From Antedon mediterranea (lineage: Eukaryota; Echinodermata; Crinoidea; Comatulida; Antedonidae), in assembly GCF_964355755.1 (NCBI RefSeq), contig NC_092673.1, positions 16,189,001 through 16,253,000 on the forward strand: a stretch of DNA of 64,000 nt. Direction: 5' to 3'. Each line of letters starts with the position of its first letter. Position 1 is the first letter of the stretch. Made by a program: the position numbers and the translations under genes. The notes beneath the pieces are model-generated. The model had not been told where the DNA came from. It ran no database searches and was given only the letters and a program-made list of their open reading frames with translations. Below, piece by piece: positions 1-64,000 of this stretch.

Positions 1-175
1 ATATTAATAAACCATAAATCAATTAAAAAAAATGAGGTTCTGCACAGTAAATGAAGATGATAATGGATGAAAATGTATTAGAAATTTATGTTATTGTGGT
101 TGATTGTGTTGAGTAATGAATAATCAAATGCTGTTGCTTGTGATATTTAATTCTTAATACTAATACTTATTTCAG

Positions 176-2342
176 ATCTGCAGTCGCCAGAAAATGACAG
201 GTAAGTAGTACTGTATAATGAGTGTATCACAGTATCTATACTGTTTATTTATACTCTCCAATACCATAGAGATAGACCAACACCCTGCTAGTTAATTGTT
301 TGCCCTGAGATGATAGTCTGGAAGGGATACATATTATTACTATCACTTGTGTGTCTATCAGTTCAGTTGTATACTAATAACATAACCTGTTAATACAACC
401 ATAAAGTTCAACCATAGAAATAGTGTTGAAACAATTATACACAAAATCAAGAATAACAAACATCAAAAGAACTTTTAAACCCAACAACCAAGTTATAATA
501 ATAATGAAACAATCCTGGTTTTATATAGAATTACATTCTGCATAAGCTTAACGGAGGATGACGGACCTTTTGTCCTACCAATATTTTTAATTTCAGTAAG
601 ATATATGCCACACTTCCGTTTTGGCCGACAGACTCCCATATTTATACTTGTCTCCTTATGCTCCTGGTTTTATATTCTCCCGTATTACAAAGATAACTGA
701 ACTTTGATGTATATGTGTTGCTTTCTGCAATAAAATATAAAAAAAAAGCTAAAAAAACATACAAATTTATGATATTTAAGTCATAATTTATTGATCACCT
801 TATTGAAGGGGATTCTTTTCACATAGTCATTATGGTATCAATTGCTCCTTGCATTTCCTGATTTTGATAATAATACTGTAAAAAAGGGAGTGGGGATGGG
901 TTGCTAGAACCATAAAACCCTCCTGCTTACGAGTCTGTTATCCTTATTATAGGGAGTGGGGAGGGGTTGCTAGACCATAAAACCCTCCTGCTTACGAGTC
1001 TGTTATCCTTATTATAGGGAGTGGGGAGGGGTTGCTAGAACCATAAAACCCTCCTGCTTACGAGTCTGTTATCCTTATTATAGGGAGTGGGGAAGGGTTG
1101 CTAGACAATAAAAACCCTCCTGCTTATGAGTCTGTTATCCTTATTATAGGGAGTGGGGAGGGGTTGCTAGACCATAAAACCCTCCTGCTTACGAGTCTGT
1201 TATCCTTATTATAGGGAGTGGGGAGGGGTTGCTAGAACCATAAAACCCTCCTGCTTACGAGTCTGTTATCCTTATTATAGGGAGTGGGGAGGGGTTGCTA
1301 GACCATAAAAACCCTCCTGCTTATGAGTCTGTTATCCTTATTATAGGGAGTGGGGAGGAGTTGCTAGAACCATAAAACCCTCCTCCTTACGAGTCTGTTA
1401 TCCTTATTATAGGGAGTGGGGAGGGGTTGCTAGACAATAAAAACCCTCCTGCTTATGAGTCTGTTATCCTTATTATAGGGAGTGGGGAGGGGTTGCTAGA
1501 ACCATAAAACCCTCCTGCTTACGAATCTGTTATCCTTATTATAGGAAGTGGGGAGGGGTTGCTAGACCATAAAAATCCTCCTGCTTATGAGTCTGTTATC
1601 CTTATTATAGGGAGTGGGGAGGGGTTGCTAGAACCATAAAACCCTCCTGCTTACGAGTCTGTTATCCTTATTATAGGGAGTGTGGAGGGGTTGCTAGAAC
1701 CATAAAACCCTCCTGCTTACGAGTCTGTTATCCTTATTATAGGGCGTGGGGAGGGGTTGCTAGAATCATAAAACCCTCCTGCTTACGAGTCTGTTATCCT
1801 TATTATAGGGAGTGGGGAGGGGTTGCTAGAACCATAAAACCCTCCTGCTTACGAGTCTGTTATCCTTATTATAGGGAGTGTGGAGGGGTTGCTAGAACCA
1901 TACTTACTTTACGAGTAATCTTTATTATAGGTTTACTAATGTGTACATATACATTTTTATTTCTAGCCTGAAAGAAAGCATACAGACATTTGTCAAAGGT
2001 AATTTCCTTAGTCTTATGTTGAAACCGAATAAAATCAAATCAAGTCATGAGTCTTAAAAAATTGAAATGAGGCAAATCAAAGAAATGTATTTTTTTCACT
2101 TTTATAGCTATAAACAAAATAATTAAGTTCCAACAAATATAAAAGTTGTAATTGTAGATTTTGATTTTCAAATTTAATAAACGCAAAAAAAATAATAATA
2201 AAACTGTAAAATCTTGAAAGCTCACACAAAAATTAAAGGTGTTTAAATCAATAATTTTTTTTCCCTTTTTCTTTCAGAGAACTGTGGCTTGATAATTTGT
2301 TGTATTGTAGCTGTAGTATTGGCATATAAGCATTGGAAATAG
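176..2342 (+). CDS. 3' end of a tail-anchored membrane protein gene (three exons, partial)
   Basis: Three short exons join in one frame: 176-200 (acceptor ttatttcag, donor gtaagt), 1967-1998 (acceptor tttctag, donor gtaatt) and 2278-2342 (acceptor tttctttcag, stop TAG at 2340-2342). Phases match at both joins (AG|C giving Ser, G|AG giving Glu). The joined tail is about 39 residues: a polar stretch LQSPENDSLKESIQTFVKEN, then a hydrophobic segment CGLIICCIVAVVLAY, then a short basic end KHWK. A single C-terminal membrane segment followed by only a few basic residues is typical of tail-anchored proteins inserted in the ER or outer mitochondrial membrane. The rest of the protein lies upstream of the window, so I cannot name the family. 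The splice and phase agreement makes chance unlikely. Confidence 0.7.
886..1930. repeat. 66-bp minisatellite inside an intron
   Basis: About 15-16 tandem copies of a 65-66 bp unit beginning gggagtggggaggggttgct and containing cttacgagtctgttatcc. Copies differ by a few substitutions and one-base indels (agaccat versus agaaccat). It lies in the intron between exons 176-200 and 1967-1998 of the tail-anchored gene. Each unit carries a G-run cluster and a matching C-run, so units could fold. Confidence 0.95.
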
Positions 2343-2650
2343 TATTGGTTACTGTTGGTTCATTTATTTGGGCTCTATGTTTTGAGAAAAATTTATCAAG
2401 AGGATATATTGTGATGCATCATTATTGAAAAAATGTCTATTTTTTCAATGATGGAATTCTATCTTAGTACCACAAATAGTATAGCCTGTTTCACTGCACA
2501 CCAGGCCATATGAATACCTGAAGAAATCTGAGTTATGTTGTAAACCACTTTGATAGATTATTACATACCACATCTGAGTTATGTTGTAAACCACTTTGAT
2601 ACAGATAGATTATTACATACCACAATAAACCATACTTTTTAATATGCCAT
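2343..2650 (+). other. 3' UTR and polyadenylation signal of the tail-anchored gene
   Basis: Follows the TAG at 2340-2342. An AATAAA occurs at 2624-2629 and would place the transcript end near 2640-2650. A segment of about 28 bp (ctgagttatgttgtaaacca...) is directly repeated at about 2528 and 2573 within it. The end point is inferred. Confidence 0.45.
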
Positions 2651-2759
2651 CTTTAAAAATTAAACAAGTGAGATCTTCTTAGTAGAATACTCTCAGCTTT
2701 AATATATCAACATCATTAAAGAAAACAGGTTAACAGTATTTCTTATCAAATTTTGTTTA

Positions 2760-3715
2760 AAACCTTTTCAGTACAATTCCTATCAATTTGATACCTCATA
2801 ACCCCTGAAGGCCAGTATCTCTCTATACTCACCAACCTCCACCCCTCTTCAATCAAATCCTTCCCAGTATAAATTTCAATTCAACAACTTCATAGTGAGA
2901 GACCAAGCCGGCGATATATAGCTATGATGAGCCTATGGTTTAAGTACTTTGTAAACTGTGTAAATGAATAGGTGTAATATTGGCTAATGATTAAAATATC
3001 AAATTTTGAATTACCTCTGCCCAGCCTTCTTTATCCTCTCCCCATCCCAGCCACAATCAACAAACCTTAACGCCTCCCTAGGACAGTTAAAATGTAGTAA
3101 CTGTTCCCAGTACAATTCCAATCATGTTGTACCTTATTAACGCCAGTATCTCCGCCCTTCCCCTCCCAACACAACCCGTAATGGGGTGATGTGTTTCCAG
3201 TACAATTATGATGAGCCATCATTCCCAAAGTTTTCGAATGTAGTTTAAAACATTCCCAGGATAGGCCTACACTCCAAACTCCCAACCGCTTCCCAAGGAT
3301 AATTACAATACTTTAAAAAGTTTCTACTACAATTCATTGCGGTAATTTTGATACCCATATGTATGGTTACGAGCATAAACAAACATCAAAATTGCGGAAA
3401 AGTGAGGCATTTTCACCATATTTTGGCCCCTAACTTGGATCCAAAATGGCAGATAATGTTCAAATATAGTTTAAAACATTCCCAGTACAATTGAGGTCAT
3501 TTTGTCGAACAAACATTATAAGTGGAGAAAAGTGAGGGATTTTGACCCCATTTTGGCTTCTAACTTGGATTCAAGATGGCGATTCAAGATGTTCAAAAAT
3601 AATTTAGATCCTTCCCAGTACAATTGCAGTTATTTTGATACCCCGCTATGTATGAAAAAATATTTGTATAATGAAACAGACAAACAAACATACAAACTCT
3701 CACTTATAATATAGA
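2760..3715. repeat. diverged interspersed repeat cluster
   Basis: A degenerate phrase of the type cccagtacaattccaatca followed by ttttgatacc recurs at about 2768, 3106, 3198, 3320, 3478 and 3615. The cluster ends with acagacaaacaaacatacaa just before 3715, a common end of dispersed elements in invertebrate genomes. No gene is visible; open frames here are short and unrelated to anything I recognise. Confidence 0.5.
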
Positions 3716-6084
3716 TTTGTAGTTAATTTTAAATCATTATAAATAAATACTTATATAATTACCATTAATTGTATATTGTAATAATATATTTGTAAAGAAT
3801 TTTAATACATCTTAAATTATAAATATAAATATTGTTATACTGTATAAATTAATATTTATCTGTGTAAATTATTATTTTTTACATTGTTATGTTGAGGACC
3901 CCTTCTGAAACAACTATCAAGCTTAAAGAGGGTGGGGGTGTGAGAGTACAGTTATCAATTCTAACAATAATTGATAAAATGCTTTTTAATTTTTGAATTC
4001 AATTTAGCAATTATTTCATTCTGCCGTTGCGATAAATACACCCGTCCATACAGTGATGAAATATCGGTATCATTAAGCAGTAGGACAATCCCGCCGAAAA
4101 CGAGGCAGTTGAAATCTATGGATCATATAAGATTCAGTTTAATGTAGGTTTGTGTTTGCTGATACAGACCAATTGCTCAATTTCAAAATCTAATGGAAAG
4201 TAGATGGATGGACAAACAGACAGACATACATACTATTTTGTTATGTTTACAGTTTAGATACCTCAAGTTGTACACAATTAGCACACATATTTAAATTTTG
4301 TTTTCTTCAAGTATTGAAACACTGTATTTAGTTAAATTCCTCTACAATCTTATTGTGTTTTCATTAGTGTATATTGCAGCTATGTTGATAAGAATGTGTT
4401 AAATGAAAACATTTTGTCAAATATGTATTTGATATGTTTTTGTTGATAAGAATAGTAGTACTGATAATTTTGAAATTGTTTGTGTTGTCAACGATGATAA
4501 TAACAGTGTAATTTTAATCAAATCATGTAATAATTAGACACATGACAATCTAAGTGTATTGTGACCAAGACAATCATATTTTCCACTTAACAACACAATT
4601 TATTGTGGATAATTTAACCCACAAGCTGTAGTTGTTTACAGGTACAATTGATAATTATAACTATTAATGATACAAATTTATCAGATATTTATATTATTGA
4701 AATGAATTTCTAAATAAAAATACATTGTCAATTTAATTTTGTTGTTGTTATGTTTGGTTTATTTTTTGCTATCCTATGTATTATGATAATTTTGCTATTC
4801 TATGTATTAGAATATTTATATATAACATATCAAAATCTTTTAATAAAGAAACTAAACAAAATTTGTAAAAAGTATACATGAATGATTTGCATTTGTATAG
4901 AACGCCTTTGTCTTAAAATTCCGTCTCCACCCTGCTTTGACGTGATTTCTTTGTTTAACATACCTAGGTCTATTGTTCTATTGTGGCAGTCCAGCAATCA
5001 CATAGTGGTTTTCTAACGTTAGTGTTTGGTTAATGTTTAGGTTCACTAATAACCGTTATTTTATTACATTTCTATGACGTAAAAAGAAACATTCAGATAA
5101 CGTTTTTAGGTTAGCATTTACAGGATACATAACGCTATAAAAACGGTACTTGAATTTTAAAACTATAAAAATCTGAAAAAAAATCAATAAAAACATTATT
5201 AGATAATGCCTCATTTCTATCATTTTATTATACATAACCCTAACCCTTTATTTGTTAATACTGTACTAACTTAATTATTTAGATAGATTTAGATACACAA
5301 AGGCGCTAGGCCGGCAAAAGTTATTAAAATATGTTTCAGAACACCAGGTTTATTTCATTGGTACATTATATTTTATCAGTAAACCGTATATTAAATGCCT
5401 GGAATTTTTATCATTTTATTTTATTGATGATCCTCCTTTATCTGCAAAAAAGTAAAAACATTATTAGATAGGTCTACATTGTTATATAATTATGTAAACA
5501 TTTTGTATATTCTTAAGTTGTTGGAATTCGATCATGATTAAGTCAATTACAAGGCGGTAGACCGGGAACCAGTCAACTGACAGAAGAGGGCTCTCAATGT
5601 CATTTCTATTGACGTACCTGCACACAATATTCATAATCACACACCACCACTTTAATAATGGAATAACCCTAAAAAAAACTCCGGAGCCAAAACGGCAGTT
5701 GATCCGTAGCAGTGATAAAAATATATGTACGTACGTAGGCAAATTGTGATTGCGCCCTCTATAAAAAATAAAGTTTATCACACCCACCACACGTTTTATA
5801 CAGTTTCTGAAGAATGTCAAAAACAAGAAGTAAGTTTTGTTTCATTATTATCATACCATCTTTATACTGTATTGTTTTAATAGCAGGGCTTTTTTGGATC
5901 TTATATTCGTATTATAGTCTATAGGCCCTACCTAGCTAACTAGGCCAGGTCTAAGTAAAGTATCTAGGCTAGGCCTACTACTAGCTAGGGCCTCCTAGGC
6001 CTACTAGCCGGTCTAGGCTTTAGCCATCTACGTACTATACTACTACTTGGCCTAGGAGCGCTTTTTCCGTTTCGCACCTGTCTT
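3716..6084. other. gene-free stretch
   Basis: AT-rich sequence with no convincing coding exon. A possible start ATG followed by a good donor (gtaagt) occurs at 5814-5830, but no downstream exon could be joined to it. The stretch 5930-6060 is dense in taggcctac-type words. Confidence 0.5.
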
Positions 6085-6744
6085 TTATTTCAACTCCAAA
6101 TGTGTTAAGGAACTTTATACTGAATACCACACCTTAGAATTAGGCCTCATAAGTACTTTTACGATGGAGAATCACAGAAAAAGTAACAAATATTAGGCCT
6201 AAATCCTTTAAATTGATGAATTTACAGACGTGTTTCTTGCACACAGTTTGTGAATTTCGCATACTCCATGTTCAATATTGATGTTTCTCATCTCTCTCGG
6301 GTGTGTAGAAAGCGACGACCTCGAATTGGACGACCCCAACGACCCGGGCGACCTCGAATTGAACGACCCATAACACGAAACCGACGACCCCTATATAGCC
6401 TAGCCTAGCCTAGGCCTAAGTGTGGTATAACATCCCGAAGCCGAACATAGCCAAAGATCTTTAAACTATACCTTATTATATAATACTCGCAAGCAAGCAA
6501 TTGATTGAAAAAATACAGAAATATCGCCATTTGATACTGATTGTGTCGACACGAACAAACGAAAAGATATGGAACGCCAAGAGTGCATCATTAAAACTGC
6601 ATTCGACATATTAAAAATAAATTAAAAAGAAATAAATATTATACAATACATGGTTAAACCATGGACGTATAATTACATCTCGTCTTCTTATAACGAACAC
6701 TATAGGCCTACCAAGCAGCGTAACATGTGCATGGGGGGATATGA

Positions 6745-7545
6745 CCGGTTGGGCCGCCGACAAGTTGAGCCGCCGGTAATTTCTATGAAACGGCCAGTGC
6801 GTCTTTTACGACATTTCGCGTAGTGATAGAGTGGTGTCCTAGTAGGCCCTACATAAGTTCATGGTCTTTAGGTTTATTGTGTCATGAAAATAAATAATAA
6901 TTACATACTACAATTTTGTTGGTTTGAAACAGCAAAGGAAAGTAGTCATATTTAATAATTTAATTGTTTTTAATCTTTCAAGGTAAAAATGCAGTGCACT
7001 CCATAATATTTTTCTCGCGTGTATGCCTACCACGTAAAATCACGTTGTCTCTCAGGACTAATAGAGTATTGATATTCTTCGAATGAGGTTAAATAATTAT
7101 TATTTTTTATTTACTATCTTTTAATATCATATTTTATTGAATTTTACAATGTTAATACACAAAATATTTTTCTAAAAAACGGTGATTTTATGCAATTATT
7201 TTACTTCAACTGCCGCCTGAGGGGGCAACATGTTTACGTCATTTTTGGCTAAAAACGATCATTTTCGGTCATGTTTTAGGCCTTATATTTTGGAATCTAC
7301 AAGTCAGATATTCATAATTATTTCTCTTTAATTATAATATTTAATAATATATACTAAAAACCGTGATATATAAACTTTGGAATATACATCGTTATATCTA
7401 ATAATTAATATAAATAGAACTTCTATTAAATAGAAACGAGCACCGGCGAAAGTAAGCATTTGGCGTTTCATAGAAAATAACGTTTTTCTGGCGGCGCGTT
7501 CTTAGAACAGCTGTCGCCTCAACTTGTCGGCGGCTCAACTTGGCC
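6745..7545. mobile_element. possible non-autonomous DNA element at the centre of the inverted repeat
   Basis: Its ends are inverted copies of each other: gggccgccgacaagttgagc on the left and its near reverse complement (ending ggcggctcaacttgg) on the right, each followed inward by tttctatgaaacg or its complement. The roughly 670-bp interior shows no coding potential. I could not define a target-site duplication, so the boundary with the larger inverted repeat is uncertain. Confidence 0.4.
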
Positions 7546-8070
7546 TAATCCTGCATGGGGAGGGCCATAAGAAAGCTTTACATTTCACACATGCATTGTA
7601 TACGGTCAAACCATGGAGGTATAAAAATATGTTTATACCTCCATGGTCAAACCATGGAGCTGGTCAAACCTTACCCGCCGCTGAAAAAGGGGCCTGGTTT
7701 GCCATGTTTATGATATTTCGTGTGCTAATCGAGTCGAATGCAGTTTTAATGATGCACTCTTGGCGTTCCATATCTGTTTGTTTGTTCGTGTCGACACATT
7801 CAGTATCAAATGGCGATATTTCTGTATTTTTTCAATCAATTGCTTGCTTGCGAGTATTATATAAGGTATGGTTTAAAGATCTTTGGTTATGTTCGGCTTC
7901 GGGATGTTATACCATACTTAGGCCTAGGCTAGGCTAGGCTATTATAGGGGTCGTCGGTTTCGTGTTATGGGTCGTCCAATTCTAGGTCGTCCAATTCGAG
8001 GTCGCCCGGGTCGTTGGGGTCGTCCAATTCGAGGTCGTCGCTTTCTACACACCCCATCTCATATCATAGC

Positions 8071-8286
8071 CTATTTCACCCACTGCTGTGTTAAGGCCTC
8101 CTCCAGCTGGTTCCATTTAGTTCTGTTCCTTGCCAATCTTTCCCATGTTGCTGTTTCCATGTACGTTGTTATGTCGTCACGCCATCTTCTTTTTTGCCGT
8201 CCTCTTCTTCTTCTCCCTGTCCTCGGCTGCCATTCATTCAATCTCTTTGTCCATCTGTTGTTGATGATGTTTCTATGAAGCGCCAA
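8071..8286 (-). pseudogene. C-terminal fragment of a non-LTR retrotransposon reverse transcriptase
   Basis: A 71-residue open frame reads RRRRGRQKRRWRDDI, then about eight residues on WERLARNRTKWNQLEEA and finally QQW. That combination (basic R-G-R-P/Q stretch, W-D-D-I, W..LA..R..W..L.EA..QQW) is the familiar extreme C-terminus of endonuclease/reverse-transcriptase polyproteins of the RTE/jockey-like group. Nothing upstream of it remains, so it is a 5'-truncated remnant. It lies in the insertion that splits the right arm of the inverted repeat at 6085-8885, and so arrived after the inversion or was captured with it. Confidence 0.75.
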
Positions 8287-9259
8287 AAGAGCAACTATAA
8301 TAGAGGGCTAAAAAGGCAGTGGAATGCGTATATTTAATGCATCTAGGCCTATTGGTGAAAATTACGTTCAATTTCAATATATTTTGTCAATGTTAATACA
8401 ACTAAAATGTTACTGTTGATACTGTACATGGTTTTCGACAAATTCATCACCATAAAATGTAGTGTAGGTTATATACCTAAATGATCTAAATCGCTGTTCC
8501 GCAACCAATGGGGCGCGACCCAAACAGAAAAAATATAATGGGTCGCGAAATTGTTTCCGATACTGAAACTTTTTTATCAATTATACACTGATCTATATGT
8601 GAAATGTTGTCAGTTTTATAGAATCTACAACACTGATTACATTTTATCTACAGTTTTTGGCTTGGTTTGTAAGATCAAATACGCAATGTTGGGTCGCGAA
8701 AATTCCCAAAATAGGATCATGGGGTTGTGTATGCGAAATTCGCTAATGTTGTGTAAGAAACACATCTGTAAAATCATCAATTTAAAGGATTACTTTAAAG
8801 GGTTACTTTTTATGTGATTATTCTTCATACAAGTACTTATGAGGCTCAATTCTAAGGTGTGGTATTCACAATAAGTTTGGAGTCGAAATTAAAACAGCTA
8901 GGGCCAGGCCTAACCTTCTATCTAGGCCTACTAATCTCTCTAGTCTCTTGTACTAGGCTAGACTAGTTATGGGTGTAATAGACGGTTGATCGGGATCACA
9001 GACAATCAGGCCCAGGCGATCGGGCAGCCCAATATTGTTGGAAGAAGATTGATACAAGAGACGATCAGGCACAAAATAGAAATGTACGGGTCTAAATGAC
9101 TCTCACAACTCAAACCAATAAACAATTTTTGTGCTACCGAAGCCATCTTGCAGAGATGACAAACAGTTGTGACCAACTGAGCGTAAAAATGGAGAATATA
9201 ATTATATATCACAAGAATTAGTAATCTATAGAATAATAGAAATATGTAACAAAGCGTGG

Positions 9260-9490
9260 ATGCCCGCCCTCATGAGGGCGGATGTATACAGACTAAAGAA
9301 GACTTGATTTGACAGATATTATGTCATATTAAATAGAATTATGATAATATATATAAATTTGATTTCTTTTAATTTAATTTATATTGTTAAATGTTTATGT
9401 CTCGTCTTGTATTTTTATGAGGGTCCGTAATGGTCAGCTTCGGCTGGATGGACCACCCTCATAAAATATTGTTGAAATAAAAATATAAAA
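9260..9490 (+). repeat. hairpin-rich segment, possible LINE 3' end
   Basis: Two strong palindromic structures occur. At about 9265-9282 there is ccgccctcatgagggcgg. At 9412-9471, ttttatgagggt pairs perfectly over 12 bp with accctcataaaa, and inside that stem cagc-ttcg-gctg forms a cUUCGg tetraloop hairpin. An AATAAA-like sequence follows at about 9475. Stem-loops followed by an A-rich end are common at 3' ends of LINE transcripts; that identification is inference. Confidence 0.4.
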
Positions 9491-10630
9491 ACATATTTAA
9501 TAAGAAACTAGTGTACATTCACTTCTACAGAAAATTATTAAATTAGTTCACAAAGAAAGACCGAACCACAATTAACAAACATATATTATCCAAATAACAT
9601 TTAATATGATGTATTGTTAGCATGTAGTTGAACATTTGTTATCATAGAAACATTACCGGTGGTCCAGGCTTAGATTAGTTTAACCGTCACAAAAAGTTAT
9701 ATACATCCTGACTTATAGCGGCGCCCTACCACATGGACAATATTACAGACAGGGAAAACTGCGGATTACTCATTCTTCTGATATTCTTTAGTAAAACAAA
9801 AATAACATGCGTTTTTAGGGGATTTCAGGACACCATGTTAATTAAAGAATCGTACCTCCTGAATGGAGGATCGTATTTAAAACCGCACTATAAAGAGTGT
9901 CTGACCACCTGTTGAAATACATCCCATATGAATCAAAGAAGAATACATTCTGGTCAAGAGGGCCACATAAGCATTAATGCTAAAGGTAAATCCAGGACGA
10001 GGTAGTTGATGACAATCACTATCATCAGGCCTAAATATTGGTTTAAGAGGATATCAGTCACCTTTAATTTTGTCCACAATCTATCTGCTATGCCATGCTT
10101 TTGATCATATTGAACTAGGGCTAGGCAGTGCCATTGTTAACCTACTCACAGTTCATCCTCATTATCACTTTGGTAATAGTGTACAATGACAGAGTATTGA
10201 CATATTTCATTTTATTATCACTCTGTGTAAATATAACCAAAATGGTAATAGTACAGAGAGTTATAAACTGCTGTGTGTTCTATTTATTATCTTTGTTTAA
10301 CATTAAAATACAATGTTAATATTAAATCTGTGGTAAAGATTATCTATAAACAATTGTATAACAGGAACTCAATAATCAAAACAAACAAATCATTAATAAC
10401 AATTTCTACCCTGGTTTTCTGTATAAATGTTAATGAACTTGTTATCATATAAACTGTCCGACAAGAGCAATATGTAAAAAAATATATTTAGATTATAAAG
10501 ATAATAAATGTTTGCTAAAGTATTCTGACTGTATATAGACCCTGAACCAGACCAGATCAAATGTGAGATAACAAATTACCTATCAGAGGTCCCTGTAGCC
10601 CATTCAAATAAGACCAATTTTGACAAATAT

Positions 10631-10804
10631 AGTCAGGGCCGTACACAGGATTTTATTTGGGTGGATGCGGATTAATATATTTTGGACCATTTTCATAATA
10701 TTGAGTGAAGACGATAAGACCCTATAAAATGTGGACCTTTTGCAATTTGGGGGGGGGGGGGGGTGGGTTTGCGTCATCCCACCCCCCCTTGTGTACGACC
10801 CTGA
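10631..10804. mobile_element. small MITE-like element with inverted ends
   Basis: The left end tcagggccgtacacagg and the right end (reverse complement tcagggtcgtacacaag) form terminal inverted repeats of about 17 bp around 170 bp. The flanks share TAG on both sides, a possible 3-bp target duplication. An uninterrupted G run of about 14-16 bases sits at about 10748-10763, followed later by a C run near the right end. Confidence 0.55.
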
Positions 10805-11776
10805 TAGTGACCCATGAAACCCAAAAAAAGAGAGCACATCAACCAGATCTAACATGGGATACCACATAAGACTAAATTGAGGTATTGCGAATTTAACACC
10901 CACTTAGCGTATGTGGACTTGTATCAGAATGGATGACACAATTGCAGCAAATGCATAACTAACCAATTAGTTAATGATATGACTAGAAACCTACTTAAAC
11001 AAATTAATTTCTAAAAAATAAAAGTTACAGTTATTTGGCTAAAAAATATAATTTGTTATAAACTAGAAATCTAGCTAGTCAACAGCAAAGTAAAAGATTA
11101 GGTCTCTTTAGAATACAGTGTGTGGTATTATGTTTGGACACAAGAAAACCAAGTTTTTATGGAAAATCTTTATAGCCTAAATACTTCTGGGGAATCCACG
11201 CAAACTTCAGAAGTTTAGAAGAAAATAAAGTGCAAAGGCTTTGCCACTATGGCTATGTCGAAAAAATGACATTTTCTTTAAAGCCATTTTATTTCTTAAT
11301 TGTAGAAACAAACCCATTTTGAGTAAGAAATAGAAAAATGTGAAACTAGAGAAATAAAAGAGGATAAATTATGTTTTTTAATAATTTTTCTGTATAACAT
11401 ACTCAATTTTTGACAATTTCATAGCTAAAACAATTTTTATCAGAGATTTTTCTTATGAAAAAAAGTAATTGTTCAGTAGGGGTTGATCAGGAATTGTGTT
11501 TCATTTCAGAATCCTTTTAGCCATGTTTGTTTTTGTACTTGAGAAAAATGTTATGCAGATTGTCAACAAGCTTACATTGAGAAAAACAAGGGGCCTGATT
11601 ATTATTATTAATGACCGTTGTGTGTTTGTGTTTGCCTGTTGCCCCTAGATACAGCCAAACAAATCCTATCAAAATCATTAATCGTCAGTTTAATATTAAC
11701 TTTGTATTTAAACAAAAGATAAAGTAAAAATCATCTGATTGTTTGAAACATGTATAAAGGATAGAAATGTTTGGTT

Positions 11777-12125
11777 ATTACTTTATGATCTATTTATTAA
11801 TAGACTAAAATGCACTGCTTCCCAGCAGGGCTGTTAGTCAGGGTATTTGTGTGGGGTATTGTACTACCTTACTTTATGATCCATTTATTAATAGACTAAA
11901 ATGCACTGCTTTCCCAGGGCTGTTAGACAGGGTATTTGTGTGGGGTATGTACTACCTTACTTTATGATCCATTTATTAATAGACTAAAATGCACTTCTTC
12001 CCCAGGGCTGTTAGTCAGGGTATTTGTGTGGGGTATTGTACTACTTACTTTATGATCCATTTATTAATAGACTAAAATGCACTGCTTCCCCAGGGCTGTT
12101 AGTCAGGGTATTTGTGTGGGGTATA
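11777..12125. repeat. 91-bp tandem repeat, about four copies
   Basis: Four head-to-tail copies of a unit starting actttatgatccatttatta and containing gggctgttagtcagggtatt. Copies differ by small indels (cccagcaggg, tcccaggg). No coding potential. Confidence 0.9.
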
Positions 12126-14660
12126 ATACGGTAGTTTAGTTCTGTAGTCTATAATGCTTTATATTTCACATGACAGAAGATTGTAAAAATCTGTTGAATC
12201 AGTAAGTTTGTCTAACCTGCATAACATAATGCCACACTCATTTTGGTAGAAATACACCAGGATTAGATCCAGGATTTAGAGGGGAGGGCTAATAATAGAC
12301 TGGGGAAAGAAGCCTAGGCCCCATGGTTCTAATCAAAATTTTAAAATGTCGCCATGCTTTTATAAAGTCTCCCACCATTTAATTTTTCCGATTTCGGACC
12401 TCCACATACTAAAATGGCAGTGCGAAATAACACTTTTGGTTTTTAATAATAAATGAACAATAAATGGTATCATTATTGAATAAAGAATTGTTTATCTCAT
12501 ATAAATATATTTAATTCAAAATAAAGTTCTGTTCTTATTATCCATTTTTTTTGTCCATAATTGTTATTTTAAAATATTTTGTATAAAGCTGGTAGATTGC
12601 TCACAATAAAATACAGACAGTAGTTTTTGTTTCATTATGCAAAATATGATTTTTTTTAAATTAATGATTTATAATTAGGTGATACATTTAATATAGCTTC
12701 TAACTAATGCATTCTCCATACCAATTTATGATAAATAAAAAAATAAAATGAATGTGATGTGAAGTAGGATTGGCCAGGATATCTTTTTTCCTTCTTGATA
12801 TACATTATCAATAATATTATCACAACATAAAATGGCATAGTAGGCCTCTATTAACCAAACAGAGCCTCCTAATTAGCCTTAATATAAATTGTTTTTTATA
12901 CCTAAACAATTCCTGGTAATCAAAATACACATACTATTCTGAAGCACAAAATATTATTAGGAAATATATATTATTTAATCAGCAAAGCATCTATTATGAA
13001 TTAAAAATATACATAGTTAGGCCTATGTGATGTTTTGTTCCAAAATCAATAAATCTTATAATGTACTAGCCCAAGCAAGTACTTCTGTACACTTTGCACA
13101 TCAATAATTCACCGTCAAATATGCAATTACATTTTTAAAAATATAAGAAAACATTTAAATTATTTGTTGCTCCTAATCTATACTTTACATGGGTTAATGG
13201 AGATAATTTTGAAAAATGTTTGATCTGTATATCACATGACTTTTAAGTTTAACCCAATGTTGTAACTCTATATGGCTCTGGCTCCGCCCATAATGTCTCG
13301 CGTTCGTTTACATTGTCGAATAGGAATTATGATATCTTCCTAACACTATCTTGTTTATATTATGTTTTCAAACGATAGATAGGTAAACAAGACTTATATT
13401 TTCTATTATATGCTAGCATGCAAGACTGATTAGGTGTGTGACGCACAGAAGCAGTGACAATTATGAACACCCTATAGTCAAGTAGCGTCTGTTGATGTAG
13501 AGCTGTTCAGTTGGACTGATTTACCAGTGGATGGATGATTGTTTCCAGGGTAGGGTACCAACAATTCTGTTGTTCAGATTCAGTTGTAGTGTGAGTTTTT
13601 ATATTATTTATTTAATATTTCATTTGACTTACAGAATTGTGCTTTGTTTTATGACAATTACAGGAATAGCAATACTTTGTTTGGAAATGTTGGTTTATGG
13701 CAACCAGTTGCATCCATTGAAGTGTTTCTCAACTATTTTATTTTTACAGCAAAAATTGCAATACAATAAAATTACAGATTTTAATTCGAAATTCAGAGGC
13801 TTAAAAGGTAATCTTGGTGAACACTACAAGGGTGATCACTATCTTTTGCTCAAATTCTGCCTATGTTATCACTTACCTTTCAGACTTCTCATTTAATAGC
13901 ACATAAATTGTTCAATAAACTTGTGTTAAAATGTTAATATGAAGGTACTAATGTCTGTTGTTGGAGAGTACAAAGGTCACAGAAGTTGCTGCTGAATATC
14001 TTGTAGTACTAAGTATATTTTGAACGAAACATGTCTGACATGAATATAAAAAAAGGTGTATTAGCCTGATAGTACAGTGATACGCCCGTATTCTTAAACC
14101 AGACTTTAGTCGTAGTTTGAACTTTGACTTCAAAAAGTGTTAGTTCGAGCTACAGGCTCTAGACCCCTTGATTTCTATGCTACAATTTACCCGATAAATA
14201 TAGGCATATTTTGAACTTTAAAGGTCACTTCTTTTTAAAATTGAAAAAATGGATTGACACAGTTATTGCGCATCACGCAGTATTTTATTTATGCATTATG
14301 AAAAATGAACAAAGTGGCTACCCTAAATCTGATTAAAATTGCCTCAAATGACGCTAGAACGCGTTGCTTCCAGGGGCTTCGCCATCTGGACCCCCACCGG
14401 GGGCCCTTGGCGGCCCCTCCCTGACACCCAGCCTAGAGAGAGATTAACCAAATTATTAACCAAATAACTGATACGTTTTTCTGATACTCACAATTGCCTA
14501 GAGGGATGTTTTTGCTGTTTTTTTAGGGTGTAAAGTATAGCGGCCAAACTGAATGGCAGCCATTTGTTGTGTATTAATTAAAGAAAAGTCATAATTGCCG
14601 TTTGGGAAAATGAATCCACAAAACAATGTTTCCAGTTATTATGAAAAAATAATAATCTTC
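12126..14660. other. gene-free stretch, possible promoter region of the ankyrin gene
   Basis: No confident exon. A locally GC-richer patch at 13265-13320 (ggctctggctccgccc followed by tctcgcg) lies upstream of the ankyrin gene and could be its promoter. A weak donor-like ccagg|gtaggg at about 13549 could end a non-coding first exon. Both are speculative. The piece at 14080-14160 and the GC-rich patch at 14340-14420 look like dispersed repeats. Confidence 0.3.
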
Positions 14661-14664
14661 ATGT

Positions 14665-15485
14665 AGTAACACCAGCATACAGGGTCATCTTCATTCACTA
14701 ACACCAGCATACAGGTCATCTTCATTCAGTAACACCAGCATACAGATCATCTTCATTCAGTAACACCAGCATACAGGTCATCTTCATTCAGTAACACCAG
14801 CATACAAGTCATCTTCATGCAGTAACACCAGCATACAGGTCGTCTTCATTCAGTAACGCCAGCATACAGGTCATCTTCATGTAGTAACGCCAGCATACAG
14901 GTCATCTTCATGCAGTAACACCAGCATACAGGTCATCTTCATTCAGTAACGCCAGCATACAGGTCATCTTCATCCAGTAACACCAGCATACAGGTCATTT
15001 TAATGCAGTAACACCAGCATACAGGCCATCTTCATGCAGTAACACCAGCATACAGGTCATCTTCATCCAGTAACACCAGCATACAGGTCATCTTCATCCA
15101 GTAACACCAGCATACAGGTCATCTTCATTCAGTAACACCAGCATACAGGAGTCATCTGCATGCAGTAACACCAGCATACATCTCATCTTCATTCAGTAAC
15201 ACCAGCATTTATACAGGTCATCTTCATTCAGTAATATGCAGGCATACAGGTCATCTTCATTCAGTAACGCCAGCATACAGGTCATCTTCATTCAGTATCA
15301 CCATACAGGTCATCTTCATGCAGACGTAACACCAGCATACAGGTCATCTTTCATTCAGTAACACCAGCATACATGTCATCTTCATTCAGTAACGCCAGCA
15401 TACAGGTCATCTTCATTCAGTAACACCAGCATACAGGAGTCATCTTCATGCAGTAACACCAGCCTACAGGTCATCGTTCATTCAT
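14665..15485. repeat. 31-bp minisatellite upstream of the ankyrin gene start
   Basis: About 26 copies of a 30-31 bp unit, cagtaacaccagcatacagg followed by tcatcttcatt. Variants include cgcc for cacc, atgcag for ttcag and several short insertions. It ends about 55 bp before a good splice acceptor (tcatattttcag, 15539) that precedes the ankyrin start codon. Confidence 0.95.
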
Positions 15486-15539
15486 TTAATGCAAAGGTTT
15501 CTGTCTGATGGAATTATGTTTTACATTTCATATTTTCAG

Positions 15540-15625
15540 AAGAGAATGTGAGGCTTACTTTTACACTAGAAGCTATCGGCATTAATAATTGTTAAATGAA
15601 GACACTGTATTTTTGCAATGGAAAG
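15540..15625 (+). CDS. ankyrin gene exon 1: 5' UTR and first 8 coding bases
   Basis: The acceptor tcatattttcag ends at 15539, the start ATG is at 15618-15620, and the donor gtacgt begins at 15626. Coding is ATGGAAAG, phase 2. The ATG in the other frame at 15597 would run into a stop in exon 2, so this start is preferred. The 5' limit of this exon as a UTR exon is inferred. Confidence 0.55.
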
Positions 15626-18600
15626 GTACGTTTTTAACAATTATTTCAAACAAAAATAACCAGCTCCAATATGTGTTGATATTATTGAAATATGTAACTA
15701 TTAAAAACAAATTAAAATGTTTGAATAGTTATATTGACATAAATATATATATATAACATACTTTATGATCAGAATTTATAGTTCAAACAAAAAGAAAACA
15801 CTTTGATTTTAAGATATTCTTTTGAGAAAAATACTTAAAACTTTCTTAAAAGATTATAAAATCCAAATTTATTTCTTTCTTTCTTTAAAAATTTTGAAAT
15901 CATAAATATTACAATTAAAGGGCTCATTCTCATTAAATATAATAATAATAATATTTCCATCAATCATCATTCTCATTAAATACACGGGTATAAATGGATT
16001 ATTTCTTACATTTTGACAGGAAACATTTGGTAGAAGCTTTGTTAAGGAATGATTTGAAAACAATTAAACAAATCTGTAAGACGCAACCAGGTCTTCTGAA
16101 ATCTATCAATGAGGTATAAAAACAGATATATTTTTATAATATTATCAAAGAAGAAATTCTTTTCATTAAAGTTTAAAATTATAGAGGATGTAATTTTATT
16201 TAATAGTTTAAAGCTTTTTTAGGGTCTGTTTCTGCTGAAAAAATGAAAATAATCGATTTTTTCCAGTCACCGCAAACCACAAAAATAATCGCGTTGCAAT
16301 TGAAAATTGCTATGACTTTAATCGGTTATTCAGGTAATCGGTTTTTAAAATCACGTCATCATTCTCCCACAGCGCAGTTCAAGTTATGAAAGGCCAATGA
16401 GAGTTGGTTTGTTTACATCCTATCGCTGCCTAAAACTCTCACATGTAGGATTAAAAATTACTCTTACGTAAAGCTATATTGTTTGTAAAATAAACATCTA
16501 GGCCTACTACCGTACCACATACAACAGAATAATGATGTTATATTAATAAGGACACGTCGGCAAAAAAAGTTCGTTTCGCCGTTCGTTGGTTCTACCTTCG
16601 GCCTGCTAGGCATATGCATTTCTACCGAAACAAGTCAACAGACAACAGGCCTAAAAAATGACATGTAAAACATCGTTAGCCTGGACTGGTGGTGGTATGT
16701 AACGGGTGTACTTGTAACACAGAATCCTGGGGTCATCCTGGAGTTTCTCGGTATAATTCTTCCCCACAAAATAATAAAAATCAAAATGTTTAACATTTGA
16801 TTGTTATTCGGTCGCGATCGTGGTTTTGCTGATCGTCGTCGATATCGCGCAAATAAACAGCATGCTTTGTGACGTGAATAAGTTTGTCATACTCTAGAGG
16901 TCAAAGTGAGGTCAATTATCGCTATTTGTGTTGCAGCTCAAAACTGCTCCGCAATAATCGGTTAAAACAAGAAATAATCGATTAAAACACGCAATGGATT
17001 GAGTGTTTTTAATCGGTTATTTTTAATCGGTTATTTTATTTTGCGCTGTTTCTGCTGCCCAAAAATAATCGATTAAAAAAATAAACGGTTAATAATCGAT
17101 TATTTCTGCTCAGCAGAAACAGGCCCTTACTTAATGAATTACAATTCTTTTGCATTATCACACTGATGATGGAAGCTTACCTCTATGTACTGATTATCCA
17201 TATTAGGCTAAAAATAATCTATATATAAATTTACGTAAGGGCAAAATTCGATAAATCTCTGTTTATTTCTAGAATTTTTACTCGATGGTATATAAAGTTG
17301 GTTCATACTTTCGGTACTCATTTTAACCATCTGATGTAACCCTGTTTACTAATTAAATTGAGTTAGGTAATTAGTTATTGACGATTAAAACAAATTTAGG
17401 TTCAACGATTTGCCCCAAATAGGGGTGTTTTCCAATCGTGGTATACACTGTCTAATGGATGTCCATCTTGAAAAATACCCGCCACAAAAATGCGAGGAGG
17501 CTTCGCATTTTCCTATCTCCTCCTCCGATAATTGTTTTTAATAGCTGAAAACTGGTTGAACAGCTAGAGTACAGCATCATAATGTTGAAGACAGGCCGAT
17601 TTTCTTAAAAAATACTATTTTGATATATTTAATATACGATTATACAAATGTATTGATTTGCGATGAATGGAACATCCCAATCTCACAGTCTGCCAGAGTT
17701 TGGTTTAACATAAGTAGGTAAAATTATGAGCCCTTGGTTTAACACATACAGTAGGTAAATATATGGGCCCTTTGAGAATAAACTTGCAATACTTTGACAA
17801 TACTGTAATTGGTCCTCATTTGAATCGAACATTTCTTACTGTGAATGTCCGTACTGTTAGATGTAATATAAAAATATATACAAATAAACGTTATTACTGA
17901 GATTGTGGTGAGGCTCTACTGTTAGATATATAAACACATTATTATATATAAATAAACTTTATACTGACAGTTCCTTCTCAACGTTTGTATTAATTAATAA
18001 TTACCAATAATATAAACGTCGTAGTGGTGTATCGTGACATGTACTTTAATATTTCAATCGATTATGACAGTGACAGTTTCAACAAAGTATTAAATCGCAA
18101 ATGTTTTACTGTATTTAGAGGTATATTATTTATAGGCCTATAAAACATGAACAACATATTTCGTTACTGAGTGGATAAAGAATATATTTAAAAATTGTTC
18201 CTCTTTGTACTTATCCGCTTTCCCATCCCTCAACCCTAATGTTACATACAAAACACAAATTGGGTTTCTTTAAATGAGTCCAAATCAAAAATTTGGACTC
18301 ATTTTGTGATAAGTTTCTCCTTCGGAAGTAATTCCCAGGGTGCTAATTTTAGTTGACTACATAAATCGTGTCTATTTATTCGTTTCTGTAAACGACAATG
18401 TATTGTAGTCCTGCGGTACGTACATTTGAAATGCCAGTTTTGTTACGCTGAAATTACTGTGTATTCGAGAACCATCTGTGAGCACGACCTAGATGGTACG
18501 CGAGCGAAGCGAGCGTACCATCTAGTAATATAAATACACACTGATGATGGAGGTTTAACCTGTATGTACTGATTAACAACATTAGGCTAAAAATAATAAT

Positions 18601-21600
18601 ATAAATACACACTGATGATGGAGGTTTAACCTGCATGTACTGATTATCCATATTAGGCTAAAAATAATAATATAAATACACACTGATGATGGAGGTATAA
18701 CCTGCATGTACTGATTAACCACATTAGGCTAAAAATAATAATATAAATACACACTGATGATGGAGGTTTAACCTGCATGTACTGATTATCCATATTAGGC
18801 TAAAAATAATAATATAAATACACACTGATGATGGAGGTATAACCTGCATGTACTGATTAACCACATTAGGCTAAAAATAATAATATAAATACACACTGAT
18901 GATGGAGGTATAACCTGCATGCATTGATTAACAACATTAGGCTAAAAATAATAATATAAATACTGTACACACTGATGATGGAGGTATAACCTGCATGTAC
19001 TGATTAACCACATTAGGCTAAAAATAATAATATAAATACACACTGATGATGGGGGTATAACCTGCATGTACTGATTAACCACATTAGGCTAAAAATAATA
19101 ATATAAATACACACTGATGATGGAGGTTTAACCTGCATGTACTGATTATCCATATTAGGCTAAAAATAATAATATAAATACACACTGATGATGGAGGTAT
19201 AACCTGCATGTACTGATTAACCACATTAGGCTAAAAATAATAATATAAATACACACTGATGATGGAGGTATAACCTGCATGCACTGATTAACAACATTAG
19301 GCTAAAAATAATAATATAAATACACACTGATGATGGAGGTATAACCTGCATGTACTGATTAACCACATTAGGCTAAAAATAATAATATAAATACACACTG
19401 ATGATGGGGGTATAACCTGCATGTACTGATTAACCACATTAGGCTAAAAATAATAATATAAATACACACTGATGATAGAGGTATAACCTGCATGCACTGA
19501 TTAACCACATTAGGCTAAAAATAATAATATAAATACACACTGATGATGGAGGTATAACCTGCATGTACTGATTAACCACATTAGGCTAAAAATAATAATA
19601 TAAATACACACTGATGATGGGGTATAACCTGCATGTACTGATTAACCACATTAGGCTAAAAATAATAATATAAATACACACTGATGATGGAGGTATAACC
19701 TGCATGCACTGATTAACAACATTAGGCTAAAAATAATAATATAAATACTGTACACACTGATGATGGAGGTATAACCTGCATGTACTGATTAACCACATTA
19801 GGCTAAAAATAATAATATAAATACACACTGATGATGGGGGTATAACCTGCATGTACTGATTAACCACATTAGGCTAAAAATAATAATATAAATACACACT
19901 GATGATGGAGGTTTAACCTGCATGTACTGATTATCCATATTAGGCTAAAAATAATAATATAAATACACACTGATGATGGAGGTATAACCTGCATGTACTG
20001 ATTAACCACATTAGGCTAAAAATAATAATATAAATACACACTGATGATGGAGGTATAACCTGCATGCACTGATTAACAACATTAGGCTAAAAATAATAAT
20101 ATAAATACACACTGATGATGGAGGTATAACCTGCATGTACTGATTAACCACATTAGGCTAAAAATAATAATATAAATACACACTGATGATGGGGGTATAA
20201 CCTGCATGTACTGATTAACCACATTAGGCTAAAAATAATAATATAAATACACACTGATGATAGAGGTATAACCTGCATGCACTGATTAACCACATTAGGC
20301 TAAAAATAATAATATAAATACACACTGATGATGGAGGTATAACCTGCATGTACTGATTAACCACATTAGGCTAAAAATAATAATATAAATACACACTGAT
20401 GATGGGGTATAACCTGCATGTACTGATTAACCACATTAGGCTAAAAATAATAATATAAATACACACTGATGATGGAGGTAATTATAACCTGCATGCACGG
20501 ATTAACCACATTAGGCTAGAAAAAATAATATAAATACACACTGATGATGGGGGTATAACCTGCATGTACTGATTAACCACATTAGGCTAAAAATAATAAT
20601 ATAAATAAATCAAAGCTTAGCAGAATCTAAATGAAGCATAAAAGACATGATTTTGTGAAAAATGTTACAATTAGAGAAAAAGTAAAGACTTGATTACAAC
20701 AAACCAAATAAAAAACTAAATAGTTAATATCATTTATGAACTGATTTAAAGTGTACAGTTACCTGTCAAATATTACATATATCTTTAATTTTCTCAATGA
20801 AAAATCTTCATAATGGTAACCTACAATAATAATAATAATATCCTGGATTTATATAGCGCCTAATGTTGTGAAACCTCTAAGCGCTGAACATTATTACCCC
20901 AGTCATTTTCCTGATCAAACACCTATGGAAACATACTCCCATAATGCAGCTAGTAATAAGCGCAAAGTTGTGTCTTGATCTAACCGGGTTCCCAATTATA
21001 CACCTGGGTGGAGAGAGGCAAACGTAAGTAAAGTATCTTGCCTAAGGATACAAGCAATGCGGCGGGAGTTGGATTCGAAACTCGATCTCACGATCAGCAG
21101 TCCAACGTCCTTACAATGTTGTTAACATTTTTATGACCTTAAAACAAATATAAATTGCTCATTATTACTGTATGTACTTTAAGATAACGATTGACAATGG
21201 TCTAATTAATTGTAAATACGAAATAAAATGGGACATGCTACAGTGACTATTAATAAAATAACAAATTAAAAAATGTTAAAAATAGAATCTGATTTCAATA
21301 AAAAAGGATTATTAATTGTTAATAACCTGCTCCCGCCCTTTACTTACTTTACAATAAAAAACAAACATTTTGCACAAAAGGAAGAGAAATGTAAATAATG
21401 TTCAGTTTAGTAAAAATGTTTGAGCAATGCAATTTCAAAAAGAAATTTAATATGAAATTATTCTTTTCAAACAGTGCCATATCTTATCTTATGACTTTTT
21501 GGAAAAAATAATTCAATTAAATCAATTTTAAGGCTTCATGATATGATATGATTTTCATCGAGTCATGATATGATATGATCTTCATCGAGGCAAATGATAA

Positions 21601-24600
21601 ATTTGTTTTGATCGTCAATATAGTACACTGGTTTTCATTAGGTGTTAAAAATTAGTACTGAAAGTATTTACCATCGTTCTCTACCATTGGGTAAAAATTC
21701 TAAAAGTTGAACTTAATTTACAGAAATGTCCCATTACGTAAATTTATTTATAAATTCATTAAACTGCTTATTGGCCTCATATTTTTAATATCTGAACATT
21801 TGTTTGTACAATTTTATGAAATATTTATTTTATAACATTCAAATTTTGTGATTGACATTGTACAGTAATTAGATTTTGATGATTACTTACATTAAGTAAT
21901 AGGCTAACAATCACTAGATCTGATCCATGGTAATATATTATATTTTGTTTTCATTTATCAATAATGATAATTAGGATTTTATCACATTATTTAGCAGTAA
22001 TTGTTGTTGTTTGTATTAACAAAAAAAAAAACAATTTTACATAATGTCTGTTGTCAGTATTTATAAACTTCATGATTACGATTCCTTTCCAGAATGGGAA
22101 CACGCCATTACATGAGTGTCTGTGGCTTGGAGACCCTACCTTAGAAATAGTGACGTGTCTCATTCAGCATGGGGCGCCAGTAGCATTGCAAAATAAGGTA
22201 AATGTATAGGGATTTGCTTGTGTAATAGGCTAACATTATATAGATCTACTGAAGTAAACCATTTAATGAGAGAAAAAAGTAAGCACATTAACAAAAATCA
22301 AATTTGATTAAAACAAACCAAATAAAAAAATAACTAAATAGTTATATATGATTTATGATAACTGATTTAAAGTGTACAGTTACCTATCATATAACATAAA
22401 TCTTTAATTCTCTTAATGAACAAAAAAATCAATTTTTTTTATATATTCAGTTATTAATTAACAATTATTGACAATGGTCTAATTAATTGTAAATATGAAA
22501 TAAAATGCGACAACTACTAAACAACTAAAAATGTTTATGTTAAAAAAATTAATAGAATCTGATTTTAATAAAAAATAATTATTAATTAATAACCTACTCC
22601 CTCCCTTACCTTACAAAAAATGCTTCTTTCAGTCTATCCAGCTAATTATAAACATGGCCTTAAACTACATCTGGAGATCCTTTTCCAACCTAGGATATTT
22701 TTGTGCAAACATTTTGCCACAAAAGGAAGAGAAATGTAAATAATATTTAGCCTTTAGTTAGTGGTTTCCAAAATTTAAAATGTTTGAGCAATGCAATTTA
22801 AAAAAGAAAGCTAATATGAAATTATTCTTTTCAAACTGAATGCTTTAAAGTTGTATTGTCCCCCAAAACTTGAAAAATAAAGATGAAAAAAATCAAATTT
22901 TGAATAGACCATTTTATAGTTATACTAAAGTTACTCACTTTCGCCCAAAAAAATCCGGGGAAAAAAATGATTTTGCTTACCAAAAAACCGATTTAAAATC
23001 ATCATTTTTTTCGAACTCGGAGCGCTGATATTTCAAAATACTGTCGTTTAATCATCAACTAATGAATATGCACGATATGCTAATGACCACATACTTTTTG
23101 AGCGACGGCCGCCGGTAATCGAAAAAAAGTTTAGTGTCGCGATTATCGGAAAACTTGTGCGCTTAGAGTGTGAAAGATTGTTTTTGCATCCGATTGTCGA
23201 AAAGATAAAAAGCCTGAAAATCTAAATGGATTTATCGGTAGGTAGAATTGTTTACATTAGTTATACGCACTTTAGATACTACTCCTATGCCTAGATGAAT
23301 AGTAAAGATGACCCCAATGGATCAAGAACAACACCTCTTCAGAAGTCAACAGAATGGCTGGTCCGTCCCGTCCCGGGAGGAGAGCAATGACGATAGGCTC
23401 TCATCTCAATTAGGCCTATCTACTCTTTCTACTAGGTAGAGGCCTACCAATAAGGAGGAAAATAATATACAGTATTTTGATATCAAACCATAATCAATAG
23501 AAATTGACTGTGATTAAACCAAAAGTAATCATGTCACACTGTATCCGTTTTTTTTATTCTCCATTCTGTTTCGCCCATCCATAATATCCTACTAGGCTAC
23601 TCTAGAGTAGGCCCTAGTCCTAGGTTTATATGTCTATGCTAGAGTCCTGATAACTAGGAAACCTGCCTATGCTAAATAAGTACTAGACACTAGGCCTAAA
23701 TGAAAGGTATACTTTGCTAGGATTAACTGTACAAATATTATGTTTGCAGCATATATAATTTTATAAATACAGTAATATTATTTTAATACATACTGTAACT
23801 TGTGTTGTTGCCTAGTGCATATATTTATTTTTTGTGTGTTGTACCTAATATAATTTGTAGTTATTTTCAAGTACATCATCTGAACCGTCAAATCCAGAAG
23901 TAGGTTTAAGACAAAGGCAACGAGGAAGGGGAAGAGGACGAGGTAAAGGAAGAGGAAGGAGAGGGAGAGGAAAGAAAGATGGAACCCATATTGCTCTACA
24001 ACAGAGAGAAGAAAACATTTCTGTAAGAATTTTTTATTTTGTGGATATATGTCTAGAATGGAGATTTAAGAACGTGACAACATGGCATGAAAGTTTATGA
24101 TTATATTATGTATCATGGAAAACCAAAACATAGGAAAGTTATTGGATACCAGCATCCCAAATAAAAAGCTTTAAAAATGAAAAAATTGGTTTTGTAAATT
24201 ACTATATTTATATGCAGCCTGTATTTAATTTGCAGTCAAAAATAGATGCACTTAACGAGAATGAAGTCCGGAATCTTTTAAAAGAGGCAGCAAAAAAAAA
24301 TCTTGGCTTGATTCTAAGTATTTTGGATAGGCAACAGCTGCCTGAAAGAGGGCATCACCCAGATGCTGATGGAGCTGCACCAGACTGGTGTGTGTGCCAC
24401 GCCTGCCGTGAGATGCCGACACAGGTAGAGCGAATGTGTTGTGGGTATAATCCCGATAATTGCACATCCCTACTTCCAGTAAGTACAATATTTTAAATTT
24501 TTTTAAAGAAAAATTGCTTTACATTGATATTAATTTTTATTCAAGTATTTATTTGATTTAATATTTGGTATTTTGATATGAAACCATAATCAATAGAAAT

Positions 24601-27600
24601 TGACTGTGATCAAACCAAAAGTAATTATGTCACACATTGCTTTACATAACATTGATATTAATTATTCAAGTATTTATTTGATTTGATATTTCTAGTTTTA
24701 GCAACTACATAAAAAAAAAAAAAATATGACCAACCCCCTTATTTTAACAATTAATCCCCCATTTGTATCACTTTGCAACATATTTAATACACATAAATAT
24801 AGTAAAGACATTTTTAACATTTAACAACATTTTTTTAGGACTTTGAACTGCTTGTTCTGAATGAGGCAGTGTTAGACATTGCGCGGGCATACCGGCAAGA
24901 TGTTTTAGTCGCCCCATTAGACAACAACTGGAGCAGAGGCCATAGGCATACTGCCTACAGACAGTATATTTTGTGGCAGCATGGCAGACTTGGCATAGGA
25001 ATTCGCAGGACTATTCCAAGTTGCTGCGTTTGGAAAATACGAGACCGCTATCCTGATGAATTCGGCCAATACGTTGGGTTCCAACCAGCTCGTATATAAA
25101 ATCATTGTACATTATTTATAAATAAAACAAAAATATTTTGCACTTAAAGTTCATATATGATGTAATGGGAAAAAAAAATATTACAGGAAATATTTTGAAA
25201 TTGTAATACGAGTACATAATAAAAAATGAGGTAATTAATATATCTATTATACTACTGTATAATATATTATACTACTGTATAATATATTATACTACTGTAT
25301 ATCAATCATGAATTTCTGGATTATTTAAAATCGTGATAATTTGTCATCAACTAATTGCTGTGTTGGTGGTGGCTGAACTTGAGCAATTGTTGGGCAAATT
25401 CTTCTAGGATCATTTACATCTAAATCCAATGCTGCCTTCAAACTGGTATCGTCCATTAATCGCAGCTCAACAACCATTTCAAACAAGGTTTGGATGTACC
25501 CATACGTTTTCTCTTCTTTGACAGGTACCACTGTCCACCTTTTGCTTTTTTTGTTGAATAAACGTTGATACCTATAAAGAAAAGCAGAATATTGTGGGCC
25601 AAGTGAATTACAATTTCACATTGTTTAATTATCACTGTATATAACAATGTATCCTTTATTGTGAGAATGTTAAATTGATCATGTTTATATGGAATTTAGA
25701 AAGCAGATCACATCCACAAATTGCTGGCAGTTGAAACAAATATTAAATTAACTAGAAAGTATACCGTGTGGTCCCATCATTATTCTTTTTTATGGGTCTC
25801 TGGTGGTTTGATGTATAATCCAATGCTGCTATTAGATTTCTTGCCTTGTAAACTGGTGGGCTATAGGAAAAACGCTTAGCAGCATACATCAGAATGCACT
25901 GGTGGAAATTTTCCAATTCAGCTGTTCCTCTAAATATAAACAATACATTGCTAATTATTACTAAATGCATAATTTATAGAACAATTTAACATTTATTGTT
26001 TACTGTAAAAAGAATAAAAAATCATATTTCAACACAGTAGGTTCTCAATACAGTTTTTTTCTACATCCTACACAAAGTACTCACCGGAAATTGAGCCAGT
26101 ATGGAATCTTGTTGAGGAACCTTTTGCTCAAAACAATGTTCCTCAATGCATTATGTGCTGGATCGCTTTTTGCTAACCAGCCTTTATCTCTATCTGTTTC
26201 TAATGGGCCATGGCTGCAACAGGCCGTTCCACTATCACTGTACGACAACATCCATTCATGTTCGTTGACGACATGGTGGATAATTCCACACCAAATACCC
26301 TTTTATTGTATAAACCACAAAGAGAAAATTATAATAAAAAAATTATAATCACTGACACAGGAATTGCCAAGATTATTAACATATGATACATCCTGGTACA
26401 GTTAAATGCATTTCTGTTATTCATCATACATTAACCATAGGCATACTGTACTTACAATGAATTCATCATATGTGTTTGCAACCTCACATGTATGCCAGAA
26501 ATGGTTCACGATGTCCTGGCTCCAACTTAGTAATGCTTTGCACTCTTTTTTCTGTCCTGCCTAGTAACATATATTCAGAAAATAAAGTTAAGAACATGAG
26601 TTTACAGCAAGAATCTTATGACTACATATTTTCTATGTACTTATTTGTATTATTTGAACTTAAGATTGCCCCTGGCATTAATCTGTCCAGCTGGAAATAA
26701 TATAAAAAAATAATAAATACAGTATTCAAACTTACTGCAACCAACTTTTTTGCCAGATTTTTTGCAGCATGCTAGATATCATGAGAATGTTTTATCTCTG
26801 GATAATCTTTTTCTGATAAAAAAAAATACACAATAGCACATTTTATATAATGGATACAATTCATGCAATTTTAAATACTGTGAATTATCAAGTATAATCG
26901 AAATTTAATGTCATAAATTTTACAGAAAAGAAATACATAATCATTATTGCACCAATTTGCATATGTGCATCTGTAACACATTCAATCACCCTAACATTTT
27001 GTTCCTCAAGAAATTTTAGGCTGTCTTGAAATCCGACCTTTTCCATTGCTGTACTCTTACCACCGGTTTCACGCTTGTCCAGGGTTATAATTGACAGAAT
27101 GCTTTTGTCTGCATTGTTCATCATGGTGTAGGTACAGAATTGTGCGGAATGGCCTGGGCTGTCCATTCTGCCGTCTCCTAAATATAAAGATTTAGTAAAT
27201 TTATTACATTTCACGGTTTACAAATTAAACCATTTAACCCTCGATATATCAGAATTTAGTGTAAATTACAAAACCTACCAAGCAAAACAACCTCCTTTCC
27301 TTCATGACTTTTTAGAATCTCCTCCTGTGTTTTATCCCATAACTTGTTTATAGATGGAACCAGATAGCGTCTTTGTATTCTGTAAAATGTGTTACAATTT
27401 ACTATGTGCAGTTTCATAAACTTGGCAAACAAAGCTATCTTTCCATAGTTGTTCCCAGAAGCCAATATAGCAGTTGATGTTAACAGGTCACCTCCATGAA
27501 GATGGTTCTTCAAAATTGGTTGGGAACACCACTTATTGTTTAGATGCCCATTAACACATATCTTTAAAATATAACAAGTATTAATTAGTAGATACAGTAC

Positions 27601-30600
27601 TATAGTGTCTTTTATTAGAGATCACCACTAGAACAAGAAATTTAGCAGAAACTTTTTTTACTGTTCTTTGCTATTCAATCATGTACATGGTATGGCATAA
27701 TATTGACATGTTTAATATTGTCAGAAGATTCTTTATCGGTTTCTTCTTCTTCCTCATCATCACTGTAAAATTCCTCCTCAAATTCCTCTTCAGAAAAAGT
27801 TGTTTCTTGTAGATCAAGAGCTGCTAATAAAGTACAATGAGACTTTATTCAAACTTAATTGCTTTACATGAAATTAAGATTACTTATTTTATCAAATTAC
27901 AATTAATTAATACACAATTTTAGTTTACTACCAATGTAGACTAGAATTTAGTTTTAAGTTTTGACCACAGATTCTTTATGTAGAATAGTATGGTATATAA
28001 ATTAACCATTTCCTTCGACTATAAAATAAAAATAAAAGCACACTATTGTCAAGTCACTGGCATTATGAACGGCAATAATTAATATGTAGTACAGCTTCAG
28101 TAATTGCATGTGAATAAAATTTAAACAGTAGTCTTAAAATATGCATTACACAATGACAATGTTACATGTAAACTTACCACAGGAAGATATTAAAAGGAGG
28201 GTCGTAGTCTGGATCATCATCATCATCTGATTCACTTATGTCAATTTCAATAGTCATACTAGAAAAACAAGCATAACACAGTTTTAATTGCAATACAATT
28301 GTCTACCTAATTTGATATTGGTTGATGGATATTAAATGATTTGATTTCTATGGAATTTGAATTCAATGTTTATGTACTGTACAATCACCATAAACTGTTC
28401 ACCATCAGTACAACATGCATTCTTTGTTATTGCAAAATATATTTACTTTGACTTTCCAGCATTGCTTTCATATTCTGCCTTTCTTTCAGTATCACTTTCA
28501 CTAAAAATAAAAAAATATCATTTAAACCATTGAATATTCACCCTTTTCAATTGTAAAATATTGTTTAAATAAATAAATTACATTGTATAGTGCATCATTA
28601 CAGATTTACTGTACAATCACTTGTCAGTGAACTTACAGAAGGAGTTATTATTTACTAACAATTTACATTGAGTGCCTTTGAAGCCCACCATCACATACCA
28701 TTCCAAGTATCACATCACATCTCCCAGGTCACAAGAAACATAGAAAATGTAATGATTCTTAACAAATATAATATACCAATGCCATCTGATAATGTTACTG
28801 TTATTTCAGCAATTCAGTAAATTAAACATTGACTTACAATTCATTAGAAGATGAAAGTGCTGGTGCTGGTGAACTGGCTGAACCATGACTAGTAGTAGTG
28901 CTTAATTGATCTATTCCAGATATACCTGAAAGGCTGAAAGCAAACCAACAATGTGTTGTAAACTGATTGAATTGTTGATTACCAATTCACAAGTAACAAT
29001 TTATTACAATTGTTGTAATCATGGTTATTTTTGTATTATAGTATAATTAACACAGGCCTAATGGCCAACTTAATTAAAAATCATATTTAGTTAGAACACA
29101 TCATATTTTGCATTATTTATTTGATGTTACTTTTAAAATTGAAAATCATAGAATCTTACTGAATTTCAGTCATGGAATCTGAACTATGATGTTGTGTCAC
29201 CAATTTTGTTTCCACTGCCATCATTGGAGTGGATGTCATTGCTGTTGCAAACTGGGGAGATACTTGTTTTTTTCACTTGTTGCAAACTCCTACTAGGCCT
29301 AGCACCACTAGGCATAGTCCTAGCAGTACTAGTACTAGTAGTACTACTACAAGGCCTACTAGTTGTAGAAGTCATTTCATTTAGAAGGCATTGTCATCGT
29401 TGACTGCTTTGTTTTCTCATACCTATAATAGTATTAATAATTTATGTATAGACAGGCCTAGTAGTAGAATTTAGAATAAACATGCATGATGGCTAATAAA
29501 TATAATGTGAAGGCTCCATGACTAGCTATAACGAGTAGGCCTAGGCCTACTAGTTAGGCCTATATAAAATAGGCCTAGCCTAGAGGCCTACCTATCTTAT
29601 TTATATGCTAAATAATTTAATTTTTTTTAGAAGGGCTAGGCCCCTAGCCTACTTTACTAGAGTAGTATGCCTAGCCTAGGAGGAGGTAGGACGGACGGCC
29701 CTGCTGGGCCCACCACCACCCAGACAGTCAGAATACTCACATATCGAGTAAAAATGTTGCAACTTCAGTCTCGCTCTCAAGATTGTTTGAATCCTGAACT
29801 GCTGTCCATCTTACAAAAACTTCCGGACTTAGCAGTATTCTGCGATTATTGATATTGGTATTTATTCTACTTTTCCGTCTCTTTTTTTCTGAATTTGTGC
29901 TTCTGACCCTTCTGACTCGCCATCATAAGAATGTTTTCTGTCCCCGCGCGCGCGAGAGGTTGTTGTTCCTCCGGCAGCCGGCAGCAGTGCGATTTTGATC
30001 AAGTTTTTCCCCTGAGCAAATCCAGGGGCAAAGGTTAAAATCAATCGGAAGTCGGTTGGCTGCCAGCCAACCGACTTCCGGTTGACTATTTTTTACTTTA
30101 AATTACGATTTTCTGAGGTAAATAATTTTTTTTTTGATCCAATTTTTTTTCAAAGTGAATAACTTTTATGTATCATTAAAATGGCCTTTAAAAAAAAAAA
30201 AATTTTTGTTCAGGGGGACAATACATCTTTAAGAACAGTTCCGTCTCTTATCTTATGACTTTTCGGGGAAAAATGACATTATTAAAGTTGTTATATAAAA
30301 TTTGATACTAGTAAGTGTCAATAGATGGTTCTTAAATACATGACCTTTGGTAAATATCTGAAAATTGCACTGTACACAAGGCAAATAAATACAGATATGA
30401 TGGAATTTATGTTGTCAAATATAATTTTCATCCTGAGAATTACCTGAATTTTGTTTATTGCATGGCATTGTTCACCAAATTCCTGTCTTGGTACAATTGA
30501 TGATGGGATGGTTTAAGGCTTCATGATATGATATGATCTTCATCGAGTCATGATATGATATGATCTTCATCGAGGAAAATGGTTTAAACTAAATTTGTTA

Positions 30601-33600
30601 TCGTTAATATCTAACTTAGCTTAATTATGATATTGGTTTCATTGGGTGTTAAAAATCAGTACTGAAAGTATGTACCAACTTTCTCTACCATTGAGTATAA
30701 ATTCTAGAAGTTGGACTTAATTTACTAAATTTCCCATTACCTAAATATATATGTAAATTCATTTAACTGCTTATTGGCTTCATATTGTTAACATCTAAAC
30801 ATTTGTTTGTACAATTTTATGAAATATGTATTTTATTAATGTTCAAATTTTGTGATTGATATTGTACAGTAAGTAGATTTTAATGATTACTTACATTAAG
30901 TAATAGGCTAACAATCACTAGATCTGATCCATGGTAATATATTATATTTTGTTTTCATTTATCAATAATGATAATTAGAATTTTATCACATTATTTAGCA
31001 GTAATTGTTGTTGTTTGTATTTACAGAAAAAAACAATTTCACATAATGTCTGTTGTCAGTATTTATAAACTTCATTATGATTCCTTTCCAGTATGGTGAC
31101 ACTATATTACATTCATATCTGGGGAATCGTGGATATACAACAACTATACCTACCTTAGAAATAGTGACGTGTCTCATTCAGCATGGGTCACCAGTAGCAT
31201 TGCAAAATAAGGTAATGTACAGGGATTTGCTAGTGTAATAAGCTAACATTATATAGATCTGCTGAAGTAAACCATTTAATGAGAGAAAAAAGAAAGCACA
31301 TTAACAAAAATCAAATTTTTGAATTAGTAATTCGTTTGAACGGATTAATAATCTGTTCAAACGAATTAGTAATCCGTTCAAACGAATTGCAACATATACA
31401 ACAAGTGCCATTTAAAGTATATGTTGTAATTCGTTTAAACGAATTACTAATTTGTTTAAACAGATTACTAATTCGTTCAAACGAATTACTAATTCGTTCA
31501 AACAGATTAGTAATCCGTTTAAACAAATTATTAATTTGTTTAAACAAATTATTAATTTGTTTAAACGGATTACTAATTCGTTTGAACGAATTAGTAATCC
31601 GTTTAAACAAATTATTAATTCGTTTAAACAAATTAGTAATCCGTTTAAACAAATTAGTAATTCGTTTGAACGAATTAGTAATTCGTTTGAACAAATTAGT
31701 AATCCGTTTAAACAAATTAGTAATTCGTTTGAACGGATTAGTAATCCGTTTAAACGAATTACAACATATACTTTAAATGGCACTTGTTGTATATGTTGCA
31801 ATTCGTTTGAACGGATTACTAATTCGTTTGAACAGATTATTAATCCGTTCAAACGAATTACTAATTCGTTAGAACGGATTACGTTCGAAAAACATACACT
31901 TAAAATGGCATTAATGGGCTTTCGTAACAAACCAACTAAAAAAATAACTAAATAGTTATATATGATTTATGATAACTGATTTAAAGTGTACAGTTACCTA
32001 TCATATAACATAAATCTTTAATTTTCTCAATGAAAAATCTTCATAGTAACCTACAATAATAATAATATCCTGGATTTATATAGCGCCTAATGTTGTTAAA
32101 CCTCTAAGCGCTGAACATTTTCCTGATCAAACACCTATGGAAACATTCTCCCATAACGCAGCTAGTAATAAGCGCAAAGTTGTGTCTTGATCTAACCGGG
32201 TTCCCAATTATACACCTGGGTGGAGAGAGGCAAACGTAAAGTAAAGTATCTTGCCTAAGGATACAAGCAATGCGGCGAGAGTTGGATTCGAAACTCGATC
32301 TCACGATCAGCAGTCCAACGTCCTTACAATGTTGTTAACATTTTTATGACCTTAAAACAAATATAAATTGCTCATTATTACTGTATGTACTTTAAGATAA
32401 CGATTGACAATGGTCTAATTAATTGTAAATATGAAATAAAATGGGACATGCTACATTTGACTATTAATAAACTAACAAATTAAAAAATGTTTATGTTAAA
32501 AATAGAATCTGATTTCAATAAAAAAGGATTATTAATTGTTAATAACCTGCTCCCGCCCTTTACTTACTTTACAATAAAATACTTCTGTAAGTCTTATCAC
32601 ATACAGTATGAATATGGCCTTAAAGAGATCCTTTTCCAAACAAACATTTTGCACAAAAGGAAGAGAAATGTAAATAATGTTTAGTTTAGTAAAAATGTTT
32701 GAGCAATGCGATTTCAAAAAGAAATTTAATATGAAATTATTCTTTTCAAACAGTGCCGTATCTTATCTTATGACTTTTTGGAAAAAATGATTCTATTAAA
32801 GTTGCCAGTTAAAATTTGATATACTGGTAATTAAGTGCCCACAGATGGTTCTCGAATACATAAACTTTGGTAAATAACTGAATATTGTCTAAGTCGGTCT
32901 GTACACAAAGCAAATAAATATAGATATGATGGAATTTATGTAGTCAAATATAATTGTCATCTTGAGAATTACCTTAATTTTGTTTATTGCATGGTATTGT
33001 TCACCAAATTCCTGTCTTGGTACATTTGATAATGGGATGGGATCGTCAATATAGTACACTGGTTTTCATTAGGTGTTAAAAATTAGTACTGAAAGTATTT
33101 ACCAACTTTCTCTACCATTGGGTAAAAATTCTAAAAGTTGAACTTAATTTACAGAAATTTCCCATTACGTAAATTTATATATAAATTCATTAAACTGCTT
33201 ATTGGCCTCATATTTTTAATATCTCAACATTTGTTTGTACAATTTTATGAAATATTTATTTTATAACGTTCAAATTTTGTGATTGCCATTGTACAGTAAT
33301 TAGATTTTGATGATTACTTACATTAAGTAATAGGCTAACAATCACTAGATCTGATCCATGGTAATATATTATATTTTGTTTTCATTTATCAATAATGATA
33401 ATTAGGATTTTATCACATTATTTAGCAGTAATTGTTGTTGTTTGTATTAACAAAAAAAAAACCAATTTCACATAATGTCTGTTGTCAGTATTTATAAACT
33501 TCATGATTACGATTCCTTTCCAGAATGGGAACACTCCATTACATGAGTGTCTGTGGCTTGGAGACCCTACCTTAGAAATAGTGACGTGTCTCATTCAGCA

Positions 33601-36600
33601 TGAGGCGCCAGTAGCATTGCAAAATAAGGTAAATGTATAGGGATTTGCTAGTGTAATAAGCTAACATTCTATAGATCTACTGAAGTAAACCATTTAATGA
33701 GAGAAAAAAGTAAGCACATTAACAAAAATCAAATTTGATTAAAACAAACCAAATAAAAAATAACTAAATAGTTATATATGATTTATGATAACTGATTTAA
33801 AGTGTACAGTTACCTATCATATAACATAAATCTTTAATTTTCTTAATGAACAAAAAAATCAATTTTTTTTATATATTCAGTTATTAATTAACAATTATTG
33901 ACAATGGTCTAATATGAAATAAAATGCGACAACTACTAAACAATTAAAAATGTTTATGTTAAAAAAATTAATAGAATCTGATTTTAATAAAAAATAATTA
34001 TTAATTAAAAACCTGCTCCCTCCCTTACCTTACAAAAAATGCTTCTGTCAGTCTATCCAGCTAATTATGAAAATGGCCTTAAAGAAATCTTTTTCCAACC
34101 TAGGGTTCTCACAGATGCTTCTCGAATACATGAACTTTGGTAAATAACTGAAAATTGCACTGGACACCAGGCAAATAAATACAGATATGATGGAATTTAT
34201 GTAGTCAAATATAATTGTCATCCTGAGAATTACCTTAATTTTGTTTATTGCATGGTATTGTTCACCAAATTCCTGTCTTGGTACATTTGATGATGGGATG
34301 TTATCAGGTTTCATGATATGATATGATTTTCATCGAGGCAAATGGTTTAAATTAAATTTGTTATCGTTAATATCTAACTTAGCTTAATTATGATATTGGT
34401 TTCATTGGGTGTTAAAATTCAGTACTGAAAGTATGTACCAACTTTCTCTACCATTGAGTATAAATTCTAGAAGTTGCACTTAATTTACTAAAATTTCCCA
34501 TTACCTAAATATATATGTAAATTCATTTAACTGCTTATTGGCTTCATATTGTTAACATCTAAACATTTGTTTGTACAATTTTATGAAATATGTATTTTAT
34601 TAATGTTCAAATTTTGTGATTGATATTGTACAGTAAGTAGATTTTAATGATTACTTACATTAAGTAATAGGCTAACAATCACTAGATCTGATCCATGGTA
34701 ATATATTATATTTTGTTTTCATTTATCAATAATGATAATTAGAATTTTATCACATTATTTAGCAGTAATTGTTGTTGTTTGTATTTACAAAAAAAAACAA
34801 TTTCACATAATGTCTGTTTGTCAGTATTTATAAGCTTCATGATTATCATTCCTTTCCAGGATGGTAACACTCTATTACATTCATATCTGAGGAGTGGATA
34901 TCTGAGGCGTGTATATACAACAACTATACTGGTACCTACCTTAGAAATAGTGACGTATCTCATAATGTCTGTTGTCAGTATTTATAAACTTCATTATGAT
35001 TCCTTTCCAGTCTGGTGACACTCTATTACATTCATATCTGAGGAGTGGAAATACACCTACCTTAGAAATAGTGACGTGTCTCATTCAGCATGGGACACCA
35101 GTAGCATTGCAAAATAAGGTAAATGTACAGGAATTTGCTAGTGTAATAAGCTAACATTATATAGATCTGCTGAAGTAAACCATTTAATGAGAGAAAAAAG
35201 TAAGCACATTAACAAAAATCAAATTTTATTAAAACAAACCAAATAAAAAAATAACTAAATAGTTATATATGATTTATGATAACTGATTTAAAGTGTACAG
35301 TTACCTATCATATAATATAAATCTTTAATTTTCTTAATGAACAATAAAATCTATTTTTTTTATATATTCAGTTATTAATTAACAATTATTGATAATGGTC
35401 TAATTAATTGTAAATATGAAATAAAATGGGACAACTACTAAACAAAAATTAATAGAATCTGATTTTAATAAAAAAAAATTATTAATTGATAATGATTATT
35501 AATTAATAATGTGCTCCTTCCCTTATCTTACAAAAAAAATTCTTCTGTCAGTCTATCTAGCTAATTATAAACATGGCCTTAAACTACATCTGGAGATCCT
35601 TTTCCAACCTAGGATCTTTTTGTGCAAACATTTTTTGATCTTCATCGAGGCAAATGATAAATTTGTTTTGATCGTCAATATTCATTCATTCATTCATTCA
35701 TTCAGGCTTATTGCCTGACTTTATTTACTTTAGGCCTCTGGCCCCTAGTAATTAATAAAATAATAATTACATTGAAAAATAAAGCAATTTATGGTCACAA
35801 GATAAATGAATTAATTAACTTATAAGCATGATAAATATATTTAGATAGATTATCAATAATTATTGGATCCTGTGATGAAATTAAACGGCAGAATTTAAAA
35901 GTATTTGGATTTTCAAAAAATAAAGAAGGTATAAATTTTTTTCTGATTTCCTTGTAACGAGAGCAAACTGTAACAAAATGATATTCACCTTCAACTTCAT
36001 TTATATCACATATTTTACATAACCTATTGTTGCGCTCTATTCTTTTCCATCTTCCCTTTTCTACCTCTAGTTGAAGTGTGCCCGGTCTTTTAGTTGACTT
36101 AAAGCTCGCTTATATCTAGTATCAAGGGTCTGTAGTAAGTATCCATCTACTCCGAAATTGTTTTTGAACATTTTATAATATCTTAATTTTGAAGAAATAT
36201 TTATGCTTTCATGAAAGGATTGGCGTTCCATATCGGTTAGCCTTTCTTTTATTTGATTAATTATATGAAATTTATCAAGGACATTATTTTGTGAAAACCA
36301 TATGTTTCCATGACCAATAGAGCATAACATATGTTTTACATCGCTTACCCAACAATTACTATTATTTTGCGCTTTATGAAGTTGAGATTTATAACATTTC
36401 TTCGCATATCTGTCCTCGTTCATATTTACTAGTCTTACCCAATAACGGATAACATTGAGTACACCTTCGATTGATAAAGAGAATCGTCTACATTCCCCTC
36501 TAATTGAAACATTTGTGGCTGATTTCCCGACCCCTAAAACATATCTACAGAAATTATTTTGAATATCATCAATTTTGTTGTTGTTTAGTTTTCCCCATAT

Positions 36601-39600
36601 TTCACTACCATACAGTATAATTGGGTTTATTTTAACATCAAATAAGTTAGTTCCAAATATTCACTAGTAAATGTCCATATTTCTGATATACTATATTTTT
36701 GAGTGAGAAAAGTGCTTTATTAGCCTGTGTATTATTTTGTTCTCTGGCCTTTTCCCAAATTCCTGAACAATCGAAAGTGACTCCAAGATATTTAAGAGAT
36801 TTTACTATTTCAATTTCTTTACCAAGTTAATTCCACTTTTCGTAGTTCTTAAGTTTTCCATTTAAAAAAAATACTATTTTACTTTTGTCAATGTTAACTA
36901 CCAATCCCTACCTATTACAATAATATGCTAATTTATTTAAAAGATCTTGTAATGAGTACACTGTATCACTGATTAAAACTAGATCATCTGCATACAGTAG
37001 GTGATTAATATTTATGTTATCAATTTTTATTTTGTTTCGATTTTCAGCAGTATGATAACTCAGTTATATCATTAATTATTAAATAATAATGAAGATAAAG
37101 GTGACCCTTGTTGTATTCCTACTTCACATTTAAAGGATTCTCCAATTTGTTGCCAACCTTTACATGCCCTTTTAATTTACTATACATTGTTTTTATAACT
37201 TTGATTATTTTACCTTTTATACCAGATTTTCTTAGTTTACAAGGAAATCGTGTCTAATAGAATCGAAAGCGCGTTTTAAATCTATAAACGCCATGTACAC
37301 AGTTCCTCGTTTTTTTGAGAAATATTTGTTAACAATTGTGTATAAAATAAATATGTTATCAATAGTACGACAATCTTTTCTAAACCATCCCTGTTCTTGA
37401 TGTAATATTTCATTTTCTTCTGTCCATTTGCTTAATCTATTGCTTATAATGTATAACAAGCACGAATGTGCAATACTCGGGGTACAGCGAAAGAAGCTGT
37501 AATGACGTCATAAGACCGGATGTAACGTCACATACACATCAATAACCGCGCTACCAAATACGGCTATACGGTACCATCTTCGAGACGTGATATGGCTGCA
37601 TCCGGTTTGAAATTAAAAAATCCAGCTCTATAGATTTGAGGACATGTCCCTGTAGTATATTCATGCTAAATCTGAGCTCAATACTACAACGAATAAGGGA
37701 GGAGTAGTACTTTATAAATCGCACTTTTTGCTCAATAGTGTCCAGATGGAAGAAGAAGAGGAAAAGATGAGAGAGTCCTAGACTCAGGTACCCCGGGTAA
37801 TAAAACGAGATATACTCTATATCATATTACGTATACAGTATATTTCACCATAAAGTTAAAGAAAAATAGGTTTCGTCAGGGCTCGAACCGGGACCTTCTG
37901 CGTGTTAAGCAGACTTGACCACCACTACACTACGAAACCTCTTACACTAAAAATGTGGGTTACACAAAGTTTTTTTATCCATTTAAATTACAAATAAATA
38001 TGGTAATAAGCATAAAGCAAAATAAACGTGTGTAAAAGTGATAATTACCGATTACACAAAGTAAGTATTTAAAAAAATAATAAAAATAAGATATAGTGTG
38101 TATAATTATCATATTGCGTATACAGTACTTTTCACCATATAAAGTTTAAAAAAAAAACCTTCGTCCGGGCTCGAACCAGGTACCTTCTGCGTGTTAAGCA
38201 AACGTGATAACCACTCGCCAAGAAGCCGCATATAACTACATAACGCTGTGGTGTGTGTCACACATTGTGGCTTCTTAATTGAAAAAATTAATTAACAAAA
38301 AAGCACGAATGTGCGATACTCGGGGTGCAGCAAATGAAGCTGTAATGACGTCATAAGACGGGATGTGACGTCACATACACATCAATAACCTACCAAATAC
38401 GGCTATATGGTACCACTCGCCAAGAAGCCGCATATAACTACATAACGCTGTGGTGTGTGTCACACATTGTGGCTTCTTAATTGAAAAAATTAATTAACAA
38501 AAAAGCACGAATGTGCGATACTCGGGGTGCAGCAAATGAAGCTGTAATGACGTCATAAGACGGGATGTGACGTCACATACACATCAATAACCTACCAAAT
38601 ACGGCTATATGGTACCATATCCGAGACGTCATATGGCTGCATCCGATTTGAAATTTAAAAATCTGTCTCTATAGCTTTGAGGACATGTCCCTGTAGTATA
38701 TTCATGCCAAATCCCAGCTCAATACTACAACGAATAAGGGAGGAGTAGTACTTTAAAAATCGCACTTTTTACTCAATAGTGTCCAGATGGAGGAAGAGGA
38801 GAAAATGAGTAAGTACTAGACTCGGGTACCCCGAGTAAAAACACCTTGCCTAAAGTGAATATTAAGGATACGCCACTTTAATTTGCTGGTTGATCTCTTT
38901 TACTCTTTTTAAATATAGGAATAATAATGCTTGTTGCCCATTGCTGGGAAAAATTTCCAGAGGTAAAAATACTATTAAAAATTTTCGTAATTGCGCTAAT
39001 AGCAGCATTTGGCATACAAGTAAAAAATTCAATTGGGAATCCATCAATACCTGGAGCTTTACCCCTTTTCTGTGCTTTAATTGCATAAATTACTTCTTCC
39101 CGGCTGATTTCTTCATTGTAACAATCGTTATGTTCGCAATTGTTATCGTTATCGTCTTCTATATTGATTTCTTGTATATTATTTGTTTGATTTTGGAACA
39201 TTGTTTTGAAGTAATCATGCCATTTTTTAAGTGTAATGTTTGTCACATTTTGTTGTCGTTTGGTTTTAAGGTTTTTCCAAAATATTGTACTGTTATGTTC
39301 CTTTATTAACCTGATTAATTTTTGTTGTGATGAATTTTTATGTTTATTTTTTTTAAATTTTATTAATTTTTTATAACTCCTTTTCTTTAACAGATATTCA
39401 TTTAATAGGGTGTTAGTTTTGTATTTTCTATATTTATTAAGAATGCTACGAATAATAATTTTCTTTTTTATGCATTGACGATCAAACCATGTATTCTTGG
39501 GCAATTTTGTGCATTTTTGTTGTATTTGTGTTTGTTTTTTTGTATTTATGTACATTTATAGTACACTGGTTTTCATTAGGTGTTAAAAATCAGTACCGGA

Positions 39601-42600
39601 AGTATGTACAAACTTTCTCTACCATTGAGTATAAATTCTAGAAGTTGTACTTAATTTACTAAAATTTCCCATTACCTAAATATATATGTAAATTCATTTA
39701 ACTGCTTATTGGCTTCATATTGTTAACATCTAAACATTTGTTTGTACAATTTTATGAAATATGTATTTTATTAATGTTTACATTTTGTGATTGATATTGT
39801 ACAGTACGTAGATTTTAATGATTACTTACATTAAGTAATAGGCTAACAATCACTAGATCTGATCCATGGTAAGATATTATATTTTGTTTTCATTTATCAA
39901 TAATGATAATTAGGATTTTATCACATTATTTAGCAGTAATTGTTGTTGTTTGTATTTACAAAAAAAAACAATTTCACATAATGTCTGTTGTCAGTATTTA
40001 TAAACGTTCATGATTATGATTTTTTTCCAGGATGGTAACACTCCATTACAGTCATATCTGTGGAGTGTATATACACCTACCTTAGAAATAGTTACGTGTC
40101 TCATTCAGCATGGGGCACCATTAGCATTGCAAAATAAGGTAAATGTACAGGGATTTGCTAGTGTAATAGGCTAACATTCTATAGATCTGCTGAAGTAAAC
40201 CCATTAACAAAAATCAAATTTTATTAAAACAAACCAAATAAAAAAATAACTAAATAGTTATATATGATTTATGATAACTGATTTAAAATGTAAAGTCTAA
40301 TTAATTGTAAATATGAAATAAAATTTGACAACTACTAAACAACTAAAAAATGTTTATGTTAAAAAAATTAATAGAATCTGATTTTAATAAAAAATGATTA
40401 TTAATTAAAAACCTGCTCCCTCCCTTACCTTACAAAAAATGCTTCTGTCAGTCTATCCAGCTAATTATGAACATGGCTTTAAAGAAATCCTTTTCCAACC
40501 TAGGGTCTTTTTGTGCAAACATTTGCCACAAAATGAAGAGAAATGTACACAATGTTTTGTTAGTTTTCAAAATCTAAATTGTTTGAGTAATGCAATTTAA
40601 AAAAGAAAAGTAATATGAAATTAGTCTTTTCAAACTGAATGCTTTTAAGAAAAGTTCCGTCTCTTATCTTATGACTTTTTTGAAAAAATTAATTCTCGTT
40701 TTTTTTTTTATTCAGTATATTACACAGAGGCGCCTTACAAAATGGAACCATCTTAGCTTCAAGGCGCCTCAGATTAACAAATACAACATTTTAAAACAAC
40801 TAACAGAAACATCAATTAAATCTTCCAGAATTAACAAGAAATTGTTGTACATAATAAAATAATAAAGCATTTTCACAATTCGAAAGAAGATCGGAACCAA
40901 AAATAAAAATTTCACTTAAAAATGTAAAATTAAATGTTAAAGAAAAATCCTTGGCTAAGATATCCTCAATAATTGAGTTAGCGCTTACAAGTAGAATATC
41001 TCTTTGTGTATTATAATTAGGGCAGTAACATAAGAAATGAAGCGGATTCTCAACATTAAAGCCACAAGTACAATTTGGATTGTCCCGAAGTCCATGTAAG
41101 AATAAATGCGAATTGAGACAGCTGAAACCAAGTCGGATTCTAGTGTGAATTTGGTTAATCTTCTTATCACCTGTATCATAATAAGAACGTTTTTTTGTTT
41201 CAAACAAATTGGATTTCAGTAGCAATTTTTTAAACTCAACAAGAAATGAGGAATTTTTTATTTCATTATTTAACTCATTCCAATGTGTTATAATAGATGG
41301 GACAAAAGATAAACGATATGATGTGGTCTTACAAAATGGAATTATTATATTTCGGATGTTACGCAAGTTATAAACTTCAATATTGTCAGAAAAATTAAAT
41401 AAGAAGTAAAGATACACTGGTGTTAACTTATGAATAATTTTAAAAAACAGTATTAGGTTAAGAAATTGTCTACGTTTTTCCAATGATAACCAGCCTAATT
41501 CTTATCTTAATGCATTATGACTTGTATGTTTCCACGCACCAGTACATATTCTACCTGCAGAAATCTGGATATTTTCTAGTTCATCACTTAATTTATCTGG
41601 GATATTACACCAAACAGGAGCTGCATATTCCATTAATGGTCTAACGTGTGATATGTAAATGTGACAGAGAGCCTGTCGAGGTAGAATATGTTTGACACGA
41701 CGTAGCATATTTAAAGATAAAGACGCTTTGTTAATTACAGATTGGATATGGGAATCCCACTTGAGTTTTGCATTAAGCATTAAACCAAGATGCCTATGAT
41801 CATTTACAAATTGTAGATTTACATTATTGAAATTTAAACTAACATAGTTATCTAAATGTTTACGTGTAAACAGTATAGCTTTCGTTTTGTTAGCATTGAA
41901 TGTTACTTTCCATTTTTTTGCCCAATTATAAATGACATTAAGATCACCATTTAATTTTTGTTCTGAAATATTACGATCTGTACAAATATCATATAACGAA
42001 GTATCATCTGCATATACACTAATATTAGATTTGATATTATCAACCATATCATTTATGAATACAATAAATAAAAATGGACCCAAAACAGATCCTTGGGGTA
42101 CTCCTGCTGTAATGGTCACCCAATGACTGGTAGTTCCTTCAATAATAACACGTTGCTCACGTGAGTTTAAGTAACTTTGGAACCATTTTAGAAGAGTGCC
42201 ATTAATTCCATATTGATTTAATTTGTATATAATCCCATTATGCCAAACTTTATCGAAGGCTTTGGAAATATCCAAAAATACCGAGATTACTTCTTTCCTT
42301 AAATCTAAAGCTCTATTAAATGTATCTATAAGATAAAGAAGTTGATACGTTGTCGAGTCACCTGGTGTAAAACCAGATTGGAATTGAGTAAGAAGTTTAT
42401 TATCCACAAAGTATTTATATACTATATCAAAAACTGCACGCTCAAAAATTTTTGCAAAGTTGGAAAGTATGGATATAGGGCGGTAGTTCTCAATAAGGGA
42501 TTTATTGCCTTTTTTATGCAGAGGAATGATATTTGATTTTTTCCATTCCACAGGAAAATATCCTTGGCTTATGCAGAAGTTATAAAGCTTTGTCAAATGG

Positions 42601-45600
42601 GGTGCAATAATTTCAGCAGATTCTATTAGTATGATACTGTGAATTTCATCAGGTCCCATCGCCTTGTTTTTATCCAGCATAGTTAATAATTTCATGATCT
42701 CATCAACAGATAATTTGAGAGTTGAGAGTCTCGATGCAGTTCTATATGTGAAGTCCGAAGGAAAATCATCATGATTAGGAATAAACGATTGAGATTTAAA
42801 ATAATTGTTAAACGCTTTAACTTTCTCACTATTTAAAGTTAGGACATCATCGTTTAATTTGATTGGAGGAATCTTATAATATTGTTTGGAATTACAAACT
42901 GAATTTATGGTAGACCACCAAGTTTTTGAATCACAGTTTTTATTCATTAATAAATCAAATTGTTTATCCAAAAAAGTTTGTTTAGCTTTTCTTATTGCTT
43001 TAACAACTTTTGCGCGAATTTTCTTAAAACGTTGCATATGCGAATTTGAGTTATTTCGAGTGGAATGGGCGCGATTTCTTTTGCGAATAAGAGTTCTAAT
43101 ATGAGCATTAATCCAAGGCTTGTCATTAGGACGCACAGTTATAATTTTAGATATAATATAGTTATCAACACAATTATTAAATAAGTCAATCCAATTATGA
43201 CAAACATCTTCAACCTTTGAAGATGAATAAACTTCTTCCCAATTTACAGAATTAAGAATCAGTTTTTTCAAAAAGATATATTTTACGATTGTATGGCTTG
43301 TCCCGTGTGATACGAATATCAATATTTGCATATACTGGACTGTGATCACAATTTAAAAGTGGGCACAATGCACCAAAATCATTAATATATACATTTTGAC
43401 TAGTAACTATATGGTCAATACAAGACCGTTGGTCTTTTATACAACGTGTTGGCATATTGATGTGTTGAGTTAAACCGTTTTGTTGTAAAAATTCGTAAAA
43501 TGATTTTCCAAATCTATTTGTGTTTCCATCATTGTACCAGTTGTTATTTTGAGCATTCATATCGCCCATCATTAAAGTTAAGCTGTGTCGAGACAAAACA
43601 AAGTTATTAGTACTGTTTTGAAAATAGTCAAGTAGATCCTGATCAGATTGAACATCACTTTGTGGTGGCCTATAACATACATAAGTCAAAATCGTCCAGT
43701 TTGAAACTTGTATTTCACACCTTATCACATCTGAGATCATTACAAATATGGGAATTAACTAAGTGTATAGAATTAGATATGTAAAAAGCACATCTGCCGC
43801 CATGGCGGTTTCTATCATTTCTAATAGGTTCTTGATAACCGTCTAGTAAAATGTCATGGTTCAAGATAGTTTGATCTAGCCATGTTTCTGTTAAAGCAAT
43901 AATATCATAGTTATTTAAATTTGCTAGGTGTTGAATTTCAGCTAGTTTACCTGGAACGATTAGACTACGTATGTTAATATGGCAAACTGTAAACTGTTCC
44001 GGACCAGGATTTGGATGTATATCGCCGCACATTAAAAGCATGCACATTAGAACATTATTACGCCCCAAATTTATGATAAATAAATTATCCATTATCAGTA
44101 AAAAAAATAAGTAAAGTACTCACTTTAAAAACGCTAGCACATATGAGAACACTTAGCCAAACGAACATAGTAAACATTGAAATAAAAACAAGAGAACACG
44201 TTTTTGCTATCTAAAATCAACAAATAATGGTCAAATTCCGTCGGTAAGAAACGTACTGTTAATGACACTGCACAGTCTAAACGTTCTTAATGTTCAGCAA
44301 TCAGTCGTTCAAAATCATTTTCATTCTTGATATGCTTGGGTTTTTCTTCACCTTTACATAGGGCCCATATCTTGCATCTGTTAGTCCAGGCACGTTGAAC
44401 TCCATCATGGTGTCTTACCTTCCAAAAGAGATTGAAATTTGCTTTTGTTAGGTCTTCCGAGATATAAACCGGCATACCCTTCAGTTTGGATTTGGCTGCA
44501 AACACATTGTTACGGGTCCTGATTGAATTGAACCGAACAATTATTGGCCTAGGCTTGTCAGTAATAGGACCGATTCGATGAGATACTTCAATATCGTCGG
44601 ACTTGAAAGTGATACCCATTTTGTCGCGAATAATTCTCGTTAAAATATAATATACTAGTAAGTGCTCACAGATGCTTCTCGAATACATGAACTTTGGTAA
44701 ATAACTGAAAATTGCACTGTACACAAAGCAATACAGATATGATGGAATTTATGTATTCAAATATAATTGTCATCCTGAGAATTACCTTAATTTTGTTTAT
44801 TGCATGGTATTGTTCACCAAATTCCTGTCTTGGTACATTTGATGATGGGATGGTACTGTATCAGGCTTCATGATATGATATGATCTTCATCGAGGCAAAT
44901 GATAAATTTGTTTTGATCGTCAATATTCATTCATTCATTCATTCATTCAGGCTTATCGCCTGACTATTTACTTTAGGCCTCTGGCCCCTAGTAATTAATA
45001 AAATAATAATTACATTGAAAAATAAAGCAATTTATGGTCACAAGATAAATGAATTAATTAATTTCGTTCTCTAAGCAAAACATATATCTTAACTTATAAG
45101 CATGATAAATATATTTAGATAGATTATCAATAATTATTGGATCCTGTGATGATATTAAACGGCAGAATTTAAAAGTATTTGGATTTTCAAAAAATAAAGA
45201 AGGTATAAATATTTTTCTGATTTCCTTGTAACGAGAGCAAACTGTAACAAAATGATATTCATCTTCAACTTCGTTTTTATCACATATTTTACATAACCTA
45301 TTTCTGCGTTCTATTCTTTTCCAGTACAGTAAGTAGATAACCATAATAAATGCACACGCTCCCAAAGTAATAATGACTTATCTATTCCATTATGGAATAA
45401 CTCTCAGGGTAAAAGAACTTTTGTTTTATTATAGATCAACTAAATTATGGAATTCTCTACCAAATAACACAAAATCAGAACTGCATAATATGTCTTTGGC
45501 AACTTTTAAATCTTCACTATAGAAATCATATATGTATTAACCTTTTTGCCTTCACAATTGTAAATAGTTTTATATCTGTTTTCTTTTCTTTTGTTTTTCT

Positions 45601-48600
45601 TTTTTTTTTTTTTTTTGTTGTATGTTTACTGAACCACTTTGGAAATCAGTACATTTGTATTGAAAGTGTATTTCAGTTTAAAGAAAGAAGAAATAAATAA
45701 ATAGATTTTAATGATTACTTACATTAAAGTAATAGGCTAACAATCACTAGATCTGATCCATGGTAAGATATTATATTTTGTTTTCATTTATCAATAATGA
45801 TAATTAGGATTTTATCACATTATTTAGCAGTAATTGTTGTTGTTTATATTAACAAAAAAAAACAATTTCACATAATGTCTGTTGTCAGTATTTATAAACA
45901 TTCATGATTATGATTCCTTTCCAGTATCGTGACACTCCATTACATTCATATTTGAAGAGAACTGCACCTACCTTAGAAATAGTGACGTGTCTCATTCAGC
46001 ATGAGGCGCCAGTAGCATTGCAAAATAAGGTAAATGTATAGGGATTTGCTAGTGTAATAAGCTAACATTCTATAGATCTACTGAAGTAAACCATTTAATG
46101 AGAGAAAAAAGTAAGCACATTAACAAAAATCAAATTTGATTAAAACAAACCAAATAAAAAATAACTAAATAGTTATATATGATTTATGATAACTGATTTA
46201 AAGTGTACAGTTACCTATCATATAACATAAATCTTTAATTTTCTTAATGAACAAAAAAATCAATTTTTTTTATATATTCAGTTATTAATTAACAATTATT
46301 GACAATGGTCTAATATGAAATAAAATGCGACAACTACTAAACAATTAAAAATGTTTATGTTAAAAAAATTAATAGAATCTGATTTTAATAAAAAATAATT
46401 ATTAATTAAAAACCTGCTCCCTCCCTTACCTTACAAAAAATGCTTCTGTCAGTCTATCCAGCTAATTATGAAAATGGCCTTAAAGAAATCTTTTTCCAAC
46501 CTAGGGTTCTCACAGATGCTTCTCGAATACATGAACTTTGGTAAATAACTGAAAATTGCACTGGACACCAGGCAAATAAATACAGATATGATGGAATTTA
46601 TGTAGTCAAATATAATTGTCATCCTGAGAATTACCTTAATTTTGTTTATTGCATGGTATTGTTCACCAAATTCCTGTCTTGGTACATTTGATGATGGGAT
46701 GTTATCAGGTTTCATGATATGATATGATTTTCATCGAGGCAAATGGTTTAAATTAAATTTGTTATCGTTAATATCTAACTTAGCTTAATTATGATATTGG
46801 TTTCATTGGGTGTTAAAAATCAGTACTGAAAGTATGTACCAACTTTCTCTACCATTGAGTATAAATTCTAGAAGTTGCACTTAATTTACTAAAATTTCCC
46901 ATTACCTAAATATATATGTAAATTCATTTAACTGCTTATTGGCTTCATATTGTTAACATCTAAACATTTGTTTGTACAATTTTATGAAATATGTATTTTA
47001 TTAATGTTCAAATTTTGTGATTGATATTGTACAGTAAGTAGATTTTAATGATTACTTACATTAAGTAATAGGCTAACAATCACTAGATCTGATCCATGGT
47101 AATATATTATATTTTGTTTTCATTTATCAATAATGATAATTAGAATTTTATCACATTATTTAGCAGTAATTGTTGTTGTTTGTATTTACAAAAAAAAACA
47201 ATTTCACATAATGTCTGTTTGTCAGTATTTATAAGCTTCATGATTATCATTCCTTTCCAGGATGGTAACACTCTATTACATTCATATCTGAGGAGTGGAT
47301 ATCTGAGGCGTGTATATACAACAACTATACTGGTACCTACCTTAGAAATAGTGACGTATCTCATAATGTCTGTTGTCAGTATTTATAAACTTCATTATGA
47401 TTCCTTTCCAGTCTGGTGACACTCTATTACATTCATATCTGAGGAGTGGAAATACACCTACCTTAGAAATAGTGACGTGTCTCATTCAGCATGGGACACC
47501 AGTAGCATTGCAAAATAAGGTAAATGTACAGGAATTTGCTAGTGTAATAAGCTAACATTATATAGATCTGCTGAAGTAAACCATTTAATGAGAGAAAAAA
47601 GTAAGCACATTAACAAAAATCAAATTTTATTAAAACAAACCAAATAAAAAAATAACTAAATAGTTATATATGATTTATGATAACTGATTTAAAGTGTACA
47701 GTTACCTATCATATAATATAAATCTTTAATTTTCTTAATGAACAATAAAATCTATTTTTTTTATATATTCAGTTATTAATTAACAATTATTGATAATGGT
47801 CTAATTAATTGTAAATATGAAATAAAATGGGACAACTACTAAACAAAAATTAATAGAATCTGATTTTAATAAAAAAAAATTATTAATTGATAATGATTAT
47901 TAATTAATAATGTGCTCCTTCCCTTATCTTACAAAAAAAATTCTTCTGTCAGTCTATCTAGCTAATTATAAACATGGCCTTAAACTACATCTGGAGATCC
48001 TTTTCCAACCTAGGATCTTTTTGTGCAAACATTTTTTGATCTTCATCGAGGCAAATGATAAATTTGTTTTGATCGTCAATATTCATTCATTCATTCATTC
48101 ATTCAGGCTTATTGCCTGACTTTATTTACTTTAGGCCTCTGGCCCCTAGTAATTAATAAAATAATAATTACATTGAAAAATAAAGCAATTTATGGTCACA
48201 AGATAAATGAATTAATTAACTTATAAGCATGATAAATATATTTAGATAGATTATCAATAATTATTGGATCCTGTGATGAAATTAAACGGCAGAATTTAAA
48301 AGTATTTGGATTTTCAAAAAATAAAGAAGGTATAAATTTTTTTCTGATTTCCTTGTAACGAGAGCAAACTGTAACAAAATGATATTCACCTTCAACTTCA
48401 TTTATATCACATATTTTACATAACCTATTGTTGCGCTCTATTCTTTTCCATCTTCCCTTTTCTACCTCTAGTTGAAGTGTGCCCGGTCTTTTAGTTGACT
48501 TAAAGCTCGCTTATATCTAGTATCAAGGGTCTGTAGTAAGTATCCATCTACTCCGAAATTGTTTTTGAACATTTTATAATATCTTAATTTTGAAGAAATA

Positions 48601-51600
48601 TTTATGCTTTCATGAAAGGATTGGCGTTCCATATCGGTTAGCCTTTCTTTTATTTGATTAATTATATGAAATTTATCAAGGACATTATTTTGTGAAAACC
48701 ATATGTTTCCATGACCAATAGAGCATAACATATGTTTTACATCGCTTACCCAACAATTACTATTATTTTGCGCTTTATGAAGTTGAGATTTATAACATTT
48801 CTTCGCATATCTGTCCTCGTTCATATTTACTAGTCTTACCCAATAACGGATAACATTGAGTACACCTTCGATTGATAAAGAGAATCGTCTACATTCCCCT
48901 CTAATTGAAACATTTGTGGCTGATTTCCCGACCCCTAAAACATATCTACAGAAATTATTTTGAATATCATCAATTTTGTTGTTGTTTAGTTTTCCCCATA
49001 TTTCACTACCATACAGTATAATTGGGTTTATTTTAACATCAAATAAGTTAGTTCCAAATATTCACTAGTAAATGTCCATATTTCTGATATACTATATTTT
49101 TGAGTGAGAAAAGTGCTTTATTAGCCTGTGTATTATTTTGTTCTCTGGCCTTTTCCCAAATTCCTGAACAATCGAAAGTGACTCCAAGATATTTAAGAGA
49201 TTTTACTATTTCAATTTCTTTACCAAGTTAATTCCACTTTTCGTAGTTCTTAAGTTTTCCATTTAAAAAAAATACTATTTTACTTTTGTCAATGTTAACT
49301 ACCAATCCCTACCTATTACAATAATATGCTAATTTATTTAAAAGATCTTGTAATGAGTACACTGTATCACTGATTAAAACTAGATCATCTGCATACAGTA
49401 GGTGATTAATATTTATGTTATCAATTTTTATTTTGTTTCGATTTTCAGCAGTATGATAACTCAGTTATATCATTAATTATTAAATAATAATGAAGATAAA
49501 GGTGACCCTTGTTGTATTCCTACTTCACATTTAAAGGATTCTCCAATTTGTTGCCAACCTTTACATGCCCTTTTAATTTACTATACATTGTTTTTATAAC
49601 TTTGATTATTTTACCTTTTATACCAGATTTTCTTAGTTTACAAGGAAATCGTGTCTAATAGAATCGAAAGCGCGTTTTAAATCTATAAACGCCATGTACA
49701 CAGTTCCTCGTTTTTTTGAGAAATATTTGTTAACAATTGTGTATAAAATAAATATGTTATCAATAGTACGACAATCTTTTCTAAACCATCCCTGTTCTTG
49801 ATGTAATATTTCATTTTCTTCTGTCCATTTGCTTAATCTATTGCTTATAATGTATAACAAGCACGAATGTGCAATACTCGGGGTACAGCGAAAGAAGCTG
49901 TAATGACGTCATAAGACCGGATGTAACGTCACATACACATCAATAACCGCGCTACCAAATACGGCTATACGGTACCATCTTCGAGACGTGATATGGCTGC
50001 ATCCGGTTTGAAATTAAAAAATCCAGCTCTATAGATTTGAGGACATGTCCCTGTAGTATATTCATGCTAAATCTGAGCTCAATACTACAACGAATAAGGG
50101 AGGAGTAGTACTTTATAAATCGCACTTTTTGCTCAATAGTGTCCAGATGGAAGAAGAAGAGGAAAAGATGAGAGAGTCCTAGACTCAGGTACCCCGGGTA
50201 ATAAAACGAGATATACTCTATATCATATTACGTATACAGTATATTTCACCATAAAGTTAAAGAAAAATAGGTTTCGTCAGGGCTCGAACCGGGACCTTCT
50301 GCGTGTTAAGCAGACTTGACCACCACTACACTACGAAACCTCTTACACTAAAAATGTGGGTTACACAAAGTTTTTTTATCCATTTAAATTACAAATAAAT
50401 ATGGTAATAAGCATAAAGCAAAATAAACGTGTGTAAAAGTGATAATTACCGATTACACAAAGTAAGTATTTAAAAAAATAATAAAAATAAGATATAGTGT
50501 GTATAATTATCATATTGCGTATACAGTACTTTTCACCATATAAAGTTTAAAAAAAAAACCTTCGTCCGGGCTCGAACCAGGTACCTTCTGCGTGTTAAGC
50601 AAACGTGATAACCACTCGCCAAGAAGCCGCATATAACTACATAACGCTGTGGTGTGTGTCACACATTGTGGCTTCTTAATTGAAAAAATTAATTAACAAA
50701 AAAGCACGAATGTGCGATACTCGGGGTGCAGCAAATGAAGCTGTAATGACGTCATAAGACGGGATGTGACGTCACATACACATCAATAACCTACCAAATA
50801 CGGCTATATGGTACCACTCGCCAAGAAGCCGCATATAACTACATAACGCTGTGGTGTGTGTCACACATTGTGGCTTCTTAATTGAAAAAATTAATTAACA
50901 AAAAAGCACGAATGTGCGATACTCGGGGTGCAGCAAATGAAGCTGTAATGACGTCATAAGACGGGATGTGACGTCACATACACATCAATAACCTACCAAA
51001 TACGGCTATATGGTACCATATCCGAGACGTCATATGGCTGCATCCGATTTGAAATTTAAAAATCTGTCTCTATAGCTTTGAGGACATGTCCCTGTAGTAT
51101 ATTCATGCCAAATCCCAGCTCAATACTACAACGAATAAGGGAGGAGTAGTACTTTAAAAATCGCACTTTTTACTCAATAGTGTCCAGATGGAGGAAGAGG
51201 AGAAAATGAGTAAGTACTAGACTCGGGTACCCCGAGTAAAAACACCTTGCCTAAAGTGAATATTAAGGATACGCCACTATAATTTGCTGGTTGATCTCTT
51301 TTACTCTTTTTAAATATAGGAATAATAATGCTTGTTGCCCATTGCTGGGAAAAATTTCCAGAGGTAAAAATACTATTAAAAATTTTCGTAATTGCGCTAA
51401 TAGCAGCATTTGGCATACAAGTAAAAAATTCAATTGGGAATCCATCAATACCTGGAGCTTTACCCCTTTTCTGTGCTTTAATTGCATAAATTACTTCTTC
51501 CCGGCTGATTTCTTCATTGTAACAATCGTTATGTTCGCAATTGTTATCGTTATCGTCTTCTATATTGATTTCTTGTATATTATTTGTTTGATTTTGGAAC

Positions 51601-54600
51601 ATTGTTTTGAAGTAATCATGCCATTTTTTAAGTGTAATGTTTGTCACATTTTGTTGTCGTTTGGTTTTAAGGTTTTTCCAAAATATTGTACTGTTATGTT
51701 CCTTTATTAACCTGATTAATTTTTGTTGTGATGAATTTTTATGTTTATTTTTTTTAAATTTTATTAATTTTTTATAACTCCTTTTCTTTAACAGATATTC
51801 ATTTAATAGGGTGTTAGTTTTGTATTTTCTATATTTATTAAGAATGCTACGAATAATAATTTTCTTTTTTATGCATTGACGATCAAACCATGTATTCTTG
51901 GGCAATTTTGTGCATTTTTGTTGTATTTGTGTTTGTTTTTTTGTATTTATGTACATTTATAGTACACTGGTTTTCATTAGGTGTTAAAAATCAGTACCGG
52001 AAGTATGTACAAACTTTCTCTACCATTGAGTATAAATTCTAGAAGTTGCACTTAATTTACTAAAATTTCCCATTACCTAAATTTATATGTAAATTCATTT
52101 AACTGCTTATTGGTCTCATATTGTTAACATCTAAACATTTGTTTGTACAATTTTATGAAATATGTATTTTATTAATGTTTACATTTTGTGATTGATATTG
52201 TACAGTACGTAGATTTTAATGATTACTTACATTAAGTAATAGGCTAACAATCACTAGATCTGATCCATGGTAAGATATTATATTTTGTTTTCATTTATCA
52301 ATAATGATAATTAGGATTTTATCACATTATTTAGCAGTAATTGTTGTTGTTTGTATTTACAAAAAAAAACAATTTCACATAATGTCTGTTGTCAGTATTT
52401 ATAAACGTTCATGATTATGATTTTTTTCCAGGATGGTAACACTCCATTACAGTCATATCTGTGGAGTGTATATACACCTACCTTAGAAATAGTTACGTGT
52501 CTCATTCAGCATGGGGCACCATTAGCATTGCAAAATAAGGTAAATGTACAGGGATTTGCTAGTGTAATAGGCTAACATTCTATAGATCTGCTGAAGTAAA
52601 CCCATTAACAAAAATCAAATTTTATTAAAACAAACCAAATAAAAAAATAACTAAATAGTTATATATGATTTATGATAACTGATTTAAAATGTAAAGTCTA
52701 ATTAATTGTAAATATGAAATAAAATTTGACAACTACTAAACAACTAAAAAATGTTTATGTTAAAAAAATTAATAGAATCTGATTTTAATAAAAAATGATT
52801 ATTAATTAAAAACCTGCTCCCTCCCTTACCTTACAAAAAATGCTTCTGTCAGTCTATCCAGCTAATTATGAACATGGCTTTAAAGAAATCCTTTTCCAAC
52901 CTAGGGTCTTTTTGTGCAAACATTTGCCACAAAATGAAGAGAAATGTACACAATGTTTTGTTAGTTTTCAAAATCTAAATTGTTTGAGTAATGCAATTTA
53001 AAAAAGAAAAGTAATATGAAATTAGTCTTTTCAAACTGAATGCTTTTAAGAAAAGTTCCGTCTCTTATCTTATGACTTTTTTGAAAAAATTAATTCTCGT
53101 TTTTTTTTTATTCAGTATATTACACAGAGGCGCCTTACAAAATGGAACCATCTTAGCTTCAAGGCGCCTCAGATTAACAAATACAACATTTTAAAACAAC
53201 TAACAGAAACATCAATTAAATCTTCCAGAATTAACAAGAAATTGTTGTACATAATAAAATAATAAAGCATTTTCACAATTCGAAAGAAGATCGGAACCAA
53301 AAATAAAAATTTCACTTAAAAATGTTAAATTAAATGTTAAAGAAAAATCCTTGGCTAAGATATCCTCAATAATTGAGTTAGCGCTTACAAGTAGAATATC
53401 TCTTTGTGTATTATAATTAGGGCAGTAACATAAGAAATGAAGCGGATTCTCAACATTAAAGCCACAAGTACAATTTGGATTGTCCCGAAGTCCATGTAAG
53501 AATAAATGCGAATTGAGACAGCTGAAACCAAGTCGGATTCTAGTGTGAATTTGGTTAATCTTCTTATCACCTGTATCATAATAAGAACGTTTTTTTGTTT
53601 CAAACAAATTGGATTTCAGTAGCAATTTTTTAAACTCAACAAGAAATGAGGAATTTTTTATTTCATTATTTAACTCATTCCAATGTGTTATAATAGATGG
53701 GACAAAAGATAAACGATATGATGTGGTCTTACAAAATGGAATTATTATATTTCGGATGTTACGCAAGTTATAAACTTCAATATTGTCAGAAAAATTAAAT
53801 AAGAAGTAAAGATACACTGGTGTTAACTTATGAATAATTTTAAAAAACAGTATTAGGTTAAGAAATTGTCTACGTTTTTCCAATGATAACCAGCCTAATT
53901 CTTGTCTTAATGCATTATGACTTGTATGTTTCCACGCACCAGTACATATTCTACCTGCAGAAATCTGGATATTTTCTAGTTCATCACTTAATTTATCTGG
54001 GATATTACACCAAACAGGAGCTGCATATTCCATTAATGGTCTAACGTGTGATATGTAAATGTGACAGAGAGCCTGTCGAGGTAGAATATGTTTGACACGA
54101 CGTAGCATATTTAAAGATAAAGACGCTTTGTTAATTACAGATTGGATATGGGAATCCCACTTGAGTTTTGCATTAAGCATTAAACCAAGATGCCTATGAT
54201 CATTTACAAATTGTAGATTTACATTATTGAAATTTAAACTAACATAGTTATCTAAATGTTTACGTGTAAACAGTATAGCTTTCGTTTTGTTAGCATTGAA
54301 TGTTACTTTCCATTTTTTTGCCCAATTATAAATGACATTAAGATCACCATTTAATTTTTGTTCTGAAATATTACGATCTGTACAAATATCATATAACGAA
54401 GTATCATCTGCATATACACTAATATTAGATTTGATATTATCAACCATATCATTTATGAATACAATAAATAAAAATGGACCCAAAACAGATCCTTGGGGTA
54501 CTCCTGCTGTAATGGTCACCCAATGACTGGTAGTTCCTTCAATAATAACACGTTGCTCACGTGAGTTTAAGTAACTTTGGAACCATTTTAGAAGAGTGCC

Positions 54601-57600
54601 ATTAATTCCATATTGATTTAATTTGTATATAATCCCATTATGCCAAACTTTATCGAAGGCTTTGGAAATATCCAAAAATACCGAGATTACTTCTTTCCTT
54701 AAATCTAAAGCTCTATTAAATGTATCTATAAGATAAAGAAGTTGATACGTTGTCGAGTCACCTGGTGTAAAACCAGATTGGAATTGAGTAAGAAGTTTAT
54801 TATCCACAAAGTATTTATATACTATATCAAAAACTGCACGCTCAAAAATTTTTGCAAAGTTGGAAAGTATGGATATAGGGCGGTAGTTCTCAATAAGGGA
54901 TTTATTGCCTTTTTTATGCAGAGGAATGACATTTGATTTTTTCCATTCCACAGGAAAATATCCTTGGCTTATGCAGAAGTTATAAAGCTTTGTCAAATGG
55001 GGTGCAATAATTTCAGCAGATTCTATTAGTATGATACTGTGAATTTCATCAGGTCCCATCGCCTTGTTTTTATCCAGCATAGTTAATAATTTCATGATCT
55101 CATCAACAGATAATTTGAGAGTTGAGAGTCTCGATGCAGTTCTATATGTGAAGTCCGAAGGAAAATCATCATGATTAGGAATAAACGATTGAGATTTAAA
55201 ATAATTGTTAAACGCTTTAACTTTCTCACTATTTAAAGTTAGGACATCATCGTTTAATTTGATTGGAGGAATCTTATAATATTGTTTGGAATTACAAACT
55301 GAATTTATGGTAGACCACCAAGTTTTTGAATCACAGTTTTTATTCATTAATAAATCAAATTGTTTATCCAAAAAAGTTTGTTTAGCTTTTCTTATTGCTT
55401 TAACAACTTTTGCGCGAATTTTCTTAAAACGTTGCATTTGCGAATTTGAGTTATTTCGAGTGGAATGGGCGCGATTTCTTTTGCGAATAAGAGTTCTAAT
55501 ATGAGCATTAATCCAAGGCTTGTCATTAGGACGCACAGTTATAATTTTAGATATAATATAGTTATCAACACAATTATTAAATAAGTCAATCCAATTATGA
55601 CAAACATCTTCAACCTTTGAAGATGAATAAACTTCTTCCCAATTTACAGAATTAAGAGCATTACGATATAAATTAAAATCAGTTTTTTCAAAAAGATATA
55701 TTTTACGATTGTATGGCTTGTCCCGTGTGATACGAATATCAATATTTGCATATACTGGACTGTGATCACAATTTAAAAGTGGGCACAATGCACCAAAATC
55801 ATTAATATATACATTTTGACTAGTAACTATATGGTCAATACAAGACCGTTGGTCTTTTATACAACGTGTTGGCATATTGATGTGTTGAGTTAAACCGTTT
55901 TGTTGTAAAAATTCGTAAAATGATTTTCCAAATCTATTTGTGTTTCCATCATTGTACCAGTTGTTATTTTGAGCATTCATATCGCCCATCATTAAAGTTA
56001 AGCTGTGTCGAGACAAAACAAAGTTATTAGTACTGTTTTGAAAATAGTCAAGTAGATCCTGATCAGATTGAACATCACTTTGTGGTGGCCTATAACATAC
56101 ATAAGTCAAAATCGTCCAGTTTGAAACTTGTATTTCACACCTTATCACATCTGAGATCATTACAAATATGGGAATTAACTAAGTGTATAGAATTAGATAT
56201 GTAAAAAGCACATCTGCCGCCATGGCGGTTTCTATCATTTCTAATAGGTTCTCTTGATAACCGTCTAGTAAAATGTCATGGTTCAAGATAGTTTGATCTA
56301 GCCATGTTTCTGTTAAAGCAATAATATCATAGTTATTTAAATTTGCTAGGTGTTGAATTTCAGCTAGTTTACCTGGAACGATTAGACTACGTATGTTAAT
56401 ATGGCAAACTGTAAACTGTTCCGGACCAGGATTTGGATGTATATCGCCGCACATTAAAAGCATGCACATTAGAACATTATTACGCCCCAAATTTATGATA
56501 AATAAATTATCCATTATCAGTAAAAAAAATAAGTAAAGTACTCACTTTAAAAACGCTAGCACATATGAGAACACTTAGCCAAACGAACATAGTAAACATT
56601 GAAATAAAAACAAGAGAACACGTTTTTGCTATCTAAAATCAACAAATAATGGTCAAATTCCGTCGGTAAGAAACGTACTGTTAATGACACCGCACAGTCT
56701 AAACGTTCTTAATGTTCAGCAATCAGTCGTTCAAAATCATTTTCATTCTTGATATGCTTGGGTTTTTCTTCACCTTTACACAGGGCCCATATCTTGCATC
56801 TGTTAGTCCAGGCACGTTGAACTCCATCATGGTGTCTTACCTTCCAAAAGAGATTGAAATTTGCTTTTGTTAGGTCTTCCGAGATATAAACCGGCATACC
56901 CTTCAGTTTGGATTTGGCTGCAAACACATTGTTACGGGTCCTGATTGAATTGAACCGAACAATTATTGGCCTAGGCTTGTCAGTAATAGGACCGATTCGA
57001 TGAGATACTTCAATATCGTCGGACTTGAAAGTGATACCCATTTTGTCGCGAATAATTCTCGTTAAAATATAATATACTAGTAAGTGCTCACAGATGCTTC
57101 TCGAATACATGAACTTTGGTAAATAACTGAAAATTGCACTGTACACAAAGCAATACAGATATGATGGAATTTATGTATTCAAATATAATTGTCATCCTGA
57201 GAATTACCTTAATTTTGTTTATTGCATGGTATTGTTCACCAAATTCCTGTCTTGGTACATTTGATGATGGGATGGTACTGTATCAGGCTTCATGATATGA
57301 TATGATCTTCATCGAGGCAAATGATAAATTTGTTTTGATCGTCAATATTCATTCATTCATTCATGATGGCTTATCGCCTGACTATTTACTTTAGGCCTCT
57401 GGCCCCTAGTAATTAATAAAATAATAATTACATTGAAAAATAAAGCAATTTATGGTCACAAGATAAATGAATTAATTAATTTCGTTCTCTAAGCAAAACA
57501 TATATCTTAACTTATAAGCATGATAAATATATTTAGATAGATTATCAATAATTATTGGATCCTGTGATGATATTAAACGGCAGAATTTAAAAGTATTTGG

Positions 57601-60600
57601 ATTTTCAAAAAATAAAGAAGGTATAAATATTTTTCTGATTTCCTTGTAACGAGAGCAAACTGTAACAAAATGATATTCATCTTCAACTTCGTTTTTATCA
57701 CATATTTTACATAACCTATTTCTGCGTTCTATTCTTTTCCAGTACAGTAAGTAGATAACCATAATAAATGCACCCGCTCCCAAAGTAATAATGACTTATC
57801 TATTCCATTATGGAATAACTCTCAGGGTAAAAGAACTTTTGTTTATAGATCAACTAAATTATGGAATTCTCTACCAAATAACACAAAATCAGAACTGCAT
57901 AATATGTCTTTGGCAACTTTTAAATCTTCACTATAGAAAACATATATGTATTAACCTTTTTGCCTTCACAATTGTAAATAGTTTTATATCTGTTTTCTTT
58001 CCTTTTGTTTTTCTTTTTATTTTATTTTTGTTGTAAATATGTTTACTGAACCACTTTGGAAATCAGTACATTTGTATTGAAAGTGTATTTCAGTTTAAAG
58101 AAAGAAGAAATAAATAAATAGATTTTAATGATTACTTACATTAAAGTAATAGGCTAACAATCACTAGATCTGATCCATGGTAAGATATTATATTTTGTTT
58201 TCATTTATCAATAATGATAATTAGGATTTTATCACATTATTTAGCAGTAATTGTTGTTGTTTATATTAACAAAAAAAAACAATTTCACATAATGTCTGTT
58301 GTCAGTATTTATAAACATTCATGATTATGATTCCTTTCCAGTATGGTGACACTCCATTACATTCATATTTGAAGAGAACTGCACCTACCTTAGAAATAGT
58401 GACGTGTCTCGATCAGCATGGGGCACCAGTAGGATTGCAAAATAAGGTAATGTACAGGGATTTGCTAGTGTAATAGGCTAACATTCTATACATCTGATGT
58501 GGTAAACCATTCTATTTTGTTCTGGTTTACCACATTATTTAGCAGTAATTTTTACTGTATTGTCTCATATTATGGTATATCTGCAGCATTGCAAAATAGG
58601 GTAATGTAGGCTTACAAAGAATTGTCAGGACAATTTCACATTTTATTGTTATCATGAGTATTTATAAACTTCAACTTCAGTATCAATTAGCCTCCATATT
58701 AATCAATAGTATTACTACCTCAAAGAGTAGTATTATTTAATCACACTTACAGATATAGAATTCTAAAGTGTTTGATTTTGTTCACATTTTTCTCTTTTTA
58801 CGCATAGCACATTCTAACAAGTTTGTTTTGATTTAGATATTCATTTATAAGTCAACTATAATTGTAATGTTTTGTTGTTGTTTTAATATTTCATTTGTAT
58901 CTGGATAGTATCCAAATATTATTTTCTTTGAAAGTTTATAGTAAAACTATTTGTTGTTTTATATTATGGCTCAAACATTTTAACACATCTACCTACTGTT
59001 CCAAAGTAAACTTTTATTCAATTTATCTCTCTCTCTCTCTCCTCCATCTTTCAATGTTGAAGGCGGTAGACTATAAACGGCAGCGCTCAAGTTTTGGTTT
59101 GGATACAGGAGTTATAGGTGGCGCACTGTACAAATTGATGTCATTTATTGGCAAATAGTAATTTCTATTCACGTCCTAATTTACAACCAATGTTAAAAAA
59201 TAGTAAATGTACGTGTTATCACATGATGCTCTTTCATCCAATCTCTAGATGGTAAATGTTTGAGCCATGACATAATACTGTATGTATGTGATGTGTAATT
59301 AAAGTGTGTTATATTGTATATCAATAATTTCTCAAAACTACTAATAACTAAACCCATTTTTTTAATAGGATGGAAATACACTTGTCTCTCTTTTAGAAAG
59401 TAACAGGCGGATAGAGAGGGAAAGAAAAACTGAAATTTTAAACTTCTTAGAAGGTAAGTGAAGTTTTAATTATTGAAATTTTAGGATCAACTAGTTTCAT
59501 TGCAAACGATAAAGATTTGATTTCTCATCAAGTGAAGAAGAATGTCCAGATAAAGAAAATTAACATTTATGATATATCATTCACAGGTTTATTATAGATT
59601 AAATAATTCAGTGGGATAGTAGTATACATGGAAGTTGTGATATGTTGCAAGATGTAAATTATTTTGCTATTAATACGATAAAAATAACACAAAAATGCAC
59701 ACTTTAAAATTCCTTTGAAATAAAAATATTAAATAAATCATTTTTCAAATCAAATCAATCTCTTTATTCAATACATCAAAACAGTACACATAACAAAAAT
59801 AAAGAGATTTTAATGATGATGATGATGATTTTAAGATGAAAGGGACCTTCAATAAACCTCAAGGGGCTTTTGATAGGAGGCTTTACTTTAAACTAGTTAC
59901 AATAATCGGATGGGGGATATGCATTGTTAAGGAATATTTAAACTTTATTAATTGCACATAAATGTAAAATGTAGATTTTTTTTTTAAATGTAATCTATTT
60001 TATATATAATACTATGTACAATTGGTATTCGCATTCAAGGCAAACAATTTACGATAGGAGGAGATAAATATTGAATATAAAAATCTAATTTTCTTGTTAA
60101 ATCCCAGTTTTTGTTTCCACAATGGATGAATTTCCTTCACACATTTTAAATAATAATTCGTCTTCTTCGAGGAGCTGAATCACCGGATTTTCAGCGCGCC
60201 GTGCGTACCAGGTTACTACCGAAAATGATGGCGCTTAATTAAAAGTTCTTAGTAGATATACAGTAGCTCTATATCTATTAGCCTTAAAAGTTATCCCCTT
60301 AATAGCTCTATTACCTATTAAGCACTTCCTAATAGGTTTTACCTCATTAGCATAATTCAAAACCCCTACTAATAGTGTTAGATAGATTTTTCACTATTTT
60401 CAATCTGTGAGTAACACAGTTGTATGCATCTATCTATTGTCTACTATAATAGCAATACCAAGGGCTACCAGCAACCTATTAATATACATAAACAAACTGA
60501 TAATAGCCAGTAACTTTTAATAAGCTATCTATTTTATACAATAGATAGATATGGACTACCAGATAGCTATTAGAAATCTATGAGTATCATATCTATCTAT

Positions 60601-61820
60601 CTACTGTCTACTTATTATAGCTATACAAGACTACCAATGACCTATCAATGGACTATAAAGAAACTGATAATAGTCAGTTAAATATTAATCAACTATCTAT
60701 TTTATAGCTGGGAAGTAGTCGTTCCATCATTGACTCATTGAGTTAAAATCCTTAGTAGGCGAGATAAAAAGGTCTACTAAAAAACTACTAAAAATAGAGC
60801 TATTTCTACTTAAGTCTACTTAAATCTACTAATTTTTTTACTATGGGTAAAACCAATAGACAAATTCAAACTCCTCCTTCCCACATTCGCATTCGAGGCA
60901 AACAATTTACGATAGGAGGAGATAAATATTGAATATAAAAATAAAACATTTTCTTGTTAATCCCATTTTTGTTTCCACAATGAATGAATTTTCTTCACAC
61001 ATTTTTAAGCCGCTTAAGAATACTATTTTTCTGTATGTAAAATTAAGCATCCCATAAAGCATAACCAAGCTCTACCAAGTGTATAAAGAACAGTGCCCTT
61101 ATTGTAGGCCTTTAAAAATGCAATTCCATGTCTATATTGGCAAAATTCAGCCCAAACCATGGTGGGCTCAAGTTCAAGTTATCTTTATTGTGTTTTCACA
61201 CAGGTATAAAAACTAAATTGGTTACTGGTCATAAAACAGAATATAAATAAAAACATTTAAAAAGTTTAAGGCCTATTAAAAACTTACGATAGGTGGTCAA
61301 TAATTCCTACTGCCAAATTGTGAATCATACCAGTTATTCATTTCAGGATTACTTTATTTTCATTTTACACAGTGAAACCATCCTAATTTGAACCGTATAG
61401 AAATGATTTAGATTCAGGATCTCTGTCAAAAAATGTTGCATAACGCCTATATGTTTGGATGAGTTTGAGTTCCACACAATTTTTAGGACATAATTAATAA
61501 CTTTAACTGTATACATTTTAGTTAAAAAAATACATTATTATTATAGTATATCCAGAATGAATGAATTGCTACAGTCACCCACAAGCTTTTATATAACCTT
61601 ATACCATTGAAAAAGTTTAAAGATACCATATGACAATTCAAGAGTTTTGCCAAGCTGTGACTTTTAATATAGTGTTTTTTATGAAAATATGTAATATGTA
61701 ATATTTTTGTTTTGTGCATTTTTTTAGATTTACCAAGTACTGTTGATGAGCAATTTCAAACACAATTTCAGAAACATACAAGTGACAAACAGAAAACAAA
61801 ACTTCTTAAGCCAGAGAGTG
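15618..61820 (+). CDS. ankyrin-repeat protein gene with a multiplied exon array (3' end beyond window)
   Basis: Exons join by phase: 15618-15625 (ATGGAAAG), 16020-16113, then a series of phase-0 exons each coding one ankyrin repeat (22093, 31092, 33524, 35011, 40031, 45925, 47412, 52432, 58342), then 59369-59453 and 61728-61820, which leaves the window in phase 1. The start reads [20 protein letters not shown] and the repeats carry the ankyrin signature (G-x-T-P-L-H ... [17 protein letters not shown]). Ankyrin repeats form solenoids that bind other proteins. No enzymatic, membrane or death-type domain is visible in this part, so the role is unknown. Introns hold nearly all the mobile elements of the window. 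Which array exons are used in mature transcripts cannot be read from sequence. Two further exon copies (34860, 47261) are damaged. Confidence 0.8.
16020..16113 (+). CDS. ankyrin gene exon 2: N-terminal helix pair
   Basis: Acceptor ttttgacag, donor gtataa, 94 bp, phase 2 to 0. It codes [20 protein letters not shown], then [11 protein letters not shown]. The pattern resembles the second half of an ankyrin repeat and continues directly into GNTPLHE of the exon at 22093. Confidence 0.75.
16222..17126. mobile_element. PIF/Harbinger-like non-autonomous transposon
   Basis: Terminal inverted repeats gggtctgtttctgctg (left) and gggcctgtttctgctg (reverse complement of the right end) are flanked by TTA on both sides (16219-16221 and 17127-17129). 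TTA/TAA target duplications and GG-starting ends are typical of PIF/Harbinger. The 905-bp interior has no transposase frame. It is rich in ataatcgattaaaa/aatcggtta words, clustered at 16950-17110. It lies in the intron after ankyrin exon 2. Confidence 0.7.
17217..17415. repeat. dispersed repeat, copy 1 of 2
   Basis: About 199 bp (atctatatataaatttacgt ... caacgatttgcc) that recurs with few differences at 63803-64000, where the window ends. Only the repeated part is delimited by this comparison. Function and full length are unknown. Confidence 0.85.
17416..18490. other. intron sequence without recognised features
   Basis: AT-rich intron of the ankyrin gene. The phrase taagtaggtaaa/cagtaggtaaat with following cccttt is duplicated at 17710-17775. 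No exon or element could be supported. Confidence 0.4.
18491..18523. repeat. 33-bp hairpin at the edge of the minisatellite
   Basis: agatggtacgc at 18491-18501 is the reverse complement of gcgtaccatct at 18513-18523, with gagcgaagcga as loop. It directly abuts the first 71-bp minisatellite unit. Confidence 0.7.
18525..20607. repeat. 71-bp minisatellite with an 11-unit higher-order repeat
   Basis: About 29 units of a roughly 71-bp sequence (cactgatgatggaggtataa, cctgcatgtactgattaacc, acattaggctaaaaataata). A rare variant with tactgtacacac starts at 18961 and again at 19746, 785 bp apart. The order of unit variants between these points (gggggtata, ggtttaacc with tatccat, gcactgattaacaac, gatagaggtata, ggggtata) repeats in the next block. 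It sits in the intron between ankyrin exons at 16020 and 22093. Confidence 0.95.
20824..21115 (-). mobile_element. tRNA-derived SINE-like element, copy 1
   Basis: Read on the minus strand it begins with a tRNA-like pol III promoter region: ggacgttggactgctgatcg and then a B-box-like gagtttcgaatcc. It continues through a core containing agcgcttagagg and ggcgctatataaatccagga and ends in an (att)n tail (aataat on +). A near-identical copy is at 32052-32327. Confidence 0.65.
22093..22197 (+). CDS. ankyrin array exon ([11 protein letters not shown] type)
   Basis: Acceptor cctttccag, donor gtaaat, 105 bp, phase 0 to 0. It codes one 35-residue repeat [15 protein letters not shown]...[10 protein letters not shown]. 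Very similar to the exon at 33524, from which it differs mainly by G versus E in the QHG/QHE position. Confidence 0.85.
22849..22960. repeat. left terminal inverted repeat of the TTAA transposon
   Basis: The outer 16 bp match the other end except one base (AGTTG versus AGATG). Interrupted similarity continues inward to the word tactcactttcg. Confidence 0.8.
23226..25099 (+). CDS. stand-alone P2X7 ballast-domain (P2RX7_C-like) protein carried by the transposon
   Basis: Four phase-0 exons: 23226-23237 (ATGGATTTATCG, donor gtaggt), 23861-24022, 24236-24478 (an alternative acceptor adds 18 bp from 24218) and 24839-25099, ending ATA TAA. AATAAA follows at 25121. The product is about 225 residues. 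Residues about 20-40 are an Arg/Gly-rich tract ([16 protein letters not shown]), likely nucleic-acid binding or nuclear. Residues about 100-130 hold the cysteine cluster [19 protein letters not shown]; residues about 180-220 hold [13 protein letters not shown] and [14 protein letters not shown]...GQYVGF. These match the zinc- and guanine-nucleotide-binding ballast of the P2X7 receptor tail (HCAYRCY, ILPSCCRWRIR, GQYSGF). No membrane segment is present, so this is not a receptor. All splice sites are good and no stop interrupts it. Its role in the transposon is unknown. Confidence 0.87.
25325..29239 (-). pseudogene. Kolobok-like DDE transposase, interrupted by an in-frame stop
   Basis: Minus-strand exons, in transcription order: 29160-29239, 28838-28933, 28447-28500, 28178-28258, about 27687-27823, 27279-27561, 26953-27177, 26736-26812, 26456-26560, 26085-26299, 25765-25929 and 25325-25571. 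Except at two places the phases agree and the splice sites are good. Ser/Thr- and Asp/Glu-rich N-terminal exons lead to a core with [30 protein letters not shown][14 protein letters not shown], [24 protein letters not shown], then [13 protein letters not shown]. The GDGR.DSPGHSA signature with D-A-H and D-x-W-H is that of the Kolobok-type, TTAA-targeting transposases. TAG at 26772-26774 replaces the expected Trp of D-x-W-H. The join from 28178 to 27823 is out of phase as read, and the start ATG at 29237-29239 is preceded by a frame-breaking A7 run. An N-terminal THAP domain was not found. Confidence 0.83.
30110..30228. repeat. right terminal inverted repeat of the TTAA transposon
   Basis: Reverse complement of the left end, with an interrupting A/T-homopolymer stretch. 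The outermost bases are gggggacaatacatct, followed by TTAA and then gaacagttccgtctcttatc of the host intron. Confidence 0.8.
31092..31211 (+). CDS. ankyrin array exon with a 5-residue longer loop
   Basis: Acceptor cctttccag, donor gtaatg, 120 bp, phase 0 to 0. It codes a 40-residue repeat [20 protein letters not shown]...[10 protein letters not shown]; the extra residues fall in the loop after the first helix. Confidence 0.85.
31316..31890. repeat. palindromic array of 21-bp units within a 570-bp inverted repeat
   Basis: The region is built from 21-bp units alternating cgtttaaacg-like and aattagtaatt-like palindromes. Two inverted copies of a 45-bp block (acatatacaacaagtgccat and continuing) sit at about 31388-31432 and 31760-31805. 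The whole segment reads almost the same on both strands, with its centre near 31595. As 21 is a multiple of three and units lack stops in several frames, both strands show long open frames with seven-residue repeats (LVIRLNE, FKRITNS). Compared with the sister intron at 22290-22350, it is an insertion between caaattt and acaaacca. Confidence 0.95.
32052..32327 (-). mobile_element. tRNA-derived SINE-like element, copy 2
   Basis: Near-identical to the copy at 20824-21115, with a short deletion in the core. It sits at the corresponding place in the repeated intron unit, so it was probably copied by the intron duplication and not by a second insertion. Confidence 0.65.
33524..33628 (+). CDS. ankyrin array exon, 5' partner of the crossover
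   Basis: 105 bp, phase 0 to 0, codes [15 protein letters not shown]...[11 protein letters not shown]. Its 3' part (from about codon 15) and the following intron are identical to those of the chimeric exon at 45925-46029. Confidence 0.85.
34860..34963 (+). pseudogene. truncated ankyrin exon fused to intron sequence (unit 1)
   Basis: Starts after a normal acceptor (cctttccag) and codes [20 protein letters not shown], then [15 protein letters not shown]. After CTCAT it continues into the intron phrase aatgtctgttgtcagtattt that normally precedes an acceptor. The last 11 codons and the normal donor are missing. In-frame donor-like gtacct (34932) or gtatat sites exist, so use in a shorter form cannot be excluded. 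Confidence 0.75.
35011..35118 (+). CDS. ankyrin array exon ([10 protein letters not shown] type, unit 1)
   Basis: Acceptor cctttccag, donor gtaaat, 108 bp, phase 0 to 0, codes [20 protein letters not shown]...[10 protein letters not shown]. It lies only 48 bp after the end of the truncated exon at 34860. Confidence 0.85.
36067..36423 (-). pseudogene. LINE A C-terminal region (unit 1)
   Basis: A 118-residue frame with [17 protein letters not shown], then [13 protein letters not shown], then [18 protein letters not shown]. It resembles the post-reverse-transcriptase region of LINE polyproteins that ends in a Cys-rich motif; that motif is encoded further left in another frame at about 35880-36060. 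Confidence 0.6.
37232..37459 (-). pseudogene. LINE A reverse transcriptase fingers/palm fragment (unit 1)
   Basis: A 75-residue frame [20 protein letters not shown] ... [18 protein letters not shown]. It contains the first catalytic Asp block ([10 protein letters not shown]) and ends at a stop before the F/Y-x-DD block. Its N-terminal side is cut by the inserted element starting at 37458. Confidence 0.75.
37869..37939 (-). tRNA. tRNA-Val(AAC)-like sequence, probably a pseudogene or SINE head (unit 1)
   Basis: Reverse complement starts GGTTTCGTAGTGTAGTGG and ends CGAAACC. The acceptor stem GGTTTCG/CGAAACC pairs fully and the anticodon arm TCTGC-TTAACAC-GCAGA gives anticodon AAC (Val). A GGTTCGAGC T-loop/B-box is present, but the T-stem has two mismatches. 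It lies inside a mobile element, so a functional gene is doubtful. Confidence 0.5.
38158..38227 (-). tRNA. second tRNA-Val(AAC)-like sequence, degenerate (unit 1)
   Basis: Reverse complement contains GAGTGGTTATCACG, an anticodon arm TTTGC-TTAACAC-GCAGA and GGTTCGAGCCCGGAC. The acceptor stem does not pair properly. Most likely a tRNA-derived module of the surrounding element. Confidence 0.4.
38878..39555 (-). pseudogene. LINE A N-terminal reverse transcriptase part (unit 1)
   Basis: A 225-residue frame, Lys/Asn-rich at first, then [31 protein letters not shown] and [17 protein letters not shown], the conserved start of LINE reverse transcriptases. It ends where the 37458-38843 insertion interrupts the element. 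In unit 2 the frame reads on 35 residues into the insertion. Confidence 0.8.
40031..40138 (+). CDS. ankyrin array exon ([11 protein letters not shown] type, unit 1)
   Basis: Acceptor tttttttccag, donor gtaaat, 108 bp, phase 0 to 0, codes [20 protein letters not shown]...[10 protein letters not shown]. The usual TPLH has become TPLQ. Confidence 0.85.
40812..44092 (-). pseudogene. LINE B endonuclease-reverse transcriptase, inactivated (unit 1)
   Basis: Pieces 43715-44092 (N-terminus with [10 protein letters not shown] and endonuclease motif ALTETWLD), 43252-43740 ([29 protein letters not shown]), 41502-43349 (reverse transcriptase: [47 protein letters not shown]) and 40812-41483 (C-terminus with [16 protein letters not shown] and a C-x-C...H...C motif). 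Compared with unit 2, it has lost 20 bp at 43252 (frameshift) and carries a TAA at 41502-41504 where unit 2 has CAA. The frame change at 43715-43740 is shared by both copies. Confidence 0.88.
44287..44650 (-). pseudogene. LINE B ORF1 C-terminal fragment (unit 1)
   Basis: About 120 residues: [20 protein letters not shown], then [21 protein letters not shown] and [16 protein letters not shown]. This HRIG...RPI.V.F...LKG..V.I.EDLT pattern is the RNA-binding ORF1 domain of LINE elements. Codons upstream of 44650 read into host intron, so the start of ORF1 is missing. Confidence 0.75.
44927..45365 (-). mobile_element. LINE A 3' fragment (unit 1)
   Basis: Begins at left with the same (attc)n run and caggcttatcgcctg hairpin as LINE A, at the same intron word gatcgtcaat. 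The minus-strand frame 45054-45365 codes [34 protein letters not shown], the Cys-rich C-terminus of LINE polyproteins. All upstream parts are missing. Confidence 0.8.
45370..45704 (+). mobile_element. third LINE type, 3' fragment in opposite orientation (unit 1)
   Basis: Plus-strand codons read [29 protein letters not shown]-stop, the typical last residues of CR1/jockey-like reverse transcriptases. A T-rich 3' UTR follows, and the fragment ends gaagaaataaataaatag. It abuts the minus-strand LINE A fragment head to head, and ankyrin intron sequence resumes at gattttaatgattacttaca. Confidence 0.7.
45925..46029 (+). CDS. chimeric ankyrin exon at the duplication junction
   Basis: 105 bp, phase 0 to 0, codes [20 protein letters not shown] ... 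[11 protein letters not shown]. Its first 14 codons match the exon at 58342 (one base differs), while its last part (CATGAGGCGCCAGTAGC) and the following intron match the exon at 33524. The switch lies within the 27 bases shared by both (45967-45993). Confidence 0.88.
47261..47364 (+). pseudogene. truncated ankyrin exon fused to intron (unit 2)
   Basis: Identical in form to 34860-34963, so the truncation predates the 12.4-kb duplication. Confidence 0.75.
47412..47519 (+). CDS. ankyrin array exon ([10 protein letters not shown] type, unit 2)
   Basis: Same coding sequence and splice sites as 35011-35118. Confidence 0.85.
50270..50340 (-). tRNA. tRNA-Val(AAC)-like sequence (unit 2)
   Basis: Same sequence as 37869-37939, including the paired acceptor stem and the T-stem mismatches. 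Confidence 0.45.
50559..50628 (-). tRNA. degenerate tRNA-Val-like sequence (unit 2)
   Basis: Same sequence as 38158-38227, with the same non-pairing acceptor stem. Confidence 0.35.
52432..52539 (+). CDS. ankyrin array exon ([11 protein letters not shown] type, unit 2)
   Basis: Same coding sequence and splice sites as 40031-40138. Confidence 0.85.
53212..56160 (-). CDS. LINE B endonuclease (part) and reverse transcriptase, long open frame
   Basis: A 982-residue uninterrupted frame. In order it holds: the later part of an APE-type endonuclease ([12 protein letters not shown] near residue 60, SCIDHIVTS near 105, HSPVYANI near 130), then reverse transcriptase with [52 protein letters not shown] and catalytic VYADD, then a thumb with [16 protein letters not shown], and a C-terminal C-x-C...H...C motif ([17 protein letters not shown]). 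The family copies genomic RNA at a nicked target. The first 110 residues of the endonuclease lie in another frame (56179-56514), so the element is defective unless frameshifting occurs. The Met at 56160 is only the first in frame. Confidence 0.88.
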   Translation of the reverse strand: MISDVIRCEIQVSNWTILTYVCYRPPQSDVQSDQDLLDYFQNSTNNFVLSRHSLTLMMGDMNAQNNNWYNDGNTNRFGKSFYEFLQQNGLTQHINMPTRCIKDQRSCIDHIVTSQNVYINDFGALCPLLNCDHSPVYANIDIRITRDKPYNRKIYLFEKTDFNLYRNALNSVNWEEVYSSSKVEDVCHNWIDLFNNCVDNYIISKIITVRPNDKPWINAHIRTLIRKRNRAHSTRNNSNSQMQRFKKIRAKVVKAIRKAKQTFLDKQFDLLMNKNCDSKTWWSTINSVCNSKQYYKIPPIKLNDDVLTLNSEKVKAFNNYFKSQSFIPNHDDFPSDFTYRTASRLSTLKLSVDEIMKLLTMLDKNKAMGPDEIHSIILIESAEIIAPHLTKLYNFCISQGYFPVEWKKSNVIPLHKKGNKSLIENYRPISILSNFAKIFERAVFDIVYKYFVDNKLLTQFQSGFTPGDSTTYQLLYLIDTFNRALDLRKEVISVFLDISKAFDKVWHNGIIYKLNQYGINGTLLKWFQSYLNSREQRVIIEGTTSHWVTITAGVPQGSVLGPFLFIVFINDMVDNIKSNISVYADDTSLYDICTDRNISEQKLNGDLNVIYNWAKKWKVTFNANKTKAILFTRKHLDNYVSLNFNNVNLQFVNDHRHLGLMLNAKLKWDSHIQSVINKASLSLNMLRRVKHILPRQALCHIYISHVRPLMEYAAPVWCNIPDKLSDELENIQISAGRICTGAWKHTSHNALRQELGWLSLEKRRQFLNLILFFKIIHKLTPVYLYFLFNFSDNIEVYNLRNIRNIIIPFCKTTSYRLSFVPSIITHWNELNNEIKNSSFLVEFKKLLLKSNLFETKKRSYYDTGDKKINQIHTRIRLGFSCLNSHLFLHGLRDNPNCTCGFNVENPLHFLCYCPNYNTQRDILLVSANSIIEDILAKDFSLTFNLTFLSEIFIFGSDLLSNCENALLFYYVQQFLVNSGRFN
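56179..56514 (-). pseudogene. LINE B N-terminus with 2A-like motif (frameshifted)
   Basis: Starts [20 protein letters not shown] and then has GDIHPNPGP at residues 23-31, followed by HINIRSL and ALTETWLD of the endonuclease. The NPGP element with preceding GDI resembles ribosome-skipping 2A motifs known from N-termini of some echinoderm LINEs. The canonical Glu (D-V/I-E-x-N-P-G-P) is His here. A 2-bp insertion near 56250, absent in unit 1, shifts the frame after GYQE. Confidence 0.75.
56709..57075 (-). pseudogene. LINE B ORF1 C-terminal fragment (unit 2)
   Basis: Same as 44287-44650, ending AEH-stop at the left and lost into intron sequence at the right. Confidence 0.75.
57346..57783 (-). 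mobile_element. LINE A 3' fragment (unit 2)
   Basis: Copy of 44927-45365 with a shortened (attc)n run and altered hairpin base (gatggcttatcgcctg). Confidence 0.75.
57791..58122 (+). mobile_element. third LINE type 3' fragment (unit 2)
   Basis: Copy of 45370-45704 with a 5-bp deletion (gtttatagatc versus gttttattatagatc) and a different T-run, again ending aaataaataaatag. Confidence 0.7.
58342..58446 (+). CDS. last ankyrin array exon, 3' partner of the crossover
   Basis: 105 bp, phase 0 to 0, codes [20 protein letters not shown] ... [12 protein letters not shown]. The first part is shared with the chimeric exon at 45925. The 3' part has private changes (CTCGATCAG, GTAGGATTG), which change conserved positions (LIQ to LDQ, VAL to VGL). 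Confidence 0.85.
58500..58640 (+). pseudogene. remnant of a further ankyrin exon unit
   Basis: Contains ctgcagcattgcaaaatagggtaatgta-like sequence (58581-58608), which corresponds to the 3' end of an array exon (GCATTGCAAAATAAG|gtaatgta) without the rest of the repeat, preceded by a copy of acattatttagcagtaattt. Confidence 0.5.
59369..59453 (+). CDS. ankyrin gene exon after the array
   Basis: Acceptor tttttaatag, donor gtaagt, 85 bp, phase 0 to 1. It codes [20 protein letters not shown], then TEILNFLE. It starts like an ankyrin repeat (DGNT-L) but then becomes charged and helical, so it probably caps the repeat domain. Confidence 0.8.
60027..61007. repeat. insertion flanked by a 125-bp direct repeat
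   Basis: attcgcattc.aggcaaacaa and the following 120 bp at 60027-60150 recur at 60884-61007. The material between is unrelated, low in complexity and has a GC-rich patch (tcagcgcgccgtgcg) at its left edge. This could be a duplication spanning an insert or a large element with long direct ends. Confidence 0.6.
61109..61474. repeat. 365-bp direct repeat, copy 1
   Basis: From cctttaaaaatgcaattcca to tgtttggatgagtttgag. It recurs at 63075-63459 with moderate divergence. A short upstream word, ctaccaagtgtataaag, is shared too (61071 and 62845). Confidence 0.8.
61728..61820 (+). CDS. ankyrin gene exon, C-terminal linker
   Basis: Acceptor atttttttag, donor gtgagt, 93 bp, phase 1 to 1. It codes [20 protein letters not shown], then [12 protein letters not shown]. 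Polar, Lys/Gln-rich and probably disordered. The gene continues beyond the window, as the phase is open. Confidence 0.75.
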
Positions 61821-63074
61821 GTGAGTTTAAGAATAAGAGCTGCTGTATGTTTTATGATTGTATCTATATTAATTATTATAATTTAACAGAATTGTGATTA
61901 AAATGGGATTTCAGTAAAGAGAGAATTAGACGCTAATGTTATTAAAAAAACATTTCTGAGCGGTACTGTAAAAAGGCGAAAAGTGTGCAACTGATAACAA
62001 ATAACAAATGGACAGATTTTATTTATCATAAATAAAACAAACAGTTGATTGTTTCCATTTAAAATACTATAATAATGGAATGAAGCTAGTTTGCAGATTT
62101 ATGTGGCATGCTTGCTTGATTTTTGCTTGATTGTTGATTTTTAGGTTATTTATATGCATTATCATGCGATCACGCACGTAGAACCTTTCTTTAATAATAT
62201 CATCATATTTTATTCACTTTTCAACTCGAATTTGCGTTATACGAGCACATCAAAAGTGACAGGCTATGCACGTGTAAGTTAACAAAATGGTGAAAATATG
62301 CTAAATTTTAAAAATAATATAGATCGTCAGAAAGCTCGGGAACACATATTTTTTATTTCATTTTCTTGAAGTGTATGTATCATGTATGATTTATTATGAA
62401 ATTAAGAGTACAAAAGTTGATAAGTCATTATTAATTGCATTTTAAATTTAAAAAAATTTATTTCGACAATCAAAAAATTATGACATTTTCTTAGGCCAAA
62501 ATAACAAACTTTAACTTTCTTCTTTCAAAATAAAAGTTCATATATTAAAGTTAAAATTATATAGTTTGACAGTGCATCATTTTTTAACATTTTTAAAGAT
62601 GTCATCATAGTAAAAAATTATAATTCATTGCGGTATATAATAATCTATCTGCGCCAAAGTGGTTACTGTATAGTAAATACACGGAGGAATCTTTCTACAA
62701 CTTTTAGTCAGTTGTGTATAGGCTAAAATAGTCCTTGGCTGTACTGCTAATAACTAATTGTACTGTATATTCATTACATTGGTGGTGGGGGGAGGGGCGG
62801 TGTTCTTCTAAACACCAAGCCCTTCAAAGTATAACTAATCTCTACCAAGTGTATAAAGTGTATATTTTACAAAATATTTATATTATACAAACATTTAGAG
62901 TGTTAATTGCATTTTAAGCAATAATACATTTAGAGCAATTATGACACATTGTACATTCTAGGCTATTTTTTTACTATTAATATTTACAAAAGTGTAGCGT
63001 ACACACATAATGGGGAACTAACGACTGGGGACAGTGTGCACGTTTTCTGAGCGTGCTTTAGTAGGACCAGAAAA

Positions 63075-63459
63075 GCCTTTAAAGGTGCAATTCCAGGTCT
63101 ATATTGACAAAATTGTTTGACATCAGCCTAAACCATGGTGGGGCTCGAGTTATCTTTATTGTGTTTTGACAAACAGGTATAAAAACAAAAATGGTTACTG
63201 GTCATAAAACAGAATATAAATAAAAACATTCAAAAAGTTCAAAGCATATTGAAAACTTACGATAGATGTTTTTAATCGCATTTCCTACTGCCTAATTCTG
63301 AATCATACCAGTTATTCATTTCAGGATTGCTTTATTTTCACTTTACCCATTGAAACCATGCTAATCAACTGTATGTTGCTATAATTTCAACGATTTAGAT
63401 TCAGGGTCGCTGTCAAAAATTGTTGCATAACGTCTATATGTTTGGATGAGTTTGTGTTC
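63075..63459. repeat. 365-bp direct repeat, copy 2
   Basis: Second copy of 61109-61474, with small insertions (gtttgacatcag, gttgctataatt). Confidence 0.8.
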
Positions 63460-63802
63460 ATCATAGTAAAAAATTATAATTCATTGCGGTATGTAATAAT
63501 CTATCTGCGCCAAAGTGGTTACTGCATGTGGTCTGTGCTCGTGTCTATGGCATTCAAGGTACCGAGATCGAGTCTCACATTGGGAAACGAAATAAGATTT
63601 TTTTTTTATTATTCATATTGTTTGTTCAATTTTATTTTTTAGTGTATAGATTATACACATAATTTATAATGAAATCTAGATAAAAAGTAAGTAATGTCTT
63701 TATTATTAATTATGTAACAATGTGATTTATGACATTATACGCAGAGGGATCTTTGATCGGATTGTGATACCGGCTATTGTATTCGCGTTAGCAAGATCCT
63801 AT

Positions 63803-64000
63803 ATCTATATATAAATTTACGTAAGGGCAAAATTCGATAAATCGCGGTTTATTTCCAGAATTTATACTCGATGGTATATAAAGTTGGTTCGTACTTTCGG
63901 TACTCATTTTAACCACCTGATGTAACCCTGTTTACTAATTAAATTGAGTTCGATAATTAGTTATTGACGATTAAAACGAATTTAGGTTCAACGATTTGCC
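63803..64000. repeat. dispersed repeat, copy 2 of 2 (cut by window end)
   Basis: Matches 17217-17415 with few substitutions and runs off the end of the window. Confidence 0.85.

Follow-up and report, generated by a model that had tools for sequence, protein, structure and literature searches.

The closest described relatives of the locus reported here are the Kol0 elements, the Kolobok transposons for which Kojima and Bao (2022) described KolX, a protein with the fold of the P2X7 ballast domain (PMC9587614). The same authors derive P2X7 from a P2X4-KolX fusion, and their paper also gives P and Kolobok transposases a C/DxxH signature in common. The Kol0 hosts they name include vertebrates, annelids, cnidarians, and sponges, whereas the host here is a crinoid, Antedon mediterranea. 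We analyzed a 64,000-nt stretch of its genome (GCF_964355755.1, NC_092673.1, positions 16,189,001 to 16,253,000, forward strand), called the window below, and all coordinates are window positions. An element at 22849..30228 is, very probably, an autonomous-type Kol0 Kolobok transposon in which KolX serves as a dedicated transposition partner of the transposase, these two statements being taken jointly.

Ends and insertion site of the element

The ends of the element and the related empty sites are as follows.

22845..22848, no strand: left target-site duplication, TTAA, supported by empty-site paralogs
22849..22864, + strand: left terminal inverted repeat (TIR), AGTTGTATTGTCCCCC, the 5'-RR end; TTAA+TIR pattern abundant genome-wide
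30213..30228, - strand: right TIR, AGATGTATTGTCCCCC, an inverted match to the left TIR
30229..30232, no strand: right target-site duplication, TTAA
40631..40661, + strand: paralogous empty site with a single TTAA, from the joined-flank comparison
53032..53062, + strand: second copy of this empty site, from the same comparison and the same local duplication

The TIRs and flanking TTAA claimed in the preliminary description are confirmed. The two TIRs agree at 15 of 16 positions. When the flanks are joined, the resulting sequence matches two paralogous copies of a repeat elsewhere in the window, each with a single TTAA at the junction. Both copies (40631-40661 and 53032-53062) sit in one local 12.4-kb duplication and therefore amount to a single piece of evidence. 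A more distant third paralog (32692-33040) is gapped across the junction and does not display the single TTAA. The 13-base TIR core alone is unsurprising in a window of this size (two matches at up to two mismatches, both exact; at least two in 24 of 100 shuffles). The TTAA+TIR pattern TTAAAGNTGTATTGTCCCCC has 2,184 exact matches in the 354-Mb genome (1,064 forward and 1,120 reverse), and its reversed control has none. The element also holds an internal direct-repeat pair of 77 nt.

The termini read 5'-AG...CT-3', i.e., 5'-RR...YY-3' inverted ends of the Kolobok-like and not the piggyBac-like kind; these letters were taken directly from the sequence, and the automated end search retained RR ends only. 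That the element is a piggyBac transposon is highly unlikely, even though piggyBac likewise duplicates TTAA and a few of its families encode a protein resembling the KolX C terminus (PMC9587614). RR/YY termini are stated for Kolobok and not for piggyBac, the KolX-like proteins of piggyBac lack most of the KolX cysteines (PMC9587614), all of which are present in the window protein, and relatives of the transposase are recognized by Mutator-like models and have both DxxH and the His/Cys motif. Membership in KolobokP, a composite lineage known from three echinoderm classes (PMC9587614), has next to no probability: the second gene is KolX (P2RX7_C) and not a His-Me finger nuclease, and a search for terminal direct repeats of at least 60 nt in three elements found none, including the KolobokP-type long ones (~450 or 660 bp).

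The two genes of the window copy

The KolX-type ballast gene lies on the plus strand.

23226..23237, + strand: exon 1 (MDLS), the predicted start exon; donor GTAGGT, phase 0
23861..24022, + strand: exon 2, RG-rich tail, from the splice model
24236..24478, + strand: exon 3, helical region and first cysteine clusters (WCVCHAC, MCC)
24839..25099, + strand: exon 4, RHTAYRQY, a further 10-residue motif, and the stop

As had been claimed, these four exons join cleanly, in phase 0 and across GT/AG introns, into a 225-residue protein carrying the domain of the P2X7 tail: P2RX7_C is its sole Pfam domain above cut-off, no P2X channel domain reaches the cut-off, and fold comparison also assigns the product to the P2X7 ballast domain. 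A near-identical deposited protein, P0001, has the same MDLS N terminus. Of the 38 relatives in which the domain is preceded by 60 residues or more, 32 have an RG-rich tail, which would be compatible with a nucleic-acid-related role such as the putative accessory function proposed earlier. A Cut8 match in one KolX relative (E = 8.2e-4) did not recur when ten members, possibly not including that one, were scanned again, and it was dropped.

The transposase gene lies on the opposite strand.

25328..25567, - strand: C-terminal exon piece
25761..25928, - strand: exon piece encoding the last residue of the catalytic triad (LENFH; E at 25911-25913), by alignment
26087..26302, - strand: exon piece encoding the His/Cys motif (HHVVNEH...CSH), by alignment
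26456..26557, - strand: exon piece
26736..26783, - strand: exon piece with the DxxH signature and an in-frame stop at 26772-26774
26954..27178, - strand: core exon with the 12-residue signature (first D, 27173-27175) and VTDAH (second D, 26969-26971), by alignment
27280..27561, - strand: exon piece upstream of the first catalytic D
27600..30102, - strand: predicted region of the N-terminal exons

The transposase signature had been correctly recognized, the 12-residue motif starting near 27178 on the minus strand, opposite to the ballast gene. Alignment places the DDE triad at D 27173-27175, D 26969-26971, and E 25911-25913. Between the second D and the E, DxxH is recognizable and stop-interrupted in the window copy, and between DxxH and the last E lies a putative zinc finger whose invariant residues in alignment A4 (H454, H459, C469, and H471) have likely equivalents in the window transposase. 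Nine stop-to-stop open reading frames scanned in 27600..30102 gave no THAP match. A profile search returned no solved-structure relative of the transposase (best E, 0.12, with unrelated names), and the family C transposase has a Pfam MULE match below cut-off. Among the matches listed in Pfam scans of the element proteins and of the transposase relatives, none is to the piggyBac transposase (DDE_Tnp_1_7).

The in-frame stop within DxxH is common to the window copy and its segmental duplicate (L071), and the site is open in the related copies L072 and L073. The stop falls within the catalytic domain, which makes the window copy a fossil. The first reading of the sequence did not mention this stop.

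Pairing, copies, and constraint in the crinoid genome

KolX-like loci number 84, spread over 11 of 18 contigs. For 39 of them, no match to the transposase lies within 6 kb; of 87 transposase loci, 42 are nearest partner to none of the KolX loci. The order is convergent in 42 of the 45 KolX-transposase pairs, and pairing occurs in at least six diverged families. In families C and E, where ends were checked copy by copy, both genes lie between TTAA-flanked inverted ends, with TTAA at the ends of 5/5 family C and 4/5 family E copies examined. Two-gene copies thus recur in related families, which is what the preliminary description had proposed to look for. A host P2X7-like gene standing beside a transposon by chance would suit the name of P0001, "P2X purinoceptor 7-like," yet this reading is very improbable, being refuted by the position of the gene within the TIRs and by the multicopy pairing. 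The number and spread of the loci also speak against it, as do recent copies of a related family at different TTAA sites and P2RX7_C standing alone above the cut-off. One such transposon gene is deposited under a receptor's name.

Coding matches to family A, the window family, occur at four loci, against the 2,184 exact end matches. Four paired-end loci that we examined have only the end ~100 to 240 bp in common with the window element, and neither gene lies inside them. The end-only elements are presumably non-autonomous derivatives, far more numerous than the coding copies; gene-less loci are ordinary for such derivatives and so do not refute a two-gene element.

Comparison between families reveals constraint on both genes, and the KolX and transposase distances between families are correlated: KolX has been retained and has passed down along with the transposase. 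Inside the window family, comparison with L072 gives a dN/dS of 0.94 for KolX (12 changes, with no constraint seen) and 0.34 for the transposase (9 changes). A KolX-only mobile element under selection was considered for family G, which has no transposase match, and was rejected, as its KolX exon changes in a neutral manner, with 17 nonsynonymous and 7 synonymous substitutions against an expected ratio of 2.27. In family B, the copy that we read, L073, has a broken KolX, and the other six matches of this family also contain stops. Since this family nevertheless has at least seven similar copies in the genome, KolX may be supplied in trans or may not be strictly needed.

These last observations, the persistence of family B with a broken KolX and the neutral exon of family G, together with the 42 unpaired transposase loci, would suit a passenger, a captured host gene riding in the element with no role in transposition. 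The 39 KolX-like loci that lack a nearby transposase and the missing constraint on KolX inside the window family likewise count against a partner role. We consider a passenger rather unlikely, given the between-family constraint and correlated distances, the largely convergent pairing across diverged families, and the published presence of KolX in Kol0 elements from vertebrate, annelid, cnidarian, and sponge hosts (PMC9587614). Under the preferred reading, KolX as a dedicated partner, the transposase of intact families would bind the inverted ends, excise the element, and join the excised copy to TTAA targets, and KolX, with its predicted layout of RG-rich tail, helical segment, and zinc-cysteine domain, would act in the nucleus on nucleic acid or the transpososome.

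Guanine nucleotides, P2X7, and other known systems

The fold of KolX is that of a nucleotide-binding domain, an R-H...R core is kept in most KolX relatives, bivalves and an octocoral included, and THAP domains occur in both P-type and Kolobok transposases. These points raise the speculative and, in our judgment, doubtful idea that KolX responds to guanine nucleotides as a partner of the Kolobok transposase, supplying in trans a GTP-binding module, such as the P element transposase has in its own chain, to help position the ends. Among 45 KolX relatives, the rat P2X7 GDP contacts R546, H547, and R578 are kept in 44, 40, and 43, respectively, and the window protein keeps these three of the five. 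The idea is weakened because R574 and K583 are each found in 0 of the 45 and because the contact histidine is absent from family C, the family with near-identical copies. Among the papers that a search of one open-access library gave for Kolobok and GTP, none has a title or abstract opening that deals with KolX. If the idea is true, the GDP-binding site in the ballast of P2X7 would be left over from transposition chemistry.

The proposal that the ballast domain was a mobile partner gene, later fused to a P2X4-like receptor, was right; it is not new, having appeared in print in 2022 (PMC9587614). A tree of 26 ballast domains has little resolution: 17 of its 23 inner branches are open, and the bootstrap did not settle. 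P2X7 groups weakly with window-type sequences and apart from families C and E, and the tree neither shows nor excludes P2X7 nested in KolX. What is new here are the crinoid families, the co-inheritance and between-family constraint of both genes, the RG-rich tail common among relatives, and the testable guanine-nucleotide idea. The domain that distinguishes P2X7 is thereby supported as a mobile gene beside a transposase in a phylum, the echinoderms, that is not among the Kol0 hosts listed above. Ballast-domain function also becomes approachable via the transposon, as the role of KolX in transposition would directly test which activity of the fold selection may first have favored.

Relative to known systems, the element displays the Kolobok features of TTAA duplication, RR/YY termini, a DDE triad with DxxH, and a zinc-finger motif, and it encodes KolX with the ballast fold, the mark of Kol0; it is filed there by the KolX gene and signatures. 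With Kol0 of the Kolobok-1_XT type (PMC9587614) it has in common the DDE transposase and ballast-fold KolX genes, the TTAA duplication, the 5'-RR/YY-3' ends, DxxH, and the His/Cys motif between the second D and the E, and the window copy differs in its broken transposase and spliced genes. The P element and THAP9 (PMC7776569) have THAP domains in common with 11 of 34 Kol0-type transposase relatives and with family C; the P element, however, has a built-in GTP-binding domain and makes 8-bp duplications, whereas here the ballast protein and transposase are separate. Nanor and other ZCD proteins (Rump et al. 2020, PMC7016195) are short and end in the same domain, like KolX, yet ancestral synteny was proposed for them, in a main text that lacks the stem "transpos," whereas the ballast gene here lies inside a transposon. 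Finally, the P2X7 ballast and KolX have the fold and zinc cysteines in common, and KolX differs in being a free protein with an RG-rich tail and no channel.

The window element and its insertion site

Reading the ends of the window element confirmed the terminal inverted repeats (TIRs) and the TTAA on both sides claimed in the preliminary description; the termini are 16-bp inverted repeats with a mismatch at one position. Insertion of the element interrupted a local repeat: when the flanks are joined with one TTAA, they match repeat copies elsewhere in the window that keep one TTAA.

22849-30228: window element, with TTAA at 22845-22848 and 30229-30232
40631-40661: paralogous empty site, single TTAA at the junction, matching the joined flanks
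53032-53062: paralogous empty site, single TTAA at the junction, matching the joined flanks

Both empty sites lie within a local 12.4-kb duplication and therefore count as a single witness; a further paralog, more distant, is gapped at the junction. The duplication is a tandem one (about 33000-46000 and 45500-58300, spacing about 12.4 kb) and carries near-identical minus-strand ORFs, at 41502-43352 and 53212-56178, that are non-LTR reverse transcriptase-like by eye. Satellite-like tandem arrays occupy 885-1902, 14655-15484, 18526-20607, and 31321-31870 (periods of 66, 31, 71, and 21-63 bp), and two introns of the ballast gene share a 77-nt direct repeat (23463-23539 and 24559-24635, 92% alike).

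Locus L071 has its left flank in common with the window element and is a segmental duplicate, not another insertion. The three residues that distinguish its KolX, the stand-alone ballast protein, match P0001, a protein of the crinoid Antedon mediterranea deposited on contig C4 as "P2X purinoceptor 7-like," and this identifies the deposited gene as the KolX of L071, a gene that belongs to a transposon. That name has also been given to several bivalve relatives.

The transposase gene was placed as seven exon pieces on the minus strand. Aligning them with 34 sequences related to the family E transposase, selected among 120 matches listed, made it possible to recognise the catalytic D, D, and E together with the DxxH signature and a His/Cys motif. 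Pfam identified a Mutator-like transposase domain in 19 of these relatives and a THAP domain in 11; it gave no match in the core exons of the window transposase, and no THAP domain was found in nine ORFs scanned in the region expected to encode its N terminus. In family C, a THAP ORF upstream of the transposase (L074 5590-6330, minus strand, E=8.3e-18) is probably the N-terminal DNA-binding part of that enzyme. An in-frame stop falls within the DxxH signature of the window transposase, and so this copy is a fossil; L071 has the stop as well, and L072 (another copy of the window element's family) and L073 (family B) are open there.

Pairing and mobility across families

The preliminary description had proposed asking whether full TTAA-flanked copies repeatedly hold both genes. 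Related families in this genome do, between TTAA-flanked ends in the two families (C and E) whose ends were read copy by copy. Merging the listed rows of two KolX and three transposase searches gave at least 84 KolX-like and at least 87 transposase loci, counts that are lower bounds for repeats (in two of the transposase searches, rows at new places were entered by hand and further rows at already-entered places left out). A transposase match lies within 6 kb of 45 of the 84 KolX-like loci, against a mean of 0.275 and a maximum of 3 in 200 random relocations over 11 contigs. Orientation is convergent in 42 of the 45 pairs, and two of the other three (C3:31403308 and C5:9452697) have another, convergent transposase match 2.4 kb away. 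Of the 39 loci without a partner, 14 belong to family G.

All five copies of family C (L074 1098-6404) end in TTAA on both sides; the compared pieces are 99.75-100% alike, and the flanking sequence, seen over some 40 bases, differs between copies. Family E (L075 791-5534) has eight KolX loci. Of the five examined, four show both ends with TTAA, and in the remaining one just the left end lies where expected. The family G copy read (L077 1653-4770) is TTAA-flanked and has perfect 16-bp TIRs; it contains a KolX exon and gave no match to the transposase. The exon is on average 98.5% alike over 14 loci (L102-L115). The single copies read of families B and F gave no convincing paired TTAA ends; in a family B copy, a TIR-like sequence with TTAA directly follows the KolX coding end (L073 2981-2997).

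The TTAA+TIR pattern of the window element occurs 2,184 times genome-wide, and window-family coding matches occur at four loci. At four loci whose paired ends are separated by 0.34-5.8 kb, only the end ~100-240 bp is common to the locus and the window element, and neither KolX nor transposase is present (no match better than E=0.067). Copies of this TIR family that consistently lack the ballast gene had been named as refuting the proposal; loci holding neither gene are ordinary among non-autonomous derivatives and do not refute it.

Conservation and constraint of KolX

Conservation was scored in 45 protein-search matches, a set biased to close relatives, each of which may or may not lie in a transposon. 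The equivalents of P2X7 cysteines C479, C482, C498, C499, C506, C572, and C573 occur, in that order, in 40, 42, 40, 41, 41, 43, and 36 of the 45. Among the five rat GDP contacts named by Rump et al. (PMC7016195), R546 is kept in 44, H547 in 40, and R578 in 43, and R574 and K583 in none. Rump et al. reported only R546 and R578 as kept beyond deuterostomes, whereas the histidine is also present in bivalve and octocoral sequences (P0002, P0004, P0010, P0031). Translations of families C, D, E, F, and H have both arginines, the histidine is missing in C, D, and F, and a lysine replaces the first arginine in broken family B. The RG-rich N terminus noted initially recurs, with at least four RG pairs in 32 of the 38 relatives whose domain is preceded by 60 or more residues.

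Constraint is seen between families. When A, the window element's family, is compared with B, synonymous sites have reached saturation (pS 0.82 and 0.77), and nonsynonymous sites differ by 24% in KolX and by 9% in the transposase; in the comparison of A with H, pN is 0.41 for both genes. Over six families, KolX distances correlate with transposase distances, the latter from a core of about 75-81 residues only (r=0.89; 4 of 720 permutations, true order included; without family B, 0.71 and 2 of 120). Against this evidence of constraint and co-inheritance count the neutral-looking patterns of KolX in family A and of the family G exon and the several family B copies kept despite stops in KolX. What fits is a KolX needed by active lineages and dispensable in cis for single copies.

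Relation to known systems

Every Kolobok superfamily feature tested is present in the window element; its assignment to Kol0 is based on KolX. According to Kojima and Bao 2022 (PMC9587614), a transposase and KolX are the proteins encoded by Kol0 elements, the fold of KolX is that of the ballast domain, as predicted here, and P2X7 originated when a P2X4-like gene and KolX were fused, in agreement with our initial proposal of a mobile ballast gene fused to such a receptor. The insertion sites, the two genes, their pairing, the predicted fold, and the constraint between families were observed here, and the mechanism is inferred from there on: the transposase would cut and paste the element, and KolX may have a nuclear nucleic-acid or transpososome role. 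A bolder and improbable reading has KolX supplying the complex with a guanine-nucleotide site, in the way that a GTP-binding domain does from within the P element transposase (PMC7776569).
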